From contig JAGAQH010000029.1 of assembly GCA_017622815.1 (NCBI GenBank), positions 124,001-188,000 of the forward strand: 64,000 nt of DNA, read 5' to 3'. Source of the DNA: Bacteroidaceae bacterium (GTDB taxonomy: Bacteria > Bacteroidota > Bacteroidia > Bacteroidales > Bacteroidaceae). Positions 1 to 64,000 of the stretch are shown here, one piece after another. The notes under the pieces were generated by a model. It did not search any database and was not told the DNA's origin. It worked only from the letters and a program-made list of their open reading frames with translations. Numbering within the stretch: the first letter of the stretch is position 1; each line of letters starts with the position of its first letter. A program made the position numbers and the translations under genes.

Positions 1-550
1 TGGTATGTGTGAGGTCCGCGGTAACCTGCTCCACATTGCCGAGAATGGCCGGCAGGTGGGGATCGTTGACCAGACGGTTGAGCGATGTGACGAGCGTATC
101 CAGTTTGTCTGCTATGGCTATCACCTTGGGCATTATATTCTCGGCCGTGGACATAAGTCCGGCTTCGTTGTTGCCGGGGATGGTGTCGCCATAATGATAC
201 ACCTTGTCGGAGATGGGAGCCGGTGTTATGTTCATGGTACAGCCGCCCATAAGTCCGGCATCCAGGGTAACATCCGTACCGTGGCAGAGAATCAGATTGG
301 GGTCCACACTGATTTCGATGAGCACATTGCCGGGATTCTTGTAGTCATAGAGGATGTCGGACACGATGCCCACCTCGAAACCATCGGCATACACCACACT
401 GCTCTTTGCCAGTCCCTTGGCATTGGCAAATCGCACGTAGTATTCATTGTTGGTATTGAAGAGGGCCTTGCCCTTCAGAAAGTTTATTCCAAAGAAAAGC
501 GCCACCAGGGCTGCTATACCCACCAGACCTATTTTATATTCCTTCTTCAT
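1..550 (-). CDS. MCE/MlaD family lipid-transport protein (3' end cut by window)
   Basis: The minus-strand frame starts at ATG 548-550 and runs off the left edge. It begins MKKEYKIGLVGIAALVALFF, one N-terminal membrane anchor with no cleavage site, followed by an MCE domain (the sequence YYVRFANAKGLAKSSVVYADG and the GNVLIEISVDPN strand). MlaD-type proteins form rings in the periplasm that move phospholipids between membranes, usually with an MlaE permease and MlaF ATPase. The murein amidase gene lies just upstream on the same strand, 38 bases away, so the two are probably co-transcribed. The pairing of an amidase with an MCE gene is familiar in Bacteroidetes. The C-terminal helical part is outside the window. 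Confidence 0.85.
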   Translation of the reverse strand, partial: MKKEYKIGLVGIAALVALFFGINFLKGKALFNTNNEYYVRFANAKGLAKSSVVYADGFEVGIVSDILYDYKNPGNVLIEISVDPNLILCHGTDVTLDAGLMGGCTMNITPAPISDKVYHYGDTIPGNNEAGLMSTAENIMPKVIAIADKLDTLVTSLNRLVNDPHLPAILGNVEQVTADLTHT

Positions 551-588
551 AATTCCTGTTTTTTATGTGACTGACCGTAATGTCCGGC

Positions 589-1347
589 CTACTTGTTCCT
601 CTTGTAATATGCCTGGAAAGCATTGTATATGCTTCTGGCCAACTGTTTCTGGCCCCACTCGCTTGCCAGGAACTTCTCTTCCTGGCGGTTGTTGATGAAG
701 CCGAGTTCTATGAGCACGCTGGGCATGCTGACCTCGCGCAACACAAGGAAACCTGCCTGATGCACTCCCTTGTTCACCCGCTTTGCCGTAGTGGCAAACT
801 GCTTCTGCACCAAACGGGCGAAATCCACGCTGGAGGCCATATACTGGTCCTGCATGAACTCGAAGATAATGTACGACTCGCTGCTATTGGGGTCAAAGTC
901 CTCGTACGTCTGCTTGTAATTGGTCTCCAGTGTGATGACCGAGTTCTCCCGTTTGGCAACGGCCAGGTTGTCTGCCGCACGGTGCATACCCAGGGTGTAG
1001 GTCTCCGTTCCCTGCGCCGTGGTGCCCTTGCGACCGGCGGCGGTACTGTTGGTGTGGATGGAGATGAACAGGTCGGCCTTTGCCTTGTTGGCTATGGCGG
1101 CCCTGCGTCCGAGTTCCACAAAAGTGTCCTTGCTACGGGTATATACCACCCTTATACCAGGATAGTTCTTCTTGATGAGGTCGCCCAAGGCAAGTGCAAC
1201 CTTCAGGTTTATGTCCTTCTCGCGTGAGATACGGCCTACGGCTCCCACGTCCCTGCCCCCATGACCCGGATCTATGACCACGGTGAATGCAAAGGCCTGG
1301 ACACAACACATGAGAACCGAGAATATAATCGTCAGGAAGCGCTTCAT
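589..1347 (-). CDS. N-acetylmuramoyl-L-alanine amidase (AmiC-type)
   Basis: A 252-residue protein with a signal peptide (MKRFLTIIFSVLMCCVQAFA). The Amidase_3 fold follows at once: VVIDPGHGGRDVGA holds the first zinc histidine (about residue 29), SREKDINLKV the zinc glutamate, LFISIHTN the second histidine, and VLIELGFINN the catalytic glutamate. It cuts the bond between MurNAc and the stem peptide in the periplasm, for daughter-cell separation or wall turnover. A longer frame reaches 1413, but the ATG at 1347 is chosen because the signal peptide begins there and a -7 box lies just upstream. No LysM or AMIN domain is present. Confidence 0.93.
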   Translation of the reverse strand: MKRFLTIIFSVLMCCVQAFAFTVVIDPGHGGRDVGAVGRISREKDINLKVALALGDLIKKNYPGIRVVYTRSKDTFVELGRRAAIANKAKADLFISIHTNSTAAGRKGTTAQGTETYTLGMHRAADNLAVAKRENSVITLETNYKQTYEDFDPNSSESYIIFEFMQDQYMASSVDFARLVQKQFATTAKRVNKGVHQAGFLVLREVSMPSVLIELGFINNRQEEKFLASEWGQKQLARSIYNAFQAYYKRNK

Positions 1348-1373
1348 TTCTCCAGTGCGGTTTATCAGTGGTG

Positions 1374-1381
1374 CAAAGTTA
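1374..1381 (-). promoter_or_regulatory. -7 box for the amidase gene
   Basis: Reads TAACTTTG on the minus strand, matching the Bacteroidetes -7 consensus TAnnTTTG, 27 bases before the amidase start. Confidence 0.6.
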
Positions 1382-1475
1382 GCAAATAATATGGATACAC
1401 GTGCGTACGGCAATCACTTTTCATTAAAAAAAATAAAATTAACATGACCTTAAGTTCGGGTATACATATTTTTTA

Positions 1476-1483
1476 TATATTTG
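1476..1483 (+). promoter_or_regulatory. -7 box for the CotH gene
   Basis: TATATTTG on the plus strand, 48 bases before the CotH gene start. A convincing -33 element is not visible. Confidence 0.55.
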
Positions 1484-1530
1484 CATGCGAGAAAAGGAAA
1501 ATACAGCCACAACACCTAAACAAACTAATT

Positions 1531-4131
1531 ATGAAGCAAATCTTTACCCTAATTCTCATGAGCATGCTATCCTGTCTTGGAGCGCAGGCCGAAGAGACAC
1601 GTGGAGTTGCAAACTCCATCCGCTACATAACCCTGAAAGACGGGCAGGTGATTGCAATCCCCGAGAAGTACATACTTGGAGAGAGCCAGGAGAACGGTAT
1701 CTGTACCCTCACACTGGAGGGCGACACCACCTTTGTCTATGGCGTGGACAACGTTGCCAACATTAGCGACAAGTACGAGGGCGAGAAGGCCAGCCTTCTT
1801 ACATTCGCCTTCACACATGCCGACAACGACCAGGTATACAAGGACGTCACCGCCACCATTACCGAGAACGGCGACACAATAGTGGTCAATGCCGACGTGC
1901 CGGTATTGGGCAAGCGCCTGCGCCCCAGCTTCACACTGAGCGAGGGTGCCTCCATGTGGGTAGACGGCGAACAGCAGGTAAGCGGACAGAGCAGCCACAG
2001 ATATACATCTCCTGTCGTCTATACTCTGGCCCAACCCAAGCATTGGATTTATGAAGTGAAGACCATCATGCCTGAGGAAGAGCCTTCCACATCGGATGAA
2101 TGGGAAAAGACAAAGATTGATATCTCTGCAAGCACAAGCACCAATGCGCCCAGCAACTACAACGATGAAGGGATTGAAAATCTTTGGGACGGCAACACAG
2201 GAACCTTCTTCCATTCCACTTGGGGTAGTGGTACATACACAAAACTCTACTGGCAGGATGGCGGAACCTGGGGGGATGGCATCACAGAGTGGCCTTACCT
2301 GGAAATCCAGTTGGCAGAGGCCCTGGAGAACTTCTGTTTTTCATATACTACATCCGGACAGAACAACCGTTTCCCGCAAGGATGGTACATCAGTGCCAAG
2401 AACACCACAACCGGAACATGGGAATTCGTAGGTACACTGAATTCTGCCGATGACGCCCTTCCACAGACAAACCTGACAGAATATACGTCCCCAGTCTATG
2501 CACTCGGAGCAGACTATGACGCTATACGCATAGAACTGACTCAAGCATCCTACAAGAACTATATGGTTCTCTCCGAAATCTCCGTCTTCAGTTGCAAGAA
2601 AGCAGAAACAGAGCCTGCAGAACCCGAAGAGCCAACAATCGTAAAGGGTTTCAAGCCTTTCGGACGCCCATGCAAGGTGAACGTGAAGTATCTCACCGAC
2701 CATGCCTACGGCACATACAAGATTCCCACCATCTATATCACCTTCGGCGAAGACACCACCAAATGGGACAACACCCAGTGGATTGGCCAGACCCTGCCGG
2801 ACGGCACAAACACCAAGGAGGAATGGATTGAGGGTTGTACCTTCCAACTGGACGGTGCAGGCGTATGGCCCGACATCCCCAAGGTGGAGGGTTGCGAAGT
2901 ACGCGGACGCGGCAACAGCAGCTGGACATGGTCACCCAATAGCAAGAACCCCTTCCGTATCAAATTCCCCAAGAAGGAAAAGCAGTCCCCCTTCAACCTG
3001 ACCAAGGACCGCCAGTGGGTGTTCATTGCCAACAAGCAGAGCGGTTCAATGACCTCCAACTCCATTGCACAGAAAATTGCCGCCATGGTTGATGCCGAGG
3101 CACTGTGCCACATGATTCCCGTGGACATTTACATCAACGGACACTACCGTGGTTCATACTGCTTCACCGAGAAGATCGGCATTGCCGACAATAGCGTGGC
3201 CATAGACGAGACAACAGGATGCCTGCTGGAATTGGACGACTACTACGACGAGCTGTACAGATTCCGCGACGACACATACAACCTGCCTGTCAATGTGAAG
3301 GATCCAGACTTCAGCGAGGAGGACGAAGAGCGTGTCATCACATACACTGACATACAGAATTCCATCAACAGCCTTACCGCTACCCTCGATGCCGGAGGAA
3401 ACATCGCCGGAAAGATTGACATGGAGTCTTGGGCAAAGTTCTGGCTTGTCAACGACCTCGTCCGCAACGTGGAAACACACCATCCCAAGAGCTGCTACCT
3501 CTTCAACGAGAACCCTGCCGAGGGAGAGAAGTGGAAGTTCGGCCCGGCATGGGACTTTGACTGGGCATTCGGTTACGAGGACACCAAGGACTACTTCATC
3601 TATGGTGCCGACATGGATCTGTTCAGCGGCGTGTACTATAACAACAAGGCCGGCTACCAGTTCTACAACGCCCTGCGCAACAGTGCTGCCGGCAAGCGTG
3701 CTTACTACAGGGAGTGGGTCAACTTCATGGCAGAAGGCCGCCTGCAGGAACTTCTGGAGTATATCGACGACTACACTGAGTTTGCCATGCCCAGTATCCT
3801 GCACAACAACGATGCCAACGTGAATGAAAAGAATAATCACGACTATGAGCAAATTGCCAAGTTAAGCAAGAAATGGCTGACAACACGTGCCAACTACATC
3901 TTCAACTCACTACAGAAGTACGACATATCTCCGGACATTGTCACCCCCGAGGATTACGGACAGCCCACAGAGATAGAGGAGACAAATGCCGACGAGGACC
4001 TGAACCGTCCCGTGGACGTATACACCATCGGAGGTGTGCTGGTACGCAACAAAGTTCCCTATCTGAACGCACTCGGCGGTCTTGAACCCGGTCTCTACAT
4101 CATAGACGGCAAGACTGTTCTGGTACAGTAA
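1531..4131 (+). CDS. CotH-kinase family surface protein with discoidin-like domain
   Basis: An 866-residue secreted protein. The signal peptide is MKQIFTLILMSMLSCLGAQA, and the start is set at this ATG because the longer frame from 1444 has no signal-like N-terminus. Residues about 190-360 resemble an F5/8 type C (discoidin) carbohydrate-binding domain. Residues about 440-780 are a CotH domain with GRGNSSWTW, NPFRIKFPKK and WDFDWAFG. CotH proteins are atypical protein kinases or structural surface proteins; the substrate here is unknown. The C-terminus (IGGVLVRN...GLYIIDGKTVLVQ) resembles the short C-terminal motif of many Prevotella secreted proteins, perhaps for type IX secretion. It is monocistronic, with a promoter in front and a strong terminator behind. 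Confidence 0.85.
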   Translation: MKQIFTLILMSMLSCLGAQAEETRGVANSIRYITLKDGQVIAIPEKYILGESQENGICTLTLEGDTTFVYGVDNVANISDKYEGEKASLLTFAFTHADNDQVYKDVTATITENGDTIVVNADVPVLGKRLRPSFTLSEGASMWVDGEQQVSGQSSHRYTSPVVYTLAQPKHWIYEVKTIMPEEEPSTSDEWEKTKIDISASTSTNAPSNYNDEGIENLWDGNTGTFFHSTWGSGTYTKLYWQDGGTWGDGITEWPYLEIQLAEALENFCFSYTTSGQNNRFPQGWYISAKNTTTGTWEFVGTLNSADDALPQTNLTEYTSPVYALGADYDAIRIELTQASYKNYMVLSEISVFSCKKAETEPAEPEEPTIVKGFKPFGRPCKVNVKYLTDHAYGTYKIPTIYITFGEDTTKWDNTQWIGQTLPDGTNTKEEWIEGCTFQLDGAGVWPDIPKVEGCEVRGRGNSSWTWSPNSKNPFRIKFPKKEKQSPFNLTKDRQWVFIANKQSGSMTSNSIAQKIAAMVDAEALCHMIPVDIYINGHYRGSYCFTEKIGIADNSVAIDETTGCLLELDDYYDELYRFRDDTYNLPVNVKDPDFSEEDEERVITYTDIQNSINSLTATLDAGGNIAGKIDMESWAKFWLVNDLVRNVETHHPKSCYLFNENPAEGEKWKFGPAWDFDWAFGYEDTKDYFIYGADMDLFSGVYYNNKAGYQFYNALRNSAAGKRAYYREWVNFMAEGRLQELLEYIDDYTEFAMPSILHNNDANVNEKNNHDYEQIAKLSKKWLTTRANYIFNSLQKYDISPDIVTPEDYGQPTEIEETNADEDLNRPVDVYTIGGVLVRNKVPYLNALGGLEPGLYIIDGKTVLVQ

Positions 4132-4150
4132 GCAAGACCATTCATACTAT

Positions 4151-4194
4151 AAAAGGACGGCATCGGATAACGCTTTCCGGTGCCGTCCTTTTTT
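4151..4194 (+). terminator. Rho-independent terminator after CotH gene
   Basis: A 16-base stem with one T-G wobble (AAAAGGACGGCAtCGG paired with CCGgTGCCGTCCTTTT), a 10-base loop, and a T run that continues past the stem, 20 bases after the CotH stop. Confidence 0.85.
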
Positions 4195-4225
4195 ATCTTC
4201 CGCAACGCACGAATTTGCCATCCCC

Positions 4226-4350
4226 GACAACAAGGACGAGTCACCGAGGGTGACAAGGGTGAGTCACCGAGGGTGACAGGGACGAGTCACCGAGGGTGAC
4301 AGGGGCGAGTCACCGAGGACAACAAGGACGAGTCACCAGGGACAACAAAA
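4226..4350. repeat. 23-bp tandem repeat, five units
   Basis: Units starting at 4238, 4261, 4284, 4307 and 4330 follow GAGTCACCGAGGGTGACAAG plus three more bases. Each of the first three units holds an inverted repeat GTCACC-GAG-GGTGAC; the last two are degenerate. The array is preceded by CCGACAACAAGG, exactly as in a second array near 23.64 kb. The rest of the 4132-4535 gap holds only the CotH terminator and no other feature I can recognise. Confidence 0.9.
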
Positions 4351-4535
4351 ATGCGGTCTCCCTGAGAGGCAAAACACCTCTCTGGATATCGGTTGCCATA
4401 CATCAAGAAACAATGGTATCCGGCAAGCGCTCACATCACCTGCCGGCAGAATTTTGAAGCAAGCCCTTCCGTCCTACGGGCACCCTTCCTGGCATCAGGA
4501 ATGATAAACTGGCCCATCCAGCGGACACTCACACA

Positions 4536-5564
4536 TCAGGAAAGTTTCTCCTTCAGGAAGTGACCGGTGTAACTCTGCTTGCACTGGACTATCTCTTCGG
4601 GAGTACCAAAGGCTATGAGATAACCGCCCTCTTCCCCACCCTCGGGACCCATGTCCAGAATATGGTCGGCACACTTGATGACATCCGGGTTGTGTTCGAT
4701 GATTATCAGCGTGTGGCCCTTCATCAAGAGGGCATCAAAGGCAGCAAGGAGTTTCTTTATGTCGTGGAAATGCAGGCCTGTGGTGGGTTCGTCGAAGATG
4801 AACATCGTGGGCACATGCTTGTCCATACCCAGATAGTATGCCAACTTCACACGCTGGTTCTCACCACCGGAAAGAGTGCTGCTCGACTGGCCGAGTTTGA
4901 TATATCCAAGACCCACGTCCTGCAAGGGTTTGAGCAGTCTTACAATCTTCTTCTCCTTCCATTCCGTGAAGAACTCTATGGCCTGGTTGATGGTCATGTC
5001 CAGAATGTCGTAGACGTTCTTTTCGTGGAAGCGCACCTCCAGAACCTCCTGCTTGAAGCGTTTGCCGTGGCACGACTCACATTCAAGAACAAGGTCGGCC
5101 ATGAACTGCATCTCCACGGTCACGGTGCCTTCTCCGTTGCACTCCTCGCACCTACCACCGGAGGCATTGAAACTGAAGTATGCCGCCGTGAAGCCCATCT
5201 GCTGGGCCAGTGCCTGCTGGGCAAAGAGTTTGCGGATTTCATCCCATGCCTTCACGTAGGTTACGGGATTGGAACGGGAACTCTTGCCTATGGGGTTCTG
5301 GTCCACAAACTCTATCGCCTGGATGGCATTCGTGTCGCCCTCGAGGGAAGCGAACTCGCCCGGGCGGTCGCCCACCTCGTCCAGATTGCGCTTTATGGCA
5401 TTGAACAGGATGTCGCGCACCAGACTTGACTTGCCCGAACCGGAAACACCAGTCACACAAGTCATCACGTTAAGGGGGAAGCGCACGTCTATGCCCTTGA
5501 GGTTGTTGGCACGTGCTCCACGGATTTCTATGTAGCGGTTCCACCTCCTGCGCGTCTCGGGCAC
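4536..5564 (-). CDS. uvrA: UvrA, C-terminal half (split gene)
   Basis: Matches the second ABC half of excinuclease subunit UvrA, the damage-sensing ATPase of nucleotide excision repair. Visible are Walker [14 protein letters not shown] (about residues 38-50), the zinc module CEECNGEG...CESCHGKRF (about 135-170), the ABC signature LSGGENQRVKLA (about 230) and Walker B MFIFDEPTTGLHF. The GTG at 5564 is only the first usable start. UvrA-like sequence ([16 protein letters not shown]) extends upstream in frame to about 5603, and a TGA closes the frame at 5640-5642. The N-terminal half lies just upstream in another frame. It may be made separately, made by frameshift or be inactive; see the repeat at 5614-5634. 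Confidence 0.9.
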   Translation of the reverse strand: MPETRRRWNRYIEIRGARANNLKGIDVRFPLNVMTCVTGVSGSGKSSLVRDILFNAIKRNLDEVGDRPGEFASLEGDTNAIQAIEFVDQNPIGKSSRSNPVTYVKAWDEIRKLFAQQALAQQMGFTAAYFSFNASGGRCEECNGEGTVTVEMQFMADLVLECESCHGKRFKQEVLEVRFHEKNVYDILDMTINQAIEFFTEWKEKKIVRLLKPLQDVGLGYIKLGQSSSTLSGGENQRVKLAYYLGMDKHVPTMFIFDEPTTGLHFHDIKKLLAAFDALLMKGHTLIIIEHNPDVIKCADHILDMGPEGGEEGGYLIAFGTPEEIVQCKQSYTGHFLKEKLS

Positions 5565-7567
5565 GGGGATGCTGTCCCTGCCGGAGAGGAAGTCCAGGGT
5601 GTGGGAATGGAGGGAGGTGAGAGGTGAGAGGTGAGAGCGTCAGACTCTTGAACCTGCTCATGCTCGGCTTTTTCGGACACGGCATGCCGTGTCCCTACCA
5701 TGCTCTTGCTTGCTTGCACCTTGCCGTTTTCCGTTTTCCGTTTTGACTCCGTCGAATCTGCTTCTGCTCGGCAATTCAAACAAGTTTGATTGCTCTCGCT
5801 TACTCGCAGATTTCCGTTTTCCGTTTTTATCCTTCCGTTATATACGATTTGTCCACCAAGGCGACCTGCCTCGGGACCTACGTCTATTATCCAGTCGGCT
5901 GCACGCATGATGTCCTCGTCGTGCTCCACCACCACCACGGTATTTCCAAGGTCGCGGAGTTGGTGCAGGACCTTTATAAGTCTTTCCGTGTCGCGCGAGT
6001 GCAGGCCTATGGACGGTTCGTCCAGAATGTAAAGGCTGCCCACCAGAGCCGAACCGAGCGAAGTGGCCAGGTTGATGCGCTGGCTCTCGCCGCCCGACAG
6101 GGAGTTGGACAGACGGTTGAGGGTAAGGTAGGGCAGGCCTACGTCCATCAGGAACTGGAGCCTGGACCTTATCTCCACCAGCAGGCGCATGGCTACCTTC
6201 TGCTCGTTCTCCGTGAGGTTTGACGTCAGGTCCTTGGCAAACCACTCGGACAACTTGGATATGGGCCATTCCACCAGTTCGGAGATTGTGCGTCCTGCCA
6301 CACGGACATAGTTGGCCTCGGGTTTCAGGCGACGGCCGAGGCACTTGGGGCATGTGGTCTTGCCACGGTATCTGGCAAGCATCACACGGTTCTGTATCTT
6401 GTACTGGCCGGCCTTGAGCATGTCGAAGAAGGCGTCTATTGACACCAGTCCCCACTCCTGCTCCTCGGGCGTCAGCGTCCATTCGGAGAGGGCCTTCTCG
6501 CTGGGTTTGCCATGCCAAAGCCAGTCCTTCTCGGCCTGTGTGAGTTCATAGTATGGCTTGTGCACTGGAAAACCTCGCTCGGAATTGAAGCGGATGAACC
6601 AGGTCTTCCACTCGCTCATTTTCTCGCCTCGCCAGCATTGCACGCAACCTTCATACAGGGAGAGTGCCGAATTGGGTATGACCAGGCGTTCGTCTATGCC
6701 CATTATCTTGCCGAAACCCTCGCACTCGGGGCATGCCCCCAGGGGGGAGTTGAAGGCAAAGAGTTGGTCGGTGGGTTCCTGAAACACTATGCCGTCGGCC
6801 TCGAAGCGCGAGTTGAACTTGTGCAGTATGCCGGCAGGCAGGAACCTCAGCATCATCTCGCCTCCGCCCTCGTAGAAGGCCGTCTCCACGCTGTCGGTAA
6901 GACGGGAAAGGGAGTCGTTATCGTCGCGCACCGACAGGCGGTCGATGACCAGATGCACCTCACGGGGAGTTGCGCCACTTTCCGTGGCAAGGTATTCTTC
7001 TATGGTGGTTATCTGTCCGTCCACCTCAATGCGGACGAAGCCCTGTTGCAGATACTTCTTCAGGCACTCGCGCACGTCTGCCGTGCCGTCCTCCTTACAA
7101 ATATGCATGGGGGCAAGCACCACGAAGCGAGTACCCGGGGTGTACGTCATCACGCATCTGATGACGTCCTCCACACCCTGCTTCTTCACCTCCTCGCCAC
7201 TCACAGGACTGTAGGTGCGCCCCACTCGGGCAAAGAGCATGCGCATGTATTCGTATATCTCGGTGCTGGTGCCCACGGTGGATCGCGGATTGCGGCTGCT
7301 CACCTTCTGCTCTATGGCTATGGCAGGGGGGATGCCCTTAATGAAGTCGCATTCGGGCTTGCCCATACGGCCGAGGAACTGACGGGCATAACTGGAAAGG
7401 CTTTCCACATAGCGGCGCTGACCTTCGGCATACAGTGTGTCGAAGGCAAGGCTTGACTTGCCCGAACCGGATACGCCCGTAACCACAATGAGTTTGTCGC
7501 GGGGTATCTCCACGTCTATGTTCTTCAGGTTGTTTACCCTTGCGCCTTTTATGTATATGCTTTCCAT
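5528..7567 (-). CDS. uvrA: UvrA, N-terminal half with repeat-encoded tail (split gene)
   Basis: Residues 1 to about 577 are normal Uvr[23 protein letters not shown], Walker [15 protein letters not shown] (about 33), the DNA-interaction and zinc regions ([30 protein letters not shown]), signature [16 protein letters not shown] (about 492) and Walker [16 protein letters not shown]. After IVYNG the protein leaves the family: about 90 residues come from inserted repeat DNA and end at TAG 5528-5530, out of frame with the second half. Bacteroidetes often carry a second uvrA, so a broken copy could be tolerated. All ATPase motifs of this half are intact, which suggests a recent or reversible interruption. 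Confidence 0.9.
5604..5830. repeat. Repeat cluster inserted in uvrA
   Basis: About 227 bp between the codons for UvrA IVYNG and HTLDFLSG have no UvrA counterpart. They contain a 7-bp tandem repeat, the palindrome GGACACGGCATGCCGTGTCC (5675-5694), runs of CCGTTTTCCGTTTT, and a degenerate copy of the promoter repeat (about 5770-5815). The same parts occur in intergenic DNA at 29.4-29.9, 31.0-31.2 and 34.9-35.1 kb. Confidence 0.85.
5614..5634. repeat. 3 x 7-bp tandem repeat controlling uvrA frame
   Basis: GAGGTGA occurs three times in a row (5614, 5621, 5628). On the coding strand this is CTCTCAC x3. Counting codons, a fourth copy (+7 bases, i.e. +1 mod 3), or loss of two copies, would join the two uvrA frames with no stop codon between them. 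Confidence 0.85.
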
Positions 7568-7618
7568 AACAAATTATTATTAAGGACCCTAAAGACCTTA
7601 AGGCCCCCTTTTTTGCCT

Positions 7619-9136
7619 TTACAACTTCATCTTCACACCCTTGCTCTCATTCTGCATGTGGTCGAGGGCAGTGACCACATACACGTGTCCCAGAGCATCG
7701 TCGGGCAGGTTGTAGAAGGTATTACGTGTCACCGTAACGAGATTTGCGGGGTTGTCAAGGTTTCGTTTCTCGCCCTTGCGGAAGCGATAAACGGCATACC
7801 ATACGGCCTTGTCCATGGGAGTCTTGGCCTTGGGAGCCGTCCAGAAGAGTGTGGGGCCGTCCTTCGTACCGATGATGGCCATGCGGCGGACCTTCTTGGG
7901 AGCCTTGTTGTCTATCCATGGCATCTGTGGAGCCAGGGCAGGATACTTGTGGTAATCCTCCTTGAGCATGGTGGCATAGTTGCCGGGATTGTCCACCACG
8001 GCCTTGGCATACCACTGGCAACTGCCTTCCACGCCGGGCTGGTTGCGCTGCAGGTCGTACTTGGCACGCATCTGGTGCTCGCCGGCATTGCGCAGGTCGT
8101 TGTACTTGACGGTGCGCTCCACGTCCTGACCTATGTAGAGATGTCGGCCTCCGGCATTCTCGCTCCACCACCTGATGAGGGTTTCGTAATCGGCCGTGGG
8201 ATGACCTATCTGCCAGTATATCTGCGGTATGTTGTAATCAACCCAACCTTGGCGCACCCATTCAAGCACATCGGCATAGAGGTCGTCATAGTTCTGCAAA
8301 CCTTTGGTTTCGGAACCCATAGGGTCGTTCCTCTTGTTGCGGTATATGCCGAAAGGACTTACACCGAACTTGCACCAGGGCTTCACGCTCTTGACGGATT
8401 CGTTGAGTTGCTTGATGAACTTGTTCACATTGTCGCGTCTCCAGTCGTCGCGCGACATGCCGTTGCCGTACTTCTCGTAAGAGGCATCGTCGGGGATGGG
8501 CAGACCGTTGGCGGGATAAGGATAGAAATAATCGTCGATGTGCAGACCGTCCACGTCGTAACGCTCCACAATGTCCATGGCCACACGGCAGATGTAGTCG
8601 CGGTTCTCCGGCTGGCCGGGATCGAAGAGCATCAAGCCGTCGTAATGGAAGAAGCGCTCGGGATTCTTGAAATAGGGATGCTCTGCCGACAGGGCCATAG
8701 TGCCCTTGGTCTTGGCACGGTAGGGGTTTATCCATGCGTGGCACTCCATGCCGCGGCGGTGACACTCCTCCACCATCCATGCCAGAGGGTCCCAGTAGGG
8801 TTGGGGGGCACGCCCCTGCTCTGCCGTCAGGTAGCGGCTCCAGGGTTCCATCTTGCTCTCGTACAGGGCATCGGCCTCGGCACGCACCTGGAACATGATG
8901 GCATTGATGCCGCAACGCTTCAGTTCGTCCAGTTGCATGGTCAGCGTCTTCTGCATCCTCTCGCGCCCGATACCCGTCCACTGGTTGTTGACGCACTGTA
9001 TCCAGGCACCGCGGAATTCTCGCTTGGGGTTCTGACCAAGCACCTTCACCTGTTCCTTCTCTTTCTTGGGTTGGGGAGTCTTTGCTCCGCAGACGGTTGC
9101 CATGAGCAGGGCCGCCAATATAATAATGTACTTCAT
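7619..9136 (-). CDS. GHL10-type family 10-like glycoside hydrolase, secreted
   Basis: A 505-residue protein with a short signal peptide (MKYIIILAALLMATVCGA). The catalytic region has REFRGAWIQCVNNQW near the N-terminus, NAIMFQVRAEADALY and the strand VDGLHIDDYFYPYP, all typical of the GHL10/DUF187 TIM-barrel family (YngK/YddW type). The C-terminal 100 residues (TLFWTAPKAK...WYAVYRFRKGE) look like a fibronectin III-like domain. Relatives act on cell-wall or surface glycans; the substrate is not known. The ATG at 9136 is preferred over the upstream frame because it opens the signal peptide and follows a -7 box. A second GHL10 paralogue lies at 24.5 kb. Confidence 0.88.
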   Translation of the reverse strand: MKYIIILAALLMATVCGAKTPQPKKEKEQVKVLGQNPKREFRGAWIQCVNNQWTGIGRERMQKTLTMQLDELKRCGINAIMFQVRAEADALYESKMEPWSRYLTAEQGRAPQPYWDPLAWMVEECHRRGMECHAWINPYRAKTKGTMALSAEHPYFKNPERFFHYDGLMLFDPGQPENRDYICRVAMDIVERYDVDGLHIDDYFYPYPANGLPIPDDASYEKYGNGMSRDDWRRDNVNKFIKQLNESVKSVKPWCKFGVSPFGIYRNKRNDPMGSETKGLQNYDDLYADVLEWVRQGWVDYNIPQIYWQIGHPTADYETLIRWWSENAGGRHLYIGQDVERTVKYNDLRNAGEHQMRAKYDLQRNQPGVEGSCQWYAKAVVDNPGNYATMLKEDYHKYPALAPQMPWIDNKAPKKVRRMAIIGTKDGPTLFWTAPKAKTPMDKAVWYAVYRFRKGEKRNLDNPANLVTVTRNTFYNLPDDALGHVYVVTALDHMQNESKGVKMKL

Positions 9137-9143
9137 CAAGGCA

Positions 9144-9151
9144 CAAAGATA
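9144..9151 (-). promoter_or_regulatory. -7 box for the GHL10 gene
   Basis: TATCTTTG on the minus strand, 8 bases before the ATG at 9136; the leader would be almost absent. Confidence 0.5.
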
Positions 9152-9258
9152 ACTAAATTTGTCCGATGACATGCCCGCAAAGCCTGCATTTTCCGTCAAA
9201 AAGGAGCGCACGGCCCATTTTCGTCCTGCACGTACCACGGGATTAGGGATTATTTTCG

Positions 9259-9266
9259 TACATTTG
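9259..9266 (+). promoter_or_regulatory. -7 box for slyD
   Basis: TACATTTG on the plus strand, 31 bases before the slyD start. Confidence 0.55.
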
Positions 9267-9297
9267 CACAGAAATGTACACAAAAACAACACACAAT

Positions 9298-9870
9298 ATG
9301 GAAAACCGTTATATCACAGTTCAGTACAAGTTGTATGCCCCCATGGGTGCAGAAAAGCAGATAGAATTGATTGAGGAAACACGCCCCGACATGCCCTTCC
9401 AGTTCATCAGCGGCATGGGCATGGTGCTGGAGGCTTTGGAGAACCACCTTCACCCCCTGCAAGCAGGCGAGGCTTTCAAGATTACACTCAGCGAGGACGA
9501 GGCCTATGGCCCCTACATCCCCGAGGGCGTACAGGAAGTTCCTCTGGAGGCTTTCTTCATCGAGGGCAAACTGGACACAGAACACATCTATGAGGGTGCC
9601 GTAGTGCCCCTGATGAATGCCGATGGCGAGCGCTTCAACGGCACCATTGCCGAGATAAAGGAGAAGACTGTTATCGTGGACCTCAACCACCCCTTGGCAG
9701 GCAAGGCACTGACCTTCGACGGCTCTGTAGTAGAGAACCGACCCGCCACCAACCAGGAAATCCAGGACTACCTCAACAGCCAGGGCGGTTGCGGCAGTTG
9801 TGGCGGTTGCGGAGGCGGCGATTGTGGCGGCTCCTGCGGAGAAGGCAGTTGTTGCGGAGGCTGCAACTAA
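9298..9870 (+). CDS. slyD: FKBP-type peptidyl-prolyl isomerase SlyD
   Basis: A 190-residue cytoplasmic protein. The FKBP domain is split by an insert-in-flap chaperone domain (about residues 70-130) and closes with VDLNHPLAGKALTFD. The last 30 residues are a run of Gly and Cys with about ten cysteines (GGCGSCGGCGGGDCGG and on), replacing the His-rich metal-binding tail of E. coli SlyD. SlyD proteins speed proline isomerisation and bind nickel or zinc for metalloenzyme assembly. The Cys-only tail suggests binding of a soft metal (inference). The start at 9298 is chosen from FKBP homology; the GTG/ATG codons further upstream add no recognisable sequence. Confidence 0.92.
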   Translation: MENRYITVQYKLYAPMGAEKQIELIEETRPDMPFQFISGMGMVLEALENHLHPLQAGEAFKITLSEDEAYGPYIPEGVQEVPLEAFFIEGKLDTEHIYEGAVVPLMNADGERFNGTIAEIKEKTVIVDLNHPLAGKALTFDGSVVENRPATNQEIQDYLNSQGGCGSCGGCGGGDCGGSCGEGSCCGGCN

Positions 9871-9914
9871 ACCCCTATTTATAGTTTTCCGTTTTAACCT
9901 TTCCGTTTTCACTG

Positions 9915-10988
9915 GTGAACACATTTGGCAACATATTCCGTCTAACCTCGTTCGGCGAAAGCCATGGCGAAGCCGTAGGAGGTGTCATTGATGGCATGCC
10001 GGCAGGCATTGCCGTGGACATGGACTTTATCCAGGGCGAACTGGCACGCCGTCGCCCGGGGCAGAGCCGTCTCACCACGGCACGCAAGGAGGAGGACCGC
10101 GTGGAAATCCTCAGCGGTGTCTTCGAGGGCCGTACCACGGGTTGCCCCATAGGTTTCATGGTGAGGAACACCAACCAGCACAGTTCCGACTACGAGAACA
10201 TGCGCCACGTGTTCCGTCCCTCGCATGCCGACTATACCTATACTACCAAATACGGCATACGCGACCATCGTGGCGGCGGACGCTCCTCGGCACGCGAAAC
10301 CATAAGCCGTGTCGTGGGCGGAGCCTTTGCCATGCTTGCCTTGCGTCAAGTGGGCATCAGCGTCTGCGCATATACATCCCAAGTGGGCGACATTGCCCTG
10401 CCCGGAACTTATCAGGATTACGACCTCGGACGTGCCGAGGAAAATCCCGTCCGTTGTCCCGACCCCGACACGGCACAGCGCATGGCGGACCTCATCATGG
10501 AGGTAAAGGGTAAGGGCGACACCATCGGAGGCATCATCACATGCGTTGTAAAGGGGTGTCCCGCAGGTCTTGGCGAACCTTGCTTCGGCAAGTTGCATGC
10601 CGCCCTGGGAAGTGCCATGCTCAGCATAAATGCCGTAAAGGGATTTGAATACGGCATGGGGTTCTCCGGCATGAACCTGCGAGGAAGCCAGCAGAACGAC
10701 ATCTTCATCCCCGACGGCAAGGGTGGCATCACCACCCAAACCAACCGTAGTGGCGGTATACAGGGAGGCATCTCCAACGGACAGGACATCTACTTCCGCG
10801 TTGCCTTCAAACCCGTCGCCACCATCCTGATGGAACAACCCACCGTAACCGAGGACGGCCAAACCACCACTCTGAAAGCCCGCGGGCGCCACGACGCATG
10901 CGTGCTCCCCCGTGCTGTCCCTGTGGTAGAAGCCATGACGGCAATGACCATCCTCGACTATTACCTGCTTAATCAAGCACACAAATAA
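9915..10988 (+). CDS. aroC: Chorismate synthase
   Basis: A 357-residue protein that converts 5-enolpyruvylshikimate-3-phosphate to chorismate, the last shared step of aromatic amino-acid synthesis, with reduced FMN. Signature blocks are present: [20 protein letters not shown] near the N-terminus, [36 protein letters not shown] and the C-terminal [18 protein letters not shown]. The start codon appears to be GTG at 9915, since [17 protein letters not shown] is the conserved beginning and no ATG is near. It lies 44 bases behind slyD on the same strand, so they may share a transcript. Confidence 0.95.
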
Positions 10989-11076
10989 CACATCAACCAA
11001 CCCTATTATTAACACAAACACATCTGCCTATGAAGCATAGCGTATAACACGATACGCACACTATAAGACATATCGG

Positions 11077-11252
11077 AAAAGCGTTTTAGCTTTATTCTGC
11101 TATTCAAGAAGTTTGGCGACTAATATGAAAGCAGCAAGAATACGGTTGAAATGCTCACGCTATATGGCGTGGGCTTTTGGTTATTCTGCTGCTGGGTTAC
11201 GCCAAACACCCTTGAATAGGAATAAACTCTAAAAGTTCCCACGCTTTTTTGT
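11077..11252. ncRNA. Long imperfect hairpin, candidate structured RNA or small mobile element
   Basis: The left arm (from AAAAGCGTTTTAGC, then TATTCAAG, GTTTGGCG, AGCAGCAAGAATA) pairs outward-in with the right arm (TTATTCTGCTGCT, CGCCAAAC, CTTGAATAG, AATAAactCTAAAA, ACGCTTTTTT). The centre is a small hairpin, CACGC-tatatg-GCGTG. The total span is about 175 bases with bulges, more like a folded RNA than a simple terminator. It fills most of the 10989-11338 gap; I see no ORF in it. Its strand and function are not known. A miniature transposable element is the main alternative. Confidence 0.5.
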
Positions 11253-11338
11253 GTGCGTACCCTAACCCTCCAAACAGGAACGACGGAGTAACCGAAAAGC
11301 CGTAAAGTGAGTAGGGAATATTATAAGCAAACATGTAA

Positions 11339-11749
11339 ATGATTAAGACACTTTCAAAATATTTGAGCATTACCATTGCATCTATTCTTATGTTAACCTT
11401 TTGCGCTTGCGGTAATGACGAAGTAGGCGAAGATACAGTTACAAAATCTCTGCTTATCGGAAAATGGAAAACTGGCGCTGATCACTTTACCACTATAATA
11501 GAACTGAAAGCAAACGGCACTGGCACATATGTTGAAAATTATAACGATGGTTATGTGAGCGAAACTGGCAAGGGAGTATTCATGTACACCTATGATGAGG
11601 GAACAGGAATATTAGTAGCGAAAATAATATCAGGAGATGATGCTGGCGGATATATTAACGTCTTAATTGAGTTCATCAACAAGAACACCATTAAGACCTA
11701 TGACCTGAATAGCAATGGTAACGAACTCATTTTTGTTCGAGTGAAATAG
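11339..11749 (+). CDS. Small lipocalin-like lipoprotein, unknown function
   Basis: A 136-residue protein with a lipoprotein signal: a hydrophobic stretch (ITIASILMLTFCAC) ending in a lipobox cysteine at about residue 24. After a short linker comes LLIGKWKT, the usual opening of the small lipocalin-like domains of Bacteroidetes lipoproteins, then alternating beta strands to FVRVK. It would be anchored to the periplasmic or outer face of the membrane. No partner gene is evident. The region looks more AT-rich than the neighbours and follows the long hairpin, so it may be accessory DNA. Confidence 0.7.
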   Translation: MIKTLSKYLSITIASILMLTFCACGNDEVGEDTVTKSLLIGKWKTGADHFTTIIELKANGTGTYVENYNDGYVSETGKGVFMYTYDEGTGILVAKIISGDDAGGYINVLIEFINKNTIKTYDLNSNGNELIFVRVK

Positions 11750-11773
11750 CCTCCAAACGGAACAATACTGACG

Positions 11774-11817
11774 AGGATGAAAATGGTGTGAGTCGTGGCT
11801 CACACCATTTTCATCCT
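11774..11817. terminator. Strong hairpin after lipoprotein gene
   Basis: A perfect 19-bp stem (AGGATGAAAATGGTGTGAG and its complement) with a 6-base loop, 24 bases past the lipoprotein stop. There is no long T run, so termination is likely but not certain. Confidence 0.65.
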
Positions 11818-11858
11818 TCAGCATACAGGAAACAATCCTATGTGCATAGACAAAACAC

Positions 11859-11900
11859 GACGAGCGGAATCCCCTATAATAAGGTATGATTCCGCTCGTC
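11859..11900. terminator. Second hairpin between convergent genes
   Basis: A 13-bp perfect stem (GACGAGCGGAATC / GATTCCGCTCGTC) with a 16-base loop, between the lipoprotein gene and the oppositely directed flotillin-like gene; probably that gene's terminator. Confidence 0.6.
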
Positions 11901-11954
11901 ATATCATCTATAACTATTACTTTTAATGTCTGTATGCCATGACCACTATAAGTC

Positions 11955-12515
11955 TTAGTGCTTGGTTCTAACCTGCGTCAAGTCAATGCTGACGATGTGC
12001 AGGCCTAACTTGTTTAACTCTGCCTCAACGTTCTCCTGGAGCGTGTCCAAGAACTTGTTTCTGAAAGCGCTGAAACCTTCCATACTTGTTGTGGCAAGAA
12101 GTCTCCGCAACTGGGCAAGAAGGATGTCGTGTGCCAATGATTGGATACGCTCCTCTGATGCATTCAACAGATGCTTGGCGGCATTGGGCATCAGTTCGGG
12201 CTCTGTGCTGATGACCACGGACATTCTTGCGGAAGCATCCACATGCATGCCGTCGCCCGACATGGCATCCCTGAGTTCTGCACCAAGGATGACGGGAGTC
12301 AATGACAGATACGAGTATTCCTGGATGAAAGGCCATATAAAAACACCACCCCTATTTAGGCACCGGATGCCGTCTGGTGTTGTTACTCCACATACCACCA
12401 ATATCTTATCTGCCGGGCATCGGCGGTAACGACTAAGCAAGGCAATATTGAGCAGCACACAAACAACAACACCTACCATTATAAGATAAATAGGTTCTAT
12501 CATAATGATTGACAT
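11955..12515 (-). CDS. Shortened flotillin-like (SPFH) protein
   Basis: A 186-residue protein. An N-terminal membrane helix (IYLIMVGVVVCVLLNIALL) is followed by SRYRRCPADKILVVCG, a typical flotillin start, then the SPFH domain (GGVFIWPFIQEYSYLSLTP, SARMSVVISTEPEL). It stops at LHIVSIDLTQVRTKH, where full-length flotillins (about 500 residues) continue into the alanine/glutamate-rich coiled coil. Flotillins organise membrane microdomains by oligomerising through that coil, so this is either a truncated gene or a minimal SPFH protein. No remnant of the missing part is seen downstream. It lies just downstream of the porin gene, 14 bases after its stop, on the same strand. Confidence 0.7.
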   Translation of the reverse strand: MSIIMIEPIYLIMVGVVVCVLLNIALLSRYRRCPADKILVVCGVTTPDGIRCLNRGGVFIWPFIQEYSYLSLTPVILGAELRDAMSGDGMHVDASARMSVVISTEPELMPNAAKHLLNASEERIQSLAHDILLAQLRRLLATTSMEGFSAFRNKFLDTLQENVEAELNKLGLHIVSIDLTQVRTKH

Positions 12516-12529
12516 TTAATGTATGCACT

Positions 12530-13705
12530 TTAGAATCTGATGTATGCCTGTGTCCAAAGTTGGTGATAGTCCTTGTCAACACCGGAGGCATTGTTGTGGC
12601 AATAGTTCCACTGGAGTTGGAACTGGAGGTTCTTGTGGGGGCGTGCCTGAAGACCGAGGGAGTAGATGGAATTGAGGGAGGTCCAGGTGGACATGTCCTT
12701 GCGGTAGGCATCGTAACCGAGATTCACACGAAGCCAGCGCCATGTGGGGATGCCCATGCGGATGTACCATGCATCGGACTTCTGGCCAAGGCCATGAGTG
12801 TCGGCACCGTCAGCATAGATGTTGCGGGCATACTCGGCACGGGCAGAGAAGAGTCCTTCGTAGGAAACACCTGCCGCCCAACGCTTGAAGTAGTTGCTTT
12901 GTGCTCCGTCGAAGAACGAACCGCTCCATCCGAAGACGCCGACATACAGACCCTTGAGGGGTTGGAGTTGCACGGTGGCGATGTAGTCCTTCTCCTTGTC
13001 CTTGTCGGAGGTGTTGATGCCCTGGCCATTGTAGATACCTGCCTGATAATGCAGGAGATAGTGCTGCGTCTTGCCCACCTTGAAGGCATCACCATAAATC
13101 TGTACGCCAAGGTCGCGGCCGCCACTATTTGCCGCACCCTGATACAGGTCACCGCCCATGCCGGTAAAGTGCTTGGTGAGTTGGGTATAGTCGCCCGATG
13201 CTATATCCCAAGGGTTCATGGGGTTCTCAAAGGTGAAGCATCGTTTGTACTCACCCAACTTTATGCCCAGAGGTGCCCACTTCTGCCATGAAATGAAGGC
13301 ATCGATGACACGGGCGCCGTTCTTGCTGCCCGGCTCACCGGAGACATTCATCTGCACGCGGTACTTGAAGTCCTTCAGCACAGTGCCGTCCAGATACAGA
13401 CGCAGGTAGCGCAAACCGAAACCGTCGCCTCCGTTCTTGCCTTCCTGGCTGTTGTACTTGTATGTACCCACGATGTAGCCGCCGAACTTGGGGACGGTGA
13501 CATAATCGGCTATCTTCCATTTCTTCTTGCCCTCCTGAGGCTTCTCGTTCTGCTTGTCTTGGTATTGGGTGATTTTCTCGGTGATGTAGTTCTGCAGGGA
13601 GTGGTCGTAGCCGTCCTGGTACTCCTCGTTCATGGCCAACTGGCCATTGGAGTTAAGTGAAAAGGCGGTGGCCAAAAGGGCCAGTGCCATGTGTCTTGCT
13701 TTCAT
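12530..13705 (-). CDS. Porin of the OprO/OprP (phosphate-selective porin) type
   Basis: A 391-residue outer-membrane protein: signal peptide MKARHMALALLATAFSLNSNG, a short charged helical segment, then repeated amphipathic strands rich in Tyr, Trp and Gly (LRYLRLYLDGTVLKDFKYRVQMNVSG, AFISWQKWAPLGIKLGEYK), ending in an aromatic residue (QAYIRF), as expected for BAM insertion. The family includes phosphate- and polyphosphate-selective porins; substrate specificity cannot be read from sequence. The flotillin-like gene starts 14 bases downstream. A -7 box lies 35 bases upstream. Confidence 0.8.
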   Translation of the reverse strand: MKARHMALALLATAFSLNSNGQLAMNEEYQDGYDHSLQNYITEKITQYQDKQNEKPQEGKKKWKIADYVTVPKFGGYIVGTYKYNSQEGKNGGDGFGLRYLRLYLDGTVLKDFKYRVQMNVSGEPGSKNGARVIDAFISWQKWAPLGIKLGEYKRCFTFENPMNPWDIASGDYTQLTKHFTGMGGDLYQGAANSGGRDLGVQIYGDAFKVGKTQHYLLHYQAGIYNGQGINTSDKDKEKDYIATVQLQPLKGLYVGVFGWSGSFFDGAQSNYFKRWAAGVSYEGLFSARAEYARNIYADGADTHGLGQKSDAWYIRMGIPTWRWLRVNLGYDAYRKDMSTWTSLNSIYSLGLQARPHKNLQFQLQWNYCHNNASGVDKDYHQLWTQAYIRF

Positions 13706-13739
13706 AGTTATGAGAGTGTTTTTTGTTACATTGCAGACA

Positions 13740-13747
13740 CAAAGATA
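13740..13747 (-). promoter_or_regulatory. -7 box for the porin gene
   Basis: TATCTTTG on the minus strand, 35 bases before the porin start. Confidence 0.6.
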
Positions 13748-13852
13748 ATATTATTTAACGATTATTAAGGTGCATTTAGGACTTTTTTTGTACCCTTGGC
13801 AACATGTCTAAGGCACTTTCGCCCGGAAATGCCAAATTAAAGCAGGCATTAT

Positions 13853-13883
13853 TTTGTATTTCGCCCGCTTATTCGTACCTTTG
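13853..13883 (+). promoter_or_regulatory. lysS promoter (-33 TTTG, -7 TACCTTTG)
   Basis: TTTG at 13853-13856, 19-base spacer, TACCTTTG at 13876-13883, 33 bases before the lysS start. The spacer end (CGCCCGCTTATTCG) resembles that of the dispersed promoter repeat. Confidence 0.7.
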
Positions 13884-13915
13884 TGCGTGAAACTATAAAT
13901 ATAAATAATGTTAAT

Positions 13916-15511
13916 ATGAGCGTACAAGAATTGAGTGAACAGGAGATAGTGCGTCGTGGCAACCTTCAGCAGATGCGTGACCTGGGCATTGACCCATACC
14001 CTGCTGCCGAGTATCCCACCGATGCATTCTCAACAGATATCAAGGCGGAGTTCGTTGACCTGCCCACAATGAAGAACGAGCAGGGCGAGGACGTGCCTAC
14101 ACCCGCCACCCCCGAGAACAGCCGCATGGTGTGCGTGGCCGGCCGTATGATGAGCCGCCGCATTATGGGCAAGGCCAGTTTCGTGGAACTGATGGACAGC
14201 AAAGGCCGCATACAGGTGTATGTCACACGCGATGCCCTCTGCCCCAATGCCGAGGATACCACCATGTACAACACCGTGTTCAAGAAGTTGCTGGACCTTG
14301 GCGACTTCATCGGCGTGAAGGGTTATGTGTTCCGCACCAAAACTGGCGAGATAAGCATCCACTGTATGGAACTGACCGTATTGGCAAAGAGCCTGCGCCC
14401 CCTGCCCGTGGTGAAGACCGACTCTGAGGGCAACGTATTCGATGCTTTCTCCGACCCCGAACTCCGTTTCCGCCAGCGCTACGTGGACCTCATCGTGAAC
14501 GAGGGTGTGAAGGAGACTTTCCTGAAGCGTACCAAGGTGATCAGCACCCTGCGCCAGTGCCTGGACGAGGCCGGTTACACCGAGGTGGAGACTCCAATCC
14601 TGCAGAGCATTGCCGGTGGTGCAAGCGCACGCCCCTTCATCACTCACCACAATAGCCTGGACATAGACCTGTACTGCCGTATAGCCACCGAGTTGTACCT
14701 GAAGCGCCTCATCGTGGGCGGTTTCGAGGGTGTGTACGAGATCGGCAAGAACTTCCGCAACGAGGGTATGGACAAGAACCACAACCCCGAGTTCACCTGC
14801 ATGGAACTTTACGTCCAGTACAAGGACTACAACTGGATGATGTCCTTCACCGAGAAGGTGCTGGAGCGCATCTGCATAGCCGTGAACGGCAAGCCCGAGA
14901 CAGAGATTGACGGCAAGGTAATCTCCTTCAAGGCACCCTTCCGCCGTCTGCCCATTCTGGAGGCCATCAAGGAAAAGACCGGCTACGACCTGGAGGGCAT
15001 GAGCGAGGACGAGATGCGCGAGGTGGCAAAGAAGTGCGGTGTGGAGGTTGACTCCACCATGGGCAAGGGCAAGTTGATTGACGAAATCTTCGGCGAGACC
15101 TGCGAGGGCACTTTCATCCAGCCCACCTTCATCACCGACTATCCCATAGAGATGTCTCCCCTCACCAAGAAGCACCGCACAAAGCCCGGGCTGACCGAGC
15201 GCTTCGAACTGATGGTGAACGGCAAGGAACTGGCCAACGCATACTCCGAGTTGAACGACCCCATCGACCAGGAAGAGCGCTTCCGCGAACAGATGCGCCT
15301 GGCCGACAAGGGCGACGACGAGGCGATGATCATCGACCAGGACTTCCTCCGCGCCCTGCAGTATGGTATGCCTCCCACTAGCGGTATCGGCATAGGCATT
15401 GACCGTCTGGTTATGCTCATGACGGGCAAGCCCTTCATCCAGGAAGTACTCTTCTTCCCCCAGATGAAGCCCGAGAAGGCCGCCCCCAAGCAGGATGCCG
15501 AGGAGGCATAA
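13916..15511 (+). CDS. lysS: Lysyl-tRNA synthetase, class II
   Basis: A 531-residue cytoplasmic enzyme that charges tRNA-Lys. An N-terminal OB-fold anticodon-binding domain (about residues 55-170; [23 protein letters not shown]) precedes the class II core: motif 1 [11 protein letters not shown], motif 2 [20 protein letters not shown] and motif 3 [15 protein letters not shown]. The length fits the bacterial family. The ATG at 13916 is chosen; the GTG at 13883 overlaps the -7 box and cannot be the start. gpsA follows after a 111-base repeat-rich gap. Confidence 0.96.
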
Positions 15512-15529
15512 CCCCCAAACACAATCAAC

Positions 15530-15602
15530 ATCCTTAGGGTCCCCCAAGACCCTAAAGACCTTAAAGACCCTAAGGACTCTAAAGACCCCAAGGTCCACAA
15601 AA
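15530..15602. repeat. Short-period repeat ACCCTAAAG in lysS-gpsA gap
   Basis: Five or six imperfect copies of a 9-10-base unit (GACCCTAAAG, GACCTTAAAG, GGACTCTAAAG) in tandem. A shorter stretch of the same sequence (GGACCCTAAAGACCTTAAGG) lies at 7584-7603, just upstream of uvrA. Confidence 0.75.
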
Positions 15603-15622
15603 GATTAAACGTCAGAAAGAGC

Positions 15623-16612
15623 ATGATAGGTACAATAGCAGTAATGGGAGGTGGCAGTTGGGCCACGGCCATAGCCAAGATATTGCTGGAAAGGAACGAA
15701 AGGATATGGTGGTACCTCCGTCGCGACGACCGCATAGAGGACTTCAAGCGTCTGGGACACAACCCCGCATACCTGACCAGCGTACATTTCGACGTGAACC
15801 GCATCACCTTCTCTTCAGACATCAACGAGGTGGTGCGCAACTGCCAGACACTGGTGTTCGTGACGCCCTCGCCCTACCTGAAGGGACACCTGAAGAAACT
15901 GAAGGTGCGCCTGAGCGACAAGTTCCTGGTAACGGCCATCAAGGGTATCGTGCCCGACGAGAACCTTATCTGTTCGGAATACTTCCACCAGGTCTATAAT
16001 GTGCCCGACGAGAATCTGGCCGTCATAGGCGGACCGAGCCATGCCGAGGAGGTGGCGCTGAACAGGCTCACATACCTGACCATCGGCTGTACCGACCTGG
16101 ACAAGGCACAGGCCTTTGCCAAGTGCATGGAGAGCCACTACGTGAAGACCAAGGTGTCGCAGGATGTAGTGGGCATAGAATATGCCAGCGTGCTGAAGAA
16201 CGTGTACAGTATCGCATCTGGCATCTGCCACGGCCTCAAGTATGGCGACAACTTCCAAGCAGTGCTCATCTCCAATGCCCTGCAGGAGATGCAACGCCTG
16301 CTCACCGCCGTGTTCCCCCTGGACAGAAGCATCATAGACAGCGTGTATTGCGGTGACCTGCTGGTAACAGGCTACTCCAACTTCTCCAGAAACCGTGTCT
16401 TCGGCACCATGATAGGCAAGGGCTACTCCGTGAAGAGCGCCCAACTGGAAATGGAGATGATAGCCGAGGGCTACTTCGGCACCAAGTGTATGAAGGACAT
16501 CAACCGCCACCTGCACGTGAACATGCCCATTCTGGATTCTGTCTACAACATCCTCTACGAGCGCATCAGTCCCAACATCGAAGTGAAACTCTTGTCCGAG
16601 GCTTTCAGATAG
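15623..16612 (+). CDS. gpsA: Glycerol-3-phosphate dehydrogenase, NAD(P)+
   Basis: A 329-residue cytoplasmic enzyme reducing dihydroxyacetone phosphate to sn-glycerol-3-phosphate for phospholipid synthesis. The N-terminal Rossmann motif is GGGSWATAIAKILLE; the catalytic lysine lies in IEYASVLKNVYSIASGICHGLKYGDN (about residues 185-210), and a substrate-binding RNRVFG-like segment (NFSRNRVFGTMIGKG) is near residue 255. The ATG at 15623 directly precedes IGTIAVMGGG, the family start. The order lysS-gpsA-pgi is common in Bacteroidales. Confidence 0.95.
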   Translation: MIGTIAVMGGGSWATAIAKILLERNERIWWYLRRDDRIEDFKRLGHNPAYLTSVHFDVNRITFSSDINEVVRNCQTLVFVTPSPYLKGHLKKLKVRLSDKFLVTAIKGIVPDENLICSEYFHQVYNVPDENLAVIGGPSHAEEVALNRLTYLTIGCTDLDKAQAFAKCMESHYVKTKVSQDVVGIEYASVLKNVYSIASGICHGLKYGDNFQAVLISNALQEMQRLLTAVFPLDRSIIDSVYCGDLLVTGYSNFSRNRVFGTMIGKGYSVKSAQLEMEMIAEGYFGTKCMKDINRHLHVNMPILDSVYNILYERISPNIEVKLLSEAFR

Positions 16613-16625
16613 TACGGAAAACGCC

Positions 16626-16720
16626 TCGTGTTGCGAGGGGCATCACAACACGTTGCGAAGGACCTAACAATACGTTGCGAAGGACCTAACAATACGTTGT
16701 GCGAGGTCTCACAATACGGA
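16626..16720. repeat. 22-bp tandem repeat between gpsA and pgi
   Basis: CAATACGTTGCGAAGGACCT plus two bases, repeated with period 22 in about four increasingly degenerate units. Related words (AACACGTTGC) recur at 36.40-36.46 kb upstream of the AICAR transformylase gene. Confidence 0.8.
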
Positions 16721-16796
16721 GCCAGAATCCACGCCCCATACCGTCACAAGGCAGACGTAACATAAGATTACAAACAACTAAACATACAAACACAAA

Positions 16797-18131
16797 ATGG
16801 TAACACTTGACATTTCAAAGGCAGCACAGTTCCTCAGTGCTGACGCTATTGCAAAGTTCGAAGCCCCCGTTGCCGCCGCACAGAAGGCACTGGAAGAGGG
16901 CACATGCAAGGGTAATGACTTCCTGGGTTGGATGCATCTGCCCAGCAACATCACTCCCGAGTTCATTGCAGAAATCAACGACACCGCCAAGACCCTCCAG
17001 CAGGAGTGCGATGCAGTGGTAGTTGCCGGTATCGGCGGTTCATACCTCGGTGCACGCATGGTAATCGACGCTCTTGCAAACACCTTCGGCTGGTTGCAGG
17101 AGAGCAAGTATCCCCGCATCCTGTTTGCCGGCAACAACATCGGCGAGGATTACCTCTCCGAACTCATCGGCTACCTGAAGACCGTACGCTTTGGCATCAT
17201 CAACATATCCAAGAGCGGTACCACCACCGAGACAGCCATCACCTTCCGTCTGCTGAAGACCCTCTGCGAGCAGCAGCGCGGCAAGGAAGAGGCCGCTAAG
17301 GTAATCGTTGCCGTAACAGACGCCAAGCGTGGTGCTGCCCGTGTAACCGCCGACAAGGAGGGTTACAAGTCCTTCATCATTCCCGACAACGTAGGTGGCC
17401 GCTTCAGCGTGCTCACTCCCGTAGGTCTTCTGCCCATTGCCGTAGCAGGCTTCGACGTTGCCGCTCTGGTGAAGGGCGCTCAGGACATGGAGGCCCAGAC
17501 AGCCCCCGAAGTTCCCTTCATGGAGAACCCCGCCGCCGTATATGCCGCTATCCGCAACGCACTCTATCAGGACGGCAAGAAGATAGAGATTCTGGCCAAC
17601 TACCAGCCTAAGTTGCACAACCTGGGCGAATGGTGGAAGCAACTCTATGGCGAGAGCGAGGGCAAGGACGGCAAGGGTATCTTCCCCGCAAGCGTTGACC
17701 TCACCACCGACCTGCACTCTATGGGTCAGTGGATCCAGGACGGCGAGCGCACCATCTTTGAAACCGTTGTCAGCGTAGAGCAGCCCAACACCTGTCTGGA
17801 GGTTCCCTCTGACGAGGAAAACCTCGACGGCCTCAACTTCCTGGCCGGCCGCCGCATAGACGAGGTGAACAAGATGGCAGAACTGGGTACCAAGTTGGCT
17901 CACGTAGACGGTGGTGTGCCCAACATCCGCCTGAGCATCACCAAACTCGACGAATACCACATCGGCCAGCTCATCTACATGTTCGAGCGTGCTTGCGGTA
18001 TCAGCGGCCTGCTCCTCGAGGTCAATCCCTTCGACCAGCCCGGTGTAGAGGCTTACAAGAAGAACATGTTTGCCCTGCTCGGCAAGCCCGGATACGAGGC
18101 CGAGACAGAGGCCATCAAGGCTCGTCTGTAA
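16797..18131 (+). CDS. pgi: Glucose-6-phosphate isomerase
   Basis: A 444-residue enzyme interconverting glucose-6-phosphate and fructose-6-phosphate. SIS-fold motifs are clear: [19 protein letters not shown] (phosphate binding), [20 protein letters not shown], and the C-terminal [29 protein letters not shown] block with the catalytic lysine near the end. The length matches the shorter Pgi class of Bacteroidetes and Firmicutes. The HAD phosphatase gene follows after 14 bases and the acetyltransferase after a further 14, so the three probably form an operon. Confidence 0.96.
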
Positions 18132-18145
18132 TACAGGAACATTCG

Positions 18146-18889
18146 ATGTCAGATACAACGAATACAGGTAAAGGGAGGGCGGAAAGCCCTTCCTTTATTG
18201 ATGTTGCCTCGCTTGGCAGGAAGAACGTCCGCGCTCTCCTTTTCGACATGGACGGCGTGCTCTTCGACAGCATGAAGAATCACGCCGAAGCATGGGTGCG
18301 TGCCATGAAGGCCAACAACCTTGTCATGTCGCACGAGGACGTGTACATGAACGAGGGGCGCACCGGCGAGGGCACCATCGACATCTTTGCCCAGGCTCAA
18401 TGGGGACGTGCCGCCACCGCCGAGGAAATGCAATATATATATAAGGTAAAGAGCGACATCTTCAACACCCTGCCTCATGTTGAGCCTGTAGCCGGCGCAC
18501 TTGAGGTCCTGCAGGCCGTAAAGGCCATGGGACGCCAGCGCGTCATCGTTACGGGCAGCGGACAGAAGAGCCTGTTGGAAAAACTCGAGAGCAACTTCCC
18601 CGGCATCTTCAATGCAGAACTGATGGTAACCGCCTTTGATGTCCAGCACGGCAAGCCTCATCCCGAACCATACCTGATGGGATTGGCCAAGGCCGGTATT
18701 TCTGCCGAAGAGGCCATCGTAGTAGAGAACGCTCCCCTTGGCGTCGAGTCGGCCAAAGGTGCAGGCATATTCACCATTGCCGTAAACACCGGCCCTCTGC
18801 CCGACAAGGTTCTGTACGATGCAGGAGCGGACATCGTCTTCCCCAACCACTTCGCCCTGTTGGAGGCCCTGCCGAAACTGCTCCGATAA
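18146..18889 (+). CDS. HAD-superfamily phosphatase, beta-phosphoglucomutase-like
   Basis: A 247-residue protein. HAD motif I is LLFDMDGVLFDSM (about residues 31-43; nucleophile Asp in FDMD), motif II VIVTGSG, the motif III lysine lies in QHGKPHPEPYL, and motif IV is VVENAPLGVESAKGAG. The cap region (NHAEAWVRAMKANN, EGRTGEGTIDIF) is the C1 type seen in sugar-phosphate phosphatases and beta-phosphoglucomutase. The substrate is probably a phosphosugar, given its place behind pgi (inference). A 25-residue N-terminal tail precedes the core. The start at 18146 avoids overlap with pgi. Confidence 0.88.
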   Translation: MSDTTNTGKGRAESPSFIDVASLGRKNVRALLFDMDGVLFDSMKNHAEAWVRAMKANNLVMSHEDVYMNEGRTGEGTIDIFAQAQWGRAATAEEMQYIYKVKSDIFNTLPHVEPVAGALEVLQAVKAMGRQRVIVTGSGQKSLLEKLESNFPGIFNAELMVTAFDVQHGKPHPEPYLMGLAKAGISAEEAIVVENAPLGVESAKGAGIFTIAVNTGPLPDKVLYDAGADIVFPNHFALLEALPKLLR

Positions 18890-18903
18890 AAAAGCAGACA
18901 ATC

Positions 18904-19521
18904 ATGAAAGAAGTAAACCCCAAAGAAACGACCCGTGCATACGCCTTTGACATGTGGATGAAGGCTCCCATGCCTATGGTAACATTCTTCAAGACACTTG
19001 ATGTTTCGCATCTCTTGAAAATCAGCCGTAGGAAGGAGATGAAGTTCAATATGCTCATGTGCTATTGCATAGGACGGGCGGCAAGCACAATCAAGGAGTT
19101 CTACCTGCTTCCCGTGGAGGGCAAACTGATGCAATACGACAAGATTGCCGTAAACACCATCGTTGCCAACAGTGCCGGAGAGGTAAGTTCATGCGACATA
19201 CCCTTCAACAAGGATTTACAGAAGTTCAACGATGACTATCTGCGTCTTACCAAGCAGGTGGCAGAAAGTTGCATTGACCACGACCTCTCGCAAGAAAGCA
19301 TGGTCATCGGCACCTCTGCCCTTGCACATTACGAGATAGACGGTGCCGTGGGCATGTATAGCGGCATATTCAACAATCCCTTCATCATTTGGGGCAAGTA
19401 CAAGCGCTCGTGGTTGAAAACCACCCTTACCCTTTCGTTCCAGTTCCACCACACACAGATGGACGGCGCACATGCCGCACACTTCCTTGACACATTACAA
19501 CGGACGATAAAAGAACTATAA
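18904..19521 (+). CDS. Chloramphenicol acetyltransferase-like protein
   Basis: A 205-residue protein of the CAT superfamily. The C-terminal FQFHHTQMDGAHAAHFLDTLQ carries the HHxxxDG catalytic motif, and MKFNMLMCYCIGRAAS and GTSALAHYEIDG fit the CAT fold (trimer, acetyl-CoA dependent). The N-terminus replaces the usual FNVTVELD region by a divergent one, so drug resistance should not be assumed; many such proteins in gut Bacteroidales are of unknown substrate. It follows the HAD gene by 14 bases. Confidence 0.8.
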   Translation: MKEVNPKETTRAYAFDMWMKAPMPMVTFFKTLDVSHLLKISRRKEMKFNMLMCYCIGRAASTIKEFYLLPVEGKLMQYDKIAVNTIVANSAGEVSSCDIPFNKDLQKFNDDYLRLTKQVAESCIDHDLSQESMVIGTSALAHYEIDGAVGMYSGIFNNPFIIWGKYKRSWLKTTLTLSFQFHHTQMDGAHAAHFLDTLQRTIKEL

Positions 19522-19525
19522 AAAG

Positions 19526-19568
19526 AAGATGGCGCATGCAGGAAACGTTCTCCTTCATGCGCCATCTT
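19526..19568. terminator. Terminator after pgi operon
   Basis: A 13-bp stem AAGATGGCGCATG / CATGCGCCATCTT with a 17-base loop, just after the acetyltransferase stop and facing the convergent lipoprotein gene. Confidence 0.75.
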
Positions 19569-19590
19569 TATTACTCTAAATAGGTATGCC

Positions 19591-20148
19591 TTAGACCCCG
19601 TCGTTGGAGGCATCTGGGGTGTATTCCTCCTCCAGGTCGTCGTTCTTAACTATCATGTAACTTCCGTCAGGCCCGATGTTCAGTTTGAAGGGGCGCGACA
19701 TGTCGCTATCCGGATAACTTACGGCCAGGGAGAATGTCACCATACCCTCGTGTACCTGCAGGAAGCGGCAACCGTCCAAGATGCTGTGCTTGGCAAACTC
19801 GGTGTCCAAGAGGTGCAGGAAATCCGCCTTCTTGAACGTATGTGCAAACAGAACCGCGCCGTTCTTCTTCACCGATATCTTCAGCAGATTGTCGGCAAAA
19901 CGATATCCCATCTCATCGGTAACGATACCCAGGGAGTCACATGCCTCGCGGTTTATCATCAGGGCATATACATTGCTGCCCGACTTTACGGTATCCTCTA
20001 CATGGAGTGTGGGGAGGCGGTGCAGAATGTTCTCCGCCTCGGCCTTCGCCTCTACACCTTCTGGAGTGCTCCCCGTGGTTTGTGTCTTCTGGTTACAACC
20101 ACACAACACGAAAGAGAGCATTAGCAAGGATATGATTTGCTTTTTCAT
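19591..20148 (-). CDS. Lipoprotein, unknown function (DUF4738-like)
   Basis: A 185-residue protein with lipoprotein signal MKKQIISLLMLSFVLCGC (acylated Cys at residue 18), a threonine/alanine-rich linker, then a compact domain (HVEDTVKSGSNVYALMINREACDSL, YRFADNLLKISVKKNGAVLFAHTFKKADF) ending in an acidic tail. The arrangement resembles DUF4738 proteins of Bacteroidales, whose role is unknown. It lies 48 bases downstream of the OmpA-like gene on the same strand, so they are probably co-expressed envelope proteins. Confidence 0.7.
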   Translation of the reverse strand: MKKQIISLLMLSFVLCGCNQKTQTTGSTPEGVEAKAEAENILHRLPTLHVEDTVKSGSNVYALMINREACDSLGIVTDEMGYRFADNLLKISVKKNGAVLFAHTFKKADFLHLLDTEFAKHSILDGCRFLQVHEGMVTFSLAVSYPDSDMSRPFKLNIGPDGSYMIVKNDDLEEEYTPDASNDGV

Positions 20149-20196
20149 AGTATCGCTGTTCTTCCTACGTCGTAACTGTTTCCGGAAAAAGGTCTG

Positions 20197-21096
20197 TTAC
20201 TCTGCGCTCTGTGCAGGAACGCCCTCCTCCTCGGTAGCAGGAGCCTTGTCTATCAACTCCAGGAACTGATCAAGTTTGGGAGTGATGATAATCTGTGTGC
20301 GGCGGTTCTTGGCACGACCCTCTGCTGTATTGTTGTCAGCAATGGTGTTGTACTCGCCACGACCTGCTGCAGACAGACGGCTGGGATTGACACCATACTT
20401 TTTCTGCAGTTCCTGTACCACGCTGCTGGCACGAAGGGCAGAGAGGTCCCAGTTGTTACGGATATTGGTACGGCTGATGGGCACATTGTCGGTATTACCC
20501 TCTACAAGCACCTCATAGTCGTCATAGTCGGTGATAATCTTGGCAATCTTGCTCAGAGTCTCGCCGGCCTTGGGGCTGATTTCGTATGAACCGCTCTTGT
20601 AGAGCATGTTGTCGTTCAAAGAAATGTACACAACACCCTTCAGTACCTGGATGTCAACGTCCTTCAGTTCCTCGCGTGAAAGGCTGCGGGTCAGGTTGTT
20701 GGTCAGTGCCACGTTCAGCGAGTCGCTCTTGCTCTTTGCCTCTACCAACTGCTTGATGTACTTGTTGCTGGCATTGATTTCGTCCACCAGCTTGCTGATG
20801 TTTGCACCACCCTGATAGATACTTTGGTCGAGGGTCTTCTGCATAATCTGCATTGCCTCGTTCTTCTCCTTCAACTGGGCGTTCTTGTCGTCAATCTGAG
20901 ACTGCAGGTTCTCGTTCTTTGTCTTGTACTCTGTCAGCTGGAGCTGCGCCTCATAGTACTTCTGACCAAGAGACTTGCCCTTATCCTGACATTCCTGCAA
21001 CTGCTGCTGGGCAGCCACAAGTTCCTTTTTACTTACACAACTGCCCAACACCATAGTGGCGGCAGCAGCTAATACCATGTACTTCATTGTCTTCAT
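20197..21096 (-). CDS. OmpA-family peptidoglycan-binding lipoprotein
   Basis: A 299-residue protein. The lipoprotein signal ends at LGSC (Cys at about residue 20). Residues 25-135 form a coiled coil rich in Lys, Gln and Glu (ELVAAQQQLQECQDKGKSL, NENLQSQIDDKNAQLKEKNE). The C-terminal half is an OmpA domain: EVLVEGNTDNVPI, NWDLSALRASSVVQELQK and AGRGEYNTIADNNTAEGRAKNRRTQI, with the Asp and Arg that grip diaminopimelate. It links the outer membrane to the wall. Its promoter is a copy of the dispersed promoter repeat. Confidence 0.88.
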   Translation of the reverse strand: MKTMKYMVLAAAATMVLGSCVSKKELVAAQQQLQECQDKGKSLGQKYYEAQLQLTEYKTKNENLQSQIDDKNAQLKEKNEAMQIMQKTLDQSIYQGGANISKLVDEINASNKYIKQLVEAKSKSDSLNVALTNNLTRSLSREELKDVDIQVLKGVVYISLNDNMLYKSGSYEISPKAGETLSKIAKIITDYDDYEVLVEGNTDNVPISRTNIRNNWDLSALRASSVVQELQKKYGVNPSRLSAAGRGEYNTIADNNTAEGRAKNRRTQIIITPKLDQFLELIDKAPATEEEGVPAQSAE

Positions 21097-21125
21097 CTTC
21101 TTACTTTTTACTTAATTAAGCGATG

Positions 21126-21200
21126 CAAAGGTACGATTAAGTAAGCGATTAACCAAATTTATTTGAGTAAATCCGAACGGCAGTACCTTCGACTTCGAGG
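21126..21200 (-). promoter_or_regulatory. Promoter repeat upstream of OmpA-like gene
   Basis: On the minus strand: GGTACTGCCGTTCGG, AT-rich spacer, AATTTG, 20-base spacer, TACCTTTG (-7 at 21126-21133; -33 complement at 21154-21157). The same block occurs upstream of ssrA and the B12 riboswitch. A partial extra copy (CAAAGGTACGAA) follows at about 21203. The rest of the 21097-21436 gap shows nothing else but the asnA promoter. Confidence 0.75.
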
Positions 21201-21406
21201 TGCAAAGGTACGAAAAAGGAACGAAGAGCATACTAATATAATAGGAGAAAATGCCATTTCTTCCATTCTATTAACAAAGAAAGGGCTGATATTAACACTC
21301 TGGCGCCCGCGTTTAACATTTGGCACTTTTCTGCCAATACAGTGTTATAGATAGTTATCGTGCGTATATTTCCGTACGTTTCTTGTGCATTATTGAATTA
21401 TTTTCG

Positions 21407-21414
21407 TAACTTTG
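21407..21414 (+). promoter_or_regulatory. -7 box for asnA
   Basis: TAACTTTG on the plus strand, 22 bases before the asnA start; a weak -33 (CTTG) lies 21 bases upstream. Confidence 0.6.
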
Positions 21415-21436
21415 CCGTCAAATTGACACACAAGAC

Positions 21437-22474
21437 ATGAGCAACCTACTTATACCGAAAGACTATAAAGCGGCACTCGACCTGAAGCAGACAGAGTTGG
21501 CCATCAAGCAGATAAAGGATTTCTTCCTGCGCAGTTTCTCTACAGAGTTGCGCCTGCGCCGAGTTACTGCACCCCTGTTCGTGCTTCGCGGCCTTGGCCT
21601 GAACGACGACCTGAACGGCATAGAGCGCCCCGTTTCCTTCCCCATAAAGGACATGGGCGAGGCTATGGCAGAGGTGGTGCACTCTTTGGCCAAGTGGAAG
21701 CGCGTCACCCTGGCGGAATACCAGGTGGAACCGGGCTATGGCATCATCACCGACATGAATGCCATACGTGCCGACGAGGAACTGGACAACCTCCACTCCC
21801 TCTATGTTGACCAATGGGACTGGGAGCGCACCATGACGGCCGAGCAGCGCAACATCGATTTCCTGAAGGACATCGTGCGCCGTATCTACAACACCATCCT
21901 GCGTGCCGAATTCTACATCTGCGAGACTTACCCCCAGTTGCATCCTTACCTGCCCGAGAAGATACACTTCATACATAGCGAGGAACTCATGCAAATGTAT
22001 CCCGACAAGACCGCCAAGGAGCGCGAGGACCTGATTTGCCAGAAGTACGGAGCCGTGTTCATCATCGGCATCGGAGGCAAACTTTCCAACGGCGAACCGC
22101 ACGACAACCGTGCCCCTGACTATGACGACTGGAGTACACCCAATGCCGACGGTTTCCTGGGACTAAACGGCGACCTGCTCATCTGGTATCCCATTCTGGA
22201 AAGGAGCATAGAGTTGTCCTCCATGGGTATCCGCGTGGACAAGGATGCGCTCATGCACCAGTTGGAACTCCAGGGCAAGACTGACCGCAAGGAACTCTAC
22301 TTCCACCGCCGTCTGCTGGAGGGCACCCTGCCGCTGAGCATAGGCGGAGGTATCGGGCAGAGCCGTCTGTGCATGATCCTTCTGCACAAGGCCCATGTAG
22401 GCGAGACACAATCCAGCATCTGGCCCGAAGACATGCGCCGCGAATGTAAGGAAGCAGGCATGAACCTGATATAA
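21437..22474 (+). CDS. asnA: Aspartate-ammonia ligase (asparagine synthetase A)
   Basis: A 345-residue enzyme making asparagine from aspartate, ammonia and ATP. The sequence fits the AsnA family throughout: KQTELAIKQIKDFF near the N-terminus, VTAPLFVLRGLGLNDDLNG, VVHSLAKWKRVTLAEY, DMNAIRADEELDNLHSLYVDQWDWE and the C-terminal GGGIGQSRLCMILLHKAHVGETQSSIW, which resembles class II synthetase motif 3. The length is normal. It has its own promoter and a hairpin behind it. Confidence 0.96.
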   Translation: MSNLLIPKDYKAALDLKQTELAIKQIKDFFLRSFSTELRLRRVTAPLFVLRGLGLNDDLNGIERPVSFPIKDMGEAMAEVVHSLAKWKRVTLAEYQVEPGYGIITDMNAIRADEELDNLHSLYVDQWDWERTMTAEQRNIDFLKDIVRRIYNTILRAEFYICETYPQLHPYLPEKIHFIHSEELMQMYPDKTAKEREDLICQKYGAVFIIGIGGKLSNGEPHDNRAPDYDDWSTPNADGFLGLNGDLLIWYPILERSIELSSMGIRVDKDALMHQLELQGKTDRKELYFHRRLLEGTLPLSIGGGIGQSRLCMILLHKAHVGETQSSIWPEDMRRECKEAGMNLI

Positions 22475-22501
22475 TACGAGATACCACTTATCATACATAC
22501 C

Positions 22502-22540
22502 GAGGGCATGCCTGATGAAACCATCCAGCGCATGCCCTCT
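22502..22540. terminator. Hairpin after asnA
   Basis: GAGGGCATGC and GCATGCCCTC form a perfect 10-bp stem with an 18-base loop, 28 bases after the asnA stop; no long T run. Confidence 0.6.
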
Positions 22541-22564
22541 ATACATTAACTCAACTGCCACATC

Positions 22565-23566
22565 ATGAAAACCTTACTCACCGCACTTCGCCAGATTCTT
22601 TTCCTGGCACTTCTTTTCACCGCAACGCACGTTTCCGCACAGGTCATTTCCGTGCGCGACAGCCTCATGGAGATAGAGGGCGACACCATGCCCGAACCCT
22701 TCAGAATACTGCCCGAACTATTTGTCACCCCCGACGGGAGCAACCCTGTCGACTACATTCTGGACAATGTGGCACGCAAGGCACAGGAGAACCGCAAGGC
22801 GCTGAACTACACGGCCACAACCACGTTCCACGTCTATGCCAGCAACATGGACCTCCTGCCCCAGTTCCTGAGCAAGACACAGAACTGGGCCGTGAAGACC
22901 GGCATGGGACTGATGGGCATGAGGGCGATGTACAACTATGTCACCTCGCACGAGGAAACGGGCTTGGGCATCAGCGTCACACAGAAAGCCAAGGGAAACG
23001 ACACTGACTATAGCGATGAGCGCATCCTGTTCTCCCCCTCCGACATGCCGGAAAAAGTGGGACAACAGATAATGAAGATGGCACGCTTCCCCATGTTTGA
23101 TGCCGTATATGGGGACAAGAACCTGCTGGACAGGAAGAAACGCCACAAGGTGTATGAAATAGAGTACATAGGCACGGCCGAGGAGGAGGACGGCAGCCTA
23201 TACTATATCTTGAAAGTATGGAGAAACAAGGGCAAGGCCTACCAGCGCACGACCATCCTGCACATAGCCGACGGCTCGTGGGGTGTGCTCAGGCAGGAAA
23301 ACCGTTCCTCGCTGATGTCCAGTTATATCCGTTGCGAAAGGATTTCCGGCATACTTCTGCCCGTAAAATGCGTACAGACACCCAACACCATGTCCATGGA
23401 GGAACTGGCCGCCAAGGCCAAGGCAAGCATAGCACGGATGGAGAAGGAGGGAAAGGAACCGTCCAAGCGGATGCAAAAACTGCTGAACAGAGTGGAGAAA
23501 GTTGCCGACGGTACACGAAGGGATGCACCCATGATGAAATACTCCTTCGAGGTGCACTACCATTGA
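22565..23566 (+). CDS. Secreted protein of unknown function
   Basis: A 333-residue protein with a signal peptide (MKTLLTALRQILFLALLFTATHVSA). I do not recognise the family with certainty. Visible features: a VDYILDNVARKAQENRKALNYTATTTFHVYA segment like the opening of carboxypeptidase-like-domain/DUF5686 proteins, a mixed alpha/beta middle (IEYIGTAEEEDGSLYYILKVWRNKG) and a Lys/Glu-rich helix near the C-terminus. It probably acts in the periplasm or outer membrane. It follows asnA after a hairpin and is followed by a 23-bp repeat array. Confidence 0.65.
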   Translation: MKTLLTALRQILFLALLFTATHVSAQVISVRDSLMEIEGDTMPEPFRILPELFVTPDGSNPVDYILDNVARKAQENRKALNYTATTTFHVYASNMDLLPQFLSKTQNWAVKTGMGLMGMRAMYNYVTSHEETGLGISVTQKAKGNDTDYSDERILFSPSDMPEKVGQQIMKMARFPMFDAVYGDKNLLDRKKRHKVYEIEYIGTAEEEDGSLYYILKVWRNKGKAYQRTTILHIADGSWGVLRQENRSSLMSSYIRCERISGILLPVKCVQTPNTMSMEELAAKAKASIARMEKEGKEPSKRMQKLLNRVEKVADGTRRDAPMMKYSFEVHYH

Positions 23567-23630
23567 CCTGCACACATACCTCACCGACCTGACGTTCCAG
23601 GCCTTCCTGAAGACAGGAAAATGCTCTCCC

Positions 23631-23725
23631 GACAACAAGGGCGAGTCACCGAGGGTGACAAGAGCGAATCACCGAGGGTGACAAGGGCGAGTCACCGAGG
23701 GTGACAAGGGCGAGTCGTCGGGAGG
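23631..23725. repeat. 23-bp tandem repeat, second array
   Basis: Units at 23643, 23666, 23689 and 23712 of the same GAGTCACCGAGGGTGACAAG-type repeat as at 4.24 kb, again preceded by CCGACAACAAGG. Together with the hairpin at 23787 it fills the 23567-23882 gap. Confidence 0.9.
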
Positions 23726-23786
23726 ACGTTTTTGGCCGCAAACGGCAACGAAGGCCCCACCCTTTAGAGGACACCGACAAAAGCAC

Positions 23787-23824
23787 CCCTCGCCCTGTAT
23801 TCCACATGTAATACAAGGCGAGGG
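23787..23824. terminator. Bidirectional terminator hairpin
   Basis: CCCTCGCC-c-TGTATT pairs with AATACA-a-GGCGAGGG around a short loop, between convergent genes. Confidence 0.65.
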
Positions 23825-23882
23825 ATATGATACTGACACACCTCCGCTTCAGGGAGAAGTGCAGATGTCGTTTCGTAAGATC

Positions 23883-24356
23883 TTACTTATACAGACCGAT
23901 ACCAATCTTCAAGCCGGCACTGGTTCCGTTCTTGAAGTCATTTAAGCCAAAGTCAGCATATATAGCTGGCTCCAAACTGATCTTGTCATTCAGATAGAAA
24001 GTGTAACCCACCTGAGGGCAGAGTTGAACATAGTTCAATTTTGTTCCGGCATGCTCGAACTGCAAACCTGCGCCCAAGTTCAATCCCATAGACTTGAACG
24101 AATAGCGGAAACTGGGCTTAATGACCAGAGCATTATATTCTCCCACATGCTGGTAGCCAACGGTGCCGCCCAACATCCAGCCATCTGCCACGAAATAGCC
24201 GTATTCGCCATTTATACCAAAAGAGAATGACCCCTTGTCATAGCCTATTCCGAAACCTGAAAGCGAAGCACCCACATAATGTGTTCCCTTCTCGAACTGG
24301 GCATTGGCACCAAGTGTCATCACAGCCATAAGCATGAATACAAAAAACTTCTTCAT
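23883..24356 (-). CDS. Small outer-membrane beta-barrel protein
   Basis: A 157-residue protein: signal peptide MKKFFVFMLMAVMTLGANA followed by eight or so alternating strands rich in Gly, Tyr and Phe (YVGASLSGFGIGYD, FGINGEYGYFVADGWMLGGTVGYQ, ALVIKPSFRYSF, LNLGAGLQFEHAG), ending GLKIGIGLYK. It fits the OmpX-like/porin-family small barrels of Bacteroidetes. The role is unknown. It is divergent from the GHL10 gene at 24468. Confidence 0.8.
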   Translation of the reverse strand: MKKFFVFMLMAVMTLGANAQFEKGTHYVGASLSGFGIGYDKGSFSFGINGEYGYFVADGWMLGGTVGYQHVGEYNALVIKPSFRYSFKSMGLNLGAGLQFEHAGTKLNYVQLCPQVGYTFYLNDKISLEPAIYADFGLNDFKNGTSAGLKIGIGLYK

Positions 24357-24454
24357 AATAGTTCTCGGTTTTTAGTTGTTATTTGTTTGTATCTTTGTTT
24401 TCTGTCCTCCTTGACATTTTGTCTTTTCTTCTACAAAAATACAACTTTTTTTCA

Positions 24455-24462
24455 TACCTTTG
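24455..24462 (+). promoter_or_regulatory. -7 box for second GHL10 gene
   Basis: TACCTTTG ending 5 bases before the ATG at 24468, implying a near-leaderless transcript, as at the first GHL10 gene. Confidence 0.5.
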
Positions 24463-24467
24463 CGCAC

Positions 24468-25799
24468 ATGAGATATATTTTCACATTATTTATGATTATA
24501 TGGTGCATGGTGGCGGATGCCATGCCCAAACACGAGATACGCGCCGTGTGGCTGACCACGATAATGGGGCTTGACTGGCCCAAGACGAGGGCAGTTTCGG
24601 AGGAAAGCAGAAAGGCACAGCAACAGGAACTTTGCAACATTCTGGACCGTTTGCAGAAGGACGGTATAAACACCATATACCTGCAGACACGCACACGCGG
24701 TGCGGTCATCTATCCCTCTGCCATAGAGCCCTGGGACGGCGCACTAACCGGCCGCTATGACAAGCACCCCGGATACGACCCCTTGGCCTTTGCCATAGAG
24801 GAGTGCCACAAGCGCGGCATGGAGTGCCATGCATGGCTGGTTACAATACCGGCTTTCAAGATTCCCGATGCCAAGGCGCTGGGCAAGAAGTCACTCTACT
24901 ACACCCACCCCAAACTGCTCTACAAGAAAAACGGTTCCTACTACATGGACCCATCCAAGCAGGGCACTGCCGACTATCTGGAGCGCCTCTGCCGCGAGAT
25001 AGTCAGCCGATACGACATCGACGGCATCCACTTTGACTATATCCGCTATCCCGAGAAGACCGAGAAGACCAAGCAGGATTGGCGTCGCGACAACATCACG
25101 CGCATAGTGCGCCAACTCTACAACGCCATCAAGGAGGAGAAACCATGGGTTCGCGTTTCCTCCAGTCCCGTTGGCAAATACCGCGACGTTTCACGCTATT
25201 CCGCCAAAGGCTGGAATGCCTACAACGCGGTATTTCAGGATGCCGTCCTGTGGATGAAGGAGGGCATAATGGACATGATTTCGCCCATGATGTACTTCAA
25301 GGGCGACAACTTCTTCCCCTTTGCCGCCGACTGGCAGGAACAGAGCCACGGCAAGGTGATTGCACCGGGTTTGGGCATCTACTTCCTCGACCCGAGGGAG
25401 AAGGACTGGCACCTGCACGAGGTGACTCGCGAACTGCAGTTCATCCGCCAGATGAACATGGGCGGAGCGGCATACTTCCGTGCACAGTTCCTGCTGGACA
25501 ACGTGAAAGGTCTGGAGACGTGGGTACGCGACCACTACTACACCTCCCCTGCCCTCTTGCCTCCCCTGAAGAACGCCAGGGAGTACAAGACATCGGCAAA
25601 ACGTACACCACGTTATGTACTCTACGCTTCGGACACATACCCCGTGGACACCGCCAACCCCGAGAACATCGTGCGCATATACTGGGGCAAGGCGGAATAC
25701 AACGGTCTCATGGCACGCCTCTTCGGCAAGCACCTGGCGGTAACCCAGTTGGACGACTACGGCAACGAGTCGGAACCGATGGAGATAAAAGATTTATAA
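24468..25799 (+). CDS. GHL10-type family 10-like glycoside hydrolase, secreted
   Basis: A 443-residue protein with a short signal peptide (MRYIFTLFMIIWCMVADA). The GHL10 barrel has EIRAVWLTTIMGLDWP, INTIYLQTRTRGAVIYPS, ECHKRGMECHAWL, YDIDGIHFDYIRYP and VSSSPVGKY. It shares the domain with the protein encoded at 7.6-9.1 kb but is clearly diverged, so this is an old paralogue. It is expected to cut a surface or wall glycan. The ATG at 24468 is chosen because it opens the signal peptide; the longer frame reaches back into the divergent barrel gene. Confidence 0.88.
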   Translation: MRYIFTLFMIIWCMVADAMPKHEIRAVWLTTIMGLDWPKTRAVSEESRKAQQQELCNILDRLQKDGINTIYLQTRTRGAVIYPSAIEPWDGALTGRYDKHPGYDPLAFAIEECHKRGMECHAWLVTIPAFKIPDAKALGKKSLYYTHPKLLYKKNGSYYMDPSKQGTADYLERLCREIVSRYDIDGIHFDYIRYPEKTEKTKQDWRRDNITRIVRQLYNAIKEEKPWVRVSSSPVGKYRDVSRYSAKGWNAYNAVFQDAVLWMKEGIMDMISPMMYFKGDNFFPFAADWQEQSHGKVIAPGLGIYFLDPREKDWHLHEVTRELQFIRQMNMGGAAYFRAQFLLDNVKGLETWVRDHYYTSPALLPPLKNAREYKTSAKRTPRYVLYASDTYPVDTANPENIVRIYWGKAEYNGLMARLFGKHLAVTQLDDYGNESEPMEIKDL

Positions 25800-25804
25800 C
25801 AACA

Positions 25805-26040
25805 ATAGCCCCTTTCCCCCTTACCCTCCACAAGGGAGGGGAATGATTACATCCGTGAAAACCAAGTTCCCAAAGAGTTATAATCACTCTAAATCACTAA
25901 CCACCTCATTAAGTACATCATACTCCCCTCCCTTGTGGCGAGCGAGGTCTTCAGAAGAAGCACCTAATGTGCTTCTGTGCCTTGTGAGGGAAGAACTACC
26001 CAGTTCGACGCGAGGACTGGGGTGGGGGTGGGTCCGTACC
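25805..26040. repeat. G-rich CTCCCCTCCC repeat, inverted pair at 5' end of serine hydrolase gene
   Basis: A minus-oriented copy (complement of about 25807-25850) faces a plus copy (25919-26035: ACTCCCCTCCCTTGTGG ... GGGGTGGGGGTGGGTCC). The same element occurs at 31.2-31.3, 32.46-32.57 and 32.58-32.64 kb. Here it runs into the reading frame of the next gene. Confidence 0.75.
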
Positions 26041-27513
26041 ATTATATATATAGCACTGCTCGTGGGCGGTGCTTTTTTCTCTTCAGCCGGCAATGCCGAT
26101 GCCCAGAATCTGCTGACACGCTCCACACCCGAAGCGGAAGGGCTTTCCTCGGAACATGTGCACCGGTTCTTTGAGCAACTCATGCAAGACAGGCGCGCAG
26201 AGGTACATTCCTGTATAGTTATGCGACACGGACAAGTCATTGCCGAAATGTACCCCAAGCCATGGCGCAAGGACTACCGCCACACGATGTATTCCGTTTC
26301 CAAGACATTCACTTCTGCCGCCGTGGGCATGTGCATAGCAGACAGCCTGTTCTCATTGCAGGACTCCATCGGCAAGTTCTTCCCGCTCCTTTTGCCCGCG
26401 AATGCCTCCGACACCCTGCTTGCCATCACCGTGCGCGACCTGCTCACCATGCAAAGCGGTCTGCCAGTGGACACAAAGATGAGGATGCACGAAACCGAGT
26501 GGATCAAAGCATACCTTCACAAGAAACCCACCTCCCTGCCAGGCACCCGATGGGCATACGACAGCATCGTCACCTACCTCCTCTCCGCCATTGTTCAGGA
26601 GGCGTCCGACATGTCCCTGATGTCCCTGCTTCAGGAAAGGCTGTTCCTGCCCCTTGGCATTAGTGATGCTGCCTGGGAAGAAAGTCCGGAGGGCGTCACC
26701 TGCGGAGGCTGGGGCCTGTACATCCGTCCAGAGGCTATGGCAAAGTTCGGACAACTCCTTCTGAACGGCGGCACATGGAACGGTGTGAGCCTCATCCCCC
26801 GGGAGTGGGTTGGCGAAATGATGAAACCGCAGAGCATAAACGGCAGATACGGTTACCAGATGTGGCAATGCTCCCAAGCCGGCTGGGCAGAGGCAAACGG
26901 AGCATACGGTCAGTTCATATATGTCATCCCCGAGGCAGACATGGTCGTCACACTGACACAATGCAACAGCCAACGTGTCCCCATACAGGAATGGATAAAG
27001 GAAATGCTGGTTGACAACTGCCAAGACAACGCTCTGCCCAAGAACGAGCAGCACATTTCCTTCGCACACTATACCCACCCCACTGCTTCGGGCAACGGGA
27101 ACGGCAACAAAGTGTTCACACCTATAAAACTGAATCTTGAAGATAACATCCTTGGTTGGGAAGGCATGACAATTCGCACCCGTCAGGACAAAATCGTCCT
27201 GGACATTACGGACAGCCGCTCTCAACAATATAGCATCACCCTTGGCAACAAGGAATGGATAGAGTCCGAATTCAAAGGCCGGCCATACTACAACCCTCCC
27301 TTCATGAACGATTTCAGCAACCTGCCCACCACATGGCACGTAGCAGGCTCGTATGGCTGGCAAGGCGACAACCTGCTGAACATCAGCCTTCATTGGACAG
27401 ATTGGCTTACCAGTGCCAAGTTACAGATAAAGTTTTCCGGTGCCTCTGCCAGCCTGACATTCAAACCGAGAGACACCGGAAAGGAAACTTATATCAAAGC
27501 CTGGGTGAAGTAG
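25843..27513 (+). CDS. Beta-lactamase-fold serine hydrolase
   Basis: A 556-residue protein. A beta-lactamase/class C-like domain runs from about residue 90 to 400: SxxK motif YSVSKTFTSA, a second-motif position WAYDSIVTYLL (Tyr-Asp-Ser instead of the usual YxN), and NGAYGQFIYVIPE in place of KTG. It is probably a periplasmic esterase or peptidase, not a drug-resistance enzyme. Residues about 415-556 form a beta-rich C-terminal domain. A signal peptide (VRTIIYIALLVGGAFFSSAG) begins only at about residue 64; before it the frame translates an inserted G-rich repeat. No ATG lies next to the signal, so the true start is uncertain. Confidence 0.78.
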   Translation: MITSVKTKFPKSYNHSKSLTTSLSTSYSPPLWRARSSEEAPNVLLCLVREELPSSTRGLGWGWVRTIIYIALLVGGAFFSSAGNADAQNLLTRSTPEAEGLSSEHVHRFFEQLMQDRRAEVHSCIVMRHGQVIAEMYPKPWRKDYRHTMYSVSKTFTSAAVGMCIADSLFSLQDSIGKFFPLLLPANASDTLLAITVRDLLTMQSGLPVDTKMRMHETEWIKAYLHKKPTSLPGTRWAYDSIVTYLLSAIVQEASDMSLMSLLQERLFLPLGISDAAWEESPEGVTCGGWGLYIRPEAMAKFGQLLLNGGTWNGVSLIPREWVGEMMKPQSINGRYGYQMWQCSQAGWAEANGAYGQFIYVIPEADMVVTLTQCNSQRVPIQEWIKEMLVDNCQDNALPKNEQHISFAHYTHPTASGNGNGNKVFTPIKLNLEDNILGWEGMTIRTRQDKIVLDITDSRSQQYSITLGNKEWIESEFKGRPYYNPPFMNDFSNLPTTWHVAGSYGWQGDNLLNISLHWTDWLTSAKLQIKFSGASASLTFKPRDTGKETYIKAWVK

Positions 27514-27516
27514 TTT

Positions 27517-29403
27517 TCAATACACCACCTTCCTGCCACCCACGATGACAATCTGTCCCTTGCGGACGGAGCGGAGTTCACGGCCGGTGAGGTCGTACAT
27601 CTTTTCGCTATGCATGCCTCCAGATACGACGGGGAGGGATTGTATGCCTGTACTTGTTCCGTCCATGCGCACGGCAATGTCGTCAATGGCCACGTAGGTG
27701 GGGGGATTGACTCCGTAAGCGCCTTTCTGGTCTTCGGATACGGAGAAGTTGAACTTCACCATGCTTACCTTGCCCAGCACCGAAAGGTCGAACCACGTCC
27801 ATCCCTGCACATGGCGCAGACCGTCCACCAACCGCAAGGTAGCCGTACCGGTCTTCTGCCCCTGGGCGTCAAAGCCTTCGGCAAGAAGGTCCACAAAGGT
27901 TTCCTCGGTGGCAGCCGTACAGAAAGAACTGCCATTAAGCATGTTGCTCAGGAAATATGTTGTGGGAGCCACATAGGCATGGTCTATGGTCCTTGCCTGT
28001 GCGTCGCCAAAAGTCAGCACGGCACGTGAGTCCATTCCACCGTTGGCAAAGGTGTTGTCCACACCGTTTATCACGGCAAAGCGGTCCGATGCGTTATGCC
28101 CACCGCCACCACGGCCAGCCTCAACGACCTTGCGGAAGATGGCCAGTTGCTCTGTGTACGGCACACCGTCCAGATTGGAATCCACATAATCCGACACGGC
28201 AATGCCTCCGTTCCAGTAGGCCCATGAACCCCAACTGTTGTTCAGCGTGGAAGAAAGGAACGTATTTCCCTCGTCATACCATCCGTATGCCTCTGCCTCG
28301 GAATATACGCCAGTACCGCCTTCGCCATAGAGGAGTTTGCCTCCGTACTGCTGGTCATCAACCAATGAAGACCAATAGTCGGCCACTTCTCCCTTGTAGT
28401 CCTCGTCCTCAAACGTAAGCACCTTCAGGTTCTCGTTCATGGTGGGAGTGGCACTGCCGGCAAGATGCAGGTCCACGGCTCCGGCCACCTCGGTACTGCT
28501 CTCCCCTATCCAACCGTTGCTCTGCAGGACGGCCGTCTGCACCTTCACAAAGTGTATGCCGGTCAGATTGGCAGGATTGCCATCCTCGTCCACCGCCCAT
28601 TGGAGGTCCAGTTTGCTTGAAGTGCTGTCGTTGGGCTGGTTGTCGGCATACCCCCATGCGTAGTTTTTCTGAAGGAAATAAGAACCGTCGCCGTTTTTGT
28701 CCACGGTGTTAGGTGCAAGGCGCACACCCGTGAAAGTCAAGGTCTGCTCCCCCTTCTGCCACTGGGGCCAATAGTTCTGCCGGTGGTAGGCATTCATAGC
28801 CAGATAACCCTCCTTTCCCTCGCTGTCCGTCCAACGGATATAGGTGTCATCCGTAACGGGAGAATTAGGGACGGGAGTTGGCGTATGATTCTGCGGAGTA
28901 ATGTGATATGTCACCGTGTAATTGCTCCATGTGCCCGTCTTGCCATATTCGCTTCCGGCCAGTTCATACCACTTGTCGTCGGGCAGACCGTTGCCATTGT
29001 CATCGTGGCTCACAAACACCAACGCCGGTTCGCTGGAACCTCCCTGCCTTGCATCCGCTCCTTCGGCAAGATATGAATTGCCCAGTATCTGCAGGTCATA
29101 AAGTCCCTGGCGGTTCTCCACCATGTGGTCGAAGCCGAACACCACATAACCGCCGAATGCATCAAGTGACACCGTGCCGCCCTCGCGCAACAGTTCCTCC
29201 GCCTTCTGGCGGATGGTTTCCTTAGTGTCGCCCTCCTCGTATTCGGGCATTGTGTTCAGGAACTGCCCCGGTGCAGGACTATAGTCATAAACACGATGGA
29301 TACCGATGTTTTTGCCATCGGAAATCGACTCCTGGGCATTGCTATTCATCGTGGCAATGAACATCAATACCACAGAAGTCAGAAGCAGATAGTTTCTTCT
29401 CAT
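27517..29403 (-). CDS. B12-riboswitch-controlled surface protein with DUF4465-like domain
   Basis: A 628-residue secreted protein (signal peptide MRRNYLLLTSVVLMFIATMNSNA). The N-terminal half (about 25-310) has GGYVVFGFDHMVENRQGLYDLQI and VFVSHDDNGNGLPDDKWYELAGSE, as in cell-surface proteins of Bacteroidales B12 loci. The C-terminal half (about 325-590) fits DUF4465 (LTFED, NNSWGSWAYWNGGIAVSDY, YVAPTTYFLSNMLNG). It ends DLTGRELRSVRKGQIVIVGGRKVVY, a short C-terminal motif like that of the CotH protein. A cobalamin riboswitch lies in its leader, so it is repressed when B12 is plentiful and likely helps capture corrinoids at the surface. Confidence 0.8.
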   Translation of the reverse strand: MRRNYLLLTSVVLMFIATMNSNAQESISDGKNIGIHRVYDYSPAPGQFLNTMPEYEEGDTKETIRQKAEELLREGGTVSLDAFGGYVVFGFDHMVENRQGLYDLQILGNSYLAEGADARQGGSSEPALVFVSHDDNGNGLPDDKWYELAGSEYGKTGTWSNYTVTYHITPQNHTPTPVPNSPVTDDTYIRWTDSEGKEGYLAMNAYHRQNYWPQWQKGEQTLTFTGVRLAPNTVDKNGDGSYFLQKNYAWGYADNQPNDSTSSKLDLQWAVDEDGNPANLTGIHFVKVQTAVLQSNGWIGESSTEVAGAVDLHLAGSATPTMNENLKVLTFEDEDYKGEVADYWSSLVDDQQYGGKLLYGEGGTGVYSEAEAYGWYDEGNTFLSSTLNNSWGSWAYWNGGIAVSDYVDSNLDGVPYTEQLAIFRKVVEAGRGGGGHNASDRFAVINGVDNTFANGGMDSRAVLTFGDAQARTIDHAYVAPTTYFLSNMLNGSSFCTAATEETFVDLLAEGFDAQGQKTGTATLRLVDGLRHVQGWTWFDLSVLGKVSMVKFNFSVSEDQKGAYGVNPPTYVAIDDIAVRMDGTSTGIQSLPVVSGGMHSEKMYDLTGRELRSVRKGQIVIVGGRKVVY

Positions 29404-29437
29404 AACTGATTAAAATTGCTTTCGTGCCTGCCGGCAG

Positions 29438-29457
29438 GGACACGGCATGCCGTGTCC
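29438..29457. repeat. 20-bp palindrome copy
   Basis: GGACACGGCATGCCGTGTCC, perfect; identical to the copy inside uvrA (5675-5694). Confidence 0.9.
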
Positions 29458-29540
29458 GTACCTTCAACGCACGGTTTAACATTATATTCTTTTTCAGCAT
29501 GATTTCCGTGTCCGTCATCCCGCAGACACTTTCTTACGCT

Positions 29541-29748
29541 GGCATTGGCAGGTCTTCTGACTTCGTCCTATTGGCAGCACGCCTTCCCGGAATACGCGTC
29601 TTCCAGTGGCTCTCTCCCTATACATTATATATAAGGTATATGCACTGCCCAAACAATGGACTCACAGCATCGGGTAATGTCGCAGATTCTCACTGCATTC
29701 CCATCTTAGCCCTGGGGCCTCACAGCCCTCGGGAACCAAATGTGAGTA
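29541..29748 (-). promoter_or_regulatory. Cobalamin riboswitch
   Basis: On the minus strand the leader carries the conserved parts in order: GGTTCCCGAGGGC, GATGGGAATGCAGTGAGAATCTGC, ACATTACCCG, GCTGTGAGTCC, CCACTGG, CCGGGAAGGCG and the B12 box GTCAGAAGACCTGCC. It lies about 140-345 bases upstream of the DUF4465-type gene. Ligand binding is expected to hide the translation start or end transcription. Confidence 0.93.
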
Positions 29749-29832
29749 CAAAGATACGGATAAGTGAGCGAAAATCAAAATAAAGGTTACTTTAATTTTG
29801 TTTTCCGAGCGAGAGTATCTTCGAGGCGAGCA
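29749..29832 (-). promoter_or_regulatory. Promoter repeat upstream of the riboswitch
   Basis: Minus strand: -7 TATCTTTG at 29749-29756, 19-base spacer containing CGCTCACTTATCCG, -33 at 29776-29779, then the CGCTCGGAAAAC flank. The transcript would begin right at the riboswitch. Confidence 0.75.
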
Positions 29833-29854
29833 AGAGAGCGCAGAAGCATGGTAG

Positions 29855-29912
29855 GGACACGGCATGCCGTGTCCGATAACAAAAGCATAAGCGGACTCGG
29901 CATGCCGAGTCC
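29855..29912. repeat. Two 20-bp palindromes in tandem
   Basis: GGACACGGCATGCCGTGTCC at 29855-29874 and the variant GGACTCGGCATGCCGAGTCC at 29893-29912. The left flank AAGCATGGTAG matches the uvrA copy. A half copy of the promoter repeat follows at about 29945-29995. The remainder of the 29404-30146 gap shows no ORF worth calling. Confidence 0.85.
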
Positions 29913-30131
29913 CTACATCCCCGAGCGCAAGCAAATTGAACCAATGTTAAATTTATTTGAGGATTTCCGAACGGGAGTATCTTCGAGAGGCCTTACATAC
30001 AAAGTCCCCAGCCCTCACTGGCATGACATGTACTAAATAAGTTAGCACAACAAAAAGGTCATGTCACAAAAATTAAGGCCATTATCATCATAACGCTAAT
30101 GGCAGATTTGGGTTAAATGAAAACTTTACCC

Positions 30132-30139
30132 TATCTTTG
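30132..30139 (+). promoter_or_regulatory. -7 box for epimerase gene
   Basis: TATCTTTG, 7 bases before the ATG at 30147. Confidence 0.5.
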
Positions 30140-30146
30140 CACTATC

Positions 30147-31001
30147 ATGAAAAGGATTTTGGTTACAGGTGCGAGCGGTTTCGTGGGAAGCCGCTTTGTG
30201 GAGAGGTGGAAGGGCGAGTACACCATACTTGCCCCCGGGCATGGGGAAATGGACATCACGGACGTGGTTTCGGTGGAGCGGTATTGCATGGAGACGGTGC
30301 CCGATGTGGTGGTGCATCTGGCTGCGATATCGAACACGTGGTATTGCGAACAGCATCCCGAGGAGAGTTACCGCGTGAATGTGGAGGGGGCGTGCAACGT
30401 GGCACTGGCTTCGGCAAGGTGTGGAGCTAAACTGGTGTTCTTCTCCAGCGACCAGGTATATAACGGGAACAGGGAGAGCGGTCTGCTGACCGAGGACATT
30501 GCCGTTGCTCCGGAGAACGTGTACGGCAGGCATAAACTGGAGGCCGAACAACGCGTGCTTGGCATCTGCCCGGAGACGGTGGCTTTGCGTGCCACATGGA
30601 TGTACGACACGGAGAGGGAGGGTATGCCTACGCATGCCAACTTTGTGCTGAACATTGCCCATGCCATCAGGGAGGGAGTACAACTGCGGTTTCCCGTACG
30701 TGAGTACAGGGGAATAACGTGGGTGAAGGAGGTTGTGGAACTGTTGCCACATGCCTTTGACCTACCCGGAGGCGTATACAACTTCGGTGCGGAGAACCTG
30801 CTGAACACCTACGAGACGGCATGCCGGTATTGCGAGATGCTGACTGGGGAAAAGAACAATGCCATAATCCTGCCCGACCATGAGCGATACCCCGAGCATG
30901 TGCGCAACATTTCCATCAGCATGGGTAAGGCAAACAGGGCTTCGGGTGGGGCGATACGGTTCCACGACACCTTGGAGGGACTGAGGGAGGCGGAACGGTG
31001 A
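30147..31001 (+). CDS. NAD-dependent sugar epimerase/reductase (RmlD-like)
   Basis: A 284-residue short-chain dehydrogenase of the extended type. The N-terminal ILVTGASGFVGSRF binds NAD(P); VHLAAISNTWYCEQHPE and FFSSDQVYNG match RmlD (dTDP-4-dehydrorhamnose reductase) more than GalE; the catalytic YxxxK is YGRHK. The substrate is a nucleotide sugar or a small metabolite; this cannot be settled here. It is on the strand opposite the B12 genes around it and has its own promoter, so it is not evidently part of that system. The start at 30147 is chosen on the Rossmann motif. Confidence 0.82.
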   Translation: MKRILVTGASGFVGSRFVERWKGEYTILAPGHGEMDITDVVSVERYCMETVPDVVVHLAAISNTWYCEQHPEESYRVNVEGACNVALASARCGAKLVFFSSDQVYNGNRESGLLTEDIAVAPENVYGRHKLEAEQRVLGICPETVALRATWMYDTEREGMPTHANFVLNIAHAIREGVQLRFPVREYRGITWVKEVVELLPHAFDLPGGVYNFGAENLLNTYETACRYCEMLTGEKNNAIILPDHERYPEHVRNISISMGKANRASGGAIRFHDTLEGLREAER

Positions 31002-31315
31002 GCGGGTAAGCGGTGAGCGGATGAACGATTAGCTATTTAGTTTTCCGTTTTCCGTTTTCACCCTTTATCATACCCCCTCCGCTTCGCTCGTCCCCCTGTC
31101 TCAGGGGGACAAAGGGAGAGGGTCAGAGTAATCGGAGTAATCGGAATAGTCGGAGTATCAGGAAATCCCGCTCACCACTCATCCGTTAAAAACATCACTA
31201 CTATACCTTATTATATATCCCCCCAATAATACTAATACAAAACCAATCACCTACGAATACATTATACTCCCCTCCCCTGTGGAGGGGTTGGGGGAGGGTC
31301 CTCCTCTCTCCTCTC
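31002..31315. repeat. Repeat-filled gap downstream of epimerase gene
   Basis: Holds CGGTGAGCGG-type repeats, CCGTTTTCCGTTTTC, a CCCCCTGtctCAGGGGG hairpin (31092-31108), GTAATCGGAGTAATCGG repeats and, from 31200, the left copy of the G-rich inverted repeat around btuG. No gene is seen. Confidence 0.75.
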
Positions 31316-31318
31316 TCA
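31200..31318 (+). repeat. Left inverted repeat flanking btuG
   Basis: About 115 bases: CCTTATTATATAT, CAAAACCAATCACCTACG, AATACATTATACTCCCCTCC, a GGAGGGG hairpin, a G-rich stretch and CTC-rich end. It matches the complement of 32440-32572 at roughly 85% by eye, and ends at the btuG stop codon. Confidence 0.85.
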
Positions 31319-32404
31319 CCGCTCATACAGGAAAGCGAAGTGGGCAGGAATGTCGCCCGTGCGGACCTTCCATAGTAGGAGGCCTTCGGGAGAGAAGCAG
31401 AACAGGGTGCCGGGATTGACGTGGGTGCGGGCATCGCCAATGAGTATCTCGCCCGTATGGGGATGGACGGCAATGCCGTAGGGTTCCATGATGGAGGCAT
31501 CGGTACCGTCGGTGATGAAGTTGGTGGTGAGGACCTTACGGGTGCGGACGTTTACAATACCGTAGTTGGTATGGTTCTGCATGGTGGCATAGGAGAACTC
31601 GGTGCCTATCACATACAGGGAGTCGCCACGGAGGGTCATGTTCTCCGCCACAAGGTCGGTGCCGGCCTGAGTGGTGATGCGCCGTACCTGCGGAGTGCCG
31701 GCCGGGTCGGTGATGCAGAAGAGGGCACTGGTGTTGCCATAGTAATCACCACGGGAGGATACCCACAACTGCCCGTCAGAGTCGGCCATGAGATGGTGGA
31801 GGTTTACGGCCACGGGGATGCGTCCCTCCTCACGGAAAGTCCCGATATCCACTACCGACACGGTGTTTTCATAGTTGGGGAACATGTAACCGCCGCTATT
31901 GGCAACGAATATCTTGCCGTTGGCGATGTCCAGACGGTCGGGTTGGAAACCAACGATGCACGTATCTACCTTCTCCAGCGTAGCGGTATCTATCTTCACC
32001 ACCATGCCCTTCTGTTCGTAATCGGGATTTATCTGCACAGGTCCGGCATAACTGGTCACGTAGGCATAGCCCTCGTGGAAAGCGATATAGCGGCAGTTGG
32101 CCAGATTGACCTGCCCCACCCTGCGTGCTGTACGCGCCTCCATCACCTCTATCTTGTTGCTGCAGTTTATCACCGCCCACATACGGTTGCCATAGATGCG
32201 GAGGTCGTTGCCCACGTCGCCCAGTTCCTTGACGGCAGAGGGGTTGGCATTGCCATAGATGTTGCGGATGTATGTGCCAGTGGTATAGTCGTAGAAGTCC
32301 ATGGTGCACTTGTTGCTGCCCATATTGCCCTCGTTGAGCAGATAGAAACCAAGGATGCTGTCCGTCCGTGTGTCTCCCACCTCTTCTTCCTCGCTGGACC
32401 ACAC
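31316..32404 (-). CDS. btuG: BtuG-like B12-binding surface beta-propeller (DUF5074/YncE type)
   Basis: A seven-bladed propeller by repeat pattern (RIYGNRMWAVINCSNKIEVMEA, RYIAFHEGYAYVTSYAG, GKIFVANSGGYMFPNYENTVSVVDI, PYGIAVHPHTGEILIGDA). In Bacteroides, BtuG lipoproteins of this type cap BtuB and bind cobalamin very tightly. Here the gene lies 226 bases downstream of btuB. The first usable start is GTG 32404, but the frame is open upstream and encodes FLFLLLSLLSLLLQSC, a clear lipoprotein signal with the Cys codon at 32420-32422. No ATG/GTG/TTG precedes it in frame; the nearest ATG (32532-32534) is one base out of frame across a G7 tract. Expression may need a slip in that tract. Confidence 0.82.
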   Translation of the reverse strand: MWSSEEEEVGDTRTDSILGFYLLNEGNMGSNKCTMDFYDYTTGTYIRNIYGNANPSAVKELGDVGNDLRIYGNRMWAVINCSNKIEVMEARTARRVGQVNLANCRYIAFHEGYAYVTSYAGPVQINPDYEQKGMVVKIDTATLEKVDTCIVGFQPDRLDIANGKIFVANSGGYMFPNYENTVSVVDIGTFREEGRIPVAVNLHHLMADSDGQLWVSSRGDYYGNTSALFCITDPAGTPQVRRITTQAGTDLVAENMTLRGDSLYVIGTEFSYATMQNHTNYGIVNVRTRKVLTTNFITDGTDASIMEPYGIAVHPHTGEILIGDARTHVNPGTLFCFSPEGLLLWKVRTGDIPAHFAFLYER

Positions 32405-32439
32405 GATGATGTCGTGGCGGCAGGATTGGAGGAGGAGAG

Positions 32440-32572
32440 AGAGGAGAGAGAGGAGGAGGAAAAGGAAGACCCTCCCCCCCTGCCCCTCCCAAGGGAGGGG
32501 AGTATAATGTATTCGTAGGTGATTGGTTTTGCATTAGTTTTATTTTGGGGTATATATAATAAGGTGTAATTG
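32440..32572 (-). repeat. Right inverted repeat flanking btuG
   Basis: Complementary to the left copy at 31200-31318. It contains the C7/G7 tract (32474-32480), the upstream ATG and much of the sequence coding for the lipoprotein signal. Confidence 0.85.
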
Positions 32573-32575
32573 CTG

Positions 32576-32640
32576 TTGTAATCACTCCCCTCCATACAGG
32601 GAGGGGTTGGGGGTGGGTCCTCCTCTCCCTCTACCACTCC
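32576..32640 (+). repeat. Third copy of G-rich repeat, at btuB 3' end
   Basis: AATCACTCCCCTCCatacagGGAGGGG, then TTGGGGGTGGGTCCTCCTC, running into the last codons of btuB. Confidence 0.75.
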
Positions 32641-34685
32641 ACCTTCACACTCCCCTTCCAGTTGCGGCCAGGCATGGGATAGTTGTGTATGACATCGTAT
32701 TGCTGGTTGAAGAGGTTGTTGCACTCCACGGCAAAGGTGAGGGCGAGACGAGGAAGTTGCCAACGGTATGTTGCCGACAGGTCGTGCGTGTACCAGGGCT
32801 GTTCGTAGTTCTCACGGATGTTGGCACTGGTATGGTAACGCTCGCCAACGTAGATGAACGAGTAGTTAAGTCCGAGATTCCGCCACGTCAGGTTTCCCGC
32901 CACGCTACCGCTATGCCAGGGGATGTATGCTATCTGGCCTCCGTAGGTGCCATAGTAGGGATCGTTGTCCGTAGGGTCGGTACGGTCGGTGGCCGACTGA
33001 TAGGTGTAGTTCAGGCAGAGCACCAGCGACCAGTCCCTGCGCCAACGCATAACCGCCTCGGCCGTTGCCTCCACGCCGGCAATGTGCACCTTGCCAACGT
33101 TCATCATCATCCAGCGGTACTGGCCCGAGCCCTTGGGAATGGCAACTATCTTGTTGTCCACCATATTGAAATATCCGTCGGCCTTCAGCTCCACATGGCG
33201 AAAGAGGCCAAGGTACCAGTCATGCGAGTAGATGAAGCCAAGGTTCCACTGACGGGTCGTCTCGGGTTGGAGCGAGGCATTGCCAACCTCGGTATAGTAG
33301 AGGTCGTTGAACGTGGGCAGGCGGAAGATGCCTTTATAGAAAGCACGGAGCGAGAGGTCGGAGCAGTCCTTCAATGGCTGATAAGACACGTACACGGCCG
33401 GTGTCCAGCGGCTGGTGGCACGGGAAACGGGGTCGGACGTGATGCCCTTGGTGGTACGGTCCCACACATTGGTACCAAGGAGCGAAGCCATCAGGCGCAA
33501 ACGGCGGTATTCGTATTGCGTGGCAAGAGCAAGCAGGAGTGTGTGGCGCACGGGAAAGACGAAGTTGGTGAGCGAGGCATCCAGCGTGTTGTACTGATAG
33601 TCGGCGGCCAGGTTCATCTGCCAACCGGGCAGGAGTTCCACGTGGTGTGCCGTGCTGAGGTATAGTTCGTTCTGCCGGAACTTGTTGTCCTGATACATCA
33701 GTGTGGTATCGGGGTTAAGGTAGCGCATCCAGTCGTTGGCATACTTGCCGCTGACCTGGAACTTATACCTGTCGGACACATGCTTTGTCCATTGCCCCTG
33801 GGCAAAGAAGTTTCTGTCCCACTGGCGTTGGGAGTGCTTCCATACATTATTGACGATGGCTCCGGGGATGCCACGTTCGGAGTCGTAGTAGTAGGCCTTG
33901 GCATTCCATGTGCCGTCCGGGGTGTTGCCAAAGACGGATGCCTCCACACGGAAGGAACGTATATCGCCATTCTGGCGGACGGCAGTAGTGTCCCATGCCA
34001 CCTGGCCCGAAGGAAGGACACGGCGGTAGCGAAACCTGTACTTGCCCGACGCACCCGTGTAGTCGGCACTAAGGCTGCTGCTTATGCGCTTGCTCCAGCG
34101 CTGCTCCCATGTAAGCGAGGGGTTGATGAGGTCGAAACTGCCACCCTTGAGCGAAGCACGGAGATTTTGGTTCTTGCCCTCCTCAAACCTGGGGCGGCGT
34201 GTGCGGATGTACACCGAACCCGAAGTTCCGTAGTCTCGTGCCGGCTGGAATATCTGTGCCTTCTGCCCGTTGTAGAGTGCTATCTCCTCCACATTGTCCA
34301 GGGAGAAACGGCCGAGGTCCACCAGGCCGTTCTGTGCATTGCCCAACTGTATGCCGTCGTAGAACACCCCCATGTGGTTGGTGCCCATACTGCGTATGTC
34401 TATGGTCTTCAGGCCTCCCACACCGCCATAGTCCTTTATCTGCACACCGCTGAAATAGCGCATGGCATCGGCCACGGAGAAGGAGGACAAGGACTCCAGG
34501 CGCTTGCCGCTTAGGCGCTGGCTGGGGACAATCTCCTCCGAGCGACGGGCATAGACGCTTACTTCCATCATACAGGAAACGCTATCCTGCCCATAGGCGG
34601 AATGAATAACAGAGTCCCTCTCCTGAGCGAACGTCAGAAGAGGGAATATTGTGCCGAGTATGATTACTATACTCCTTGGGGTCAT
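32631..34685 (-). CDS. btuB: TonB-dependent vitamin B12 receptor BtuB
   Basis: A 684-residue outer-membrane transporter. The signal peptide MTPRSIVIILGTIFPLLTFA is followed by a plug domain (VPSQRLSGKRLESLSSFSVADAMRYFSGVQIKDYGG, MGTNHMGVFYDGIQLGN) and a 22-strand barrel ending SVKVEW. The plug and the linked btuG-like gene identify it as BtuB rather than a siderophore receptor. It takes cobalamin across the outer membrane using TonB energy. No riboswitch is visible in its own leader, unlike many btuB genes. Its start codon overlaps the stop of a 71-codon ORF (ATGA), implying translational coupling. Confidence 0.88.
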   Translation of the reverse strand: MTPRSIVIILGTIFPLLTFAQERDSVIHSAYGQDSVSCMMEVSVYARRSEEIVPSQRLSGKRLESLSSFSVADAMRYFSGVQIKDYGGVGGLKTIDIRSMGTNHMGVFYDGIQLGNAQNGLVDLGRFSLDNVEEIALYNGQKAQIFQPARDYGTSGSVYIRTRRPRFEEGKNQNLRASLKGGSFDLINPSLTWEQRWSKRISSSLSADYTGASGKYRFRYRRVLPSGQVAWDTTAVRQNGDIRSFRVEASVFGNTPDGTWNAKAYYYDSERGIPGAIVNNVWKHSQRQWDRNFFAQGQWTKHVSDRYKFQVSGKYANDWMRYLNPDTTLMYQDNKFRQNELYLSTAHHVELLPGWQMNLAADYQYNTLDASLTNFVFPVRHTLLLALATQYEYRRLRLMASLLGTNVWDRTTKGITSDPVSRATSRWTPAVYVSYQPLKDCSDLSLRAFYKGIFRLPTFNDLYYTEVGNASLQPETTRQWNLGFIYSHDWYLGLFRHVELKADGYFNMVDNKIVAIPKGSGQYRWMMMNVGKVHIAGVEATAEAVMRWRRDWSLVLCLNYTYQSATDRTDPTDNDPYYGTYGGQIAYIPWHSGSVAGNLTWRNLGLNYSFIYVGERYHTSANIRENYEQPWYTHDLSATYRWQLPRLALTFAVECNNLFNQQYDVIHNYPMPGRNWKGSVKVEW

Positions 34686-34897
34686 TTCTTGTGGCGATTG
34701 GCACGCTGGCGGCGGATGTCGGCCTTCTTCTTGGCCGCACCGCTGCCATGGGCGCCGGTGATGTACTGTTTCTTCTTGGCCTTAGTCTTCACCTTGGCCT
34801 GCTCACGGGGATTGGGTTCCCGCTTGGGACCACCCTTGAAGGTTATGCCACCTCCCGTGATTACTGCATCTATATCGTCTCCACCAAACATGTTCAT
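34682..34897 (-). CDS. Small basic protein overlapping btuB start
   Basis: 71 residues, start ATG 34897, stop TGA sharing ATGA with btuB. The N-terminus (MNMFGGDDIDAVITGGGITFKGG) is acidic and glycine-rich; the rest is very basic (REQAKVKTKAKKKQ, KKKADIRRQRANRHKK). There is no signal peptide or membrane segment. The composition suggests nucleic-acid binding, but I do not recognise a family. The position predicts it is made with BtuB. Confidence 0.65.
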   Translation of the reverse strand: MNMFGGDDIDAVITGGGITFKGGPKREPNPREQAKVKTKAKKKQYITGAHGSGAAKKKADIRRQRANRHKK

Positions 34898-34904
34898 AAT
34901 TCAA

Positions 34905-35160
34905 TCGGTGAGGGGTGAGGGGTGAGGGGATGAGCGGTGAGCGGGATTTCCGATTACTCGGAATATTCTGATTACTCGGATTACTCAGACTCTCTCATCC
35001 GCTCACTTTACAGTTTTCCGTTTTAATCCCGCTTCGCGGTCTTTTCCTCCTTGTTGCTCGGCATAATCAAAATAAATTTTGCTTCTGCTCTCGCTTCCTG
35101 CGTCGGTTCCGTTTTGACTTCAGCCCCCTCGGGCGTCGACCTTCGGTTCACCTTTCAGTT
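34905..35160. repeat. Repeat-rich gap with degenerate promoter repeat
   Basis: Contains GGTGAGG x3-type repeats, CGGATTACTCGG units, CCGTTTTCCGTTTT and a degenerate promoter repeat (about 35055-35105: CTCGGCATAATCAAAATAAA, then GCTCTCGCTTCC) closely like the one inserted in uvrA. No gene is seen. Confidence 0.75.
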
Positions 35161-35162
35161 TA

Positions 35163-36344
35163 TTAATGGTGGAACAGGCGCACGCCGGTGAAGGCCATGG
35201 CTATGCCGTACTTGTCGCAAGTTTCGATAACATGGTCGTCGCGCACGCTGCCTCCTGCCTGTGCCACATACTGCACACCGCTCTTGTGGGCACGCTCTAT
35301 GTTGTCGCCGAAGGGGAAGAAGGCATCGCTGCCCAGACACACTCCGGTGTTCTGTGCCAGCCACTCCTGCATCTCCTGCTCGGTGAGAGGTTCGGGGCAC
35401 TCGGTGAAGAACTTCTGCCATTCGCCGTCGCGCAGAACGTCCTCGCGCTCGGGACCGATGTAGATGTCGATGGTATTGTCGCGGTCGGCACGACGTATGC
35501 CGGGCACGAAGGGAAGGTTCATCACCTTGGGATGCTGGCGCAACCACCAGATGTCGGCCTTGTTGCCAGCCAGACGGGTGCAGTGGATACGGCTCTGCTG
35601 GCCGGCACCGATGCCGATGGCCTGACCGTCCTTCACATAGCACACACTGTTGCTCTGGGTGTACTTCAGGGTAATGAGGGCGATTATCAGGTCGCGGCGT
35701 GCCTCATCGGTGAAGGTCTTGTTCTGTGTGGGGATATTCTCGAAGAGAGCGGGATCGGCCAGGTTTATCTCGTTGCGTCCCTGCTCGAAGGTGATGCCGA
35801 AGCACTGCTTGCGCTCGATGGGGGCAGGTGTGTACTCGGGATCTATCTGGATGACGTTGTATGTACCCTTGCGCTTTGCCTTCAGCACCTCCAGAGCCTC
35901 GGGGGTGTAGCCGGGAGCGATGACGCCATCGCTGACCTCACGGTTGATGAGGCGGGCTGTTGACTCGTCGCACACGTCGCTCAGTGCAATGAAGTCACCG
36001 TAGGAACTCATGCGGTCGGCACCACGGGCACGGGCATAGGCACTGGCTATGGGGGTGAGGGGCAGAGGAGCGTCGTCCACGAAATACACCTTCTTCAATG
36101 TGTCGCTCAGAGGCAGACCTACGGCAGCGCCGGCAGGGCTGACGTGCTTGAAACTGGCGGCGGCAGGCAGACCTGTGGCAGCCTTCAGTTCCTTGACCAA
36201 CTGCCAGGAGTTGAATGCGTCCAGGAAGTTGATATAACCGGGACGGCCGTTCAGTACTTCAATGGGCAGTTCGCCCTCTTCCATGTAGATTCTGGAAGGC
36301 TTCTGGTTGGGGTTGCAACCATACTTCAATTCAAGTTCCTTCAT
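35163..36344 (-). CDS. Stand-alone AICAR transformylase
   Basis: A 393-residue protein homologous to the AICAR formyltransferase domain of PurH (KYGCNPNQKPSRIY, AAASFKHVSPAGAAVG, YTQSNSVCYVKDGQAIGIGAGQQSRIHCTRLAGNKA, SDAFFPFGDNIERAHKSGV). It transfers a formyl group from 10-formyl-THF to AICAR in purine synthesis. The IMP cyclohydrolase domain of normal PurH is missing, so another enzyme must close the ring. The start at 36344 is chosen because MKELELKYGCNPNQ is the family start; the longer frame up to 36488 is non-conserved repeat sequence. Confidence 0.9.
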   Translation of the reverse strand: MKELELKYGCNPNQKPSRIYMEEGELPIEVLNGRPGYINFLDAFNSWQLVKELKAATGLPAAASFKHVSPAGAAVGLPLSDTLKKVYFVDDAPLPLTPIASAYARARGADRMSSYGDFIALSDVCDESTARLINREVSDGVIAPGYTPEALEVLKAKRKGTYNVIQIDPEYTPAPIERKQCFGITFEQGRNEINLADPALFENIPTQNKTFTDEARRDLIIALITLKYTQSNSVCYVKDGQAIGIGAGQQSRIHCTRLAGNKADIWWLRQHPKVMNLPFVPGIRRADRDNTIDIYIGPEREDVLRDGEWQKFFTECPEPLTEQEMQEWLAQNTGVCLGSDAFFPFGDNIERAHKSGVQYVAQAGGSVRDDHVIETCDKYGIAMAFTGVRLFHH

Positions 36345-36575
36345 ACAAGTGAATATATCTTTTGTTCTTCGTTTTTCTTTCCTTGCTTCTCTCTCATAAA
36401 CGCCACGGGGCGCAACAAGGTTCGCAACACGTTGCATTGGGCTTCGGAACACGTTGCGATGCCCTTTGCTTCCCGAGGGGTATTTCAACCTTCCCGAAGG
36501 GCGGTCCTCCCGAGGACCTTTTTAAACACAAATAGCCACCCTTCCATTGCAGGAGGAGTGACTAAATGGATTTTG

Positions 36576-36980
36576 TGGAGCTGGAGGGGATTGAACCCTC
36601 GTCCAAACAGGGACATCCCATGCTTTCTACACGCTTATTCCGGACTTCGGTTGTAGGGAAGCGACAAGACCCGGACCACCAATCGCAACCTTAGCATCTG
36701 AAGGATTTCGCCTCGGGGTAGATGCGTCCCCCACGGCTATCCCCGATTTGCTGTGCCACTATACCTGAGAGCTTCGGGGCGGTGAGCCTCAGAGTGACAT
36801 CCCGTCTCAGCACCTGGTGCCGAGATAAAGCCGGTAATCTACTGTACTTCGATTAGGCAGCGAGAGCGTAGTTCTTTTCGCCAGATAAATTCTTGAAGGT
36901 CAGATATTATAGAGAGCGGCCCACAACTCTCTGCGTGCTTACATGACATCTCATCCTGCTGTCAAATCCATGTCAGCCCC
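36576..36980 (-). ncRNA. ssrA: tmRNA (ssrA)
   Basis: The 5' end GGGGCTGACATGGATTTGAC (36980 downward) pairs with the 3' acceptor CAGCTCC (36577-36583); the T arm is GAGGGTTCAATCCCCTC. The resume frame reads GGC GAA AAG AAC TAC GCT CTC GCT GCC TAA, giving tag (A)GEKNYALAA, which ends in the usual degron ALAA. The 3' CCA is not encoded. tmRNA with SmpB rescues stalled ribosomes and marks the peptide for ClpXP. Two promoter repeats sit directly upstream. Confidence 0.97.
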
Positions 36981-36998
36981 AATGTCATTATGCAGGGG

Positions 36999-37070
36999 CA
37001 AAGGTACGAATAAGTGAGCGAAAAAACAAATTTTATTTGATTTTTCCGAACGAGAGTACCTTCGGTTTGC
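36999..37070 (-). promoter_or_regulatory. Promoter repeat upstream of ssrA (proximal copy)
   Basis: Minus strand: -33 TTTG (complement 37027-37030), 20-base spacer with CGCTCACTTATTCG, -7 TACCTTTG (36999-37006), 18 bases before the tmRNA 5' end. Flank CGTTCGGAAAAATC as in other copies. Confidence 0.85.
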
Positions 37071-37075
37071 AAGGC

Positions 37076-37130
37076 CAAAGGTACGAATAAGTGAGCATTC
37101 TACCAAATTTATTCAAGGAAATCAGGTCTC
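37076..37130 (-). promoter_or_regulatory. Promoter repeat upstream of ssrA (distal copy)
   Basis: A second tandem copy: -7 TACCTTTG at 37076-37083, 20-base spacer, -33 complement at 37104-37107. Together with the proximal copy it accounts for most of the 36981-37190 gap. Confidence 0.75.
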
Positions 37131-37190
37131 CGTACCCGCCAAACGCTGACAAAGCACAGGAAACCGCATATAAGTTTGAAACTTTTTTAC

Positions 37191-37198
37191 TAACTTTG
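37191..37198 (+). promoter_or_regulatory. -7 box for exopolysaccharide + arm
   Basis: TAACTTTG, giving a leader of about 110 bases before the export gene at 37316. Long leaders are usual for Bacteroidales capsule operons, but no named leader element is visible. Confidence 0.5.
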
Positions 37199-37315
37199 TT
37201 GCGATATTGACGACACCATACAATATACTCCGTAAGGTAAACGTTATATATTCAAGTGCCCAAGGCAGACTAACGCGCACAGAAACACAGGAAAAAGAAA
37301 ACGAACAACCAAGAT

Positions 37316-39799
37316 ATGAAAAACAGAATCATTGCCTTTGCCACCATCCTGCTCATCTCGCTTGCAGCGATGGCACAATCATCAATGACAGACGACCAGG
37401 TGCTGAAATACCTGGTTACGGAAACACAGAAAGGCACATCGCAACAGAAGATGGCCTCAGAACTACTGAAGAAAGGCGTAACACCCACACAACTGCAGCG
37501 TGTACGCAAAAAGGCAGAGAAACTTCGCGAAGAAGCGGAAAATTCCAACAAGAAAGACAAAAAGAAGAGCAAGAAAAGCAAGAATAGCGATGACGAACTG
37601 AATATGGACGCATCGCAGAGCCGTGCCGAAGAACTGGGACTCGAACAGGACGAAGACGAACTCATAGGCGAAAGCACCGACGACATCCTTGGCATAACCG
37701 AAGAGGACCAGCGTCAGGTGTTCGGCAGAAACATATTCAATGCCAAGAACCTTACATTCCAGCCCTCGGCCAACCTGGCCACACCGGCCAACTACACCAT
37801 AGGCCCCGGCGACATGGTGACAATCAACATCTGGGGCGCCAGCCAGCAAACCATAGAAGGCGAAGTATCCACCGACGGATACATAGTGGTGGAAAGCGTA
37901 GGCCCCATAAAACTGGCAGGACTGAGCGTAGAACGGGCAAAGAGCGTGCTCCGCAACAAACTGGGCCAGCACTACAGCGATTGCAGCATTGACCTGTCCC
38001 TGTCCGAAACCCGCAGCATCCAGGTGCAGGTAATGGGCGAGGTAAAGGTACCTGGCACATACACACTTAGCAGTCTCTCCACCGCCTTCAACGCCCTATA
38101 CATGGCAGGAGGCATAAGCAAGATAGGTACATTGCGTGACATCAAGGTGTACCGCGGAGGAAAGAACATAAGCAACATCGACGTATACGACTACATCCTG
38201 AACGGAAACAGCCGTGGCGACATACGCCTGGAGGACAACGACGTCATTGTGGTGGGAGCATACAACTGCCTGGTGCAGGTCAAGGGCAACGTAAAACGTC
38301 CCATGTGGTACGAGATGAAGAAATCCGAAACGGTCAAGGACCTGTTGGACTATGCAGGTTCCTTCACCGGCAACGCATACACCAAGAACGTACGCCTGAC
38401 CCGCAAATCAGGTGAAGAATACAGCATACACACCATCGACGAATTCCAGATGGGAGGTTTCGCACTGGCCGACGAAGACATGGTGGAGGTGGACAGCATC
38501 AGGGCACGTTTCAGCAACAAGGTGGAGGTGAGAGGCGCAGCCAAGCACCCCGGCCTCTTCGAACTCGGAGGCAAGATACAGAGCGTGCGCGACCTGCTTC
38601 TGGCAGCAGAAGGACTTAGCGAGGATGCATACGAAGGCAGGGCCATCATGCACCGCGAAAACGAAGACCTGACCCTGCGCATGATCAACGTGGACATACA
38701 CGGCATCATAGCCGGCACCACAAGCGACATTCCTCTGAAGAAGAACGACGTGCTCTTCATTCCCAGCAAATCCGACATGCTTGGCGAGAGACTCATCGAC
38801 GTGAAGGGTGAAGTCACCTATCCCGGCCAATACCCCTATGCCGACAATACCACCATACAGGACATCATCCTGCAAACCGGCGGTCTCACGGAAGCAGGTT
38901 CACTGGCACGCGTGGATGTCTTCCGCCGTATACGCGACAACAAATCATCGCTGGCAGGAGCCAACAATTCCATCAACTTCAGTTTCTCCCTGGACGAGCG
39001 CTTCGCCATCCAGGAGGACACCGCTTTCTTCCTGGAACCATACGACATCGTAGTGGTACGCAAAAGCCCCTCATACAAGGAGCAGCAGAATGTAACCGCC
39101 CAGGGCGAAGTCAACTTCGAAGGCCAATACTCGCTAACCAACAAGAACTACCGTCTGTCCGACCTGGTGAAAGCATGCGGAGGCCTTACCGACATGGCAT
39201 ATGTCCGCGGAGCCAAACTGACACGTCTCATGACTCCGGAGGAACTGGAACAACGCGACCAGGCCAACCTGAAAGCACAAATCCAACTCTACGAAGACGG
39301 ACTCAAGGAAGGCAAGGACATGAACATGGTCCTGGCCGATTCGCTCTTGTCGCTGAAGACCAACACGTCAAACACCTTCCCCGTTGCCATCAACCTTGAA
39401 AAGGCCATGACCAACCCTGGTTCCGATGACGACATCCTGCTTCGCGAGGGTGACATACTCTCCGTTCCCGAAAAGAGCAACATCATCAAAATCAGCGGCG
39501 AGGTGATGTACCCCGTGAGCATGAGTTACGAGAAAGGCAAGAACCTCAGTTACTACATACACCATGCCGGCGGTTACAGCACCAACGCATCCAAGAGAAA
39601 GGTATACGGCATCAATGCCAACGGCTCGGTTGTCAAACTCAGCAGCAACTCCGTTCGCGACATTGAACCCGGCATGGAAATTGTCGTACCCCAGAAGAGC
39701 GCCAAGAAGAAACTCTCTACAACCGAAATCATAGGCATCGGCTCCGGTGTAGCCGCTCTGGCCAGCGTAATCGTAGCACTGCTTAATGCCATAAAGTAA
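37316..39799 (+). CDS. Polysaccharide export outer-membrane protein with multiple SLBB domains
   Basis: An 827-residue protein. Signal peptide MKNRIIAFATILLISLAAMA; residues 22-100 are helical with a very Lys/Ser-rich stretch (KKDKKKSKKSKNSDDE); the Poly_export domain starts at about 160 (YTIGPGDMVTINIWG) and is followed by about six SLBB-like repeats (IQVQVMGEVKVPGTYTLSS, KVEVRGAAKHPGLFELGG, DVKGEVTYPGQYPYADN, KISGEVMYPVSMSYEKG). The C-terminus is a membrane helix (IIGIGSGVAALASVIVALLNAI). It is the Wza-like exit channel of the locus, about twice the length of E. coli Wza. The chain-length gene follows after 12 bases. Confidence 0.93.
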   Translation: MKNRIIAFATILLISLAAMAQSSMTDDQVLKYLVTETQKGTSQQKMASELLKKGVTPTQLQRVRKKAEKLREEAENSNKKDKKKSKKSKNSDDELNMDASQSRAEELGLEQDEDELIGESTDDILGITEEDQRQVFGRNIFNAKNLTFQPSANLATPANYTIGPGDMVTINIWGASQQTIEGEVSTDGYIVVESVGPIKLAGLSVERAKSVLRNKLGQHYSDCSIDLSLSETRSIQVQVMGEVKVPGTYTLSSLSTAFNALYMAGGISKIGTLRDIKVYRGGKNISNIDVYDYILNGNSRGDIRLEDNDVIVVGAYNCLVQVKGNVKRPMWYEMKKSETVKDLLDYAGSFTGNAYTKNVRLTRKSGEEYSIHTIDEFQMGGFALADEDMVEVDSIRARFSNKVEVRGAAKHPGLFELGGKIQSVRDLLLAAEGLSEDAYEGRAIMHRENEDLTLRMINVDIHGIIAGTTSDIPLKKNDVLFIPSKSDMLGERLIDVKGEVTYPGQYPYADNTTIQDIILQTGGLTEAGSLARVDVFRRIRDNKSSLAGANNSINFSFSLDERFAIQEDTAFFLEPYDIVVVRKSPSYKEQQNVTAQGEVNFEGQYSLTNKNYRLSDLVKACGGLTDMAYVRGAKLTRLMTPEELEQRDQANLKAQIQLYEDGLKEGKDMNMVLADSLLSLKTNTSNTFPVAINLEKAMTNPGSDDDILLREGDILSVPEKSNIIKISGEVMYPVSMSYEKGKNLSYYIHHAGGYSTNASKRKVYGINANGSVVKLSSNSVRDIEPGMEIVVPQKSAKKKLSTTEIIGIGSGVAALASVIVALLNAIK

Positions 39800-39811
39800 T
39801 ACCATAGAGAC

Positions 39812-40897
39812 ATGAGCACAGACAACAAGACCATTCCTGCAAAAAACATATTCAACAAACTTTGGGCAAAGAAGTTCCTTTTCCTCAAGGTCTGGGTAAT
39901 TACGTTCATTCTCTCGGTTGCCTACATCGTTCCCCAGCCACGCACATACAGTGCAAGTGTACTCTTGGCTCCGGAAATGGCAAGCGGTGACGAAATGGGA
40001 GGCCTGTCTGCTATCGCATCGTCCTTTGGATTCAACCTTGGCGGAGGCAGTTCGGTAGATGCCATCTATCCCACCCTGTATCCCGACCTGCTATCTTCAA
40101 ACGACTTTATTGTAAGCCTGTTTGACGTACAGGTCAAAACCATAGACGGTGAAATACAGACCGACCTTTACACATACATGCTCAAGCATCAAAAGAGGAC
40201 TTTCTACAAAAAACCTTTCTATTGGGCAAAAAGACAGATCAGAAATCTCATCGACAAGAAAAGGACTGGCGGAGGAGGCGAAGGCGGAAAAGTAAATGCC
40301 TCCTTCCTGACTGAACAGCAGTTCAACATTGTCGAGCTCCTAAAAAGTGATATCATCTGCAATGTTGACCAACTGACAAGTGTCATTTCCATTAAGGTTA
40401 ACGCACAAGACCCTTTGGTTGCGGCCAACCTTGCCGATTCGGTTTGTGCAAGGTTACAGAAATTCATAACCGGATACAGAACCAGCAAGGCCCGTGTTGA
40501 CGTAGAGCATTATGAAGCCCTTGTCAAAGACGCCCAAGAGAGTTATGAAAAGGCCCAAAAAGAATTCAGCGATTTTTGCGATAGTCACAAGAACATGACA
40601 TCACAAGCCGTATTGTCTAAGCGCGACAAACTTGAGATAGAAAGTTCAATGGCACTAAGCAAGTATCAGGCCATGAGTGCACAAGCAGAAAATGCCAAGC
40701 ACAAGTTGCAAGAGAAGACTCCCGCCTTTACAACATTGCAGAATGCATCCGTTCCCCTGCGCCCCTCTGCGCCCAAACGTGTGTTCTTCTGCCTGGGCAT
40801 GCTGATACTGGCGACAATCGTCACCTCATGCAGGATACTCAAGACTGAGTTATACAGCACCATTGTTTTCTTTTCAAACAAGAAGACAACCGATTAA
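39812..40897 (+). CDS. Chain-length determinant protein (Wzz type)
   Basis: A 361-residue inner-membrane protein. TM1 is at about residues 24-42 (VWVITFILSVAYIVPQPRTY), with the usual proline-rich start of the periplasmic Wzz domain (YSASVLLAPEMASGD). A long coiled coil runs from about 220 to 300 (VEHYEALVKDAQESYEKAQKEF), and TM2 lies near 325-345 after SAPKRVFFCLGM. There is no kinase domain; the locus also has a separate Wzc-type kinase at 58.6-61.1 kb. It sets polymer length with the Wzy-like protein encoded next. Confidence 0.88.
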   Translation: MSTDNKTIPAKNIFNKLWAKKFLFLKVWVITFILSVAYIVPQPRTYSASVLLAPEMASGDEMGGLSAIASSFGFNLGGGSSVDAIYPTLYPDLLSSNDFIVSLFDVQVKTIDGEIQTDLYTYMLKHQKRTFYKKPFYWAKRQIRNLIDKKRTGGGGEGGKVNASFLTEQQFNIVELLKSDIICNVDQLTSVISIKVNAQDPLVAANLADSVCARLQKFITGYRTSKARVDVEHYEALVKDAQESYEKAQKEFSDFCDSHKNMTSQAVLSKRDKLEIESSMALSKYQAMSAQAENAKHKLQEKTPAFTTLQNASVPLRPSAPKRVFFCLGMLILATIVTSCRILKTELYSTIVFFSNKKTTD

Positions 40898-40992
40898 ACA
40901 TCAGAGGGCAACCACATTTATACCGACAAACAGACATTTGCGTCTGACCTTCACCAACTCGCTTTTCTGACGTTACCCCTAACCAAGGAAAG

Positions 40993-42234
40993 ATGAAACT
41001 ATTCAAGGAATTTATCATAACCAGAGAAGTATTCCTCAATCTGCTCATCATGTTGATGTGGGGACACCTTCTGTTATCATATTTCCGAGGCTTCATCGGT
41101 ATGGTCCCCGGTATCGGTAATTACCAGATGGAAGCGCAGGTTGTGCTGGTCGTGTGTATCATAGTGGCAGCCCTGCCATCTGTTATGAACAGGATGGCTG
41201 TCATTGACTGGCTGTTCCTTGCGAGTTGTCTCTGCATCTACATCCTCAATCTGGGGATATTTCACAAGAACTATGATTTCCTGATAGAGAAAATGTTCTC
41301 TACCCTATGCATAGTAATCCCTTACTTTTTGATGGGGCGTCTGCTGGATATAGACAAGTACTTGAAACCTATGCTTTTCATATCCACCCTGTGCATAGCA
41401 ATAAGTGCATTTTACTTTCTCATATATATGAGAGACCCAGCAAAAATGGCAGAGAGATATGCTGGTGAATACTATATGCACCAGTCGTACAGACTACTGC
41501 CACATGTCATGCTACTGTTCTGGCAAACAATAAAGAAATTTAGACTTTGGAAGTTTACCTTCTCTGTTCTTGGCATGTTCCTAATTATTGCCTACGGAAC
41601 AAGAGGACCGCTGGCATGTCTCGGAGTTTTCTGCATCATATATTTCTTTTTTTATGCAAACTTCAGGTTTGCCCTATGGATAAAAGGAGGTATCATAGGC
41701 ACAGTGGCATTATTGTCCGTATTTACCCAACAAATACTATTGTTCCTGCAGGAAACCTTGTCGTCAGTGAACATGAGTACACGCATTATTGACAGGATGC
41801 TGACCGGAGGCTTAACACATAGCACTGGCAGAGACTACATTAAAGTGAAACTGTATGACATATTAGAAACGACGGATTCCTTTTGGGGATTTGGCCTGTA
41901 TTCCTGCGAACATTTCACCTGGCACTATCCGCATGACTACATTCTTGACTTCTTCTATACTTTCGGATACACGATAGGAGGGTTGCTGATGCTTATTGTC
42001 ACATACATTATATGTAAGGCACATATAGTCAGCAACCACCGAATAGAAAAAGAGTTCATCCTGCTACTGACATGCGCAACGGTACTGAAGATGTTTTTCA
42101 GCAGCACGTTCATACAGGAGGAATTCTATTTTGCCTTGATAGGCTTTTGCACATCCATACTTATACGCCATCACTACAACAAGCAGGCCATATGCCCCCT
42201 TAAATGTCAAGCCAAGAATACCCTAACAACATAA
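40993..42234 (+). CDS. O-antigen/capsule polymerase-like membrane protein
   Basis: A 413-residue protein with about ten to twelve hydrophobic segments and a large loop (about residues 250-315: MSTRIIDRMLTGGLTHSTGRDYIKV ... CEHFTWHYPHDYILDFFYTFG). The HPHN/HYPHD loop motif is like that of Wzy polymerases and O-antigen ligases. It is likely the Wzy polymerase of the locus. Sequence conservation in this class is low, so the call rests on topology, loop motif and context. From here on the DNA is visibly more AT-rich than the flanking genes. Confidence 0.75.
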   Translation: MKLFKEFIITREVFLNLLIMLMWGHLLLSYFRGFIGMVPGIGNYQMEAQVVLVVCIIVAALPSVMNRMAVIDWLFLASCLCIYILNLGIFHKNYDFLIEKMFSTLCIVIPYFLMGRLLDIDKYLKPMLFISTLCIAISAFYFLIYMRDPAKMAERYAGEYYMHQSYRLLPHVMLLFWQTIKKFRLWKFTFSVLGMFLIIAYGTRGPLACLGVFCIIYFFFYANFRFALWIKGGIIGTVALLSVFTQQILLFLQETLSSVNMSTRIIDRMLTGGLTHSTGRDYIKVKLYDILETTDSFWGFGLYSCEHFTWHYPHDYILDFFYTFGYTIGGLLMLIVTYIICKAHIVSNHRIEKEFILLLTCATVLKMFFSSTFIQEEFYFALIGFCTSILIRHHYNKQAICPLKCQAKNTLTT

Positions 42235-42250
42235 ATCTATAAATAAACTG

Positions 42251-43162
42251 ATGCCCAATATAGCCGTCCTACTGACTTGCTTCAACCGTAAAGACAAGAC
42301 CATTGCATGTCTGGAAAGCCTGTTGCTTACAGTCAAGAATTACAACGACATAGCTAATGACAAGGCAAATATATCCATTTTCCTTACCGACGATGCAAGT
42401 ACAGACGGGACTGCACAGGCAGCCATGAAAGTATGTCAAGGAGAGGACATACATATCGTTCAAGGCAATGGCAATCTGTTTTGGGCTGGAGGAATGAGAG
42501 CGGCATGGGACGAAGCCCTAAAACACGAGCAAACATGGGATTTCTTCCTACTTCTGAATGATGACACCACATTACACGCAAATGCCATGGCAGAACTCAT
42601 GGATACCCACAGATACTGCATTGACTGGTATGGGGGGGCCGGTATCTATTCAGGCATAACATGTGCGGCTGGGCATCCCGAAACAATTACCTACAGCGGT
42701 GACGTCTTTGAAAGTGGAGCCAAAGGAAAATGGCACAGACTTGGACCTGCAGAGAATCCACAGATGGTGGACCAATGCAATGCAAACATCCTGTTAGTGC
42801 CCCGGGAGGTGGTAAACAAAATAGGCATTTTCCACGACGGATATATTCACGGTGCTGCCGACTTGGATTATTGCATGCAAGTCCGTAAAGCCGGATTGCC
42901 CGCCCTGATAACCGCCAAAGTTATCGGAGAATGCGAATATGACCACTTTAGCGAAAAAGAAGAGTGCGAAAAACTCATACGAATGACGCTAAGCGAAAGG
43001 CGGAAATATGTGTACCACCCTACTCATTCCGATAAGGACTATCTCCTTTTTGTAAAACGCAACATCCCCAAGAAATATCTTATCAGCACAGTACTGAGAA
43101 AAACGAGGCTCTACTGTCCAAGGCTCTATTATTATATAAATAAGGTAAGGGGGCTGTACTAA
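42251..43162 (+). CDS. Glycosyltransferase family 2
   Basis: A 303-residue cytoplasmic enzyme. GT-A fold: IAVLLTCFNRKDKTIACLESLL, FLTDDASTDGT, GNGNLFWAGGMRAAWDEAL and the metal-binding DxD-type FLLLNDDTTLHANAM; GAADLDYCMQVRKAG supplies the acceptor-side acidic pair. The GNLFWAGGM variant is shared with rhamnosyl- and related transferases. Donor and acceptor are unknown. It begins 16 bases after the polymerase-like gene. Confidence 0.88.
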   Translation: MPNIAVLLTCFNRKDKTIACLESLLLTVKNYNDIANDKANISIFLTDDASTDGTAQAAMKVCQGEDIHIVQGNGNLFWAGGMRAAWDEALKHEQTWDFFLLLNDDTTLHANAMAELMDTHRYCIDWYGGAGIYSGITCAAGHPETITYSGDVFESGAKGKWHRLGPAENPQMVDQCNANILLVPREVVNKIGIFHDGYIHGAADLDYCMQVRKAGLPALITAKVIGECEYDHFSEKEECEKLIRMTLSERRKYVYHPTHSDKDYLLFVKRNIPKKYLISTVLRKTRLYCPRLYYYINKVRGLY

Positions 43163-43229
43163 AGAGACGTTTATTCGCAATAACCCTGTATACAAAGCCC
43201 TAAAAAGCCACCTCTAAACTGATGTCATC

Positions 43230-44204
43230 ATGCCATACATAAACGCACTAAGACTGATTGCTACGATAATGATTGTGTTGATACACACCTGTTCGGTGGG
43301 TGAATCAAACATTCCTGCCAATGAAGAATATGCATATGGTTTTCTAAAACACATCGGAGTGTTTGCAGTACCAGTCTTTGCCATGATGTCTGGCAGTTTC
43401 TTTCTGGACCCCAAAAGGAATCTGACATGGGAACTGCTCGTCAATAAATATTGCAGACGTATTGCCCTGGCATTACTCGTCTTCGCATTACCCATGTGCA
43501 TGGCAGAATCATTTATAACCAATACCGGTATATGGTTAGGACTTTGCGACTTTTTCCGAGGGCACTCATGGGTACACATGTGGTATCTATATATGTTGCT
43601 CTGCCTTTACATGCTGACACCACTGCTTAGAAGTTTCATTGCCAATTCGTCTAAAAGGTCCATAGAATACACGTTGCTCGTCTTATTCACAATATCTATC
43701 CTATTTCCGTCGCTGAAAACCTATGGGATCCGATTGGAAAGTTGGATGGTATTGGGTACACCATTCATATTCTACTATATACTGGGATACTATCTTGCAC
43801 ACCTTGAAGCTCTGCGCTTGAAAACATGGCATTGCACCACTTTGTGCATTCTATACACCATGGTTATCGCCGCATTGGAAACCCAAGGACTCGCCTTTTC
43901 GCAAAACATATTACAATATCACGACATAACCAGAGTCTTTGGCGCTATTTCCGTGTTCCTGCTATGCAAGCGTACGCAACCCAATTGGGGCATAGCCAGT
44001 GACCTAAGATGCTATTGCTTCCCGATTTATCTGGTACACACGGTATTCACAAATGCTTCCTATAAATTCCTGGGGGTATTCCCTTCATCAATAGCATCGC
44101 CGTGGCTTTCAATACCACTTTTCACAATCATCATCTTCCTTATGTCACTGGCCCTATCCTACGTGCTAAGGAAAATAAGGCCGTTGAAGGAATATGTGAT
44201 TTAA
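43230..44204 (+). CDS. Membrane acyltransferase family 3
   Basis: A 324-residue protein with about ten membrane segments. The N-terminal INALRLIATIMIVLIHTCS carries the conserved Arg and His of Acyl_transf_3 proteins, and RGHSWVHMWYLYMLLCLYMLTPLLR is also typical. It probably O-acetylates the repeat unit of the polysaccharide. It is the last gene of the + arm; the next gene converges on it. Confidence 0.88.
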   Translation: MPYINALRLIATIMIVLIHTCSVGESNIPANEEYAYGFLKHIGVFAVPVFAMMSGSFFLDPKRNLTWELLVNKYCRRIALALLVFALPMCMAESFITNTGIWLGLCDFFRGHSWVHMWYLYMLLCLYMLTPLLRSFIANSSKRSIEYTLLVLFTISILFPSLKTYGIRLESWMVLGTPFIFYYILGYYLAHLEALRLKTWHCTTLCILYTMVIAALETQGLAFSQNILQYHDITRVFGAISVFLLCKRTQPNWGIASDLRCYCFPIYLVHTVFTNASYKFLGVFPSSIASPWLSIPLFTIIIFLMSLALSYVLRKIRPLKEYVI

Positions 44205-44225
44205 ATCAGTACCGATTTTAGTCAC

Positions 44226-44310
44226 GCATAATCGGTACTGCAGTACCACCATGTCGGTACTGCAGTACCGACATGTAGGTATTAGAGTACTGACACGACG
44301 GTACTGCACT
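44226..44310. repeat. GGTACTGCAGTACC palindromic repeats between the two EPS arms
   Basis: Units CGGTACTGCAGTACC at 44233 and a 26-base perfect palindrome at 44250-44275 (core TCGGTACTGCAGTACCGA), then degenerate copies (GGTATTAGAGTACTGAC, CGGTACTGCAC). It lies between convergent stops, so a termination role is possible, but there is no T run. Confidence 0.8.
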
Positions 44311-45457
44311 ATGACATCATCTGCCTTTCCGCGGCCATCAGTTTGGCAAACTCTGTTTCCCAATTCAGTTCTTCAGACAATCTCTTGGCATTGGCAGCAT
44401 ACTGCTTGTACAATTCCTTATTCTCGTACAACACAGTTACCGCATCTCTCAGACACTCTGCCGTATTCTCCTTTAATATAATGCCAAAATTATACTTCTC
44501 GTTCAAGTATCTGTGTTCTGGAATGTCAGACATTATTACCGGCAAACCAGCCGCTGCATATTCGAAAATCTTATTGGAAACAGAAAGCTTATAATTAAGA
44601 CATATTGGCAAAGTTATAGCAACACCAACATGGGACTTTCTCGCTGCTGATATCAATTCTGGGGTTTTTACCGGCGGAGCAAAGATTACGTTTGTTAGTT
44701 GTTTGGACTCTGCCTCTGCCCTCAACTCTGGTTCCAGTTTACCGAAGCCTCTTAATACATATGCGATATCGGGATTACTTGTAATTGCACCTGCCGAAAC
44801 CATCAAGTCATAACCACGGCCCTCATAAAATTGTCCATGGTTCAAAACCTCAAACGTTCCTGCCTTAGTTGGTTCAACTGAAGATTCGGGCTGTTTTCTT
44901 GTACAATTTGTTACGACTAATGGTTTCTTGATGCCGTATTTTTCTGCAATGAAATCCGCGGCCGCATTACTTACGCACACGACCAAATCAACCCTTTTTA
45001 TTATCCACTTCTCAACTATTGCCCATAGTATCTTCTTTACAAAAGAAGAATTAAATCCAATATTGTCAACATATATCTCATGCGAATCAAAAATAACCTT
45101 GCATCCTAATTTCCTTGAAGCTAAGTATGCCGCTAACAAAGCATCCAAATCATTTGCATGAATAATGTCAGGTCTGTACTTCACGATTGCGTCAACCAAC
45201 CCTCTATATAAGGAGAATTCTTTAAGTACAGTATTGAATTTATTCTTGAATTTTTTATACTTGCTCTTTATCGGGACTATGGTAACAGAACCTGGCATAC
45301 GTGAAATTTCTTCTTCGTTATACCTTTCGTCCTCTTCTCCAACTATACACAGGTCAAAACCGGCCTTATCATATTCATGTATTTGTTTGATGACACGCGG
45401 ATCAAACCAAACTGAATTTCTGACTATATCACATATTCTGATTATCTTGTTCTCCAT
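44309..45457 (-). CDS. Glycosyltransferase family 4
   Basis: A 382-residue GT-B enzyme. N-terminal domain: DPRVIKQIHEYDKAGFDLCIVG and PDIIHANDLDALLAAYLASRKLGCKVIFDSHEIY. C-terminal domain: GQFYEGRGYDLMVSAGAI and the donor-binding SNKIFEYAAAGLPVIMSDIPEH with the usual Glu. It is the last gene of the - arm, 23 bases behind the flippase gene. Confidence 0.88.
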   Translation of the reverse strand: MENKIIRICDIVRNSVWFDPRVIKQIHEYDKAGFDLCIVGEEDERYNEEEISRMPGSVTIVPIKSKYKKFKNKFNTVLKEFSLYRGLVDAIVKYRPDIIHANDLDALLAAYLASRKLGCKVIFDSHEIYVDNIGFNSSFVKKILWAIVEKWIIKRVDLVVCVSNAAADFIAEKYGIKKPLVVTNCTRKQPESSVEPTKAGTFEVLNHGQFYEGRGYDLMVSAGAITSNPDIAYVLRGFGKLEPELRAEAESKQLTNVIFAPPVKTPELISAARKSHVGVAITLPICLNYKLSVSNKIFEYAAAGLPVIMSDIPEHRYLNEKYNFGIILKENTAECLRDAVTVLYENKELYKQYAANAKRLSEELNWETEFAKLMAAERQMMS

Positions 45458-45479
45458 ACTTTTATAATGGTATTAGTTT

Positions 45480-46973
45480 CTACTTTCTCTTTAATGTCAC
45501 CAATATTTTCCGTCGCTCGTCTCCTCTCAGCCCTATCATGAAAATCACAACAACGACATATAATTCCTTTATGCAAATATCCAAAAGAGGGTATTCAAAT
45601 ACCCGATAAAAGAATACCGGCAAGGTGAGGAGAGTCACCGCCACTGAGGGGATGTACGAATCCCTATATATACACTTGGTATCTATATTTGAAATCCGGG
45701 CTAAGGACACATGCTTGAATAGCACAATAAGAACTGTAGCAATAATATAACAATACAGCAAGCTGTAAGGTGGATAGCCGGCATACAGGAAAACAAACCC
45801 GGCAACAATAGATAACAACCGTATTGTATTGGTTGAAATCTGATAGAAGGATATATTGCCGTCGGCAAAGACAATTTCCGCAATACCATTATTTAATGAA
45901 TCTATCAATCGCTCTATAATAAGCAATTGTGTAAACAGAACCGCATACATAGGCACCTCGCCTAACCAAATCTTAAGGATATACTCTGTTCCGACAAGAA
46001 ATGGAACAGATATCAGATACATCACCAGATATGACAACTTGGTACAAACGGTAAGCAAACTTAAGGACCGTGCATAGTCACCCGATGCATAAGACTTGGT
46101 TATCTGAGGAGATATGGGATTTGTCAAATTCTGTGAAAACATGGTAATAAAGCCATTGATGGTATTAGCAATACCTAAAGCCGCATTCACGAGGGTGTTG
46201 AAAAAGAGATTTATCAGCATACCGGTCCCCTGTTCTTTTGCGACCCATGCAACGGCGCCATAGGAATTCCACTTGGCAAAGGCAAGCACATCATAATACA
46301 TCTTTTTTTCCCTGACTAATCGGAACTGCGCTATCGGATAGTAATGTCTATAACAATACCAAGCATAATAGACAACTGGAGTTGCCGTAAAAACTGACAT
46401 GGCAAATGCATAGATTAACAATTTGTCATGGAAACAATATATCAGCAATAAACTTACCAACAGTTTGCATATCTGCGAAATGACATCAACTATACTGAAT
46501 ACAAGGAAATTTTCCTTTGCCGTCAACAATCCGTGATAAGCAACACCAGCAAAAGATATTGCGGAACCTACAATACTAATGCAATAAACATAGAATGCGG
46601 TTGTGAGAGAGCCATCATAGTTGACGTAATTGAATACGTACCATCGTCCGACAATAACAGCCACCAGCAGGAAGACAACGGCAACGACCGATTGTATTAG
46701 CTGATTTACATTAAACTGTTTGTTAGCCTCATTAATATCAGATTTTCCTATGGCAACAGCGATAAAACGTCTTGTCGTCCCTGCCATTATGGTGTTGATG
46801 ATTGCAATAAGCGATATCGTACTTGCAACCATAGAGTACAAACCATAATCAGCCACTCCCAGTGCTTTAAGAGCAAACCTCACGGTCAACAGGCTACACA
46901 GAGTCGTAACAATCAACCTCGCATAAAGGATAATTGAATTAAGTATTATTGCTCTATTAGTGTTTTCTTGCAT
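45480..46973 (-). CDS. Polysaccharide flippase (Wzx/MATE-like)
   Basis: A 497-residue protein with 12-14 membrane segments. It opens AIILNSIILYARLIVTTLCSLLTVRFALKALGVADYGLYSMV, typical of the polysaccharide-transport (PST) family. It should move the lipid-linked repeat unit across the inner membrane for a Wzy-dependent pathway. The ATG at 46973 is chosen; the upstream 13 codons have no conserved sequence. Confidence 0.87.
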   Translation of the reverse strand: MQENTNRAIILNSIILYARLIVTTLCSLLTVRFALKALGVADYGLYSMVASTISLIAIINTIMAGTTRRFIAVAIGKSDINEANKQFNVNQLIQSVVAVVFLLVAVIVGRWYVFNYVNYDGSLTTAFYVYCISIVGSAISFAGVAYHGLLTAKENFLVFSIVDVISQICKLLVSLLLIYCFHDKLLIYAFAMSVFTATPVVYYAWYCYRHYYPIAQFRLVREKKMYYDVLAFAKWNSYGAVAWVAKEQGTGMLINLFFNTLVNAALGIANTINGFITMFSQNLTNPISPQITKSYASGDYARSLSLLTVCTKLSYLVMYLISVPFLVGTEYILKIWLGEVPMYAVLFTQLLIIERLIDSLNNGIAEIVFADGNISFYQISTNTIRLLSIVAGFVFLYAGYPPYSLLYCYIIATVLIVLFKHVSLARISNIDTKCIYRDSYIPSVAVTLLTLPVFFYRVFEYPLLDICIKELYVVVVIFMIGLRGDERRKILVTLKRK

Positions 46974-47059
46974 AGCATATACTTCCCGACTGTTATACAA
47001 AACCCTAGCCAACCAATACTATTGATTAACTAGGGGGGCATATCAGTCAATATCCTCTA

Positions 47060-48265
47060 TCATTTCCTATATACACCACAAAAATCCAAGATTACCTTAC
47101 CTTCATCGTATGGTAAAGTCTTGAATTGGTCATGCGCCGTAAGCATAACGACAATATCGGCTTTGCCATATGCTTCTTTGTATTCAGTAAGCTTAAACTG
47201 GTTGTGTTCTTTCACATTAGGCTCTACAATCAGTATATCGGCATTGTTGCATATCTGTATCACCCTACTGACGATATTCTTTGATGGAGACTCACGAAGA
47301 TCATCAATATTGGGTTTGAACGCCAAACCCATCATTGCAACAACAGGCTTACGTTTGTTCTGCAACTCAAACTCCTGAATTGCTGTCTTCACCTTTTCTG
47401 CGCACCATAAGGATTTATAGTTATTTATTCCTCTGGCTGTAGCAATAAGTTTTGACTCCGTCGGATACTCCGCCGTTATAAAATAAGGGTCCACTGCTAT
47501 ACAATGCCCACCTACTCCACATCCTGGTTGCAGAATGTTAACCCGTGGATGCTTGTTGGCAAGTTCTATCAACTCCCAAACATTGATGCCGGCCTTATCG
47601 CAAATCAATGAAAGTTCATTTGCAAAAGCAATCTGGACATCACGGCTGGAATTCTCCGTCAGTTTGCACATCTCGGCAGTGCGACAATTTGTCTTATGCA
47701 ATTGCCCCTGAACGAATTTAGAATAGAATTCAATTGCCTTATTTGTGGATGCCACATTCATTCCACCAATCACACGGTCGTTATGAACAAGTTCATAAAT
47801 CACGTTACCCGGCAACACCCTTTCTGGGCAATAGGCGATATATATTTTATCCTTAAGTTCTGGACGCAGGGAGAAGATCAGTTCTGCCATCTTCTCCGTT
47901 GTACCTATTGGAGAAGTTGATTCAATGACGTACAGATCGCCATCCTTCAGCAAAGGAACCACCATTTTTGTCGCTGCTTCGACATAAGATATATCCGGTT
48001 CATGGTCTCCCTTAAAAGGAGTTGGAACTACCATAAAGTATGCATCTGATACCAAAGGTTCAGTATATGCCTTGAAATTTCCTGCCTCAAGGACCTCCTG
48101 AAGCATCTCCTCCATTCCCGGTTCAATGATGTGAAGCTTTCCTTGATTAGTAACATCGACAACATGAGGATTTATGTCTACGCCAACGACATCCACACCA
48201 TGCTTTGCTGATATTATTGCTGTAGGCAGGCCTATATAGCCCAAGCCCATAAAACATGCCTTCAT
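47060..48265 (-). CDS. wecC: UDP-N-acetyl-D-mannosamine dehydrogenase
   Basis: A 401-residue cytoplasmic enzyme oxidising UDP-ManNAc to UDP-ManNAcA. The N-terminal Rossmann motif is FMGLGYIGLPTAIISA; the catalytic Cys lies in LQPGCGVGGHCIAVDP (about residue 255-260); the C-terminal NAD/UDP domain has MMGLAFKPNIDDLRESPS. It pairs with the WecB-type epimerase of the same arm, so ManNAcA is a likely component of the polysaccharide. It has its own -7 box upstream. Confidence 0.92.
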   Translation of the reverse strand: MKACFMGLGYIGLPTAIISAKHGVDVVGVDINPHVVDVTNQGKLHIIEPGMEEMLQEVLEAGNFKAYTEPLVSDAYFMVVPTPFKGDHEPDISYVEAATKMVVPLLKDGDLYVIESTSPIGTTEKMAELIFSLRPELKDKIYIAYCPERVLPGNVIYELVHNDRVIGGMNVASTNKAIEFYSKFVQGQLHKTNCRTAEMCKLTENSSRDVQIAFANELSLICDKAGINVWELIELANKHPRVNILQPGCGVGGHCIAVDPYFITAEYPTESKLIATARGINNYKSLWCAEKVKTAIQEFELQNKRKPVVAMMGLAFKPNIDDLRESPSKNIVSRVIQICNNADILIVEPNVKEHNQFKLTEYKEAYGKADIVVMLTAHDQFKTLPYDEGKVILDFCGVYRK

Positions 48266-48311
48266 ATGAATAATTTTACTCTTATCCGCTTATATCATAA
48301 TATATCATCTA

Positions 48312-48319
48312 CAAATATA
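48312..48319 (-). promoter_or_regulatory. -7 box inside the - arm, upstream of wecC
   Basis: TATATTTG on the minus strand, 47 bases before the wecC start, in the only non-trivial gap of this part of the arm. Confidence 0.5.
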
Positions 48320-48336
48320 CAACAAAAATATTCATC

Positions 48337-49425
48337 TTACAGGTTTTTCAACTTCTTTATGAACATTTTCTTGTTTTTCTTATAGAACTTGCGGAAATCC
48401 TTAGCCGAAGCCTCACCCGGATATGTACAACATGCACCAGACTTAGGCACTTCTATCCACTGGTTACTCCAGCAATTGACAAAAATCGGACTATATCCCT
48501 CCAAAGAGGGCATCAGGCCCTTTGTCCACCACTGGGAATCGGAATCTGGGTTCATGCCTGTCTCGGTAACAGCATACGGCATATCAAACTCATCTGCGAC
48601 ATGTTTGGCAATTTTAAGATTCTTCTGCATGTGCACATAGAATCGTATTCTTGCCTCTTCGACGCCAAACTCCTTCTGACGATAACATTCTATTCCTATC
48701 ACATCAACATATTCCCGGCCGGGGAAACGCTGCATATAATCCTTTTCATCGTTAAACCATGCACCCGGAGAAAAACAGTATTGCAGATTCGTAAGCCCTC
48801 TTGAAGTGAGATAATCACAAGTCATGCGCCATAGTCGAACATATTCCTCTGGAGAGCAATCGTCAGTACCCCACCAGAACCAATTGCCGTTGCATTCGTG
48901 CCACGGACGGAAAACTATCGGAATCAATTGTCCTTCTTCATCACGAAGGGTCAGCAAAAAATCAGCAACACGGCTCATATAGAGCATGAAAGTCTGGTAA
49001 GTCGGACCCTCAAGTCTTAAGATACGGGCTACCGTCCCCTTGTGCTCGTCCTTATAAAAATAGCCAAGACCATGTTCCGGATTCCTCACATGCCATGAGA
49101 TGGTAATCATCCCGCCCGACTTGTGTTGTCTGATAATTGAGGTACGCATCTTATCAAACGTTACACCTCCCCAATAAATATCCCTTCCAAGTTCCAAGCC
49201 ATCCAAATCTGTAGACAACAGGCCTGGATATGCTTTGCAGACTTGGTATACATCTGGCTGAAGTTGCTTCTTTTTCTTGCCTGCACGACCTTCGGGACTA
49301 TCACTCCAATAACGGCCATAAAGAAGGGCATCGTTATGTCCGAAAAGAGTAGAATGACCCTTCTGGGCACACAATGAAAGAGATAGGCTCAACAAAAAGA
49401 ACGTATTAACGAGAAAAGAACGCAT
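48337..49425 (-). CDS. Glycoside hydrolase family 26 protein, secreted
   Basis: A 362-residue protein with signal peptide MRSFLVNTFFLLSLSLSLCA. GH26 (beta-mannanase-type) barrel: SGGMITISWHVRNPE, acid/base Glu in VFRPWHECNGNWFWWG (about residue 176), nucleophile Glu in YAVTETGMN (about 290). GH26 enzymes cut beta-1,4-mannan or related glycans. Inside an EPS operon it more likely trims or releases the organism's own polymer (inference). The start overlaps the stop of the upstream GT4 gene by 20 bases, so it is truly part of the operon. Confidence 0.9.
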   Translation of the reverse strand: MRSFLVNTFFLLSLSLSLCAQKGHSTLFGHNDALLYGRYWSDSPEGRAGKKKKQLQPDVYQVCKAYPGLLSTDLDGLELGRDIYWGGVTFDKMRTSIIRQHKSGGMITISWHVRNPEHGLGYFYKDEHKGTVARILRLEGPTYQTFMLYMSRVADFLLTLRDEEGQLIPIVFRPWHECNGNWFWWGTDDCSPEEYVRLWRMTCDYLTSRGLTNLQYCFSPGAWFNDEKDYMQRFPGREYVDVIGIECYRQKEFGVEEARIRFYVHMQKNLKIAKHVADEFDMPYAVTETGMNPDSDSQWWTKGLMPSLEGYSPIFVNCWSNQWIEVPKSGACCTYPGEASAKDFRKFYKKNKKMFIKKLKNL

Positions 49426-50494
49426 CTATTTCCTTTTTTAGAATTACAAAATCATCTTCCCATGAAGTCTCTTTCTCATGCTGTTTCTTCAAAGATTCAT
49501 GTATTTTCATCAATTGACCTCTATTGGAAGACAATTCTGTCAATAGGGAACTGATACTCTCCACACTATAGGGATTTACCTGATAACCGAAGTGGTTTTG
49601 GGAGGCATACTCCCCTAAACGTGTTTTATCTGCATACACGGCAGGTACCGCATAGGCCATTGATTCATGGAACTTGTTTGATATTGCATAGCGGACATTG
49701 AAATCCCTGTTAGGATATGCTGCCCATATAACATCTGCATTACGATACAACTGCTCGATATCTTCGTACTTATAGGGACCTGTCAAAAATATATTTGATA
49801 CGCCAGAGACATAGTTTCTTAAGGTCTCATAATCTGGTCCTCCCCCATGATACGAAAGCAGGAATCGCTCATCACCTTTAACGGCATCTGCAAGATTCTT
49901 CAATATCTCTATATACCTGACATTACCCAAATATGCTATCCGCAATGGACTCTGAGGAGAATAATCTACTGAGTGGACATTAAACACAGGTTTGTTTTCA
50001 AGTACAATTTGTCTATACTTCTTGGAGTATATACTGGTATAGAAACGGGATGCATGTATTGTTAATGCATGGGACATATAAGAACTTTCGATACGCCTAA
50101 GCATGCATCGGATAACAGATGGTCCTGTTGGAGCATCCAGATTCTCATATATCAACATCTGCCTATCGTAATTCAAACGGGGCAACATAAGGAGATTGTT
50201 CCAGTGCGAAGCAATTACAACATCCGGCGCTATCATACGAATTTCCTTCCTGCAAAAAGAGCGGTAGCCAAACATGCCAGCCAACTTCTGGAGCTTGTTG
50301 CCATACCTTGCCGGACGCTTATAAAGATGCCATTTCCATTCGCTACCCTCAACTGCATTGGTATCAAAATCCCCAGCCCGGTCCCACGTTATAACGTGAA
50401 TCTCAGAATATGGATAATGCAGACACAAAGAATTTAAAAGCTTTGTGTTCCTTGTATTCAATGGATAGCACTCGTCAACTAACAGTATCTTCAT
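49406..50494 (-). CDS. Glycosyltransferase family 4
   Basis: A 362-residue GT-B enzyme. MKILLVDECYPLNTRNTKLLNSL opens the acceptor domain; IAYLGNVRYIEILKNLADAV, FLSYHGGGPDYETLRNYV and FHESMAYAVPAVYADKTRLGEY form the donor domain. The N-terminal domain is divergent, as usual for capsule-specific transferases. Linkage unknown. Confidence 0.83.
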   Translation of the reverse strand: MKILLVDECYPLNTRNTKLLNSLCLHYPYSEIHVITWDRAGDFDTNAVEGSEWKWHLYKRPARYGNKLQKLAGMFGYRSFCRKEIRMIAPDVVIASHWNNLLMLPRLNYDRQMLIYENLDAPTGPSVIRCMLRRIESSYMSHALTIHASRFYTSIYSKKYRQIVLENKPVFNVHSVDYSPQSPLRIAYLGNVRYIEILKNLADAVKGDERFLLSYHGGGPDYETLRNYVSGVSNIFLTGPYKYEDIEQLYRNADVIWAAYPNRDFNVRYAISNKFHESMAYAVPAVYADKTRLGEYASQNHFGYQVNPYSVESISSLLTELSSNRGQLMKIHESLKKQHEKETSWEDDFVILKKEIDAFFSR

Positions 50495-50539
50495 AGAGGA
50501 AGAGTTTTGTTTAATGCAATAATGAACACCGAAGTTCCG

Positions 50540-51700
50540 TCAACCTAACAGGAAAGTCTTTACTATTCTCTCACACGCCTTACCGTCCCCATAAGGATTT
50601 ACTGCCTTTGACATAGACTCGTATGCCGCTGAATCATCTAACAGAACAGAGACTTCTGTAACTATCCTCTCGTAATCGGTACCTACCAAACGAACCGTAC
50701 CACTTTCCAGTGCCTCGGGCCTTTCTGTCGTATCTCTCATAACTAGAACAGGTTTTCCAAGGCCAGGTGCTTCTTCCTGTATTCCACCAGAGTCAGTCAA
50801 AACTATTGATGACTTCTCCATCAAATACACGAATTCCAGATACTGCAAAGGTTCAATGAAGAACATATTATCCAAGTTGGACAGGTCCTCTCCAAAGACT
50901 GCATGTATAGGTTTGCGGACATTTGGATTAAGATGCATTGGATATACGAAATCTACATCAGGATACTTCCTTGTCAAATCCCGTATGGCTGTACACATAT
51001 TGATAAAGCCTTCACCAAAATTTTCACGGCGGTGACCAGTAATAAGGATTAAACGACGATCAGAATCAACCAATCGTCTTACATCATAGCCGGCTTTATG
51101 TAGTATCGTTTCCTGATTAGAGCGCAACGACCCATCCTCCCTAAGTCTGTTTACGACCATGTGCAATGCATCTATCACCGTATTGCCCGTAACGTAGATC
51201 TCTCCCAAAGCGGCTTCGCGGATAAGGTTCTCCCTTGACAAGGGGGTAGGTGAAAAATTATATGTGGCGATACGACCTGCTATCTGACGGTTCATCTCCT
51301 CTGGCCAAGGACTATATATATTATGTGTGCGCAAGCCCGCCTCAACATGGCCAACAGGTATCTGCTGGTAAAAGGCCGCCAAAGCGGAAGCCGTACTTGT
51401 TGTTGTATCACCATGGACCAGAACAACATCTGGTCTACAACTGGCAAAAACATCCCTCATACCTGTCAGGACACGAGCCGTAACATCTGTCAAATCCTGC
51501 CCCTGTTTCATTATATTGAGGTCATAGTCTGGTTTTATGTCAAAAATGGACAAGACCTGATCCAACATCTCACGATGCTGTCCGGTAACACAGACTACTG
51601 TCCGGAATTCGTTCGGGTATTTTTGGAATTCCTTAACCAAAGGGCACATCTTTATTGCCTCAGGACGCGTTCCAAAAACAAGCATTATCGTCTTCATCAT
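50540..51700 (-). CDS. wecB: UDP-N-acetylglucosamine 2-epimerase (non-hydrolysing)
   Basis: A 386-residue enzyme interconverting UDP-GlcNAc and UDP-ManNAc. Signatures: LVFGTRPEAIKMCPLV, VCVTGQHREMLDQVL, VLVHGDTTTSTASALAAFY, GHVEAGLRT, HRRENFGEGF and DSGGIQEEAPGLGKPVLVMRDTTERPEA. Two ATGs occur in a row; the second may be used. Its product is the substrate of the wecC dehydrogenase. Confidence 0.95.
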   Translation of the reverse strand: MMKTIMLVFGTRPEAIKMCPLVKEFQKYPNEFRTVVCVTGQHREMLDQVLSIFDIKPDYDLNIMKQGQDLTDVTARVLTGMRDVFASCRPDVVLVHGDTTTSTASALAAFYQQIPVGHVEAGLRTHNIYSPWPEEMNRQIAGRIATYNFSPTPLSRENLIREAALGEIYVTGNTVIDALHMVVNRLREDGSLRSNQETILHKAGYDVRRLVDSDRRLILITGHRRENFGEGFINMCTAIRDLTRKYPDVDFVYPMHLNPNVRKPIHAVFGEDLSNLDNMFFIEPLQYLEFVYLMEKSSIVLTDSGGIQEEAPGLGKPVLVMRDTTERPEALESGTVRLVGTDYERIVTEVSVLLDDSAAYESMSKAVNPYGDGKACERIVKTFLLG

Positions 51701-51750
51701 TATCTTTCCTTTTATTAAGCGTACATGTGTGTAATGGGCGGATACAGCAA

Positions 51751-54063
51751 TTAGACCTTATTTCTAATATATCCCCTGAGTTTCTCTTCCCAACCATAAT
51801 GACTATGAACCATCTGGTATCCGGCATTTGCAATAGACATCCTTTCTTGGGGATGAGTCATCAAGCGTATACAAGAGTCTGCTATCGTAGCAGCCTCATC
51901 ACGTATGATACAGTTCTTGTCGTCTTCCAGTTCTGGTATTGCACGCGAAATCAATGTTGTCAGCACGACAGGCAACCCAGACCCCATTGCCACCAACACC
52001 TTGTTCTGAATTCCTGCAGCTACACGCACAGGCGCCACTGCCACAGCAGCATCACATATTGTAGCATGCAAATCATCAACAAAGCCTGTTACGACGATAT
52101 TCTCTGATGCCAGTTCCATTATATGCGGTGGTGGCTGTGCTCCTACGATATAGAACTTTGCCTTAGGGATTCTTTTGAGTATCCTGGGAAATATCTCCTG
52201 CACAAAGGACAATACTGCATCCTGATTCTGTAAAGTACGCATGTTTCCCACAAAAACAATCTTATTTGGGTCGTACTCCTTTTTAATGGATGCTGACACA
52301 TCAACGCCATTTGTGTGTACAACCAAACTGGAATTGTGATTGGAAATGGTACGAAGATACTCTGCATCAGCTTCTGAAACCAGCACATTAACTGGGAAAT
52401 ACATCATGGCATACTGCTCAGCCCTACGAATCAAATGCCTTTCTATTGCATACACATGTCTCAGCAAGCCATTACCCTTACTTTTTGAACTAAGGGAATA
52501 TGTCTTTGACAGGGCATCGGTCATCTCGATAATGGATCGGTCATGCAATTGCAACTCGTCCAAATAAGGCATCATACGCAACAAATGCGCAATATAAATA
52601 TCCGGTTTCTCCTTTTCTATGACAGACTGCAACAGATACTTGTACTTTGCAGAATAATAGTAACCACACTGCATCGCACGTCCTAAGAAAAGATGTATAA
52701 CAGATTGCAATAAACTATTGAAAGGATCACGATGAACGGTATATACCTTATCATAAATACGCTCTGCCTCAAAAAGCTGCGGAGAACCATTGTCTTCAAA
52801 ACTGACTAAAACCAATTCATAACCTTCGCGTTTTAGTTGTCTTGCAATATTATTGATTCTAAGTACATCACCTCCATTCTCAGGTATTGGAAAACGAGGA
52901 GTGAGAATACACACTTTTCTTGCCACAGCAGCATTCTCGCGGAATCTCTCCTTAAAATTTTCCATTAAAGCCATCGTACTCCTATACTGCACTATGCGTC
53001 TGTTCAATATATGCATAAACACAACATACAGAGAAACATCAGCAATAAAAATATAGGAAATTTCCCAAGAACATAATGTCAATAGCAGGTTTATCAATAT
53101 TATTACCAGCACCATCGCCAGCACACACAACAATGTCAAACGTCCATAAATACCTGCAGACATCAATTTATACTGGATGTGACGCTTATCTGCAGCGAAC
53201 AGTCGGTCACCGTGAAACAACCTCTCCAACACTACACGGAAAAGGTCGATAAAAGGAACAAACAATAGAGACATACAGAGAAGCATACGTTCCTGAACAT
53301 CAAAACTGCCATTGTCCTCATCACATATATATTTTATTGAAAGGTATGCCAATGAAAAACCCAACATCATGGAACCGCTATCGCCCATGAAAGTCTTTGT
53401 CCTCTTCTCAATACTTCCAAACATATTGTAATGCAGGAATACCGTCAAAGCCCCCACCATGGCAGAAGCTATGTAGCTATATATCAAATTACCAGAGTCA
53501 AAAAAACAGAATCCAAAGCATATAAGGCATAGAATTACATACATTGAAGCCAATCCGTCTATACCATCTACCATATTGATTGCATTGACCATAACAACCA
53601 CAAAGAAAACCGTCAATACAACACCGACATATCCAGGAATGGCCTCAACCCACATGAAGCCATGTAAATTACTCAAATACAAATCGCACAAAGGCAGAGA
53701 TAATGCTGCCAGTATTTGAATAACAAATCTGAGTGAAGCTGACAATCCAAATAGGTCATCCAGCAGACCTATCAGATAAACCACCATCACACCGCATCCC
53801 AACAACATTGTCCTCGTTTTGATGCTTTGATCCAAATCTTCACCCTCGTTCATCAATACCATAGACAAGGTCATGCCTATCAAGATGCTTGGCACTAATA
53901 CCGAACCGCCCAAACTCAGCACCTTGTCCTTATTCTCGGAGGAAGTTGCCCTAAGAGCATATAATCCTCTATTGTATGCATGTTTTAACACCCATGGCAG
54001 AAGAACCAATGTTGTCAAAGCTGCAGACGAGAAAGCTATAAGAAGATATAAGAAATGAAGCAT
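51751..54063 (-). CDS. Fusion of WecA-like sugar-phosphate transferase and GT4 glycosyltransferase
   Basis: A 770-residue two-domain protein. Residues 1 to about 350 are a multi-pass MraY/WecA-type enzyme: LLDDLFGLSASLRF with the Asp pair, NAINMVDGIDGLASM, FMGDSGSMMLGF and ADKRHIQYKLM; this step loads a sugar phosphate onto undecaprenyl phosphate. After a linker (about 375-390), residues 390-770 are a cytosolic GT4: VCILTPRFPIPENGGDVLRINNIARQL, KIVFVGNMRTLQNQDAVL and PVRVAAGIQNKVLVAMGSGLPVVLT. One chain would start the lipid-linked unit and add its second sugar. No frameshift or start codon separates the parts. Confidence 0.88.
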   Translation of the reverse strand: MLHFLYLLIAFSSAALTTLVLLPWVLKHAYNRGLYALRATSSENKDKVLSLGGSVLVPSILIGMTLSMVLMNEGEDLDQSIKTRTMLLGCGVMVVYLIGLLDDLFGLSASLRFVIQILAALSLPLCDLYLSNLHGFMWVEAIPGYVGVVLTVFFVVVMVNAINMVDGIDGLASMYVILCLICFGFCFFDSGNLIYSYIASAMVGALTVFLHYNMFGSIEKRTKTFMGDSGSMMLGFSLAYLSIKYICDEDNGSFDVQERMLLCMSLLFVPFIDLFRVVLERLFHGDRLFAADKRHIQYKLMSAGIYGRLTLLCVLAMVLVIILINLLLTLCSWEISYIFIADVSLYVVFMHILNRRIVQYRSTMALMENFKERFRENAAVARKVCILTPRFPIPENGGDVLRINNIARQLKREGYELVLVSFEDNGSPQLFEAERIYDKVYTVHRDPFNSLLQSVIHLFLGRAMQCGYYYSAKYKYLLQSVIEKEKPDIYIAHLLRMMPYLDELQLHDRSIIEMTDALSKTYSLSSKSKGNGLLRHVYAIERHLIRRAEQYAMMYFPVNVLVSEADAEYLRTISNHNSSLVVHTNGVDVSASIKKEYDPNKIVFVGNMRTLQNQDAVLSFVQEIFPRILKRIPKAKFYIVGAQPPPHIMELASENIVVTGFVDDLHATICDAAVAVAPVRVAAGIQNKVLVAMGSGLPVVLTTLISRAIPELEDDKNCIIRDEAATIADSCIRLMTHPQERMSIANAGYQMVHSHYGWEEKLRGYIRNKV

Positions 54064-54203
54064 GATGATACAACTCCTCTGTATAACGTGTACTATATAT
54101 TTATATATAATAACGAAGCATCTGCCTTGTTTATTGTCCTAAATATATAGTTTGTTCCATCAATAATACAAAGTACAATATACACGAACGGTAATATAAA
54201 TCC

Positions 54204-54638
54204 TTAGTACCTTCTGAAAGATAACCTGCCCGTTTCCGCACTACGTAGAATCAATGTTTCATCGGACAGGCTCTCTATAGTCATTACTCCATCAAACGGC
54301 ACACCATATTGTCTCAAAGTGTCCATCGGCAAAATTTCATCATGCCCATTACCCTTATATTTAACAGGGTCATATATTAGTATCGAAGTATTCCGGTGCT
54401 GAAAAGACGACAAAAGGTATCCTGAGGACACGGAAAGCTTCTGAAACATCATCATTTGCAATTGGAAACTGTAATATATCTTCATTTCCTTGCCACCAAC
54501 GACTTCCCCTTCCGGAGATACCCATTCGTACATTTGCCATTGTCCGTCCAGACCATCATTGCAATCTACCTTATCACAGGAATATACCAGGTAAAGGACG
54601 AGAAACAATATGAAGGATAATATTGAATTCTTTTTCAT
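54204..54638 (-). CDS. Small lipocalin-like lipoprotein
   Basis: A 144-residue protein with lipoprotein signal (MKKNSILSFILFLVLYLVYSC, Cys at 21). The mature part opens CNDGLDGQWQMYEWVSPEGE and continues as a beta barrel-like domain (IYYSFQLQMMMFQKLS, VMTIESLSDETLILRS), resembling DUF4847/lipocalin-like proteins of Bacteroidales EPS loci. Function unknown. Confidence 0.7.
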   Translation of the reverse strand: MKKNSILSFILFLVLYLVYSCDKVDCNDGLDGQWQMYEWVSPEGEVVGGKEMKIYYSFQLQMMMFQKLSVSSGYLLSSFQHRNTSILIYDPVKYKGNGHDEILPMDTLRQYGVPFDGVMTIESLSDETLILRSAETGRLSFRRY

Positions 54639-54712
54639 GGTTCTTGATTTCAATCCTATTTATAACAAGCATGCATAGCTCCAAATCTACAGCCTTGCCC
54701 CGCAACAGCCAA

Positions 54713-56218
54713 CTACCATTGGGTCCTATTTATCCATCCTCCAAAACGGACTGTCAACATGGCTCCGTTCGAGTTACCCAACAAATTTCCATCATTATGT
54801 CCGTAAGATGCGGCAAAGGACAAACCGTGGCACCATTTGGGACTATATGTGGTTTCCAACAAAATATAATTGGCAGAACGTGGTTCATCAACAGGATTCA
54901 TATATGTTCCCAGGCTAAGCTGATGCGTATACATCATCCTCCACGACCATTCTTCAGAGGGGTTGCCCATAAGGCCTATATGATGGACACGTACACGATT
55001 GTGCCATGGGGACAAATTCCCGGCATGACCAAAATAGTTATTGTAGACAGGAGAAAGCAACAATGGATTACCCATGACAAATCCTCCCATCTGCCATGAA
55101 CCATATATATGATTATTGTAATACTCGTCCCTCGCACTTATCTGCTGTGGATTCTCCTCTGTCTTATCATGATATATCGGTCCGGACTGATGCATAGTGG
55201 TATTGTATTCGTACACCATTGTGGAGAGCAATGGATTCTGAGGGAGTTTAACCTCCAAACCTAAAAGCATATCCTTCCAGCCATATTGGAAAAACATTTG
55301 GCTATGGTCCTCAAACATATGTTCCATATAAATCCCTATGTTCCAATCCCTCTTAAGCCAGTCAAGACGCAAATGCCATGAACCGACGTGATTTCCGGCC
55401 GCATTGGCATAATTCTCATCGTTTACATCTCCGCCTCCCGGCAAAAAAGCAGTCCAAAGGTTGCCTCCCAGATTTATACCTTGTGCTAACGCGCCACCTC
55501 CATATTGATTTAGGTTCCATCCAGTACCTCCGAATTGGCATGCCATTTCCAAACCTCCAGTTACCTCTAAAGGAAACAGTTCCCTATTACCAAGCCTAAT
55601 GAACAAAGCCTTTGAATGGAACATACTGCCCTTTGTATATATGTTATCCGTCCCCGCATTAAACTTTTTTTGCCACTTTGCATCAGTATACCAACCATAT
55701 GCCATGTGAGCCTTAAATGAAAAAATGCCTCTTGTACCAGGTATCGCCCAAAAATTTGGCATTTCTAAACGAATCTGCGGTATAGGGCGCGCATTCACAC
55801 CAAGGGTCATTCCACCTGTTGACAAGTAAGGGTTCTTAAGTTCGGAGAGACGTTCCTTCTGACCAAGACTTAATCGCAACATTTTCCATTCAATGTCTGC
55901 ATACGCCTGTTGGATACAGAAATAACCGTTTTCACTGTTTATCGGCGAAGCTAAATCCACACCATAGCCCATACGCCAGAACCAAAGGGAATCTGTTTCA
56001 ACCGTACGCCACATCGCTACACGGGCCAAGCCACTGAAATTTTCTGTTGTACCAAGTCCATAGCGATTATTCGTAAACCAAAAAGGTGCATTGTCTCCAT
56101 CACCTGCTGTACCCTGTACAGAAAATGAATACTGGACATTCTCTCCCAAACGTGAAATCTGAGCCCAAGTATTTATTACTGCACATAATAACGCACATAT
56201 TGAAATTAGACTTCTCAT
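54713..56218 (-). CDS. Wzi-like capsule-assembly outer-membrane protein
   Basis: A 501-residue protein with signal peptide MRSLISICALLCAVINTWA and a long series of amphipathic strands (YSFSVQGTAGDGDNAPFWFTNNRYGLG, RLSLGQKERLSELKNPYLSTGGMTLG, SWHLRLDWLKRDWNIGIYMEH) ending in GGWINRTQW. It fits the capsule-assembly Wzi family, which anchors polysaccharide at the outer surface. It begins 14 bases downstream of the PorZ-like gene. Confidence 0.75.
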   Translation of the reverse strand: MRSLISICALLCAVINTWAQISRLGENVQYSFSVQGTAGDGDNAPFWFTNNRYGLGTTENFSGLARVAMWRTVETDSLWFWRMGYGVDLASPINSENGYFCIQQAYADIEWKMLRLSLGQKERLSELKNPYLSTGGMTLGVNARPIPQIRLEMPNFWAIPGTRGIFSFKAHMAYGWYTDAKWQKKFNAGTDNIYTKGSMFHSKALFIRLGNRELFPLEVTGGLEMACQFGGTGWNLNQYGGGALAQGINLGGNLWTAFLPGGGDVNDENYANAAGNHVGSWHLRLDWLKRDWNIGIYMEHMFEDHSQMFFQYGWKDMLLGLEVKLPQNPLLSTMVYEYNTTMHQSGPIYHDKTEENPQQISARDEYYNNHIYGSWQMGGFVMGNPLLLSPVYNNYFGHAGNLSPWHNRVRVHHIGLMGNPSEEWSWRMMYTHQLSLGTYMNPVDEPRSANYILLETTYSPKWCHGLSFAASYGHNDGNLLGNSNGAMLTVRFGGWINRTQW

Positions 56219-56232
56219 CCCCCAAAACACTT

Positions 56233-58593
56233 TTATTTAAGAACAACGACACGGGCAACAATGGTTTGTTTCGCATCCTTCGTGTTGCACACTACATGGT
56301 AGACACCGCTTGCAACACGTTTGCCATCAATGTTACAACAATTCCAGCGTACACTTCCTCCGATACTTTTTGTTCCCCAAACAACCTGTCCTGAAGAACT
56401 CACAACTTTCACCTCTGCACCATCCGTGAGTCCCTCGATGGTTACAACAGCATTGGTATTAGGCCTTACAGGGTTTGGATAGACCTTAACATTGTCCTTC
56501 AAAAGTGTTGTCTCCGCTTCAACAACCTCCTCGCCATAACTACATAATCCCAAATCCGTCCCAAACATAACAAGTCCAGATTGGGGATGTACAGCAATAC
56601 TTTGTATATTGTCTGACAATAAAGGTGAGTTCTCCTTTGTATAATGGTATATAGTCTCCTGTCCGTCATGGGATACAAGATAAACACCATCTCCACGGGT
56701 TCCAATCCACTTACGATTAGAGGGGTCAACGGCAATGCATGTAACATGCACACCAACCAACAGATAATCGGCAAAGCCACTTCCGTCATTGCGGTTACGT
56801 TTAATCTGGTGGAAATGAAAGTCTGGCTCAAACCAGTCCTGTGGACGAGTAATCACAAAGAGTCCCTCATTGGTTCCACACCATATTTGATTATCCCTAT
56901 CCTCTGCCATGCAGTAAAATTGGGTTGGCATAACCGTGGTTCCATCCTGATTAGTTATTGTCTGTCGCAGGAGATGTCGGTCATCATCCTGTAAATTCAG
57001 CGTTCCTCCTGTATCAAAACCAAAAAAGCCACGTTTACCTCCTTCATATGTAACCATAAAATTGATATCGTGAGAACTAAACAGATACTGGAAAACATTC
57101 TCCGACTCGACAATTTCAGGGTAGTACAATGACATCCACTTGCCATTGGGCCGCATAATGCGCACGATGGTATCTGTCTGCTGGTTTGCCATCCACAAAT
57201 TGCCCTTGTCGTCATACTGCAGTGCGGTACACGTACAGTAATTCCAGGGGGACGCTGTGTTTACATCGATACATTGAAGAGGAGAATTTTCGTAATTGTA
57301 CAAACCTACAAACGTTACTGCACCATCCTCATCCAAACGATATTCATGCAAACCATTACGATAGACGGCACCATAAAAATGATTGACATCTGTGGGGTCT
57401 TGAACCAAATCCACTGCATTGTAATGAGAGAGATTGGGGTATTCCTTCTTTGGAGTCGTTTCGTCAAACAGCGTCCAGTGTGGTTGCATGCCATTGTCCT
57501 CCATATACATAAATGTTACAGGATAATAGGATGCCATCTGAGTGTTTATTCCTCCAGCAACAAGCAAACGACTCCCCTCATATCTTATATGGTAGAACAG
57601 ATCCCTGCTCGGAGAATTTATGCTGATTACCTGAGAGGGATTTATAAAATGATTATCATACAAATCATAACTCCTTACACCTTGGATTCCTTCTGCCACA
57701 TAGTACTTACCATCAATACATGTGATATCATGTATCGGAAAATCAAGACTAAACTGGATATTATTCCATCTACTCGTATACTCTCCCTTATATATATATA
57801 TACGTGTGGACATGCCAAACATCAACATGTCATCAGTCGAGGTCATATATGGAATTCTGTTGGGGAGGATATTTAGAAACCTACCGCTTAATTCTATTTC
57901 GTCAATCCCCAGTTCTTTACGTCCGAACAAATGAGAATCATATACGGCTAATTCCAAATATACCTGACTGCTAATTGGAGCATCCCAAACAGACTTGTCG
58001 TGCAAGTTACTTGAAACTGGTGTTTTATAGAGCCCCTTATCTGTGGCAATATATAAGAATTCACCCACTTCTGCCATAGAATAGACCTTCATTCCTGTTG
58101 TCTGATATGTTTCTGCAATTACCGCATTCTCCATATCTAACTCTATTATAGACTTATCCGTACATATGTAGACATCGTTGGCAGAGTGGCACAAGCCATT
58201 GACCATACCACCAAGGATAGAGTGCTCCTTCAAAGCAGAAACATTTACCACAGCATCCTCTGCATCCAGCATATCTATGTTACCTGTACTGTAAATCACC
58301 AGTAACCTTCCTGTTGCTTCATTGTATGAGATGCGTGCTATTTCCTTGTCATTAAGTTCATTCAAGCAATCATACGTCTTCACGCTGCCGTCCTCAACAT
58401 CGTAACGCACAAGATTACCTGTATTGGAATCTTTTGTCCCGCTTCCCTTCATAACGCAATACAGATAATTACCTGCAGCCTCAACCTGCATCGCCTCTGT
58501 ATAAGCAGGGTACACCTGCCACTTCTCGTTTTGAGAATACGAGAAGTGGCAGGCGCAAATAAAAGATATAATGAATAATAATATGCGACGCAT
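56233..58593 (-). CDS. PorZ-like two-propeller protein with type IX C-terminal domain
   Basis: A 786-residue secreted protein (signal peptide MRRILLFIISFICACHFSYS). Two beta-propellers of the two-component-regulator type fill residues 25-690 (GNLWMANQQTDTIVRIM, NQIWCGTNEGLFVITRP, RKWIGTRGDGVYLVS). The C-terminal 80 residues are a type IX sorting-like domain (VKVYPNPVRPNTNAVVTIEG, VASGVYHVV). The layout matches PorZ, part of the cell-surface complex that attaches type IX substrates to anionic LPS. The start lies one base past the Wzc-like kinase stop, so the two are tightly coupled. Confidence 0.82.
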   Translation of the reverse strand: MRRILLFIISFICACHFSYSQNEKWQVYPAYTEAMQVEAAGNYLYCVMKGSGTKDSNTGNLVRYDVEDGSVKTYDCLNELNDKEIARISYNEATGRLLVIYSTGNIDMLDAEDAVVNVSALKEHSILGGMVNGLCHSANDVYICTDKSIIELDMENAVIAETYQTTGMKVYSMAEVGEFLYIATDKGLYKTPVSSNLHDKSVWDAPISSQVYLELAVYDSHLFGRKELGIDEIELSGRFLNILPNRIPYMTSTDDMLMFGMSTRIYIYKGEYTSRWNNIQFSLDFPIHDITCIDGKYYVAEGIQGVRSYDLYDNHFINPSQVISINSPSRDLFYHIRYEGSRLLVAGGINTQMASYYPVTFMYMEDNGMQPHWTLFDETTPKKEYPNLSHYNAVDLVQDPTDVNHFYGAVYRNGLHEYRLDEDGAVTFVGLYNYENSPLQCIDVNTASPWNYCTCTALQYDDKGNLWMANQQTDTIVRIMRPNGKWMSLYYPEIVESENVFQYLFSSHDINFMVTYEGGKRGFFGFDTGGTLNLQDDDRHLLRQTITNQDGTTVMPTQFYCMAEDRDNQIWCGTNEGLFVITRPQDWFEPDFHFHQIKRNRNDGSGFADYLLVGVHVTCIAVDPSNRKWIGTRGDGVYLVSHDGQETIYHYTKENSPLLSDNIQSIAVHPQSGLVMFGTDLGLCSYGEEVVEAETTLLKDNVKVYPNPVRPNTNAVVTIEGLTDGAEVKVVSSSGQVVWGTKSIGGSVRWNCCNIDGKRVASGVYHVVCNTKDAKQTIVARVVVLK

Positions 58594-58594
58594 A

Positions 58595-61075
58595 CTATTT
58601 CTCCGTGTAAGAAGAGCCCTTGTCTCCACTACCATAATGTCCATACATTCCATAATGACCGTATCTGCCATACTTTCCATGGCCATAATAATAACCATAT
58701 TTACGCTTAGTCATGTCTATAGAATTAAGCACTATACTACACTTCGGCAACTTATTATCGGTTACTATCTGGTTAATCAATGTGAAGTTGGACTTGGGAC
58801 TATAATCAGCCCTTGCCACAAGCAATGTTGCACTTGCACATTGTCCTATCGTCAATGTATCTGAAACTAATCCTATTGGGGGAGTATCCAATATTATATA
58901 GTCATATTTGGTTGACAGATACTCAATACCGCTGTTAAGCAAAGAACTACTCAACAACTCAGATGGATTAGGCGGTATTATTCCTGCTGGCAACACATAC
59001 ATATTCTTGTTCACTCCGGAAGGCGTTATCTGTTCTTCCAACAAATGGAAATCTGGCTCTTCCGAATTCAAGAAGTTCACTATACCTCTCTTGTCGGCTT
59101 TAAGACCAAACAGATTCACCAATCTTGGCTTGCGGATATCCAGTCCGATAATCAGGACCTTCTTGTTAAGCAAAGCCAACGACATTGCCAGGTTTGTGGC
59201 GACAAATGTCTTTCCCTCTCCAGGAATGCATGACGTTACCATTATGACCTTCTCTGATGGCTTCAAAACAAAATTCATATTTGTTCTTAGACCACGGAAT
59301 GCCTCTTCTATCATATCATTTCTATTCTCCCGCACTGCAATGGGGGATGCCGCGTCACCTACAGTAGCGCATTTGGGTATATCTGCCAAAATGGGAAGTT
59401 TTGTCAGTTGCTCAACATCCTCTCTTCCTCCAATTTTGAAACGCAACAGACTCAGGCATATCAATATGCCTATTGGCATACAACATCCAAGCACCAAAGC
59501 TGCCAGCAGGACAATCTTGCTCTTGGGACTGACCTTTCCCGATATTATGGGTTCATCGATAACCCTCGCCTTTGACGCCGTGCTATACAGCTGTATATAA
59601 TTTTCCTCACGCTTCTGCAACAATGTCAAATACAGGTCGGACTTAAGGTTTCTCTGGCGGTCTATGTTGGTAAGCACTCGTTCCTGGGTCGGAGTCTGCG
59701 CTATTCTGTTTGAATATAACTTATATTGTTCGTCAATACTCTTTCTCTGGGTCTCCATGTTTTCATATATGTTACCCATATTAGTACGTATAGACGGCCA
59801 CATATCCGAAATCTGCCTTGAAATCTGAAGAACCATAGGATTTTCTTCGCTGCTTCCCTTCAAGAATCGGTTACGTTTAAGCACCAGTTCATTATATTCC
59901 GTAATCATCTTTACCAAAGAAGCATTGCTCAGTCCCAGGTTGGCCGGAATAATCTGATGATAGTTTTGAGGAGAGTCCATGTATTCTATCAACGATTTGA
60001 CCAATGCCAGCTGAGTCTGCATCTCTACCCTTTCCTTCTGATAATTCGTATAATTGGTCAGTGCCGAGGTAGCATCGTTAGAAAGATTTATCAGTTCATT
60101 GTCTTTCTTGTATGCCTCCATTCCGTCTTCCGTCTCATCCAGTTCTGCCCTGATCTTGGCCAAACGCTCGTCTATGAACTCCTCTGTCCTTAACGCAACC
60201 TCGTTCTTATCCTCATTTGCATCTTCATTATAGCATTTCACCAATTCACGCAAATAATCCAGTGCTCTGGCCTTCTTTGTATCCAGTATTCCGACATTGG
60301 CCACTGTGGTTGTTTTTGACGTCGGGGCGGCACTTAGTCTTTTTGCGTAAGAACGCGCCATGTCCTTAAGAGGATATATCGTAATCTTCAACTTACCGAA
60401 ATGTTCCTGTTCCGCATCTTCCGTATCTACTTCCTGCAAAGACATAGTCTGTGCCTCATAAATCGGATTACGCTGGAACAGCAAAGTTCCGTACTTTGTA
60501 TCTATCGTTGTAGGGAATTCCTTCAGGGAAGTACTATAAGTTACCTTTTTGGAGTCCTCTTCATCAAAAAACATTTCCAGCTGATACCCTGACGGAGAAC
60601 CGACAAGTTCCATATATAACGGTCTTGACAACTGCTCCAAGCGGGTCTCGTCCAGGTCCACCAAGACCGGGCTGTTCTTATACAAATCACGATCGATCAC
60701 ACGACCTTCCTGAAAATAAGAAACATATAGCTTCAGGTGTCTGACCACTCGTTTCGCAACCGCTACGCTGCGTATGATTTCAAGTTCGTTGTCAAAACCA
60801 TTGGAGTTGGACATCAAACCCATCTCGTCCAAAGCCATCATTCCAGAAAAGCCTCTGTTTTTTTGCTCTGCATCCTTCACCAGCACCTTCATTGATGCTG
60901 AATACACTGGTTCCTTGTATCTCAAATACACAAAGGCAGCCATCAAACACAGCAAGGCGGAAAGCACCACCCAATACCAATTCAGGCAGAACAAAGTCCA
61001 GATGTTTTGCAAACTGAAGACACTCTGTTTCTCTTCCTCTTCAACCAGGAAATCCCTTTCTCTATTTTCCAACAT
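58595..61075 (-). CDS. Wzc-like bacterial tyrosine kinase and chain-length protein
   Basis: An 826-residue inner-membrane protein. TM1 at about residues 33-51 (WYWVVLSALLCLMAAFVYL), Wzz periplasmic domain, coiled coil (about 270-420), TM2 near 520 (IVLLAALVLGCCMPIGILICLSLL), then a BY-kinase: Walker A CIPGEGKTFVATNLA, Walker A' VLIIGLDIRKPRL, Walker B YDYIILDTPP. The C-terminal 40 residues hold about 12 tyrosines in Gly/His context (KYGYYYGHGKYGRYGHYG), the autophosphorylation cluster. It controls polymer length and export by phosphorylation cycles. First gene of the - arm. Confidence 0.94.
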   Translation of the reverse strand: MLENRERDFLVEEEEKQSVFSLQNIWTLFCLNWYWVVLSALLCLMAAFVYLRYKEPVYSASMKVLVKDAEQKNRGFSGMMALDEMGLMSNSNGFDNELEIIRSVAVAKRVVRHLKLYVSYFQEGRVIDRDLYKNSPVLVDLDETRLEQLSRPLYMELVGSPSGYQLEMFFDEEDSKKVTYSTSLKEFPTTIDTKYGTLLFQRNPIYEAQTMSLQEVDTEDAEQEHFGKLKITIYPLKDMARSYAKRLSAAPTSKTTTVANVGILDTKKARALDYLRELVKCYNEDANEDKNEVALRTEEFIDERLAKIRAELDETEDGMEAYKKDNELINLSNDATSALTNYTNYQKERVEMQTQLALVKSLIEYMDSPQNYHQIIPANLGLSNASLVKMITEYNELVLKRNRFLKGSSEENPMVLQISRQISDMWPSIRTNMGNIYENMETQRKSIDEQYKLYSNRIAQTPTQERVLTNIDRQRNLKSDLYLTLLQKREENYIQLYSTASKARVIDEPIISGKVSPKSKIVLLAALVLGCCMPIGILICLSLLRFKIGGREDVEQLTKLPILADIPKCATVGDAASPIAVRENRNDMIEEAFRGLRTNMNFVLKPSEKVIMVTSCIPGEGKTFVATNLAMSLALLNKKVLIIGLDIRKPRLVNLFGLKADKRGIVNFLNSEEPDFHLLEEQITPSGVNKNMYVLPAGIIPPNPSELLSSSLLNSGIEYLSTKYDYIILDTPPIGLVSDTLTIGQCASATLLVARADYSPKSNFTLINQIVTDNKLPKCSIVLNSIDMTKRKYGYYYGHGKYGRYGHYGMYGHYGSGDKGSSYTEK

Positions 61076-61133
61076 GTCTGTTATTTTTTAAGGTCGCCGA
61101 CAGCATACGGCTCCAAGAACATTATTTACCGCA

Positions 61134-61141
61134 CAAATATA
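61134..61141 (-). promoter_or_regulatory. -7 box for the - arm of the EPS locus
   Basis: TATATTTG on the minus strand, 58 bases before the Wzc-like start. Confidence 0.6.
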
Positions 61142-61236
61142 CATAGTATTCCTCACACCAAAATGTTCCGTACACAAAAAAGCAACACACTTCGAAAAAA
61201 TAGGGCGAAGATTTGAATATATTCAATTATTTTCTG

Positions 61237-61244
61237 TATCTTTG
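61237..61244 (+). promoter_or_regulatory. -7 box for 61.25-63.2 kb genes
   Basis: TATCTTTG on the plus strand, 7 bases before the ATG at 61252. Confidence 0.55.
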
Positions 61245-61251
61245 CCGAATA

Positions 61252-61986
61252 ATGAACGACAGAACTAGTAACCACACGATAAATACATATAGTCGAGAAA
61301 GACTGTTTATTGCGTTATGCGACATAGCAATCCTGATTGCTTGTTGCACTCTTTTGGCATACATTTATCAAAAAGAAGTTGGATGGTTTACAGCATTATT
61401 GGCCATTGAAACCATTATCATAGTAGTAATCAGACATATCGGCATGGTATTCCTGAATAAGTCGTGGTTGGACAGTTTCCTGAACCGCGCCCTCAAGAAA
61501 GCCGCCGATCTGCTACTTTCGTCTCTTTTCTTGCTAACAGCATTCCCTGTCATCTACCTTATGTCTGCGGTTTACATCAGATGCCGCAAAGGATTTGCCC
61601 ATGGCCCCATTCTTCGCTTTAAAAGAATGCGTACCGATGCAGGTTCATTCTCGGCACTGCTGTTCAACGAAAGCGGCACTATCATAGACAGGCCTTTGAT
61701 AAATCGCATCCCCGTATTTTTCAATGTCATAATCGGGGATTTATCCCTATGTGATTTTATGACGCTACAAGAAGACACCCCAGAGGAGGCACAAGACCAG
61801 ATTTGTCAAATCGCAGAACAAACAGAGGAGGACATACAAGAAGCAGACAGCCTTCCCCAAGATAACACCTACAGCCAAGTGGATGAACCATCCACGGAAG
61901 CAACGGCATTAGCGGCAGAACCACATGCGTTATCTACGGAAGCAAATGCTTTATCAACAGAAAACGACAACAACATCCAAATATAA
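61252..61986 (+). CDS. Degenerate sugar-transferase-like membrane protein
   Basis: A 244-residue protein. Two N-terminal membrane helices (about residues 21-37 and 43-62) are followed by LNRALKKAADLLLSSLFLLTAFPVIYLMSAVYIRC, the membrane re-entrant segment of phosphoglycosyl transferases, then GPILRFKRMRTDAG and RIPVFFNVIIGDLSLCDFM. The last matches the LPxxxNVLxGDMSLVGPRP motif but loses GPRP, and the FRTM catalytic Asp-Glu pair is not seen. It is probably inactive as an enzyme. The C-terminal 60 residues are acidic with a repeated STEA-type unit. The stop overlaps the next gene's ATG. Confidence 0.7.
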   Translation: MNDRTSNHTINTYSRERLFIALCDIAILIACCTLLAYIYQKEVGWFTALLAIETIIIVVIRHIGMVFLNKSWLDSFLNRALKKAADLLLSSLFLLTAFPVIYLMSAVYIRCRKGFAHGPILRFKRMRTDAGSFSALLFNESGTIIDRPLINRIPVFFNVIIGDLSLCDFMTLQEDTPEEAQDQICQIAEQTEEDIQEADSLPQDNTYSQVDEPSTEATALAAEPHALSTEANALSTENDNNIQI

Positions 61987-62612
61987 TGAATATTTTCAAG
62001 TTCTTTTCCAATAAGAAGAAAGAAGGCAAGGCTACTGAGGAAATAGAAGACCTCATGCTTCTGCTCCGTGTCTATTTTCAGGCGGCCATAGCTGCCCAAA
62101 CCGGTTTCAACAACATCAAGATACTTAGTGATCTGCGTTTCTTCAAACAGACCTACCACATTGCAACCTTGAACAACAAGATTGGACTATCTGAAAAGAA
62201 GCAGTGCCAGAAGATGTTACAGCGCATATATGGCTTTAGCGACCAGTTCTTCAGCGAGATCGATTCAAGCATGAAGAAGAATTGTCGCACCATACAGGAT
62301 TTCCAGCCCTATATGCTGAAGTATCAGGATTTCACGCAGAATATACTCATGCTGATTCCAAATCTGGTAGGCAGAAAACTCACCGTTCTAAGGTTCTTTC
62401 CCAAGATAATGAAAGAATCAGTAAACAAGAGTATCCATAAAATACTGACAAACACAGACTGGAGCGATCCCGGAGTCAGGCTTGCCACCATTGCAGTACG
62501 CAAAGAGCAAGCCAGCCTGCGCTATAGCGAAGCGTGGATAAGCGAATTCGCCAACACCATCCTCCCATTAGGATTAAAAAGTCAAGGATCACAAAACGCG
62601 GAACAATCATGA
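61986..62612 (+). CDS. Helical protein of unknown function
   Basis: A 208-residue protein; start ATG 61986 overlaps the previous stop (TAATG). Sequence is mainly alpha-helical and rich in Lys, Phe and Gln (IEDLMLLLRVYFQAAIAAQTG, KKQCQKMLQRIYGFSDQFF). There is no signal peptide. I do not recognise the family. It ends with ATGA shared with the coiled-coil gene, so translation is coupled through 61252-62908. Confidence 0.65.
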   Translation: MNIFKFFSNKKKEGKATEEIEDLMLLLRVYFQAAIAAQTGFNNIKILSDLRFFKQTYHIATLNNKIGLSEKKQCQKMLQRIYGFSDQFFSEIDSSMKKNCRTIQDFQPYMLKYQDFTQNILMLIPNLVGRKLTVLRFFPKIMKESVNKSIHKILTNTDWSDPGVRLATIAVRKEQASLRYSEAWISEFANTILPLGLKSQGSQNAEQS

Positions 62613-62908
62613 ATGAAAATGTCATGACATTAGTCTCACGTCTGGAGACCAGGACTCGGCAACTGATGCTGCAATACGACAAGTTGCAGCAACAATTGGA
62701 AGAAACTGAACAAAAGTTATCGGAGCAGAAACGTCTGTGCCTTAACTTGGAAGAAGAGAATCGCAGTTTAGAGGAGAAGTATGCCAGACTGAAAATGGCC
62801 AGACTAATTGACATGGCAGACGATGACGATTTAAAGAGCACACGCAAACGCATCAATCGCATGATTGCATCCGTAGACAAGTGCCTTGCCACCCTGAAAG
62901 TACAATAA
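62609..62908 (+). CDS. Small coiled-coil protein upstream of zapA (ZapB-like position)
   Basis: A 99-residue cytoplasmic protein. Residues 10-65 are one coiled coil (RLETRTRQLMLQYDKLQQQL, EENRSLEEKYARLKMARL), then a short helical tail. In Bacteroidetes a coiled-coil protein of this size commonly precedes zapA and is thought to act in division; a ZapB-like role is inference. It overlaps the upstream stop and lies two bases before zapA. Confidence 0.75.
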   Translation: MNENVMTLVSRLETRTRQLMLQYDKLQQQLEETEQKLSEQKRLCLNLEEENRSLEEKYARLKMARLIDMADDDDLKSTRKRINRMIASVDKCLATLKVQ

Positions 62909-62910
62909 CC

Positions 62911-63198
62911 ATGGAAGACAAGCAGAAAATTACCATCAGATTCGGCTCATGGGATTTACCCATGACAGTACTTCGCAAAGACGAGCATCTGTACCGCGAA
63001 GCAGAAAAACTGATGAAGGAACGATATGCTTTCTACACACGTAGTTACAAAGGACTTGCCACAGAGCGTTATATGGTCATGTGCATGTTGGACATCGCCG
63101 TCAGGCTACAGCATGCCTTAGAGCACAACGACAGCGCCGACCTTTTGGACAGGCTCACTCCATTGGCAGAAGAAATAGAGAAAAGACTGGAGAGATAA
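62911..63198 (+). CDS. zapA: Cell division protein ZapA
   Basis: A 95-residue protein. KITIRFGSWDLPMTVLRKDEHLYREAEKLMKERY is the ZapA globular head, followed by a C-terminal coiled coil (MVMCMLDIAVRLQHALEHND). ZapA cross-links FtsZ filaments at midcell. The start at 62911 is set by the family start; the longer frame overlaps the coiled-coil gene. Confidence 0.88.
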   Translation: MEDKQKITIRFGSWDLPMTVLRKDEHLYREAEKLMKERYAFYTRSYKGLATERYMVMCMLDIAVRLQHALEHNDSADLLDRLTPLAEEIEKRLER

Positions 63199-63253
63199 TT
63201 CGTGCACACTACATTACTATATATACAACCATAATTTAATTCACTAAAACAAC

Positions 63254-64000
63254 ATGGACGAAAGAATAATAGGAGTTATCTGCGGAGTTGCCTTCGTTAT
63301 TATCTGGTTTATCGTCTGGTACTTCATAGTTGTACCTAGCAAACAGAAAAAGATGGAAGAGGAAGTTCGCAAGGAAGCAGAAGTAATTAAACAAAAGAAG
63401 CTTCTTGAAGTCAAGGAGAAGTTCCTTTCCAAAAAGAACGAGCTGGACAAAGAGATACATCAGCGCAACCAACAGCTCCAGCAAGCAGAAAACCGCAACA
63501 AACAGCGAGAAATGAGCCTGAACCAGAAACAGGACGAGTTAAACCGCCGCAAACAAGAAACTGAAGCCATACGTACCCGTTTGGAAAACCAGCAGGCCTT
63601 ATTGGAAAAAAAGGAAGAGGAACTGGATGCAAGGCAAAGCGATTTGATAAACCAGGAGCGTTCCAAACTGGAAGAGTTATCAGGCCTTTCTGCAGAAGAG
63701 GCTAAGCAGCAACTTATTGACTCTCTTAAAGACGAGGCCCGCACCAATGCCCAGGCATATATCAACGATATCATGGACGAGGCAAAAATAAACGCCAATA
63801 AGGAGGCAAAACGTATTATCATACAAAGCATACAACGTGTAGCTACAGAAACTGCCGTAGAAAACAGCGTCACTATCTTTCACATAGACAATGATGAGGT
63901 AAAAGGACGTGTCATCGGGCGCGAAGGAAGAAACATACGAGCACTGGAGAATGCCACCGGTGTGGAAATTGTTGTTGACGACACACCTGAAGCGATAGTA
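63254..64000 (+). CDS. rny: Ribonuclease Y (3' end cut by window)
   Basis: At least 249 residues; continues past the window. N-terminal membrane anchor ([23 protein letters not shown]), a long coiled coil (about 30-170: [38 protein letters not shown]), then the start of the KH domain ([19 protein letters not shown]). The HD nuclease domain would follow. RNase Y starts mRNA decay at the inner membrane. Order zapA-rny is common in Bacteroidetes. Confidence 0.95.

Follow-up and report, generated by a model that had tools for sequence, protein, structure and literature searches.

Interspersed palindromic and heptad repeats in the inter-ABC linker of a split uvrA paralog, with in-frame counterparts in related species

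The window, that is, the whole 64,000-nucleotide stretch of Bacteroidaceae DNA analysed here, belongs to a draft genome of 42 contigs and 88% completeness (G000) and carries a uvrA-type gene that is read in two frames (Table 1). Both ABC ATPase domains, the UvrA interaction domain and the DNA-binding domain are present across the two halves, all above their Pfam cut-offs, and each half covers its own part of the TIGR00630 profile, which bears out an earlier reading of the DNA by itself (hereafter the sequence-only reading) in which the motifs of both halves were held to be intact. Neither half scores as a single-protein member of TIGR00630, each falling below the cut-off of 729.8 bits. Half 1 can be read without interruption from 7567 until its frame meets a stop at 5530-5528. 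The half 2 frame becomes open at 5639, directly after the stop codon 5642-5640, and ends with the stop codon 4538-4536; the two open frames share 109 nt and differ by 2 modulo 3. Through the repeat cluster that lies between the halves, the half 1 frame has no stop, and the other two frames have three and four. From 5645 to 5480, the only start codons in the half 2 frame are a GTG at 5564, which overlaps the end of half 1, and a GTG at 5486.

Table 1. Coordinates of the split uvrA paralog and of the repeats in its linker (window positions)
Feature	Position	Strand	Remarks
uvrA-type gene in two frames	7567-4536	minus	broken in the inter-ABC linker by interspersed repeats
uvrA paralog half 1, conserved core of 573 aa (ABC-I, UvrA interaction and DNA-binding domains)	5849..7567	minus	TIGR00630 positions 2-571, 614 bits
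uvrA paralog half 2 (ABC-II), 342 aa counted from GTG, in the other frame	4536..5564	minus	TIGR00630 positions 602-923, 453 bits
inter-ABC linker, anchors AGRLGG to GARANNL	5517..5848	minus	332 nt, 2 modulo 3
heptad array GAGGTGA x3.4, likely place of frame loss	5614-5637		24 nt, 100% match; start of frame overlap
palindrome GGACACGGCATGCCGTGTCC, core of the second module	5675..5694		103 places in the genome at <=2 mismatches
heptad array CCGTTTT x3.0 (AAAACGG on the coding strand)	5724..5744		period-7 run
repeat module, palindromic core AATCAAACTTGTTTGAATT (coding strand) between constant arms	5755..5812		near-identical copy in mfd; in frame in L012
second heptad array TTTCCGT x2.4	5811..5827		array end is the edge common with the sister species

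The cluster between the ABC halves consists, as the sequence-only reading had proposed, of repeats of intergenic type, and it is repeat DNA spread through the genome: a 241-nt stretch of it gave 95 BLAST matches in its own genome (E up to 10, self included). Its modular part (5650-5812) belongs to a family found at no fewer than 27 places (the window and loci L039-L083), in which constant arms TGCGAGTAAGCGAGAGC ... GCCGAGCGGAAGCAGATTC enclose palindromic cores that can be exchanged and come in at least five sequences; AAAACGG heptads often lie next to them. Because it is a palindrome, GGACACGGCATGCCGTGTCC is counted equally on both strands. The string CGGAAAACGGAAAACGG occurs in five of the 101 genomes of the genus (G000, G095, G061, G064 and G094) and is absent from G004. 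The copy most similar to the module of the window, with 99% identity over 98 nt and one base different, lies in the mfd gene of the same genome (G000:C2:54453-54550). Perfect period-7 runs of at least 21 nt number three in the window vs none in 20 simple base shuffles. The GAGGTGA array, announced as three units, is present as 3.4 units without a mismatch, and GAGGTGAGAGGTGA has a single exact occurrence in the genome, at the linker.

The passage from one frame to the other has to lie between 5639 and about 5600, a stretch of which this array fills 24 nt. By arithmetic only, the two frames would coincide at a GAGGTGA count of 1 modulo 3; with an offset of 2 modulo 3 between them, the sequence-only reading was right that four units, or one, would join the frames. 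The gain in length that it gave for the joined protein, 75-80 residues, needs correcting to nearer 65 when set against a linker of 45-48 residues.

Against Rfam, the region 5400-6000 gave two matches with E <1, neither of which came near its gathering score, and no family above that threshold. The RNA fold of the cluster is modest (z -2.15). Perfect stems of at least 9 occur in 9 of 83 linkers vs 15 of 830 control windows, and stems of at least 8 in 22 of 83 vs 61 of 830; because control windows also score, invaded species were not counted from stems. REP elements go with Y1 transposases, and such an enzyme was considered as the source of the palindromes; PF01797 gave no match in the 88%-complete genome, in a search whose control was positive in 5 of 14. 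Four repeat strings occurred in none of the papers searched, and none of those papers combined uvrA, phase variation, a tandem repeat and a mutator.

To place the broken frame among relatives, we compiled two overlapping sets of loci, one from the genus and one wider (genome_contigs), with L084 (taken to be G095) and L091 (taken to be G061) among the loci in both; the records of these two are metagenome bins from roe deer and yak colon. A record of the window's own species was not returned from genome_contigs, a collection that may omit such records. Half 1 was matched in 100 of the 101 genus genomes at E<=0.001, in some of them via other ABC proteins or the other uvrA only, and one locus was taken from each of 90. 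Left out were genomes with partial matches starting at contig position 3 (G026, G047, G092), those with only the other uvrA (~43%) or absent from the listing (G005, G038, G048, G053, G057), two with weak matches (G002, G009) and one with none (G072); a second copy in G086 (C63) ends at a contig edge. The anchor pattern is missing in seven of the 90 loci (L166, L169, L202, L205, L207, L209, L210), leaving 83 that were scored. The paralog stands in a single frame in 82 of these 83, the window being the sole exception, and in those 82 the linker measures 135-387 nt, always a multiple of 3. A single open frame holds the two Walker A motifs in 86 of 90 loci, the misses being the window and three loci at contig ends (L026, L169, L210). 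The wider set agrees: both halves share one frame in 79 of 80 loci (70 by two Walker A motifs, 9 by Walker A or LSGGE), and the remaining one, L105, is interrupted by a contig end. No scored relative in either set has a split paralog without a contig-end cut.

Linker length varies in both sets. Within the genus it spans 45-129 residues, with the window taken as 110; in the wider set, 34 of 52 scored loci have a linker of 44-45 residues and the other 18 one of 46-115, a further 18 of the 70 placed loci having given no length by the anchor pattern. Besides the window's species, four or more have interspersed repeats in frame in the paralog linker, and in one of them the module is that of the window. 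In that instance (L012, from G064) the module is read in the same frame as in the window and is accompanied by other modules, which recur in the in-frame repeat linker of L011 (G061); at the linker end that carries GAGGTGA in the window, L012 has an in-frame heptad of 5.3 units and of another sequence. With the L012 linker as query, G064 yielded 87 matches (self included), G061 113 and G095 58. In these two relatives, L011 and L012, the gene encodes what had been envisaged earlier for the window, an undivided UvrA whose long linker derives from repeats; the window's own frame is broken. In the sister species (G095; locus L010) the flanks are 95-96% identical, but the insert is shorter and, AAAACGG units apart, unlike the window's in sequence; it lacks the GAGGTGA array. 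More distantly, the G085 linker holds a different inverted-repeat element (92 matches in G085, self and both strands included), and that of G096 a third kind of repeat (14 matches, self included). Since different repeat families occupy the linkers of different species, in-frame capture has taken place more than once. When the in-frame L091 protein was modelled with AlphaFold2, the mean pLDDT was 82.2, with values <50 at residues 586-655, inside its 115-residue linker; this is consistent with a disordered and tolerant linker. In a distant species, the UvrA linker (L219, 1504-1614) is an in-frame inverted-repeat element with a 34-nt perfect stem.

The same repeats enter a second repair gene. The mfd of the window's genome reads the module in frame within an open frame of 1188 residues, and in a different reading frame from that used in the uvrA paralog of the same genome. 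Across three species (L226, L227, L228), mfd carries in-frame cassettes at one site, and these differ between sister species; the mfd genes of the sister G095 and of G061 have other modules there, also in frame. The two outgroups, G004 and G094, have no repeat at the site, and in G064 (69% complete) an mfd match was not found. Beyond these genes, the open frame of a DEAD-box helicase (L082) reads through a repeat copy near its C-terminus, and the L076 protein, by eye presumably a membrane-type, PspC-like protein, contains a heptad-like peptide, QTENEERKTENGG, in its interior that seems to be in frame. An unsystematic look at 27 other places of the repeat brought up no further listed open frame with evident homology on both sides.

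The sequence-only reading had asked whether the genome holds a second uvrA, and it does: contig C37 of G000 encodes a complete copy in an open frame of 943 aa, which at 1293 bits exceeds the TIGR00630 cut-off. Loss of the paralog therefore need not create a mutator. Among the best 30 of 101 genomes, the linker of this complete uvrA is 45 residues long in 28 copies and 48 in one, with one unscored. Some more distant copies, outside those best 30, have open frames of 993-1168 residues. In G046, G026, G015, G060 and others, matches to the complete uvrA break near query residue 440 and the open frames extend to 993-1068 residues, so that in more distant species the gene seems to carry an insert at another site.

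Both halves of the paralog are conserved between the window and its sister, with a dN/dS of 0.068 in half 1 and of 0.055 in half 2. On the window branch, half 1 has 8 synonymous and 3 non-synonymous changes and half 2 has 9 and 2; on the sister branch, the counts are 10 and 5 for half 1 and 11 and 4 for half 2, with 16 and 26 changes unplaced between the branches. Nothing here hints at decay, which leaves three options: a recent break, one that is not real, or two halves that both work.

Taken together, we favour, at a probability of about 0.58, a reading in which repeats were recurrently captured in frame at a tolerant uvrA linker, followed here by a recent loss of frame, most likely through a 7-nt unit. 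The inter-ABC linker of the paralog would be a tolerated landing site for palindromic and heptad repeats; the ancestor of a small clade would have captured such repeats in frame, and other species of the genus would have captured others. The inserts would lengthen a flexible, probably disordered linker and leave both ATPase domains untouched, and the modules within them appear to be replaced quickly. The window's insert would then have lost its frame recently, within the last ~40 nt before half 2, most probably by gain or loss of one 7-nt unit, and the outcome would be two half-proteins, or one half and a silent remnant. We infer unit gain or loss as the simplest cause because the array fills 24 nt of the stretch in which the frame must change; so short a heptad array is no proof of slippage, and any other indel in that stretch would be equivalent. 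Since the sister linker is other sequence apart from the shared AAAACGG units, no in-frame precursor carrying exactly this cluster is seen, and the in-frame ancestor is an inference.

The frame loss is known from one draft assembly, and an error of assembly or consensus, with an in-frame count and an intact gene in the true genome, could also account for it. Such an error is in keeping with a draft of 42 contigs and 88% completeness, with insert stretches of up to 98 nt that are 99% identical to other places in the genome, with the intact frame of all 82 other scored loci, and with the description of interspersed repeats as breaking short-read assemblies (PMC5771137). We nevertheless consider it unlikely, though it deserves to be taken seriously: the array is merely 24 nt long, the insert is one base off its nearest copy, in mfd, and the contig extends over 245 kb.

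Against the favoured picture of a single recent frame loss, the locus could also be a contingency locus in which frequent gain and loss of units switches UvrA between full-length and split states. The array has the form expected of a phase-variable locus, a 7-nt unit, not a multiple of 3, within an open frame. Both halves are conserved, heptads recur in the linker of the clade (with the 5.3-unit heptad of L012 at the same end), and from the mfd of G000 to that of G095 the length of an AAAACGG array changes by about one unit, beside an exchanged module. A precedent is the 6-bp tandem repeat of Salmonella mutL, whose slippage has been proposed to modulate mutability (PMC2955026). The window's array is likewise a short tandem repeat within a DNA-repair gene, but with a 7-bp unit rather than 6, in an excision-repair paralog rather than a mismatch-repair gene, beside a second uvrA, and in one genome. 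Heptanucleotide repeats of Haemophilus influenzae, as described in PMC2651432, have mostly 13-38 units (one has 1-7) and vary between strains, and one 14-unit case lies inside an open frame with a frameshift; the unit length is the same here, but there are 3.4 units, in a single genome. Against a switch, the sister lacks the GAGGTGA array, the array is short and alone of its kind in the genome, the mfd heptad next to the AAAACGG array counts 3.1 units in G000 and G095 alike, the genome has a complete uvrA, and one locus among 83 is out of frame. A switch of this kind is therefore improbable in our estimate, and the hypermutable mutator-control device put forward by the sequence-only reading finds no support, the array being absent from the sister, GAGGTGAGAGGTGA being unique in the genome and a complete uvrA being at hand.

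A third possibility takes the split itself as functional, with half 2 re-initiating at GTG 5564 near the stop of half 1 and the two products associating. The placement of that GTG, with GTG 5486 the only other start in the interval, and the constraint on both halves speak for it; low dN/dS fits two working half-proteins. A recent break predicts the same low values, however, and a split gene is seen in no scored relative free of a contig-end cut, so we regard this arrangement as very doubtful. Equally far-fetched, in our view, would be to see the heptad-bounded palindromic cassettes of the uvrA paralog and mfd as frame-contingency devices, by which slippage and cassette exchange would stochastically break and restore repair proteins in the population.

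Recurrent in-frame capture, the favoured reading, recalls the Rickettsia palindromic elements (RPEs), short palindromic interspersed repeats that are described as lying in frame in unrelated coding genes and are reported to encode a conserved peptide (PMC10969869). By that description, the palindromic interspersed repeats in frame in the uvrA of L012 and in mfd (L226-L228) resemble RPEs, the frame in the window's uvrA having been lost. They differ in occurring in another organism and in having no single conserved peptide, as uvrA and mfd of G000 read the same module in different frames; the modules here also lie between heptad arrays, have exchangeable cores and differ between sister species. 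The window's palindromes are short and high-copy, as are REP elements (PMC3733652). Unlike REP elements, they sit within the uvrA and mfd frames, and a PF01797 Y1 transposase was not found in the genome at its present completeness.

The locus shows a repair-protein linker that has taken up repeat DNA in frame more than once in a gut Bacteroidaceae-type lineage, with repeat families that differ by species. Such linkers offer a natural series for how intergenic repeats become protein and for how often the gene breaks in the process. The split also carries a warning for annotation: whether the gene is called a pseudogene or a switch hangs on the number of 7-nt units in a single draft assembly.

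Elsewhere in the window, a 23-nt tandem repeat of the ACAAGGGCGAGTCACCGAGGGTG type occurs at two places (4226-4341 and 23635-23716), and in comparison with contig C11 of the sister G095, positions 1-4133 are inverted relative to 4543-23541, at 88.7% identity.
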